IMG/VR virus record: IMGVR_UViG_3300017724_000054
Location: 1 to 29,131 of that record
DNA length: 29,131 bases
Source of the DNA: a virus
Reading direction: 5' to 3' (one strand)
Shown here: positions 1 through 29,131 of the stretch, in pieces
Layout of the letters: every line of letters begins with the position of its first letter
Position numbering within the stretch: position 1 is the first letter of the stretch
Notes under the pieces: model-generated
What the model saw: the letters and a program-made list of their open reading frames with translations, nothing else
Databases searched by the model: none
What the model was told of the DNA's origin: nothing
Program-made: the position numbers and the translations under genes

Positions 1-80
1 ATAGCAAGTTGTCCTGCTTCATTTGGACGTTTTTCGTCTTCTTGATCCACTATGGCCTCATTGTTTGTTTCTTGTTCCAT
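1..80 (-). CDS. Unidentified late gene, N-terminal fragment (cut by window edge)
   Basis: An ATG at 80-78 opens a frame that runs off the left edge after 26 codons. The visible peptide begins MEQETNNEAIVDQEDEKRP and is very acidic and polar, which fits a flexible N-terminus, but the fragment is too short to name. It lies 31 bases downstream of the stop of the 4525-aa structural gene on the same strand, so it probably belongs to the same late tail operon. Its start is preceded by AAGG (10 bases before the ATG) and a weak late-promoter-like box. The sequence TAAATACAGTATGG across its start is identical to that across the gp25 start. That shared control sequence supports a real gene even though so little coding sequence is visible. 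Confidence 0.6.
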   Translation of the reverse strand, partial: MEQETNNEAIVDQEDEKRPNEAGQLA

Positions 81-84
81 ACTG

Positions 85-92
85 TATTTACC
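85..92 (-). promoter_or_regulatory. Weak T4-type late promoter box (GGTAAATA)
   Basis: On the minus strand the bases read GGTAAATA, matching the last six positions of the T4 late box TATAAATA. The box ends only four bases before the ATG at 80. The flanking bases are identical to those at the gp25 start, which is the main reason to list it. It may instead be a conserved translation-initiation context. Confidence 0.35.
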
Positions 93-111
93 TTACTACT
101 TAACCTGGGTT

Positions 112-3100
112 TTAACTCTTAAGAAATAATACTGCTGCAGTGGTCTGATCTTGCAGTGGAATTCCATTACTTGCAGTATTAGTACCTTGTGCGTACATTA
201 CCTTTGCAGTTACCTGGCTAAACCATACTTCTACGTTAGGATCTGGAGCAACAGTTAATGTTATTTCTGTAAGTGTTGTATCTACGCTTGTTACTGTGTA
301 ATCAGTTTCTGGAACTAACACTGCTCCAGCAACTGTTACTGTGATCGATTCCGCAAGTTCTGTACTGTCTAAACCAGTTGGTACTGTTATGCTTGTTGTA
401 AATCTAGTGGTTGTACCATCACCAACGTTTGTTTTATCAGTTGTTGTTTTTTGTTGATATGTTGCAGGAAGTTGTTCTCCGGGACCAACATCACTTGCAA
501 TAGAGCCTGTACTGTGAGACATTGCACTTGTGCCAGCTACTCCTCTACGCAATCCACTAATTGTGTTGTTGCCTGTATCTCTTGTTCTATATGTAATTCT
601 TTCTGCACCAATCATTACCTGACCAAATATATTTGATCCTAGATTTGGTTCACTGAGTTTGCTTACATTTTGGAAATATATAACATCTGCACTAGCAGTT
701 ACATCTTGTGTAAGTTGAGTTGTGTTTTTAGTGTTCATTCTCAACAACTTTTGATTTCCTAGCATGTCCTGGAAAATTCTAAAATTTAAACTGTTAGGGA
801 CAACTGTGTTTGTTGTCATTGTTACTGCTAACACATCAGCGGCGTTTAAAATACTTCTATCCAAAATTAAAGTTGTTTTATCATTTGCGTCAGTAGATAA
901 ACTGTATTCAGTTTGTTCAATATAGAAACCATTGAGTGTAACCACAAGTCTTTCAGGACTTGTTACTAGTCTACCAAGTGCAAAGTTATTGGTTTGTATA
1001 GTTGTTCCAATTGTTTTATCAAACTCTGCACTATCAAAAGGCACCTCATCAAAAGCGTCGCCAGTTGTAACACCTTCAGTTGTTGGTCCAACAAATACTT
1101 TTGTAAGTATATTTTGTTGAGCAGTATCATTGTAAGTGTAAACTCCAAACTGTGCATTGGCAGCTGCACTCACTCGTAAATCTAACTGATCGCCAAGTAA
1201 AATATAATCTGCTTCAGTTGTTGTGAAAATCTTAATATCACTATTAGCAGGAGGCATACTACCTACAGTAAATTCGATGTATCTATCGCTTGATCCATCC
1301 CATGCACTTAGATTATAATCAACTGCAAGAGTTTGTTTTACATTATCCACATATACTAACGTATCATTGTCAGACACCAATCCTTGGTTGCTAATACCGG
1401 TTGTGCTTATATAATATGGACCAGCACTGGAACCATCGCCTGTGTATTCAATACCTTCTGGTGGACGAAGTCTTTGTCCTTCACGAGTCACAACCATATT
1501 GGCTTGATTTGTACCACCAAGACTGTTGGTTAATGGATCTAAGAAACTTGACCCATCGTAACCTGTGATATACTGTACTAACGGCGTGCTCCATGAATAT
1601 TGTGTTGGTGTAGTTGCACCTAGTGCAACAAACGTAATCCAATCACTTGCACCATATGTGCTGTCAAATGTTATTGCAGTTGCAAAACTACCACTTGCGG
1701 CAAAGGTGTAATCTGTAATTACTGCACCATTTACAAAAATTACCATTTCATGTATTTGTGTAAACACAACAGGAATACTTGCTACATTGCTAACAACATC
1801 TGTGCCAACAATACTTTCTTTGTATATTTGCGAACCACCGCCTATACCATAAACTTTTACTGCAATACTGTTGCCTACTGAACTTGGCATGGTTGCACCA
1901 AGTGTTACAACTTTGTTTACCCAGTCAATAGTATATGCAGTAGGAGGTGTAACAATGCCAGTGGTAATATCTAGCACCTGTATACCAACTGGATGTAACA
2001 TTGCACTGGTAAAGTCTAATGTGGTTCCTGCACCGTTGTACACTACGTTTATTGTAGCAATGTCAAAGCCGTGTCCGTCACTGCTCCAATCACTGCCTGG
2101 ACGAGTGTAAACCTTCAAATCAAGTGTGTCAAATTCACTACCAGGAATTAATTCTTCTGGAGCATGTGAACTATATGTGTCAATAAATCCGCCACCTTCG
2201 ATATTAATATCAGTAGATCTTGTACCTAGGTATGTATCACTGAATTGACTTTCGTATATAACATCAAGTATTCCTGGATCGTATGTTGGTAATCCTTCTG
2301 GACCAATATCTATGTTGTCATATGGATTAATATCAAAATTTCCAACATCAAAACCTGTGTTTTGATTAAAATTTGGTCCTTCGACTTGTACTCCCGGATA
2401 GTCAATTCCAGACATCACTTGTGCTAATTCACGTCCTGGTTCGTTTGGCTCGGGTGTATACAATCCGATTGTTCTGTCTGCACCATCTAATGTAGATGGA
2501 TCAACCACGGTATAGTTGTCTGGATCAAATGCAGTTCCGCTTGTAAAGTTAGCTGTTACTTTGTATACTTGAGGTAAAGAAGCATTAATTACTCCAACAG
2601 TTGGCACAGGAAAACGTACCAATTGATTTGCAGTATATGCAGTATTTGCAGTCCAATCAACAACCTGACTTGTGTATGTTATTCTGTCATATGCTATAGT
2701 GGTTGTAAAATCACGTACTTGTTGTGGTTCCAACACTGTTATCGCAGTAGCACCTGTGCCATTACCACCTGATATTGTCAGTGTTGGTGTTGTTAAATAA
2801 CCACTGCCAGCAGTTACTAAGTTTATTCTTATTACTTCGCCAGCAGTATTAACAGTTGCAGTCATGGTTGCTTGTGTTGTTGCATCACCAGTTACAACCA
2901 CCTGTGGTGCAACTGTATAACCTGATCCTGGTGTAAGAACTGTTACACTCTTCACTACTAATTTATAGTTGTCATACCATTGACTCCATGGAAATGTTTG
3001 CCAAACTGCACTAGTGCTTGGTACTGCACTTAATGATTTTGGATTTTCGCTATCATCTAGTATAGGTGATACAAACTGTCCTCTGAGACTATCGTAGTAA

Positions 3101-6100
3101 GCTGGTAAGTCAAAGTCTGTTATGCTACCGTTGTACGTATCTTCGCCTTCGTAACGCAAGTTAAATTCTCTTACTTGAACATGATAAGGCTTCACTTCGT
3201 TAATATACTCACTAACAAAGTCTTGGTTATCACGTCTGTAAATTGGATATTCAATTAGGTCACGTATTTTATGATTAACATCAATTAAACTTGTTTTGAA
3301 TAACCAATCTGGAGCTGGTTGCTCACTCATTATAAATTCAAATGTAAGTATGAGCAGTTCATTTCTAAATTTTTGTAGATCAGTAGTAAATATTTCTTCG
3401 TTTAGAGCTTTCAGTATTTGTCTTGTTTCAATATTTGGTGCTTGAGAAAAACGTTGTGCATCAAAAACTTCAACATCAAAACCAAAGTTGCCTACACTAT
3501 AATCCCAAACAGTACTATCAATTGCAACAGTACCATCTTCTAAGAAAACTCTTGTCCATTCACTGGTTGTTGTGCTATACTGATATACTTCTTTCTTTCC
3601 AAAACTGTTTGCTTCTACTGTTGCCCAAACTCCATCTGCTACATCAGTTAATGCTAATAAATCACTGTACAATTTTACATCATAAGTGCTGGCATTTGCA
3701 CTACTATAGGTTGTAAAATCTGCGTTTATGCCATTCCAATCTACATAACTCCAGTATAGTTTTGTATCGTAGTTTTGTACTCTTGACAGTAGCAGTGTTT
3801 GTTCTGCTTGTACCGTATAAATTGTCCACAATCCCTCTTGTGTACTATCACTTGCTATAAGATATTTGTAACCCACTGCTACTTGACGTAGGTCTTGATA
3901 TGTAAGTTCAGCGTAGGTTAATAAACGTTTGTCCCATTCTCCACTTGCTGAAGTTGGTTCTGGTTCTTCACTGTTGAGCAATTTAAAACTCTTGCTGTCA
4001 GATATAGGATACAGTTTCATTATCCTATTTGCACGATCCATATAGTTTTCAAGTGCAAGAAATCTGTTAATAAAGAAACTCTGTCTTGGACGAAAACTAA
4101 CACCATACTTGTCTGCAACGCTTAATGTAGCATCTGGTACAAGATTACCAAGGGTGTCTTCACCACAGTAACTATCTAAGAATTTTCTATAAAGGTTACC
4201 ACCTAAGAAACTTTTTGAATTACCAACGGTAATTAAATCATATTCACTGTGAACGTTATCGTTGTTTTCGATCTTGTCAAATTCTACATGTAGTATTGTA
4301 TCTTTTGCTGAAAATAAATTTCTACAATTGTACAAACTTATTGTACTTGGACTAATAGCAGCGGTATATGATATTCCACTTGATCGTGGATTAGAAATAT
4401 ATTGTGCAATGCCGACTGAGCTTAAGGTTTTGTTTGGACTTACTGCTAATAGCCCTTTAACCCAATAGTAATAATAGGTAATAAATGTGCCTGCACTATC
4501 AAGTTCGCTGGTTATTACGTAACTTTCAGTAGTGTAAACTTCGCCTTCGCCTGTGTAATCTGCTGGTGCTACTGTATTTTTAGTCCATTGATAAACGTCT
4601 ACCGATGAACCGTCAAACAACTGTCCCCAACGACGTGCTTTGTATTCAATGGTATCCTGATGATAATCGATAAAACGCACAGTTGATAGGTCCCACCACA
4701 TTTCACCTAGATGAGTAGTGGTCCACTGCGAACCATAGTTGTTTACAGTGCCTGTGTTGTAGGCAGCTGGATCAATACCACCTGTGTAATCAATATTTGC
4801 TTGTGCTGCTCCTAATATTTTACCTTGCAGAGGATCAATGAAATCTAAGTAGCTGGTAACTTCGTTGTTGCCTTTGTTATATGTAAACACACTGTTAAGC
4901 AATGAGGCATTAACTATTGGTTGTTGTGTATAAATTGCTTTCCATGCTGATTCTTTATTAGCGTTTGTTAATTGAGTTACTCTGCCAAAATCACCAGAGC
5001 TATCGTTTAGATCGTCATTTGGTGCACCAACTAATAGTATGCCATCATAATAGTCAACTGCTGAACCAAATTTATCTAGACTTGTCATAGTTGTATCATA
5101 AATCTGTTGACCAAATACAAACTTACCTGGATTTGTAGCACTGCTATTTGCTGAATTCAAGTAATTATAGGTGTAAGCCACTCCTGATTGATCCAATGGA
5201 TCAATAACTGTTGTGCTTCTTGAATCAAAATATGTTGTGTCTGTATCAAATGTTGTTGGTAAACTTGCAGTAGCATCAGGAGCACCAACTACCAATGTAG
5301 TTGCACTGTCATCAATCTTTAAACTAGTACCAAAATGTCCATATACTTGTGCAATTGGCGCTGTAATTGTTTGTGCATATACCCATGGTGTTAATCCAAG
5401 ATCTGCAAATGCTGTTCCTTCTCCAGGAGCTACTTGTAATTTAATAAACTGTTCACCAGCAATAACATTTTCCAATGTAATCTGCAATGAACCGTCAACG
5501 CTTTGTGCAGTTATGTTTGGAAGATTAGCAGTGGCAATATCTGTAACTAAACTAGCAACAGTTGTGCCTGTGAGTGTTACGTAATAGTTGTTGATTCTTA
5601 TTGAGTCAGTTGCAGTCAACACTGGGTTTGCAACAGTTCCAGTAATAGTTCCAAATAATCTATTTTGATTTATCCAACGCTCGACACTCCCGCCTTCCGG
5701 AACAACTGCACTGTCATTTGGCATAGCAATGTATGCACTACAATTTGTTGAACATATATCTACAGTTTGACCAAAGTAATAACTAGCACCGTTTAGTGTC
5801 GAATTAAATTGTTGTATGGTTTTAAAAATGTTTGTTTCAACTTCGATGATGTCACCAATTTGTAATGTTACTGGATTCGCAGTTGTTCCTATGGTAACTA
5901 CACTACCTGCAACACTAAACTGTGCGTCATTTGCATTCCCAGTTGGAGTCAGGAACGTTCCATTAAGTGTAACTGCTATTGGTGCAGTTGGAGTTTCTGT
6001 TACCGTAAAGTTTTGTGTTGTGGTAGAAGCAGTGGTAACTTGAAATCTTTCAACACTTCTATCAATTATATAACTTTCACCAGCAAGCGTATTTGTTCCA

Positions 6101-9100
6101 ATGGTTGCATCAGGTGTACCAACTATTATTTGTCTACCATCTGTAGTAGTTGAAATATCGTAACCAAATTGGTCACTTGCATCAAGTCCTGTTGCAGTAA
6201 AAGTGTTTACAAAATCCCAATGTGTTTTTGCTGATATAAGAACTGTTCCTGTAACTCCACTACCAAGTACAACGTCTGTGCCTACAATAGTATAATCAAA
6301 GAATGGACGTAATAGGACATTGTCATGATACACTGAAAATGAATAAATGTCACTAGCAGTAAACAATGTACTAAAACTAAAGTCTGTAGTTGAAACTGAT
6401 GGAAAATACGTAGCACTCTGTAGTCTAATAATCCGTAACTCATCTCCTTGATTGAGTGCAGTATTAAATGTTATTCTCTGTACTCCACTAACAGTGCTTA
6501 AAGTCCAGTCAACTCCTCCGCCTGCTTGTGGTATATTGTTAACTGTTACACCAATTTGTGTTGTTGCCGTTGCATCACTAGCATTAACAACAATAGTTGG
6601 TTGAATATTAAAAGCAGTAGTCGAACCATCTCCAGTGTATTCTATCTTTTGTGATTGTACTTCAACTTTACTGTAGGCGTATACTTTATTGTCTGCTGGT
6701 GCACTGATGTACATCCAACGTTCATCTGCACTGATTGCTACACTTGTTCCAAATTTGTCTGCATCATTGGTACCGGTGTTAAACAATTGTTGCTGAGTAT
6801 ATGTGCCATCTGCACTGTTTCTGTTGACTGTTAGTGCATAACCTTTGTTGCTATCACTAGCAGGAGCACCTGCTACTGCGTAATCATATTTTCCAACACT
6901 GAGACTTGAGCCAAATCCTGCAAATCCTGTTGTGGTCGGTGCTATAAGTGCAACTTGTATATATGAACCAGAGATATCCTTGCCTAGTGCATATAATCCA
7001 CCTTTACTAGAATTATGTCCAGGTGCCCCAATTAGTAAACCTTGATTTCTTAATCCTTGTGAAACTGTTGTACCATACAAGTCGTTCTCAAGCGGAGTAG
7101 TTGCTTCGAGGTCAGTTGGTGTAGAAAATGGATTGATTTTTTGTAAAACTGTCCATTTGTCATCGCCATTGTTGTCTACCCAGGCTTGATTTCCTGGCAC
7201 AATATTATTTGCAAAACTTAAATTAGCAACATCACTTGCTTGTGCAACACGTACACTTTCAAGAATAAATGCACGACCATCACCTGTTACCGACACTGTT
7301 TCACCAGCAAGACTAAGTGTTAGTGTTATAGTTTTTAACCCCGGAACAGTACCAACAATATAAGCACCATCAACTGACGCACTAAAGTATTTGATTATTA
7401 TTCTATCATTAACAGATAAGCCGTGATTGACATCAAATGTTATAGTACTTGTTTCATTTAGATTGTCAGTAACTGATATCACACTAGCTGGTACCAAATT
7501 GGTTCTAAATATATTCCAATCGTATGAGTTTGCTTTGGCTACCCAAATATTTGTCCCAAGTGATATGGTATCTAAATTAGCAAGTATGTTTGTTAAATCG
7601 TTATAATCAAAAACTTTGATATCAACATCGTCATAGTTTACATAACCAGCTGACGGCAGGCTAACATCTTCTGGAATTGTTGTAACTGTTGGTAAAATAT
7701 TTTTATTTGTAATAGGAAAACTTTGTTTCCAAATATCTTCAACTAATACTGTCTGATTAGCAGTTGATACCTCTTGCGGATCAATAACTGCAATAGTACT
7801 TGGATTACTTAATAATTTACTTTCGTCTGTGCGTAATTCAAAATAACTTCTGTTTGCATTTGCACCATAGATACCACGTTGTATTGCCCAGTTTTCAAAA
7901 ATCTCATACTCTGCTTCTTCTTTGCCAAGATTCGCACTAGTAAAATTTTCTGCAGCAGTGATTGTTCCTTTTGTTCCTAAGAACTGCGAGTACAAGCCAG
8001 CTTGTGAAATATCATCTAGGTTCAAGTTTTGCATGTATTGTCTTGGACGGAATCCAATAAGTCCTAATCCTAGTAGTGTTGAATCCTTCTCAAGATTGGC
8101 AGTGTGTATATCATAATTTTCACGTAGGCTATCTGCTTTGGTTGCAAGGTTAGGCAACAATCCAGTTTGTATTTGTGCATAATCACTCTTGATCCAATCA
8201 GTAAAAACAAATGTTTCACTTGGTGATAGTAATCTTGTTGCACTCCAATATGCATTTTTATAAAGTACAATTTGTCCTTTAGTATAAGAAGTATTTGCTA
8301 CCCATTCTTCTATATTATCTTCATTGAGAATAAAACCTTGTGCATCAAGTGTGCCATTCCAATCAAAAACTGTATTACCATTTAATAATAATCTATTTTG
8401 TCTTGCACCAGTTATTGGTTGATATATCAAATCGTTGAAGATACTAACGTTATCAAATACTATAATATGTTCATATGAAGTAAACCTTGCTGACAACAAA
8501 CTAAATGTTTGATTGTTAACTCCAATTAGTTTCAGTTCGTTACCAAGTCTTTCAACTGCATAATCTTTGCCAAGCAACGGACCAAAGTTTTGGTTTAACA
8601 TTACATCGTTGATATTTTCATTAGCCAGGCTTTCAACAACACTGTTTGGCTTTTCTAATTTTAAAACATTTGCAGCAGGGTTAAGATTGATAATACTTCC
8701 TACAATCCAATCCTGTCCTACCCAGTATAGAAATTCCTTTGCCATTTGTGTCCAGTTAAGAATAACTTGATTCTCTGTGGTATCAAAGGTTAGTCCTTGT
8801 TGTGTTAATAATTGACCGTAACTAACTAAAAAATCAACCACTGCATTTGCAGTTGCAAACACATAACCATAAGGAACTTGAATTACATTTTTTGTAAAAC
8901 TTTCGGCAATACGAACTGTATTTCCATTTACTGTTACGGTACTAAAAGTTCCAGCAATGGTACTTTGTAATATTTCAAAGTAAGGTTTTACTGTTGAATA
9001 ACCCGACACTGACCATCCACCACTGGTTCTTTGAACTGTAACACTTGAATATTGTACTTCAGCAAAACTTGGATTCTGATAGAGAAATAGTTGATAACTT

Positions 9101-12100
9101 TCGTCTGGTAACAACAAACTACTGTTTAAACTGTTTGGTGACGACTTTTCAGAAAATATTTTTAAGTATCCTTGATCACTAAATGCAGCCATTCGATAAC
9201 ACAATCGAATATCCATATTTGCTAGAGTAGCCGTTAGTGCAGTGGTACTATCTAAACCTGTGATTCTATTGTAATCAACAATAAAGTTAATATAACTGTT
9301 TTTGATTGTTCCATTACCATACACGCTTATCACACTTGGATCAATACGGAATCTATCATTATACAAGTATTGGTTGAACTCTGTATTGTATTTCCATAGA
9401 TCTCTGTCAGCAAATAGTGAGAAATATTGTGCAGGTTTTGTTAATGCTAGTAATCGTTGTATTGCGAAAGGGTAGTAACTACTTCGTCTCCAGGCATCCT
9501 CAGTAGGTCCCATGTCTCCTGCTACCCACGATTTTTCAAAGCTGTCTACATCGTAACTGCCAACAATACTATCAATTGGCGGTACTAGATTTCCTTGTGA
9601 ATCAGTTGGGATACATTGTAATAACTCAGGACGAATATACTGTTTTCTTATCACATTTCCAGTTGGGTAAGCAACAATACCTTGTGCCATGTCATTCCAT
9701 AGAACAGTATTACCTGATGTGTATGGAGCTGGTCCGTAAGTTGTTTGCCACCAAGTTGGCTCTACACTGAGTCCTACCATTTCCCATGGACGAGTGTGAG
9801 GGGAATCAGTATCATAAAGATCAAAATATATACCTCTCCAGAAACCTAATAGAGGAACATCAGATAATCTGTTTTCACTTTGACTATAATTCCAAGTAAA
9901 TGCGTTGTCTTTAATATAAGTTTGATTTTTATAAGGAACACGATTCTCACCAACCCACGATAAGAAACTAACATTTAATATATTGTTAACTTCAGTAAGA
10001 GTGTAATCAGTTGTTCTGAACTGTCCTGGGATAACATCAACTGCTTGAAGGGGTGGATCGTATCTTTCAACTTCATTTATTTTGATGTTATTGAAAATTC
10101 TTTTTTCAAATTCTAATAAAACATCATTTCTAAAATCACCGTTTTCAAATGCTACAGTTAAACTACCATCATGTCCTTGTATGACATTTGTTGGTGTTAC
10201 ATAGGTATTGTCTAAGAATTCTTGCGGACGATATATGCTATATAATCCCATCATACTAGGAGTTGCTGGTACATAACTTCCGTAAGTTGTAGAATATTCG
10301 TTAATGGTAATTATGTCACCAATGCTAAGTGTTATCTTTGTACTATTGATTGTAATTCTTGGACCATCGGTTGCTACAGTGTATTCGTGTCCGTCTCCAA
10401 CAAGTATAGTTTGTATACCAGTGCTCTTAGGAGTATAATATACTAATATACCTTTGTAGTTTGCAGAGGTTAAGTCATAACTGTTAAGAGTATCAAATAC
10501 ATAGGTTGTAATTGGTGTTATTGTGTATGTTGTAGTTTCAAAGGTGTTACCACTTGGAATTGCATCTGTCCAATAAAAAGGACTAGATTCGGTTTTTCCT
10601 GCATTAATTCCCAATAGCGTAGCATCAAGTATCTGTGCAGTAGTTTTTCCTGACCAATCATTGTTTGCAACATAATCTAAAATCTTGTTTTTAGTCTTGT
10701 TATATTCTGAACTATTAAATTCTATAGCACGGAAAAATTCGTAGTCTCTGCCATTAATGAAATTTGTCATCATAGTAACTGGCGCACTTTGTTGTAGTAT
10801 TAGATCTCCATAAGGAACAACATTACCTAAATCTCTTACGTTATTGTTACCGTGTATTTTACCTTCGAAGTTTTCTAAATTTTGACAAATACTTTCATAA
10901 TGTGTACGCACTGTACCTAGTGTAAAGTCCTTGCTATTTTCATTCATAGCATTTGATTCTAGGTTTGATGGAATAGTATAAAATGCAATGCTGCTCGGAC
11001 TGTTGCTGAGCACTTGAGCTTCAACTATAGCACCAGTAACCGGTACTGTATCAGGTTGTCCTAATACATTAGGGTTGAAAGTAATTACTGTTACATTATC
11101 ACTATTGGTTGCATATGTGTAAGTGTTTGGAAGAACAAACTGTCCTTCGACAAATACCTTAACTGGAATTTTTGATGTATCACTTAGTACTTCAATATCC
11201 AATACCAAGGGAGCTCCATTATAATCAAAATTGAAACTCTGTCGTTGTGTGTTTGTTTCAAATGATGTTTGCCATCCAAGTAACTTATCAAATGTGCTTA
11301 TAGTATTATACTGTCTAACTGTTCCTGTGTCAATGTTTTTTGTAACGCTAACTGTTCCGTTGACATATACAAATGTGTCGACATATAAATTGTTGTCAAA
11401 AACAATATCACCAACATTGGCAATAGTTAGATATTTTAAAGGCTGGTCAATTATGCTATCAGTGGTGCCTGTCCCAACTGCATAACTAAAAAGTTTAGTT
11501 CCAGCAAAAGTTGTACTTGGATAAACTGTTGTATTGCTAAAACTATAACCACTGCTATCAAATATATCAAATAGTGGTGCTTGATTCACACCAGTTTTTT
11601 GCTGTCCTAATATCCAAGTTGTTCCGTTGAACCAATAAGATTTTCCTTGAAGTGTAATACCTGATGTTACTATAACATTTGTATTGGTTGGAATATCAGG
11701 TGTTGTCAAACTTGCTGGTTGCAAGTCTATAACATCAACACTACTATCGCCAAAATCTACAAAACTCACTGTGTAAATCTTATTACGCACTTCTGCATCA
11801 AGATCGTTTGCAAAAATTACTCTTGATCCAGCAACAAAATCATAACCATCCACACTGTAACCAATTGTGCCGTTAATGTTCGAAAATGCATCTGTTTCTG
11901 TGAAGTCAATGATATCTACTGCAGGTGTTGCAAGTGTTCCATAATTAAAAAGTTTTAGACTTTTTCTGAATTCAAGTATTGGACGTTTAGCACGATTATC
12001 ATTGTTGATTACTAGGGGAATATTATTATAGATAGCAGTTGCTTCGAGCACACCAATATGAAACCATCTATTACCTCTGCTCCAAGCATTTTGATCTATA

Positions 12101-13689
12101 CTGGCTCTGTTTATTATCATATAATCTTGTGCAGTTGGAGCATTATTTGTTGCGTCAAAGTTTCCGTCGTCAAACGCTGTGCTATCAAAAGGTACAGTGG
12201 TTGAAATTGTATATGTTTCTGGAGTAATAAAATTTGTTACTGGAAGAAGTTCGATAGAAGTACCAACTCCTTCGATATAGTATTCTTTATTCTCATAACT
12301 TGTCGGAACAACACTTCCGATAAATTGTACTTTAAGTCCGTTTGTAAAAACAACACCGTTTGGTGATGTATAAACTGTTTTACCAATAATGTCTTCGATT
12401 AAAAGGTCTGATGAATTTGCTTGTTCAACAAGACGAATAACACCAAAATTTCCTTCAGCGTTTCCATCTTGGTAATAAAGTATATCAAGATTTGCAGTGA
12501 TCAATGGTTGTCTTACAAATTCACCTTCTGCATCCTTGTACATAGTTGCACCAGCATATTCAGTTCCGTATTCTATTAGAGTTTTGCTTAGGTTTGCAAC
12601 ATTTTGTACTTTTGTAAGTTCCATAAAAGGACGTAAAGGATCTGCATAGTTAAAGTTTATTCTCCACTGCACATATCTCTCTGGATTTGTTGCCAATGCC
12701 ACACTATTATCAAATCCAGCGTTTGGTATTCCCGGATTGTCTTGATCAAACAGTGTTTCATCAAAAGGAGTAAGTGTTTCCCAACCAGTGTTGGTATCAG
12801 TGGTAATAATAAGTGTTCTGTTTTGCAAATCAGTGATGCCGTCAATGCCACCATGCTCTTCTAAAAATACATCAACAAACACATTGTTAATTTGATTGAA
12901 CTGTAATGTGTCTTCGACTAAATCTGTTGATCCAATATCTGCTAGTGTAAAATAAAAGTTTTGTGCAGTTTTCTCTGGCACAGTGAAAACAACTGTTCCA
13001 ACATCATCACCATTGTTTGTTACTCCTAGTACATCACGCGAACTTTGGTTTGGTTGTTGTGGAAGTACCCCTGACGTTCCTGGTACACTTTGTATGAAAA
13101 ATGGATGACCGCTTGCATTGACGTTAAACGTATATTCGCCTTGACGAACAAATGTTAATGTAGGTAATGCTCCTGATTCTCCTGAAAAAGTATAACCATC
13201 TTGGGTATATGCAACATCAAATGTATCTCTAATTGGAATAGTATTTCCAAATACATCAACGCTATTTGGGCCTTCTGGCACCCAGTAATACTGACTAAAA
13301 TTTACATATTTGTCAAAATCAACAAAAGGATCAAAACTATAATGCTCACTATCAAAAAGTCTATCATCACGTGTAACGTCTGCACCTTGTAACTGAAGAC
13401 TATCAATTATTCCTGGATAGGTTATTGCATTTGCAACAGTGTTGGTATTTGGTGTAAGTTGTACCACTCCAGGTTCAAGTTGGTAATCGGTTCTATTAGC
13501 AGTTGGTTCTAATACATAACTGTCAGATGCAGTAACACCAGGGCCAATCTTACGTCCAATATAACCTTCGGTTGGCTTTAACTTTGGGTTTTGTGTAAGT
13601 TGGTCAAGAGTACTACGAAGCAATTGCTTGTTAGCAGGAGTTTGAAATATTTCTGGTAGAAAGTCTTCTGAGCGAATTCTTTTAGCCAT
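112..13689 (-). CDS. Giant 4525-aa virion/baseplate structural protein (gp7 position)
   Basis: A single open frame takes nearly half the window. It starts with ATG three bases after the gp6 stop; GGAG lies 11 bases upstream, inside gp6. I recognise its N-terminus (MAKRIRSEDFLPEIFQTP, then a conserved block to about residue 140) as a large structural protein type of marine T4-like phages. T4 has gp7 (about 1030 aa) at this place, so a baseplate-wedge or peripheral role is inferred from position, not shown. Visible modules: a cupredoxin-like beta domain (about 183-255); many short beta modules opening with YTGDGSTTxF-like strings; a seven-blade FG-GAP-like propeller (about 2205-2905) with inserted domains; paired GSGY repeats (about 3574-3650); and a C-terminal module with RRGVAGTSAMSH. 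No membrane segment or enzyme motif was seen. Regulation is probably by read-through from the gp6 late promoter. Existence is certain; exact role is not. Confidence 0.9.
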   Translation of the reverse strand: MAKRIRSEDFLPEIFQTPANKQLLRSTLDQLTQNPKLKPTEGYIGRKIGPGVTASDSYVLEPTANRTDYQLEPGVVQLTPNTNTVANAITYPGIIDSLQLQGADVTRDDRLFDSEHYSFDPFVDFDKYVNFSQYYWVPEGPNSVDVFGNTIPIRDTFDVAYTQDGYTFSGESGALPTLTFVRQGEYTFNVNASGHPFFIQSVPGTSGVLPQQPNQSSRDVLGVTNNGDDVGTVVFTVPEKTAQNFYFTLADIGSTDLVEDTLQFNQINNVFVDVFLEEHGGIDGITDLQNRTLIITTDTNTGWETLTPFDETLFDQDNPGIPNAGFDNSVALATNPERYVQWRINFNYADPLRPFMELTKVQNVANLSKTLIEYGTEYAGATMYKDAEGEFVRQPLITANLDILYYQDGNAEGNFGVIRLVEQANSSDLLIEDIIGKTVYTSPNGVVFTNGLKVQFIGSVVPTSYENKEYYIEGVGTSIELLPVTNFITPETYTISTTVPFDSTAFDDGNFDATNNAPTAQDYMIINRASIDQNAWSRGNRWFHIGVLEATAIYNNIPLVINNDNRAKRPILEFRKSLKLFNYGTLATPAVDIIDFTETDAFSNINGTIGYSVDGYDFVAGSRVIFANDLDAEVRNKIYTVSFVDFGDSSVDVIDLQPASLTTPDIPTNTNVIVTSGITLQGKSYWFNGTTWILGQQKTGVNQAPLFDIFDSSGYSFSNTTVYPSTTFAGTKLFSYAVGTGTTDSIIDQPLKYLTIANVGDIVFDNNLYVDTFVYVNGTVSVTKNIDTGTVRQYNTISTFDKLLGWQTSFETNTQRQSFNFDYNGAPLVLDIEVLSDTSKIPVKVFVEGQFVLPNTYTYATNSDNVTVITFNPNVLGQPDTVPVTGAIVEAQVLSNSPSSIAFYTIPSNLESNAMNENSKDFTLGTVRTHYESICQNLENFEGKIHGNNNVRDLGNVVPYGDLILQQSAPVTMMTNFINGRDYEFFRAIEFNSSEYNKTKNKILDYVANNDWSGKTTAQILDATLLGINAGKTESSPFYWTDAIPSGNTFETTTYTITPITTYVFDTLNSYDLTSANYKGILVYYTPKSTGIQTILVGDGHEYTVATDGPRITINSTKITLSIGDIITINEYSTTYGSYVPATPSMMGLYSIYRPQEFLDNTYVTPTNVIQGHDGSLTVAFENGDFRNDVLLEFEKRIFNNIKINEVERYDPPLQAVDVIPGQFRTTDYTLTEVNNILNVSFLSWVGENRVPYKNQTYIKDNAFTWNYSQSENRLSDVPLLGFWRGIYFDLYDTDSPHTRPWEMVGLSVEPTWWQTTYGPAPYTSGNTVLWNDMAQGIVAYPTGNVIRKQYIRPELLQCIPTDSQGNLVPPIDSIVGSYDVDSFEKSWVAGDMGPTEDAWRRSSYYPFAIQRLLALTKPAQYFSLFADRDLWKYNTEFNQYLYNDRFRIDPSVISVYGNGTIKNSYINFIVDYNRITGLDSTTALTATLANMDIRLCYRMAAFSDQGYLKIFSEKSSPNSLNSSLLLPDESYQLFLYQNPSFAEVQYSSVTVQRTSGGWSVSGYSTVKPYFEILQSTIAGTFSTVTVNGNTVRIAESFTKNVIQVPYGYVFATANAVVDFLVSYGQLLTQQGLTFDTTENQVILNWTQMAKEFLYWVGQDWIVGSIINLNPAANVLKLEKPNSVVESLANENINDVMLNQNFGPLLGKDYAVERLGNELKLIGVNNQTFSLLSARFTSYEHIIVFDNVSIFNDLIYQPITGARQNRLLLNGNTVFDWNGTLDAQGFILNEDNIEEWVANTSYTKGQIVLYKNAYWSATRLLSPSETFVFTDWIKSDYAQIQTGLLPNLATKADSLRENYDIHTANLEKDSTLLGLGLIGFRPRQYMQNLNLDDISQAGLYSQFLGTKGTITAAENFTSANLGKEEAEYEIFENWAIQRGIYGANANRSYFELRTDESKLLSNPSTIAVIDPQEVSTANQTVLVEDIWKQSFPITNKNILPTVTTIPEDVSLPSAGYVNYDDVDIKVFDYNDLTNILANLDTISLGTNIWVAKANSYDWNIFRTNLVPASVISVTDNLNETSTITFDVNHGLSVNDRIIIKYFSASVDGAYIVGTVPGLKTITLTLSLAGETVSVTGDGRAFILESVRVAQASDVANLSFANNIVPGNQAWVDNNGDDKWTVLQKINPFSTPTDLEATTPLENDLYGTTVSQGLRNQGLLIGAPGHNSSKGGLYALGKDISGSYIQVALIAPTTTGFAGFGSSLSVGKYDYAVAGAPASDSNKGYALTVNRNSADGTYTQQQLFNTGTNDADKFGTSVAISADERWMYISAPADNKVYAYSKVEVQSQKIEYTGDGSTTAFNIQPTIVVNASDATATTQIGVTVNNIPQAGGGVDWTLSTVSGVQRITFNTALNQGDELRIIRLQSATYFPSVSTTDFSFSTLFTASDIYSFSVYHDNVLLRPFFDYTIVGTDVVLGSGVTGTVLISAKTHWDFVNTFTATGLDASDQFGYDISTTTDGRQIIVGTPDATIGTNTLAGESYIIDRSVERFQVTTASTTTQNFTVTETPTAPIAVTLNGTFLTPTGNANDAQFSVAGSVVTIGTTANPVTLQIGDIIEVETNIFKTIQQFNSTLNGASYYFGQTVDICSTNCSAYIAMPNDSAVVPEGGSVERWINQNRLFGTITGTVANPVLTATDSIRINNYYVTLTGTTVASLVTDIATANLPNITAQSVDGSLQITLENVIAGEQFIKLQVAPGEGTAFADLGLTPWVYAQTITAPIAQVYGHFGTSLKIDDSATTLVVGAPDATASLPTTFDTDTTYFDSRSTTVIDPLDQSGVAYTYNYLNSANSSATNPGKFVFGQQIYDTTMTSLDKFGSAVDYYDGILLVGAPNDDLNDSSGDFGRVTQLTNANKESAWKAIYTQQPIVNASLLNSVFTYNKGNNEVTSYLDFIDPLQGKILGAAQANIDYTGGIDPAAYNTGTVNNYGSQWTTTHLGEMWWDLSTVRFIDYHQDTIEYKARRWGQLFDGSSVDVYQWTKNTVAPADYTGEGEVYTTESYVITSELDSAGTFITYYYYWVKGLLAVSPNKTLSSVGIAQYISNPRSSGISYTAAISPSTISLYNCRNLFSAKDTILHVEFDKIENNDNVHSEYDLITVGNSKSFLGGNLYRKFLDSYCGEDTLGNLVPDATLSVADKYGVSFRPRQSFFINRFLALENYMDRANRIMKLYPISDSKSFKLLNSEEPEPTSASGEWDKRLLTYAELTYQDLRQVAVGYKYLIASDSTQEGLWTIYTVQAEQTLLLSRVQNYDTKLYWSYVDWNGINADFTTYSSANASTYDVKLYSDLLALTDVADGVWATVEANSFGKKEVYQYSTTTSEWTRVFLEDGTVAIDSTVWDYSVGNFGFDVEVFDAQRFSQAPNIETRQILKALNEEIFTTDLQKFRNELLILTFEFIMSEQPAPDWLFKTSLIDVNHKIRDLIEYPIYRRDNQDFVSEYINEVKPYHVQVREFNLRYEGEDTYNGSITDFDLPAYYDSLRGQFVSPILDDSENPKSLSAVPSTSAVWQTFPWSQWYDNYKLVVKSVTVLTPGSGYTVAPQVVVTGDATTQATMTATVNTAGEVIRINLVTAGSGYLTTPTLTISGGNGTGATAITVLEPQQVRDFTTTIAYDRITYTSQVVDWTANTAYTANQLVRFPVPTVGVINASLPQVYKVTANFTSGTAFDPDNYTVVDPSTLDGADRTIGLYTPEPNEPGRELAQVMSGIDYPGVQVEGPNFNQNTGFDVGNFDINPYDNIDIGPEGLPTYDPGILDVIYESQFSDTYLGTRSTDINIEGGGFIDTYSSHAPEELIPGSEFDTLDLKVYTRPGSDWSSDGHGFDIATINVVYNGAGTTLDFTSAMLHPVGIQVLDITTGIVTPPTAYTIDWVNKVVTLGATMPSSVGNSIAVKVYGIGGGSQIYKESIVGTDVVSNVASIPVVFTQIHEMVIFVNGAVITDYTFAASGSFATAITFDSTYGASDWITFVALGATTPTQYSWSTPLVQYITGYDGSSFLDPLTNSLGGTNQANMVVTREGQRLRPPEGIEYTGDGSSAGPYYISTTGISNQGLVSDNDTLVYVDNVKQTLAVDYNLSAWDGSSDRYIEFTVGSMPPANSDIKIFTTTEADYILLGDQLDLRVSAAANAQFGVYTYNDTAQQNILTKVFVGPTTEGVTTGDAFDEVPFDSAEFDKTIGTTIQTNNFALGRLVTSPERLVVTLNGFYIEQTEYSLSTDANDKTTLILDRSILNAADVLAVTMTTNTVVPNSLNFRIFQDMLGNQKLLRMNTKNTTQLTQDVTASADVIYFQNVSKLSEPNLGSNIFGQVMIGAERITYRTRDTGNNTISGLRRGVAGTSAMSHSTGSIASDVGPGEQLPATYQQKTTTDKTNVGDGTTTRFTTSITVPTGLDSTELAESITVTVAGAVLVPETDYTVTSVDTTLTEITLTVAPDPNVEVWFSQVTAKVMYAQGTNTASNGIPLQDQTTAAVLFLKS
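2741..2968 (-). repeat. Paired GSGY beta repeats within the giant protein
   Basis: Two tandem units of about 35 residues share the layout V..pGSGYt..P.v.itG..t.A...a.v...G.v. The first carries TPGSGYTVAPQVVVTG and the second TAGSGYLTTPTLTISGG. This repeat type is common in structural proteins of marine phages and probably forms a small beta-solenoid or trimeric fibre-like element. Confidence 0.6.
4975..7077 (-). other. Seven-blade FG-GAP-like beta-propeller domain within the giant protein
   Basis: Seven copies of the pattern FGxxv...dG..livGAP...G.vy occur in order. They are centred on YGTTVS/LLIGAPG, FGSSLS/YAVAGAPA, FGTSVA/MYISAPA, FGYDIS/IIVGTPD, FGQTVD/AYIAMPN, FGTSLK/LVVGAPD and FGSAVD/LLVGAPN. 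Seven is the blade number of integrin-alpha-type FG-GAP propellers. The blades are not contiguous: separate beta-rich stretches are inserted after blades three, four and five. Such propellers usually bind proteins or sugars, so surface recognition is a possible role, but that is inference. Confidence 0.7.
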
Positions 13690-13692
13690 AGC

Positions 13693-16600
13693 TTATACTA
13701 CTCCGCTGTTTGATGCAGTACGCAGTTGGCTACTGGTTAATGCGTCAATTACTTCAACGTCGTTGACTGTGGCAGAATTTACAAATATTTCATTTGCTTG
13801 GCTGCGTATCTCATATAAATCACCAAATGACTTCAATGGATCTACTGGAACAAGAACTACTGTTGAAATAATACTTCCTAATTGGTCGTGCAAGTATGCA
13901 CTTAGTTCTGAGAAGAAGAATGTGTCTCCAAAATCCCAATTGTCAATAGTAAAGTATGTATTCATAGCTGATACAACCTGACTTTTAATTTCACTAACAC
14001 TTGCAGTACTCAAAGGATTCTTGACACACTTGAGTGTTGCTCTAAGTTCAACTGCAGCTTTGGTTCCAAATAATGGTTTAAAGGTTGCACTGTTTAAAAT
14101 AATATTATCTGAGATCATTTTGTATTGATCTAATGTTGAATAACTTGTGGTAAGTTCATCAATTGTTGGTTGTGCAGGTTCTGGTACAGTTCCTGTTGAA
14201 TCAGTAACATAATTTTGATATGCAATATAATATGCTTGTGTTACAAGATAAATGTCAATAATATTAGTGGTGCCTGGATCAATTCGTCTACTCAATGGCG
14301 CATTGTGTCTATATTGAAAGCTCAATCCTTGTCGACCAACATATGTTATATAACCAGTAACCTGTGCAATAGTTCTAAGACCATCATAAGCGACTGTTAA
14401 CTTGTAAAATTTCTTATCAGTATAAGCATAAAATATTTGTGCATCTGGGTATTCACTTTTAACTAATTCAATGGCTGCTTCAGTTGCAAGTGTACCATTT
14501 ACAACACCGTCTGCAAGTGGCAGATATCGTTCAAGATTATCAAAGTCAACTGTTTGTTGTAGGTAAATTCTTTTATTATTTGGATTCACAGTTGGATCAA
14601 CTAGAGTTTGAAAATAATCTGGATTATCTGGTACACCGTCATTGTCAGAATCTTTGTATGATATTCTAACACGGAAATCATCAATAAAGCCATCTGTTTC
14701 CACAGGTTGATCAACAATATCAAGTACTTCATCACTGTTAAGTGTTGCACTTGAATCTGGTAAGCTATTTGTTTTTAAAACGTTGATAAAGTCATTGATC
14801 ACTGTTCCTGTTTTAGGATCGTAAACTTTTTGTGTGCCATCATAGAAGAATCTTGTTTCAAGCACACTGGCCCAAAAACGTTGCAAACTTCTTGAACTGA
14901 CAGTATACGTTACTCCATCTGTTTCAAATGCTACTAACCAGGAATTGTCTTGTCCAGTTCCTGTTGTACTTTGTGCGTTTGCAAGACTGAACGTAGTTGC
15001 TGGATTTAAATTAGTTGTTGTAATTACGTACCAAGTGCCTGTTAGATTATCATATCCTAAACCAAAATTTCTATATAACTCGATGTTTTCACGAATTGTG
15101 GTTTCGATTGCAGTTGGTAAGTCTGTAATAAAGTTTGGAATAACTTCAGTTGGCACTGCATTAGTAGGAATAAAATTGTTAAGTGTTACAGGTCCAGTGC
15201 CATCTGCATTATTACCAACTCCTTGATTTGTTCCATCAAGTTCTAATGCAGTTACAGTTGCCCATAATACCATTTTATCGCCTGGAAGAGTAGGAGATCC
15301 TGCAATTAACCTGTTAAACTTATTGAAGTATTGTCCTGCTGGTGGTACAAACTTAATTAAACCGCCTAATGCAATATATTGTTTGTTGTCACTTGCTTGC
15401 GGTCCAACTGGTGCTGGTGCACCGCTTGAAACAAATTTGAAATAACCTGTTGTTTCATTGTTTGCAGTTGTACTCTGACTCCAGTTTAAATTTAAACTTG
15501 TTAGACTTGGTCGAATAAAGTTTTCATAATAAAACTCTTGCATACCGCGGCTTGCTAGTACAGGTTCAACTTCATTTACAATTACATCTGTAATATCGTT
15601 TTGATCAACAAATGTAAAAGTAAAACTTGGAACAGCAGTATTTTCGTATATCATACCATCACTGGCAAAAATATTGGTACTTGAGTATTTTCCAGTGATA
15701 TCAACTAAATCCAAGTACCTACTAGTACCAATTGAGCTACGATTAACTGCCTTGGACTTGATTATAGTTGAATAAAGTGTATATGGAAAATTGTTGTAGT
15801 CTTCTCCGTTAACCATTCTGTTTTGTGTATAGAATCTTGCAGGAGCTCTTTGTTTAATGTCGTCAATGTTTTCTCTATTGGCAGCATTGCTAACTGGTTG
15901 AGTTAATGCACAAGTCAATGTAAGTGTTTCATTACGCCCAGTCCTTGACACATAGCCGATTGAGATAGTTACGTTTTGCATCTCATCTTGATTTATAATA
16001 TAACTTAAACCATTTGATGCTCTTACATAAGTTCTAAAGGATCCAACTGGTATACTACTGAACACACCATCGCCAAAGTTTAAATTAATTTGGTCGTTAG
16101 TTCTTGATGTGGTAGTAAAATATCTACGTTGTTCTGGGGTTAACTCTTCAACTGCTCCGCTATAAATGTTTTCTACAAGAGTCCACTGGTTTTGAATATT
16201 GCCCTCTGAATCTAGCTGATACAACCATGTATCTTCGTTATTAATACCTTCAATATTAACATTTACAACTCTATTTGAAATACGTTCTCCAAGATTAAAA
16301 TCTAGGTCTTGTAAACTGCCTTGCTTGAATAAGAAAAAGAAACCTGTGTCAGCACTCGCATAACCTTGTTTGTCGTTTCTGTAAAGTATGTTAAATGCAC
16401 CGTTTGGAGCAGGTGCTGGCTCGTACAAATATTTTTGATCTTGCGATGTGGCACATACTGCTTCGAATGACATAGTAGTACCATTGACCGTATTAGTGAA
16501 TGGTATTACAGGAAGAAACCCTTGTATAAGATTGATACCATACTCTTCTGTTTGCACACCAAGTATTGTCTGTGAGTTTCCTGGACGTCCAAATCTTTGT

Positions 16601-17100
16601 GTGTTATCTAAACAGGAATTAACAATAACTGTAAATTGTTCTAACCAGTTTGCATTAGTGGTATCGTTCCAGTTAACTGTGATATTTGAAAGATTTACAC
16701 CAGTAAAATCAATTACACCTTCTGTGGTGCTGATGCTTTGTACTTTTAAAAAACCAGATGCTGCCGTGTTACGTTTTGGAGTGTAACTTACTAATTCAGC
16801 AAGACGTACTACGCTGTCTCTTCGTTCAGCAGTATCAATAAAGTTCTCTCTGGTGTTCAGGTCATTTCTAAAACTACCTGCTTGTCCCATAAACGCCATA
16901 ACATCAAGTAGAGCAATAAACTCACTTGACTCAATGTAGTCATTAAAACTCTCTGGATAGTATAGACGTATGTAATCTATAAAGCTCTTACGTAGGGTTT
17001 CAAAGTCATAACTTTGAAAGTCCGCTTCACGGTAAGTTTGGTAAATTCTCTTCCAATCCTCAACGCCAAATATACTGGTTTGTCTTGTAGTTTTAGCCAT
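13693..17100 (-). CDS. 6: Baseplate wedge protein gp6
   Basis: This is the T4 gp6 homologue, whose subunits join the baseplate wedges into the ring around the hub. The N-terminus (residues about 10-110, with FETLRKSFIDYIRLYYPESFNDY and LLDVMAFMGQAGSFRNDLN) and the C-terminus (about 1035-1135, with NWDFGDTFFFSELSAYLHDQLG and EIFVNSATVNDVEVID) match the ends of the gp6 family. At 1135 aa it is much longer than T4 gp6 (about 660 aa); the extra length lies in the middle, including a DSDNDGVPDNPD loop. The ATG at 17100 is supported by AAGGA nine bases upstream and a late box 20 bases upstream. It is followed three bases later by the giant structural gene. Confidence 0.93.
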   Translation of the reverse strand: MAKTTRQTSIFGVEDWKRIYQTYREADFQSYDFETLRKSFIDYIRLYYPESFNDYIESSEFIALLDVMAFMGQAGSFRNDLNTRENFIDTAERRDSVVRLAELVSYTPKRNTAASGFLKVQSISTTEGVIDFTGVNLSNITVNWNDTTNANWLEQFTVIVNSCLDNTQRFGRPGNSQTILGVQTEEYGINLIQGFLPVIPFTNTVNGTTMSFEAVCATSQDQKYLYEPAPAPNGAFNILYRNDKQGYASADTGFFFLFKQGSLQDLDFNLGERISNRVVNVNIEGINNEDTWLYQLDSEGNIQNQWTLVENIYSGAVEELTPEQRRYFTTTSRTNDQINLNFGDGVFSSIPVGSFRTYVRASNGLSYIINQDEMQNVTISIGYVSRTGRNETLTLTCALTQPVSNAANRENIDDIKQRAPARFYTQNRMVNGEDYNNFPYTLYSTIIKSKAVNRSSIGTSRYLDLVDITGKYSSTNIFASDGMIYENTAVPSFTFTFVDQNDITDVIVNEVEPVLASRGMQEFYYENFIRPSLTSLNLNWSQSTTANNETTGYFKFVSSGAPAPVGPQASDNKQYIALGGLIKFVPPAGQYFNKFNRLIAGSPTLPGDKMVLWATVTALELDGTNQGVGNNADGTGPVTLNNFIPTNAVPTEVIPNFITDLPTAIETTIRENIELYRNFGLGYDNLTGTWYVITTTNLNPATTFSLANAQSTTGTGQDNSWLVAFETDGVTYTVSSRSLQRFWASVLETRFFYDGTQKVYDPKTGTVINDFINVLKTNSLPDSSATLNSDEVLDIVDQPVETDGFIDDFRVRISYKDSDNDGVPDNPDYFQTLVDPTVNPNNKRIYLQQTVDFDNLERYLPLADGVVNGTLATEAAIELVKSEYPDAQIFYAYTDKKFYKLTVAYDGLRTIAQVTGYITYVGRQGLSFQYRHNAPLSRRIDPGTTNIIDIYLVTQAYYIAYQNYVTDSTGTVPEPAQPTIDELTTSYSTLDQYKMISDNIILNSATFKPLFGTKAAVELRATLKCVKNPLSTASVSEIKSQVVSAMNTYFTIDNWDFGDTFFFSELSAYLHDQLGSIISTVVLVPVDPLKSFGDLYEIRSQANEIFVNSATVNDVEVIDALTSSQLRTASNSGVV

Positions 17101-17120
17101 GTGTATCTATCCTTACCTAG

Positions 17121-17128
17121 TATTTATG
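17121..17128 (-). promoter_or_regulatory. T4-type late promoter for gp6 (CATAAATA)
   Basis: The minus strand reads CATAAATA, one mismatch from the T4 late consensus TATAAATA. The expected start about six bases downstream leaves a short leader containing AAGGA and then the gp6 ATG. It sits in the only longer spacer (53 bases) between gp25 and gp6, so it would drive gp6 and the giant gene. Confidence 0.65.
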
Positions 17129-17133
17129 AACAT

Positions 17134-17153
17134 TATAAACTGGGTAGTTTATA
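17134..17153 (-). other. Hairpin directly after the gp25 stop codon
   Basis: An exact 8-base inverted repeat (TATAAACT and AGTTTATA) encloses a 4-base loop. It begins at the base after the gp25 stop. The stem is AT-rich and no T-run follows, so it is not a classic intrinsic terminator; a mild pause site or an mRNA-end stabiliser between two late transcription units is possible. Confidence 0.45.
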
Positions 17154-17534
17154 CTACACGTCTGACAGAGAGGCTCGTTGAGTTTGATTATCAAAGAATA
17201 CTGACAGTAACCGGGCATCTTGTCCTTGTATGGTTTGTATCTCTAATTCAACTAGTATTCCATTTTCTTGCGAAAACACATTTATATCTGCTACTTCAAT
17301 TCTTGGGTCTTGTGCAACAACTCTCTGTATCTCGTTTATTACTGCTTGTGAGGTTTGTGCATTTTGTGGTTCGTATATAAAACTCCACATGATAGTACCA
17401 ACATCAGGTCGCCCAGGCATTTCACCTTGACGTATGTTTAAAGCATTGGATAGATCTTGCTTTATTATTTCAAAATCTGTTACAGTGTATGTTTTATACC
17501 TGTCTATTGTGCTATATCCGATTATCTCTGCCAT
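17154..17534 (-). CDS. 25: Baseplate wedge protein gp25
   Basis: A 126-aa protein of the gp25/GPW family, the small wedge component that starts sheath assembly and has counterparts in all contractile injection systems (TssE in type VI secretion). The family core is visible at about residues 26-60: QDLSNALNIRQGEMPGRPD followed by VGTIMWSFIYEP, then a strand-rich C-terminus ending in LLSVFFDNQT. Length is normal (T4 gp25 is 132 aa). The ATG at 17534 lies just after the gp5 stop. The nearest Shine-Dalgarno-like AGGA is 13 bases upstream, which is long. A perfect late box ends only four bases before the ATG, so translation may use a leaderless message or coupling from gp5. Confidence 0.95.
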   Translation of the reverse strand: MAEIIGYSTIDRYKTYTVTDFEIIKQDLSNALNIRQGEMPGRPDVGTIMWSFIYEPQNAQTSQAVINEIQRVVAQDPRIEVADINVFSQENGILVELEIQTIQGQDARLLSVFFDNQTQRASLSDV

Positions 17535-17538
17535 ACTG

Positions 17539-17546
17539 TATTTATA
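17539..17546 (-). promoter_or_regulatory. Consensus T4 late promoter at gp25 (TATAAATA)
   Basis: The minus strand carries a perfect TATAAATA. In T4 the transcript starts about six bases after this box, which here falls on the gp25 ATG itself. The box lies in the 20-base spacer between gp5 and gp25 and may drive gp25 and genes downstream. Confidence 0.65.
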
Positions 17547-17554
17547 GTCCTAGT

Positions 17555-19789
17555 CTAGGTACTAATTCCATTAACTTTTTTATTTGCTATACCAGACTGT
17601 ACTGCACTATCAATTGTAGTTCTAATATTTGTATTAGTTACACCAACTGTACCTGTTGAAAACCCTTGTACTGCATCACTGATTTTTTCTTGTGTCAAAC
17701 TAACTGCATATTGCCCGCCTCTCACTAGTGCATCCATATCACCGCTTGTGATTTTTGCACTAAATGAACCTGCTAAAGTTTCGCCAAGTATAGCACTGCC
17801 TTCTGTCCATTTTTTTACTGCATCAACTCCATATTTACTTGCGCCACTAACTAATCCTGCGAGAGAAGCTTCATCTTCTAATCCGGTTACAATGCCTGCA
17901 TTTTGCAGAGAGCTCAATCCTTTGTTAAACAAATCGTTTTTTGTTACATCTTGTATAGATTCATTATTCAAAAAGTCACTTACTCCAGATATACCTTGAT
18001 TTCCACTCCACACACTGGAACTGCCTAATACAGTATTTAAATCAGCAGTTGAATCTTTGAGAAAGAAGTCTGCAGTTCCTGGTTTTAGAAAACCAGCCGT
18101 TTCAAGTTCACCAGCACTGAATCCAAACTTGCCTACGCCGAGAGTATTTGATATTTCATTTGAATTTTGTTTGACTAACTTACTTGACTGTGCTACCATA
18201 CCTGTAACTTTTTCAGGTGCTATTTTTCCAACATTCGTGGTAGCGTCAGTTTGTTTTTCATAATCACCTTTGTTAATTTTGTCAATTTCTGTTGTTTCTG
18301 CTTTTTTAACTGCTTCTTCGGTCTTGGAGTCCAATGGAACTTCTGCACTCGTACTAACTAAACTTGTTGATACATTAACACCTCTGCCTCTTTCAGCAAA
18401 AGGTTCGTGTGTTGGTGCTCTGGTAACAATTGTTTCAATTGCTGCTGGTTCTGGAACCCATCCAACATCTGATTCAAACTTAGTATCAGGTAAACGTTTT
18501 TTTGGAATTTCTTGTGCTTTAGGAACATCACTAGCTGCACCTGAATTTAATTTGATACATCCTGCTTCTAAAGTAAGACCGCTTCCAGCTCCCCACGAAC
18601 CTGTGTTGCTTTTTAGCATCAATGATGAATCACTTTTTAATCCTATCATGCTTTTACTATATGCTAATAAACTGTTTGTTCCTGTTAGGTTTAAACTAGA
18701 ACTTTCTAAACTCATTGCCCGTTTGGCATGCATGTTAATGCTTCCATTTTCGCTATTGATGTTAACATTTCTGTCAGCATGTAGATTAAGTTCGCCGGCA
18801 CTTCTTATGTTTACACTATTTGATGCATACATGTCAATGGTGCCTTCTTCACCAAGTTCAATCCAAGATTGTCCATTAGCATGCATGATATGAATTGTTT
18901 TTCCATCTGGAGTATCATTCATCATAATCTGATGTCCAGCACTGGTTCTAAAGCGTACTAGATTGTCTTCGTTGGTTTGATTACCATCATCCAATACAAT
19001 GCTATGTCCACCTTTACGTGCTATAATATTTGTTTCGTTTGCTTGTAAAGTTGAACTAGCAAGTTTTTGTGCTAACTGTGCATCAGTTAATCCTCCAGAA
19101 TATATAGGTCTTCCAGCAGTACTAATACCAAAAACAGTTGAAGGAGATTCTCTTTGGCTATTTGAACCAATAGGTCCAAGTAGTGGATCAGCAATAACTC
19201 CTTGGCTGAGAAGTTGTCCAGCAAGAACACTGTGTACTGGTTTAACTTCGTCAAAGAATCTTTGATTTTCTGCTATTGCCGGATTTGCGTTATTAATCTC
19301 AACAACTGGTAATTTTTTCTTGCCAGTGTAATAAGGACTGCCACTATCATCAACATACTTGTTGCTAGAACCTATTGCAGGCATCATATGGTTAAGCCCT
19401 GATTCAATAGGCATACCAAGATAGTATCCTTGTGTTGGATCTCCATTTGCAAAAAAACAAATAACCTTTGTACCAACATCAGGAGGAGTTCCCCAAAAAC
19501 CATAAGCATGATTGTTGCCTGTAAAACTTCCTGGGCCTGTTGGTTGAGGAGCACTTTGTTGAGTATGTCCGTAGTAAGGTGAGATATAACTTACAGTACG
19601 CCACAAGTCTTTATTATTTCTATCGTCGCCTGCAATGTACTCAATGTAAACTTGTAACCTTCCTGCTCGTGTTGGATCGACGTTGTTTGTCACCTCACCT
19701 ATAAACGGTCCAGTTTGAGCTGGTGTTCCACCTTTGTCTAATTTATAAGCTCTTGGTGTACCTTTATTTCTAAAGTAATTCTCTGCCAT
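17555..19789 (-). CDS. 5: Baseplate hub/tail spike protein gp5-like, no lysozyme domain seen
   Basis: A 744-aa protein with the frame of the T4 gp5 central spike, which pierces the outer membrane during tail contraction. Residues about 25-130 form the N-terminal OB-fold (TGPFIGEVTNNVDPTRAGRL, then PPDVGTKVICFFANGDPTQG). Residues about 255-415 are the spike beta-helix, starting at RKGGHSIVLDDG and continuing with short repeats such as VNIRSAGELNLHADRNVNI; this is also the VgrG pattern. RAPTHEPFAERG near 457-468 resembles the HEPW/HEPY element of gp5 proteins. The T4 lysozyme domain that sits between OB-fold and spike is not visible; that interval (about 135-250) shows no lysozyme-like motif. 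Instead there is a C-terminal extension with a KFGFSAGELETAGFLKPGT domain (about 551-665). The ATG at 19789 has AGGA seven bases upstream. Confidence 0.85.
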   Translation of the reverse strand: MAENYFRNKGTPRAYKLDKGGTPAQTGPFIGEVTNNVDPTRAGRLQVYIEYIAGDDRNNKDLWRTVSYISPYYGHTQQSAPQPTGPGSFTGNNHAYGFWGTPPDVGTKVICFFANGDPTQGYYLGMPIESGLNHMMPAIGSSNKYVDDSGSPYYTGKKKLPVVEINNANPAIAENQRFFDEVKPVHSVLAGQLLSQGVIADPLLGPIGSNSQRESPSTVFGISTAGRPIYSGGLTDAQLAQKLASSTLQANETNIIARKGGHSIVLDDGNQTNEDNLVRFRTSAGHQIMMNDTPDGKTIHIMHANGQSWIELGEEGTIDMYASNSVNIRSAGELNLHADRNVNINSENGSINMHAKRAMSLESSSLNLTGTNSLLAYSKSMIGLKSDSSLMLKSNTGSWGAGSGLTLEAGCIKLNSGAASDVPKAQEIPKKRLPDTKFESDVGWVPEPAAIETIVTRAPTHEPFAERGRGVNVSTSLVSTSAEVPLDSKTEEAVKKAETTEIDKINKGDYEKQTDATTNVGKIAPEKVTGMVAQSSKLVKQNSNEISNTLGVGKFGFSAGELETAGFLKPGTADFFLKDSTADLNTVLGSSSVWSGNQGISGVSDFLNNESIQDVTKNDLFNKGLSSLQNAGIVTGLEDEASLAGLVSGASKYGVDAVKKWTEGSAILGETLAGSFSAKITSGDMDALVRGGQYAVSLTQEKISDAVQGFSTGTVGVTNTNIRTTIDSAVQSGIANKKVNGIST

Positions 19790-19798
19790 TTATAGTTC

Positions 19799-22700
19799 CT
19801 ATCTAAATGCGTCGGATGCTCTTGTACCGCCGCCTTGTCCACCTTTTACAGTTGCCCCGCCGGCTATTCGTGCTTTTGATCTTTCACGAGCAAGTCTATT
19901 TTTCTTTGCTAACAACGAAGACGCCCAAGGATCTACTGTGCTACCAGCATCATCACTTACTGTATTACTACCTGGTTTTGGCTTCACTGGAGGTAACCAA
20001 TTGTTTTCAGTTGTATCCATTGTTTCGTCAGTATAATTTATACTTTTATCTATTTGCTTGGCTATTTTAGCAGTGGTTTCGTTATTCACTGTTGTACTAC
20101 TATAAGGAGTTGGTGTTGTATCTGGTTGAAGTCCACTTGGTCGAGTGCTACCAGTTATGTAGTCTGGGCGTCGTGGCTCTCCTCCAGTTCCTGTAGCATT
20201 ATTTTGTGTTCCGCGAGTATCAAGAAACTTTCCACTTCCTCTACTTCCCACAGGCAGTTTACTTGTTCTAGGAGATATACTTTCAGTCTTATCTTTTTGT
20301 TCTTGTATCTGTTTTGGAGTGCGTTCTATTTTGTTCTTTTCTGCTTTCTTCATTGCCGGCGAATCAATTGCAGTATCAAAGTCTCTAGCAACTCCTTTAA
20401 GTGTTTGTGTAAACTTACCTGCTTTAAACATATTCCTTACTTCAATAATATTGAAAACCAATGCTTCTTCAGCTAGGTTTGTTTCTCCTGTGATATTACT
20501 TTGCGCCATGTTATTTTTAAACACTGGTGTGAGACCAGTTGCTAAATCATAGTCTACTACTCTATTAAATCTTATTTCAGCAAGTACTTCACTAGCACTT
20601 GTGTTACAACTTCCGTCTGGCTCAAATGCTGCCAAATTAGACGTAGAGTAAAACACTTCACTTTGTGTTATCCAGTCTGGATCTCCAACTATTTCAAACT
20701 CACATTTAGCAACGTCAGCTGGACCGTATAGTCTTGATGCTAATTGTGCCGCTGGCATTGTGCTTTGTCCTTCGCCACCTTGTGTACTTTCTTCTGCAGT
20801 TGCTTGAAAAAACTTCTTTTCAGCGAAACGTGCATTTCCTTTCACACTTTTGTTTCTACCATCATTACCTATGGGTTGAAGATAGTTTGTGTTTACATCA
20901 ATTTCAAAATTAAGTAATTCCGTATTCTTTCCTGTAAACCAATACTCGTACAACTTGTGTACACCTCTATACATAGCCGGCGGAAAATATTCTGAACGCG
21001 GTGAGTTAATTTGATATCTACTTACTCTATATTTTATCTCGTAGTTATAATCTCCTCTGTTTTCATCCCATTGCAGTGGAGTTGCAGTTTGTGTTATTTT
21101 ATACCATTGCACAGTTTTTACAGCTGGGTTTACAATTTCTCTATTGGTTATCTCATCAAATTGAATAGTCTGTTGAGCAGTTACATATGTACTATTTTTC
21201 ATAACCTGATCAATCAGTTGTACTATTTGTGTTCCTGCACTCACACTATAGTTTCTAGAATCAGCATCAAAACTTTGTTTCTTTTGGTTTAGTTTTTGAT
21301 TTGGATCACTGTCGGTTTTCATTTTTGTATTCTTTTTAGATACTACTCCTTCCTTACGCATTTTAGCATCTTTAAGCCCTGGCACATCTTCAAGCTCGAT
21401 AATATACCTGTCTGGAAATAAGAATGCTTTTTTTCCAGTACACAGAGCTGCCTGATGTTTGTTTAATGCATCAGCAAGTCCCGAAACAACTGTTCTTCCT
21501 TTAAGTCCAATTTTACCAGCACGTTGTTGTTGAGCAGTGATTGTTTCATTGACTACTGTATTCTGATTGGGCGGACCACCTGTGGTTCTAGTGGTCACTA
21601 TTGGAGTTATGGGTGCTAATTCACTATCACCATTTAACAATGACTGTACATCAGTAGCAGTTAATTGAAAATTAAAAGGTATTGTACCTCGTGCAGTACT
21701 GTATCCTACATTAAGTTGAGGAATCACACATTTTAAGTTGTAATTTACTGCTTCAGTTGATATTTTATAGTTGATGTTTGCTATTTGAAAAGGAATAAAT
21801 TTTTCTACTAACGCATTCGGATCACTGGTTTGCTCTTCACTACCGGTGCCAGTTTTCTGTTTTTTTGATTGCTTGGTAACCAAGTTGCCTTGTTCATCGT
21901 AACCAAAGAATCTGATCACCATTAGGTAATTTTGTGCATTGATGGTATTACTTTGATCTCCTGTGTGTTCCCATACTGCTTGACGCAATCTTTCCAAAAA
22001 AGTAATTCCCTGTGGTTCCAATACTTCAAAGCTCATGGTTACAACATTCGTAGGACTACCTGTAGCCTGTGTTCCTATCATGGCTTTAAACTCTAAATTT
22101 TCTGGATAGAAATCTAAATCAAAATACTTGTTGCGTTGTCCAATTGGTGCTCCACCACTTGACATAAGCAATTGTTGTGTTGGTAATGTTTTTTTATCTG
22201 TGAATAAGAACTGTTTAAATTCATCTTTGTCCATCAGGTATATGGAAATTGTATATGTTTGACTAGCAAGTCCTGCTAACGGGTTTGCAGTTGGCACAAT
22301 AGTTTGTAAAAACTCTGCGGCAATTTCAGTTCTTCCGTCAACCTGTTGACTTGCATTGCCGACACTATTATTAACCTTTTGTGTTGCATCATCATCAATT
22401 CTTTGGCCTTGGGTTGAAGCCCCAGTTTGTGCAGTATTTCGAACTGGAGTTGCACCACCAACTGTGCTTTCTGGTCCAGAACCTTTCGCATCCCCAAGTT
22501 GTGCGGTCTCATCTGTACTCAGTTTTGATACACGTGCATTGGTAGATTTGTTTAGACTGGCAACAACTGGAATGACTTCTTGTGTAACATCATCAAATAT
22601 TTGCTGATTACCAACAATTGGACTTGTAAATCTTGCAGTTTCGACTGCACCTACTTGACGATTTTGTACTTCTGTACCAGAAGAGGTTTTTGCTAGGTTA

Positions 22701-23065
22701 TTTTGTACATTGCTGGTATTTTGATTAACATAGGCTTGTTTTTGTATTGTAACTAATTTTCCAGCCATTACATTTGTTTCAACAATGTTAACTGTTAACT
22801 GTGATTCAAGTCTAACATATCCGCCTTGTCCTTTAAATCCAGAATTCTGTGCTTTTAAATTTTTTAATGTACTACTTATCTCTTTGACATTGTTGTTGGA
22901 TAATGTCCAAAATGGCTGAATTTGATCCCATGTCTGACCTTGATTAACATCAAACTCAAGGCCGTTGACTCCAATCTTTTCTAGGTTTATTTTTATTTGC
23001 TCAGCTTGTCTGGCTCTATTTAATTCTGCCACCGCCGCCGTCGTAAAATCTGGAAGAGTTGCCAT
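19799..23065 (-). CDS. 1088-aa virion structural protein, probable baseplate hub-region component
   Basis: I do not recognise a T4 counterpart by name, but the type and position (between gp53 and gp5) fit a structural protein of marine T4-like phages. Residues 1-110 form an ordered-looking N-terminus, followed by a low-complexity Q/N/T/S linker (about 110-250). A long conserved-looking core runs from about 265 to 900, including YTISIYLMDKDEFKQFLF, DLDFYPENLEFKAMIG, SFEVLEPQGITFLERLRQAV and WDENRGDYNYEIKYRVSRY. The last 180 residues are polar, K/R/G/T-rich and probably disordered. A hub or tail-tube-end role is inferred from neighbours only. The ATG at 23065 has AGGA eight bases upstream, next to the gp53 stop (one-base spacer). 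The stop is nine bases before the gp5 start. Confidence 0.8.
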   Translation of the reverse strand: MATLPDFTTAAVAELNRARQAEQIKINLEKIGVNGLEFDVNQGQTWDQIQPFWTLSNNNVKEISSTLKNLKAQNSGFKGQGGYVRLESQLTVNIVETNVMAGKLVTIQKQAYVNQNTSNVQNNLAKTSSGTEVQNRQVGAVETARFTSPIVGNQQIFDDVTQEVIPVVASLNKSTNARVSKLSTDETAQLGDAKGSGPESTVGGATPVRNTAQTGASTQGQRIDDDATQKVNNSVGNASQQVDGRTEIAAEFLQTIVPTANPLAGLASQTYTISIYLMDKDEFKQFLFTDKKTLPTQQLLMSSGGAPIGQRNKYFDLDFYPENLEFKAMIGTQATGSPTNVVTMSFEVLEPQGITFLERLRQAVWEHTGDQSNTINAQNYLMVIRFFGYDEQGNLVTKQSKKQKTGTGSEEQTSDPNALVEKFIPFQIANINYKISTEAVNYNLKCVIPQLNVGYSTARGTIPFNFQLTATDVQSLLNGDSELAPITPIVTTRTTGGPPNQNTVVNETITAQQQRAGKIGLKGRTVVSGLADALNKHQAALCTGKKAFLFPDRYIIELEDVPGLKDAKMRKEGVVSKKNTKMKTDSDPNQKLNQKKQSFDADSRNYSVSAGTQIVQLIDQVMKNSTYVTAQQTIQFDEITNREIVNPAVKTVQWYKITQTATPLQWDENRGDYNYEIKYRVSRYQINSPRSEYFPPAMYRGVHKLYEYWFTGKNTELLNFEIDVNTNYLQPIGNDGRNKSVKGNARFAEKKFFQATAEESTQGGEGQSTMPAAQLASRLYGPADVAKCEFEIVGDPDWITQSEVFYSTSNLAAFEPDGSCNTSASEVLAEIRFNRVVDYDLATGLTPVFKNNMAQSNITGETNLAEEALVFNIIEVRNMFKAGKFTQTLKGVARDFDTAIDSPAMKKAEKNKIERTPKQIQEQKDKTESISPRTSKLPVGSRGSGKFLDTRGTQNNATGTGGEPRRPDYITGSTRPSGLQPDTTPTPYSSTTVNNETTAKIAKQIDKSINYTDETMDTTENNWLPPVKPKPGSNTVSDDAGSTVDPWASSLLAKKNRLARERSKARIAGGATVKGGQGGGTRASDAFR

Positions 23066-23066
23066 A

Positions 23067-23378
23067 TTAGATTCCTAATACTGATTTCAATGTAGATTCC
23101 TGAGGTAGATATATAGTTGTTCCTGTGACAAAATCTCCTAAAGGATCTTGTAACTGGTTTGGGTTTCGTTGTGAAAATACCCACCAAAGGTTTGCATCTC
23201 CATATAAATCATATGCTAACAAATCTGGTCTTAGGTTGTATGTCTCGTTGATGATTAAAGTAAGATCGTCAATTAGTTTTGGAATTGGTCGGTTAACCAT
23301 CACACCTAAATACTGTTGTTGTAATACTGGTGTTTCAAAATATGCACTGGTTGATGCATACGTATTATCTGTTTCCAT
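23067..23378 (-). CDS. 53: Baseplate wedge protein gp53
   Basis: A short wedge protein of the gp53 type, which has a LysM-like fold and clamps the wedge in the baseplate. The signature lies in the second half: INETYNLRPDLLAYDLYGD, then ANLWWVFSQRNPNQLQDPL and a final TTIYLP strand typical of LysM-like modules. At 103 aa it is about half the T4 length (196 aa), so it is probably the minimal domain. I chose the ATG at 23378, which overlaps the upstream stop as TAATG and has AGGA eight bases away. A GTG two codons earlier sits too close to that AGGA. It is translationally coupled to gp48 and followed one base later by the 1088-aa structural gene. Confidence 0.85.
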   Translation of the reverse strand: METDNTYASTSAYFETPVLQQQYLGVMVNRPIPKLIDDLTLIINETYNLRPDLLAYDLYGDANLWWVFSQRNPNQLQDPLGDFVTGTTIYLPQESTLKSVLGI

Positions 23379-25522
23379 TACCACATTCCTTTCTTAATTA
23401 AATTACCATTTGCATACTCTTTAAGACTAAACTGCTGACTTACTTGTTGTCTGCTTGCAATTGGTAATAAGTTAATTGTCATTGACATCTTAGTAGGAAC
23501 ATAAGTTGCACCTTTGCTTCCAAGGTTTCCTGGGCTAGGTGTAAAAGGTTTTGCACCAACTTGTAACGGTTCTGGTGATCCGTTTAGTGCATTTGAAACT
23601 GCGGTTTTTAATCTGTTCAATGCTGAAAAATTACCATTTGTTGTTGCAGTAGCAAGAGGTTTTTCAAATTGTAGTTGATCATCTCTATTGATATGTCTAC
23701 TACGTGCTCGTATGTAGTTAACGTCTGAAGGTAGGTTGAGGTTAAATTCTGATACCACACAAGGTTGTTCATTAAACTGGTATTCTCCTAACCCTGTAAG
23801 ATAGAGCAATGGCGGTGGTGAGCCACGTTGTGCATCCTGCCCATAGAACATTTTACTTGCACTTTTTAAAAAATGCATACACGCAAGTAGATACTCTGCT
23901 TCTTTTGTATCCTGTGCAGTAAATTCTGCTTGCAGTTGTACTGTTTGAACACTTGATCCTTTGTAAAAATAGTGCATATAGTTACTGTGCGTAGGCTGAT
24001 AGTTGTTGTATTCTGCTCTATATTGTACATCAATTGTTGGTGTGTAAGGAAATATGATTCCGTCTGTGACTGCTAGTGGTGCAAGTATTCCAGGGTTTTG
24101 TGCCTTGTAGAGATAATCAGCTTGTGGAGCTAATCGGAGCTTAACACGCCAATCACCGTCGGCGTTCTTAACACCAGATGCTTCACGCATTTCGTTAATT
24201 GTTTGTTGATTTTGCGCCTTGGTCTTCATTGCTTGTGCGTTAATTGCTTGAGTCTGTGCATTGCTCAGTGCGGCTTGTTCTACTCCGTCAATGCCATCAC
24301 CTTCGGCACCGTCTCCAATATCAGCAACAGGATCATCACCAACTAAACTTTCACCATCATTGTCTACACGATCTTCAGGTGCTAGTATTGGGTCGCCAAA
24401 TTCATCAAACTGAGCAACTTCTGGATCACCAAAGTCGTCAACTCCAAAAGGATTTACTTCTGCAGGTGTAGCAAAGTCACTGAAGTCTTGTTCATCTGCT
24501 ATACCAAAATCATTGGTACTATACTCGTCAAAACTGTCAACTTGTGATTGTGGTTCTACTACATCACCAAATGCATCAAACTGTTGATATTCTTGTATGT
24601 TTGCTGGCGGCGGAGGTGTTGGTCCGGGGCCAAATGCATCTAAACCAGGGTCCTCTGTGCCAAAATTATTGTTACTATATGCACTAAAATCATCTACTTG
24701 TGGCGGGCCAGTAAATTCAGCAAAATCATCAACTTGTGTTATCGGTGGTTGATATTCTTCAAAGCTATCAACCTGTGTTATATTACGACTAGGTCCGCTA
24801 AAGTCATCAACTTGCGTAACTGGATATCCACTAAAGTCGTCAACTGGTACATCAAAACTTTGAACTGGTCTTGCTGGCGGTGGTGCTGGGTACGGATTGG
24901 GAGCAGATGGCTCTTCAAATGCATTACTTGCTTCTATTGCTCGACGTTCTTGATCTCTTAATGCATTTGCTAATCCTGGATCAACTGTATTCTGCGTAAG
25001 CTCTGATGTTCTACTAGTTGGAAAACGTGTGTCTGTTGGTATAGGTGTGACTTCCCTAAAACTTTCTCCATAAGCATCAGCAAATTCAACATCATCGTCT
25101 TGTGTTTGAACCACCGGTGTTGGTATCGGAGTTGCTTGTCTAAAATTTTCGCCATAAGCATCTGTAAAATCTACATCTGAATCTTGTGCTTGCACTGGTC
25201 TTGCTGGTGGTGCAGCCGGAAAAGGATCCTGTTGAGGTCTCTTGCCAAATGCCTGTTCAGCAATAGTACCGCCACCTTGAAATGCACTGCCTGATCCAGG
25301 AGTGTTACGTGCAGTATCAGTTGATTGTGTGTTTTCTGATGCTCTACTCGTTACTGTGCCAAAAGAAGTGTTTCTGGCCGGAGTTGCAGTAGTGTTAATC
25401 ACATAGTTTGGCACATCTTCTTTTGGTATACCTGCTAGTGCGGCCAACCTATTAAGATCAGCACCAGGAAACTGTCTCTGATATGCTGACATCAATGCCG
25501 CGTCTTTAATATTATAACCCAT
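23378..25522 (-). CDS. 48: gp48-like baseplate tail-tube cap protein with long acidic insertion
   Basis: A 714-aa protein, first gene of the late cluster. Its C-terminal half (about 457-714) carries the conserved part: WRVKLRLAPQADYLY, IIFPYTPTIDVQYRAEYNNY, QPTHSNYMHYFYKGSSVQT, a HFLKSASKMFYGQD helix, GSPPPLLYLTGLGEYQF and a final PTKMSMTINLLP strand. I associate this with the gp48 tail-tube/baseplate junction family. T4 gp48 is 364 aa; here about 300 residues of acidic, proline-rich repeats (about 115-415) separate a short helical N-terminus from the conserved domain. The ATG at 25522 has AGGAG five bases upstream and a late box 18 bases upstream. An upstream in-frame ATG at 25606 would overlap the divergent promoter and has no such support. 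The stop overlaps the gp53 start. Confidence 0.75.
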   Translation of the reverse strand: MGYNIKDAALMSAYQRQFPGADLNRLAALAGIPKEDVPNYVINTTATPARNTSFGTVTSRASENTQSTDTARNTPGSGSAFQGGGTIAEQAFGKRPQQDPFPAAPPARPVQAQDSDVDFTDAYGENFRQATPIPTPVVQTQDDDVEFADAYGESFREVTPIPTDTRFPTSRTSELTQNTVDPGLANALRDQERRAIEASNAFEEPSAPNPYPAPPPARPVQSFDVPVDDFSGYPVTQVDDFSGPSRNITQVDSFEEYQPPITQVDDFAEFTGPPQVDDFSAYSNNNFGTEDPGLDAFGPGPTPPPPANIQEYQQFDAFGDVVEPQSQVDSFDEYSTNDFGIADEQDFSDFATPAEVNPFGVDDFGDPEVAQFDEFGDPILAPEDRVDNDGESLVGDDPVADIGDGAEGDGIDGVEQAALSNAQTQAINAQAMKTKAQNQQTINEMREASGVKNADGDWRVKLRLAPQADYLYKAQNPGILAPLAVTDGIIFPYTPTIDVQYRAEYNNYQPTHSNYMHYFYKGSSVQTVQLQAEFTAQDTKEAEYLLACMHFLKSASKMFYGQDAQRGSPPPLLYLTGLGEYQFNEQPCVVSEFNLNLPSDVNYIRARSRHINRDDQLQFEKPLATATTNGNFSALNRLKTAVSNALNGSPEPLQVGAKPFTPSPGNLGSKGATYVPTKMSMTINLLPIASRQQVSQQFSLKEYANGNLIKKGMW
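24419..24850 (-). repeat. VDDF/VDSF acidic repeats in gp48
   Basis: The segment encodes at least six variants of a short unit: PVDDFSGY, QVDDFSG, QVDSFEEY, QVDDFAEF, QVDDFSAY and QVDSFDEY, followed by looser NPFGVDDFGD and QFDEFGD copies. The spacing is irregular, about 10-20 residues for the first five. Aromatic plus acidic residues at fixed places suggest a short linear binding motif repeated along a disordered chain. Confidence 0.75.
25034..25186 (-). repeat. Tandem DAYGE repeat pair in gp48
   Basis: Two adjacent copies of about 24 residues: one with DVDFTDAYGENFRQATPIPT, the next with DVEFADAYGESFREVTPIPT. They are similar at the DNA level too, which suggests a fairly recent tandem duplication. 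Confidence 0.75.
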
Positions 25523-25539
25523 CTGATCTCCTATAGTCT

Positions 25540-25547
25540 TATTTATG
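25540..25547 (-). promoter_or_regulatory. T4-type late promoter for the baseplate cluster (CATAAATA)
   Basis: The minus strand reads CATAAATA, the same one-mismatch box as upstream of gp6. A start about six bases downstream gives a short leader that still contains TAGGAG before the gp48 ATG. This would be the main late promoter for gp48, gp53, the 1088-aa gene and gp5. Confidence 0.65.
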
Positions 25548-25573
25548 GAAACCAAAAAGTACGCAGTTAATGA

Positions 25574-25602
25574 TTGACTTTTGATAAGTAATGTTGTATA
25601 AT
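25574..25602 (+). promoter_or_regulatory. Near-consensus sigma70 promoter for the gp55-gp47-gp46 transcript
   Basis: TTGACT (25574-25579) and TATAAT (25597-25602) are separated by exactly 17 bases, 11 of 12 consensus positions. The expected start near 25609 leaves a leader of about 24 bases holding AAGGAG before the gp55 ATG. This suggests direct use of host RNA polymerase, that is, early or middle expression. Confidence 0.8.
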
Positions 25603-25632
25603 ACACAATGTATTAAGGCAAAGGAGAATTAT

Positions 25633-26526
25633 ATGCCACCGGTGAAAGCACCTAAGAAAGTAAACTATCTAAACAATAGAGACATACTCAAAGAAATTCA
25701 CAAAAGCAAAAGCACTTACTGTTCGTATCTTGAAAAAGAGTATGCACAGTATGATATTATTGTACCTAGTGTGGACAAGATCAATCAACGTAGTGTTGCA
25801 GAAGCAAGACGCAACAAAGCAGATCGTATCAAAAGACTAACTGGTGAGATACTCGATCCAACAAAACTAAACAACCAAGAACTTGTGTTTCGTGTTACCT
25901 GTTGGGATCATATTCCAATGGTTCCAAAAAAACTTACCAAAGCACAAGAAAAGAAAAAAAGCAAACTAGAAGAACTGCTAGAGATGGATGATGTTGATGT
26001 TGAAGATGATGGATTGCAAGAACTGATGAGCGATGTTGAGCAGGATCTTAACTATATAAAACTAAACTTTCCTCCTTTCTGGCATTATATGATTGATGAA
26101 AATCGTGTGCCGTATATTGTTGGCAAATCACACTGGCTCGGCGGAATGGAAAACGGATACTTCTCAAAAGACCATGGCAAGATGACTGACAAACTAGCAC
26201 ACATGTTTATTAAGTTGTGTGAACGTTATGCAACACGTTCAAACTGGCGTGGCTATACATACAATGAAGAGATGCGTGGACAAGCATTGTTGCAGTTAAG
26301 TCAAATTGGACTACAGTTTGACGAAAGCAAGAGTCAAAATCCATTTGCATACTATACTGCCGCCATCACAAACAGTTTTACAAGAGTATTAAACATTGAA
26401 AAGAAAAATCAAAACATACGTGATGATATACTTGAACAAAACGGACTAAATCCAAGTTGGACAAGACAGTTTAACAATTCACCAGACGCAAAAAAACTAC
26501 AACCAGCAGAAGCAGCTAAAAAATAG
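25633..26526 (+). CDS. 55: Late-transcription sigma factor gp55
   Basis: Homologue of T4 gp55, the small sigma that directs host RNA polymerase to TATAAATA late promoters. The ends match the family: VNYLNNRDILKEIHKSK at 10-26 corresponds to the T4 N-terminal YVNNKELLQAI, and residues about 202-260 (SNWRGYTYNEEMRGQALLQL, FDESKSQNPFAYYTAAITN, then IEKKNQ) correspond to the sigma region 2-like core FSGYTQSWKQEMI ... NPHAYITQA. Length is 297 aa against 185 in T4, because about 150 residues (about 40-190) are inserted, including a charged stretch rich in E, D and K. The clamp-binding hydrophobic tail of T4 gp55 (near DFLYE) is not seen; this protein ends in EAAKK. The ATG at 25633 has AAGGAG six bases upstream. 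An in-frame ATG at 25591 lies inside the promoter and is rejected. Confidence 0.87.
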   Translation: MPPVKAPKKVNYLNNRDILKEIHKSKSTYCSYLEKEYAQYDIIVPSVDKINQRSVAEARRNKADRIKRLTGEILDPTKLNNQELVFRVTCWDHIPMVPKKLTKAQEKKKSKLEELLEMDDVDVEDDGLQELMSDVEQDLNYIKLNFPPFWHYMIDENRVPYIVGKSHWLGGMENGYFSKDHGKMTDKLAHMFIKLCERYATRSNWRGYTYNEEMRGQALLQLSQIGLQFDESKSQNPFAYYTAAITNSFTRVLNIEKKNQNIRDDILEQNGLNPSWTRQFNNSPDAKKLQPAEAAKK

Positions 26527-26535
26527 GACGCACAT

Positions 26536-27549
26536 ATGGGTTTGTTTAAGAAAGCTCTAGTGTTTACAGACATCCACTTTGGCATGAAAAGCAATAGTAT
26601 CATGCACAACCAGGACTGTGAAAACTTTGTAGAGTGGGCAGTACAACAAGGCAAAATACACAACTGCGAAACTGCTATCTTCATGGGGGACTGGCATCAT
26701 CATAGAGCAAGTTTAAGTTTGCAAACTATGAGCCACAGTCTAAGAGCATTAGAAAATCTTTCAAGAAGTTTTGATATAACCTATTTCATAACTGGCAATC
26801 ACGACTTATACTACAGAGACAAACGTGACATATACAGTTTTGAATGGGCAAAGCATATTCCTAATCTAAAGATTTGCAACGATTGGTTTGAGCAAGATGA
26901 TGTTATACTGTGCCCTTGGTTAGTAGGCGATGATCACAAGCAGATAAAAACTGCAAGTGCCCAGTATATGTTCGGACACTTTGAACTTCCGCACTTTAAG
27001 ATGAATGCCATGGTTGAAATGCCCGATCACGGTGAAATCAAATCAGAACACTTTCAACAGTATGGTACAGTGTTCTCAGGACACTTTCATCTGCGTCAAC
27101 AGAAGAACAACATAAACTATATTGGCAATGCATTTCCACATAACTTTTCAGATGCAGGCGATGATCAACGTGGTTGCATGATACTCGAATGGGGCAAAGA
27201 GCCAGAATACATTGCTTGGCCAGATCAGCCATTGTACAAAGTGTTAGATCTTTCACAGGTGATTGACTATGCAGACACAATACTAAAACCAAACATGCAC
27301 GTTAGAGTTAATTTGGATATTGAAATATCCTATGAAGAAGCAAACTATATCAAAGAACAGTTTGCAACCAAGTACAAACTGCGTGAGATGGCACTTATAC
27401 CAAACAAACGCAGTGCATTAGAAGAAGAAATGCAACCAGGCGATATCAAATTTGAAAGTGTTGACCAAATTGTTACAGAACAAATCATAAACATTGATTC
27501 AGAATTCTATGATAACAAACTGTTGTTGGAAATATACAGGAGTCTGTAG
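26536..27549 (+). CDS. 47: Recombination endonuclease subunit gp47 (Mre11/SbcD-like)
   Basis: A 337-aa metallophosphoesterase, the nuclease partner of gp46 in recombination-dependent replication and host DNA breakdown. All metal-binding motifs are visible: DIH at 12-14, GDWHHH at 51-56, GNHD at 87-90, GHFE at 147-150 and GHFH at 182-185. Length equals that of T4 gp47 (339 aa). The ATG has an AGGA seven bases upstream that overlaps the gp55 TAG stop, so the two are coupled in one transcript. Its own stop touches the TTG of the next gene. In T4 gp47 and gp46 are close neighbours; here two small genes separate them. Confidence 0.95.
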   Translation: MGLFKKALVFTDIHFGMKSNSIMHNQDCENFVEWAVQQGKIHNCETAIFMGDWHHHRASLSLQTMSHSLRALENLSRSFDITYFITGNHDLYYRDKRDIYSFEWAKHIPNLKICNDWFEQDDVILCPWLVGDDHKQIKTASAQYMFGHFELPHFKMNAMVEMPDHGEIKSEHFQQYGTVFSGHFHLRQQKNNINYIGNAFPHNFSDAGDDQRGCMILEWGKEPEYIAWPDQPLYKVLDLSQVIDYADTILKPNMHVRVNLDIEISYEEANYIKEQFATKYKLREMALIPNKRSALEEEMQPGDIKFESVDQIVTEQIINIDSEFYDNKLLLEIYRSL

Positions 27550-28101
27550 TTGAACATTTCGAATGTATTTGTTAATGCACTTTCGGCTAAATTTAACATA
27601 ATTGATAAATTTGCGTTACCTTCTGTAGACCATGATTTTCAGTTGGTTTCTGATAGGTTGTTGCAAACAAAAAAACAAGTGTTTGCACACAATGACCGTT
27701 ATATTATCAGTCATTTAGACACAGACTATTACCTTCCAAGTTGTCCTTATGGATTGAGTATGTTTAATTTGGTTAGAACGTTTTTACACAATGATATATC
27801 ATTGAATATATTAATACTAATTACAAACCATAAGAATATAAAAAAAGAATTTGAGATACTGATACCTACAGAGATGCAAGAACATAATTTTCCTACTATC
27901 ATAGACAATTGTTTAACTGTTGATAATACAGTAAGAGTAGGATTGAACCAACATGAATGCAACGTTGACGAATCATCAATTGTCAAACATGGTGTATCTA
28001 TGTTTGGGGTAAACCGACTACATAGAAATATGCTATACAATATGCTGGTAGAAAGGAATTTACTAGATGCATATGCAGTTTCTTACAAAGGAAATAACTG
28101 A
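27550..28101 (+). CDS. Unknown protein, likely N-terminal half of a split family
   Basis: A 183-aa protein starting with TTG immediately after the gp47 stop. AGGAG lies seven bases before the TTG, and no in-frame ATG occurs before about residue 71, so TTG is the best start. Visible segments are RYIISHLDTDYYLPSCPYGL (about 50-69), a hydrophobic NILILITNH strand and, near the C-terminus, NRLHRNMLYNMLVERNLLDA. The HR-x-xL-x-x-xL-x-x-x-x-LL pattern reminds me of the middle part of a roughly 360-aa phage protein family of unknown function whose second half looks like the next gene. The stop overlaps the next start as TGATG. The region seems more AT-rich than gp47. No enzyme motif is recognised with confidence. 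Confidence 0.75.
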   Translation: MNISNVFVNALSAKFNIIDKFALPSVDHDFQLVSDRLLQTKKQVFAHNDRYIISHLDTDYYLPSCPYGLSMFNLVRTFLHNDISLNILILITNHKNIKKEFEILIPTEMQEHNFPTIIDNCLTVDNTVRVGLNQHECNVDESSIVKHGVSMFGVNRLHRNMLYNMLVERNLLDAYAVSYKGNN

Positions 28102-28634
28102 TGTTTCATCGATTATACACAAAGCCATTTACTCGGATCAACGAAGCATGGAACTTTAGTAACCAATTTGACTCGTCTGTAGGAGAAACACATCGAGATC
28201 CTCTTATAAAAGGCAAAACAAACGAACATCAAAAAAACAAAAATATTTTCTGTGATTTTTACAAATATTTTGCAATTGATGTTGTAACCGAAACAGTTTA
28301 TAACTATCCTTATCCACAAATTACAGAAAAAACCATAAGACCTATCGTGCATAAAAGGATGTTTGTTATTGTAGGTTCGCCAGGGACATTGACTCAAATA
28401 CAAGAAAAAGGCTTTAGAACTTTTGCACCATTTATCAACGAAGAATACGACACTATTCAAGATCCACACAAACGTATGGAATGTATTGTTGAGGAACTTA
28501 CTCGTATAAGCAAGTTTTCGATTGACGACATACGTGAAACTATGTTACAATACAAAGATACTTTGAAACATAACTATGATCATTATCATTGGTTATGCAA
28601 TAACGAAATTCAGCAGATTGTAAACAAAATATGA
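28101..28634 (+). CDS. Conserved protein with TEKT...GSPG...GF.TF...YD motif, possible C-terminal half
   Basis: A 177-aa protein. Its core is VTETVYNYPYPQITEKTIRP (62-81), MFVIVGSPGTL (87-97), then GFRTFAPFINEEYD (104-117) and a final helical region with CIVEELTRISKF. I associate this layout with the C-terminal part of uncharacterised, glycosyltransferase-like proteins seen in marine phages and in surface-polysaccharide loci; catalytic function is unproven. The ATG overlaps the previous stop (TGATG) and has AGGA eight bases upstream, so translation by coupling is well supported. The stop overlaps the gp46 start as ATGA. The first 50 residues look like a linker rather than a complete N-terminal domain, which fits a split from the preceding gene. 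Confidence 0.75.
   Translation: MFHRLYTKPFTRINEAWNFSNQFDSSVGETHRDPLIKGKTNEHQKNKNIFCDFYKYFAIDVVTETVYNYPYPQITEKTIRPIVHKRMFVIVGSPGTLTQIQEKGFRTFAPFINEEYDTIQDPHKRMECIVEELTRISKFSIDDIRETMLQYKDTLKHNYDHYHWLCNNEIQQIVNKI
28522..28551 (+). promoter_or_regulatory. Possible internal promoter upstream of gp46
   Basis: TTGACG, 18 bases, then TACAAT with a TG extension (TGTTACAAT). Each box has one mismatch from sigma70 consensus. It lies within the preceding coding region, 80 bases before the gp46 ATG. In AT-rich DNA this could arise by chance. Confidence 0.3.
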
Positions 28635-29131
28635 TTCAAATCAAAGACTTGACAGTCAAAAACTTTATGAGTGTGGGCAATGCTACACAGGCTATCAACT
28701 TTGATCGACAGGACCTCACACTGGTACTTGGAGAGAACATTGACTTAGGTGGTGATGGTTCACGTAACGGAACTGGCAAGACCACAATCATCAATGCACT
28801 AAGTTATGCACTCTATGGTGAAGCACTCACAAACATACGTCGTGACAACCTCATAAACAAAACCAATTCAAAAGGCATGATGGTTAGTTTAGACTTTTGT
28901 GTTGGTGAACAATGCTATCGTATTGAACGTGGACGCAAGCCCAATGTACTAAAGTTTTACATCAATGACAGTGAACAAGAAGCAGATGACTATGCACAAG
29001 GTGATAGTAGAGAAACACAAGGTGCTATACTAAAACTGTTGAGCATGAGTCATACTATGTTCAAACACTTGGTAGCATTGAACACATATACCGAACCGTT
29101 TTTGAGTCTAAAACAAAACGATCAAAGAGAG
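28631..29131 (+). CDS. 46: Recombination endonuclease subunit gp46 (Rad50/SbcC-like), N-terminal part
   Basis: The first 167 codons of gp46, the SMC-like ATPase partner of gp47; the gene runs off the right edge. It opens with MIQIKDLTVKNFMSVG, the usual first strand of this family, followed by a Walker A motif in an extended loop, GDGSRNGTGKTT at 41-52, and then INALSYALYGEAL. Further on are IRRDNLINKTN and LNTYTEPFLSLKQND, typical of the N-terminal ATPase lobe up to the Q-loop region. The coiled coil, zinc hook and Walker B would lie beyond the window. The ATG overlaps the previous stop (ATGA). A GG-rich ribosome site is not obvious, so it may depend on coupling. Confidence 0.95.
   Translation, partial: MIQIKDLTVKNFMSVGNATQAINFDRQDLTLVLGENIDLGGDGSRNGTGKTTIINALSYALYGEALTNIRRDNLINKTNSKGMMVSLDFCVGEQCYRIERGRKPNVLKFYINDSEQEADDYAQGDSRETQGAILKLLSMSHTMFKHLVALNTYTEPFLSLKQNDQRE

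Follow-up and report, generated by a model that had tools for sequence, protein, structure and literature searches.

Two overlapping genes between gp47 and gp46 of a phage genome as the pieces of a probable GT-B-like glycosyltransferase

The two overlapping genes found between gp47 and gp46 in the virus record analysed here (IMG/VR IMGVR_UViG_3300017724_000054, taken whole at 29,131 bases and hereafter called the window) are the two pieces of what is, in relatives at the same place, a single protein, and this two-piece form is a stable fission. We consider it rather probable that their products, A and B, are the subunits of a GT-B-like glycosyltransferase whose core is complete only on assembly, and that the pair is an exchangeable cassette. 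Two- and one-piece forms stand at the same genomic position, they are colinear and conserved, and the exchange of the pair is that of a unit. The features of the locus are the following.

26536..27549, + strand: gp47 (SbcD-like nuclease subunit), 5′ flank; phrog_100, E 7.3e-58; Metallophos, E 3.4e-4
27538..27542, + strand: Shine-Dalgarno match of ORF A, AGGAG, from the sequence; -6.9 kcal/mol
27550..28101, + strand: ORF A, 183 aa, N-terminal half, its TTG start abutting the gp47 stop; from the sequence and homologues
27550..27954, + strand: aa 1-135 of A, its N-terminal module, modelled as alpha/beta (m67c582e05def, mean pLDDT 87.5)
27955..28098, + strand: aa 136-183 of A, its C-terminal segment, which bears the NRxHR motif and is homologous to a wide one-piece family; from hhalign and the invariant R156 and R159
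28087..28092, + strand: Shine-Dalgarno match of ORF B, AAAGGA, lying within A, from the sequence; -5.6 kcal/mol
28099..28103, + strand: TGATG, the stop of A and start of B with one base in common; from the sequence
28101..28634, + strand: ORF B, 177 aa, ATG start, C-terminal half; from the sequence and homologues
28284..28331, + strand: aa 62-77 of B, ending in TEK, with E64, E76 and K77 invariant (36/36 rows)
28631..29131, + strand: gp46 (SbcC-like subunit), 3′ flank, running past the window end; phrog_77, E 1.1e-39

The original prediction, of an overlapping gene pair between gp47 and gp46, was exact in its coordinates, in the lengths of 183 and 177 aa and in the TGATG junction. A late sigma factor gene (phrog_12791, E 1.4e-76) lies 5′ of gp47, the end of B runs into gp46, which starts at 28631, and the opposite strand of the record encodes baseplate and virion structural proteins. 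One of these is a single ORF of 4525 aa (112-13689, - strand; virion structural family phrog_10938, E 4.9e-299), and another a virion structural protein of 742 aa (23378-25606, - strand) with short QVDDF-type repeats, the number of which varies among close relatives (cf. L001:1-1545 and L002:2-1600). Since isolate phages offer no gp47 closer than about 49% identity (that of large Pseudomonas phages), and contigs carrying relatives of the pair reach 344 kb (L025), the window phage may be a member of an uncultivated lineage of large phages.

A and B occur as separate adjacent ORFs in 28 rows of our comparison, the window included (IMG/VR protein searches, with classification by A and B profiles), at identities to the window of 23-93% for A and 30-96% for B. 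Viral counts here and below are among the loci examined, from scans giving the best 80 loci each; L205, cut by a contig end, was left out of the split and fused rows, and near-identical copies (e.g., L020, L027) were left out throughout. Two independent assemblies (L001 and L002) share the two-ORF layout, with A at 93 and 92% and B at 96% identity. In 26 of the 28 rows gp47 lies upstream and gp46 downstream, with an extra gene intervening in two of them (L197, before A; L026, after B); L005 has gp46 only, at a contig edge, and the pair of L015 stands without either flank in a 58.9-kb record that gives no gp47 match. Among the loci examined, complete short A ORFs have B just downstream in 31 cases out of 31, and complete short B ORFs follow directly on an A-like ORF in 30 out of 30, with L077, L265 and L292 included in these counts. 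Since the layout recurs in this way and every complete short half has its partner, the two-piece form is a stable fission, and not decay or an assembly error.

The existence of fused relatives is the only point in favour of an indel in sequencing or assembly, or of a recent decay, having broken one frame, and we give this reading next to no credence. Against it stand not only the same two-ORF layout in all 28 rows, but also overlaps of the kind typical of adjacent genes and the fact that A and B share a frame in none of the 28. In addition, dN/dS is well below 1 in both halves (17/17 pair values): among five of the 28 rows it is 0.11-0.36 for A (in seven of ten pairs, the other three being saturated) and 0.11-0.23 for B (in ten of ten). 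When the phage records of eight split pairs were searched, 15 further family members were found in four of them, each of these being an uninterrupted frame of 319-441 aa. For this clade, then, indel and decay are refuted, and the functional split that had been read from the window is upheld by purifying selection in both halves and by the lack of orphan halves.

The junction itself takes several forms. A and B overlap by 4 nt in 15 rows, by 1 nt in five, by 8 nt in two, by 23 nt in two and by 20 nt in one, and are 1-2 nt apart in the remaining three. As the frames of the two differ in every row, in most of them by -1 (21/28), a programmed frameshift might be thought to yield a full-length A-B protein, but the relation is +1 in 7/28, the spacing varies between an overlap of 23 nt and a gap of 2 nt, B keeps a start of its own, with a Shine-Dalgarno match in the window, and inspection of the window junction by eye shows no canonical slippery heptamer; we regard such a frameshift as very unlikely. 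The ribosome site that the original prediction gave to each half is present in the window, at the energies listed above, without being universal among the 14 pairs scored: a Shine-Dalgarno match of -5 kcal/mol or below precedes A in five and B in seven, one of these seven (L022) at a doubtful TTG start, against a background of 8.4% of 2263 ATGs.

Single proteins that match A and then B, in that order, were found at eight loci (L204, L207, L209, L214, L215, L227, L156 and L216; 364-396 aa), all eight lying between gp47 and gp46, and a ninth (L259) came later from the gp47 scan. The reading of A and B as one protein in two pieces is thereby borne out, and the opposite case, of homologues that are always separate, does not hold. 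The one-piece form is also that of a much wider family. A search of viruses with the B profile gave 435 related stretches, the best 80 of which were analysed, and in the first set of 181 distinct B-domain ORFs 149 were complete single ORFs of 295-591 aa, 17 were cut by a contig end and 15 were short; all 15 short ones adjoin an A-like ORF, 14 as pairs of the gp47/gp46 type and one in L077. In bacterial and archaeal genomes nine family loci were found, whose members are single ORFs (one cut by a contig end) and in several of which members stand beside further members. One-piece members are often in tandem or nearly so, up to three per locus, beside sugar genes or unnamed genes (L028, L034, L043, L045, L050, L173, L179). 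L077 has a second, distant member of the family split into two overlapping ORFs (1166-2351), adjoining two intact one-piece copies (2302-3522 and 3515-4669).

Pfam, PHROGs, NCBIfam and PADLOC have no entry that names the A/B family. Matches to phrog_13415 (E 0.028) and NBD94 (E 0.054), to phrog_37996 (E 2.8e-4, unknown function; in one of 44 fused members) and to PHA_granule_1 (in three of 36 B-type rows, best E 0.0012) were set aside as weak. Among 50,697 isolate phage records there is no match for B, for the B of L005, or for L012, L204 and L053, and A gives a single chance-level pair (E 0.5). By sequence, the PDB has nothing for the fused family and three chance rows for B.

As to where the break falls, R156 and R159 in A, and E64, E76, K77, F88, E114, Y116, D117, R125 and N158 in B, are invariant in all 36 rows, fused and split. 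The wide family, taken without L156 and compared by hhalign with profiles of the split-only A and B, aligns to both in order, to A at E 1.2e-8 (probability 95.6) and to B at E 1e-45 (probability 100), with gp46 and gp47 as negative controls at E 0.23-0.49. Within A it is aa 136-183 that give the signal (E 1.4e-7), and not aa 1-135 (E 0.039), and the fused members have some 15-26 linking residues at the position of the break. Judging from these profiles, the break seems to lie within the conserved core of a viral family that is usually in one piece, and not at the edge of the N-terminal module of A, which refines the earlier reading by placing it within a core rather than between domains. In the model of the fused L156 protein the core strands are 147-153 and 176-180 on the A side and 265-271 and 296-299 on the B side, so that the core sheet would require both chains.

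The front of A (aa ~5-110) also begins four proteins of 503-526 aa in the same interval of other phages (L269:1938-3515, L274:8005-9513, L286:8011-9585 and L288:4075-5601). The first of these has SPASM and radical SAM domains (Pfam), and the other three are alike by sequence. Since this N-terminal module is found there without B, it is not specific to the enzyme discussed here; and since the core signal lies at aa 136-183 and the front is common to radical SAM/SPASM proteins, A would appear to consist of a separable front module and the first piece of the conserved core, with B supplying the rest.

In the tree of joined A and B the split rows L211 and L213 fall among fused rows, and a single clade of all splits is rejected by the AU test (p 0.0009), L216, L022 and L227 being on long branches; parsimony on the 80-row tree gives three changes between split and fused, two of them forced by strongly supported branches. 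The simpler assumption is that the change went towards fission, as the 43 wide-family rows of the tree are without exception one-piece, though the A/B trees, being midpoint-rooted, leave room for re-fusion. One could also take A and B for two distinct enzymes, or for an enzyme and its helper, that merely stay together, and the fused proteins for later fusions. The module that A has in common with radical SAM proteins would suit this, as it implies that modules get recombined here, and so would unrooted trees in which the three changes could include a re-fusion; however, what is one conserved core in the wide one-piece family lies partly in A (aa 136-183) and partly in B, and this, together with the one-piece state of that family throughout the tree, makes separate enzymes an unlikely origin. 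On the gp46 tree there are six changes of split/fused label, against a mean of 7.4 for shuffled labels (49 of 500 shuffles being as low), and since this count is close to that of shuffled labels the split does not track phage descent as read from gp46.

The pair and its flanks have different histories of divergence. The window and L021 are 98% identical in gp47 and 96% in gp46 (167 aa), yet 38% in A and 46% in B, and the split L198 and the fused L216 have both flanks at 97% identity (102 aa of gp47) with the enzyme at 32% and 44%. DNA identity is 0.78-0.93 in the flanks (25691 to 27490) and 0.47-0.69 across 27591 to 28590, with a sharp fall at the gene edges. Over 24 of the 28 rows (leaving out the window, with its partial gp46, the near copy L189, and L015 and L005 with a flank missing), the distances of A and B correlate with each other (rho 0.79; partial 0.79 given gp46 and gp47), as do those of gp46 and gp47 (rho 0.66), whereas A or B against gp46 or gp47 gives rho of -0.07 to 0.03. 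Because A and B diverge together, and not with gp46 or gp47, the pair seems to have been swapped between phages as one unit. Very fast divergence would also uncouple the pair from its flanks, but L198 and L216, where a split pair in the one stands against a fused gene in the other, speak rather for an exchange through recombination in the flanking genes.

The best 80 loci of the gp47 scan have gp46 in reach in 79 cases, of which 32 have no room between the two genes, three have a gap in which no ORF attains 90 aa, and 44 have cargo: five split pairs (three on contigs already counted), one fused gene, four A modules before radical SAM, and 34 others. One of these intervals (L250) has a sulfotransferase (Pfam), and the cargo of L258 has no Pfam match. 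The gp47-gp46 interval is, then, a cargo site, and the pair of the window is one of its occupants. The original prediction had found a polysaccharide-type gene odd in a recombination operon, and this oddness is reduced, since the interval also receives radical SAM/SPASM, sulfotransferase and other genes. That the cassette and its flanks are uncoupled suggests that exchange at this interval takes place under selection.

Turning to the fold, the model of the fused L156 protein has a mean pLDDT of 70.5 and a pTM of 0.76, with pLDDT below 50 in parts that include 22-76 and 224-253. Against 996 chains compared by VIA it gives Z of at least 8 in 55, with GT-B enzymes at the top: T4 beta-glucosyltransferase (1c3j, Z 9.8, rmsd 5.5, 262 aligned) is followed by T4 alpha-glucosyltransferase (1y6f, Z 9.6) and by TarM and EXT2 (Z 9.1), which all lie within one unit and so amount to a tie. 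Some of the listed rows are receptor fusions, which contain a glycogen synthase domain. The best Foldseek row is alpha-1,3-fucosyltransferase 2nzw (E 3.7e-3, prob 0.97), no match of this model reaching E 1e-3 or below. With the model of the window's A alone, neither a glycosyltransferase nor a clear match to any fold comes up (best VIA Z 5.6), and the Pfam glycosyltransferase families have no match in A, B or the 44 fused members. Among the neighbours of the fused genes, Pfam finds a UDP-glucose dehydrogenase (E 2.5e-22) and an NAD-dependent (NDP-sugar) epimerase (E 1.7e-42) beside L156 and a formyltransferase domain protein (E 8.8e-14) beside L214, and no match for the neighbour of L204. The ‘polysaccharide-type’ label of the original prediction is made plausible by the GT-B-like model and by the sugar genes adjoining L156, and, as far as the model goes, the two-piece enzyme is most likely a glycosyltransferase.

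Its substrate might be the phage's own DNA, glycosylated against restriction as by the T4 glucosyltransferases. These two enzymes do top the structure list, and the pair does sit among DNA genes; but they lead the other GT-B enzymes by less than one Z unit, and the interval carries varied cargo in other phages, so that we find DNA glycosylation an improbable role.

For the two-subunit glycosyltransferase that we prefer, a predicted fold, a physical association of the chains, catalysis and a role are inferred as follows. A would bring the N-terminal alpha/beta module and the first strand-helix-strand of the core, with NRxHR, and B the remaining core, with TEK, GFxTF and ExYD. Their overlapping genes would be coupled in translation on a single message, and the two products would assemble, the sugar-donor site being formed from both chains. 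The pair would move between phages as a cassette flanked by the conserved gp47 and gp46, and its role, at a guess, would be to change a glycan on the surface of the host cell or the virion. It is tempting to go further, although tentatively and with the chances rather against us, and to speculate that a glycosyltransferase was cut more than once at about the same point through its sugar-donor core, such that neither chain binds the donor alone; that this obligate pair serves as a swappable specificity cassette in the recombination operon of uncultivated phages, in the manner of exchanged surface-antigen loci; and that the front of A is a shared adaptor, which also steers the radical SAM enzymes of the same spot. 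Either way, a viral family that had no name (i.e., without a Pfam match, and without an isolate-phage match for the six members queried) gains a testable function, and, since one- and two-piece forms occur naturally at one genomic position, what gene fission does to an enzyme can be tested directly.

The open-licence literature that was searched has no report of a split phage glycosyltransferase, nor of cargo between gp46 and gp47. Pelagimyophages, which are marine and T4-like, are described as having many glycosyltransferases of the LPS type, read as altering the host surface (PMC7029224); according to the main text of that paper, where ‘gp47’ does not appear, these lie mainly in a host recognition cluster. 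Among known enzymes, the GT10 alpha-1,3-fucosyltransferases resemble the pair in providing the best Foldseek row and in one local profile match that aligns the TEK motif. Membership of GT10 was considered and set aside, as Glyco_transf_10 (PF00852) is absent from the Pfam scans and the hhalign values (E 0.21 for the fused family and 0.028 for B, with a small GT10 profile built from usable ORFs of six out of ten loci) are not significant. The T4 alpha- and beta-glucosyltransferases resemble it as the top VIA rows for the fused L156 model, by a lead that is a tie with other GT-B enzymes, and differ in that the PDB, to which they belong, gives no sequence match for the fused family.

The nearest parallel in organization is Alg14/Alg13, a two-subunit UDP-GlcNAc transferase of GT-B type made of an N- and a C-terminal polypeptide, with naturally fused MurG-like relatives, in the account of PMC8993221. 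Like it, A and B are a pair of chains for which there exist fused homologues that keep their order (28 split and eight fused rows). Unlike it, they give no Alg13, Alg14 or MurG Pfam match, neither in the window proteins nor in the 44 fused members, and they are overlapping phage genes exchanged as a cassette; and whereas the Alg14/Alg13 break, in the same account, parts the acceptor from the donor domain, that between A and B seems, from the profiles, to lie within the conserved core. According to PMC10937113, GT-B domains that are expressed apart are able to assemble in bacteria. Split genes as such are known from T4-related phages, where PMC2988022 describes 43A/43B, nrdA of Aeh1 and T4 gene 60, the split NrdA and 43A/43B being reported as active; in these, as would be the case for A and B, one enzyme comes from two adjacent phage genes. 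The splits in T4 relatives, as that paper presents them, carry homing endonucleases or an untranslated spacer, whereas A and B are without an insert in 28/28 pairs, with spacings that extend from 23 nt of overlap to a gap of 2 nt, and, unlike the T4-relative splits, their fission recurred.
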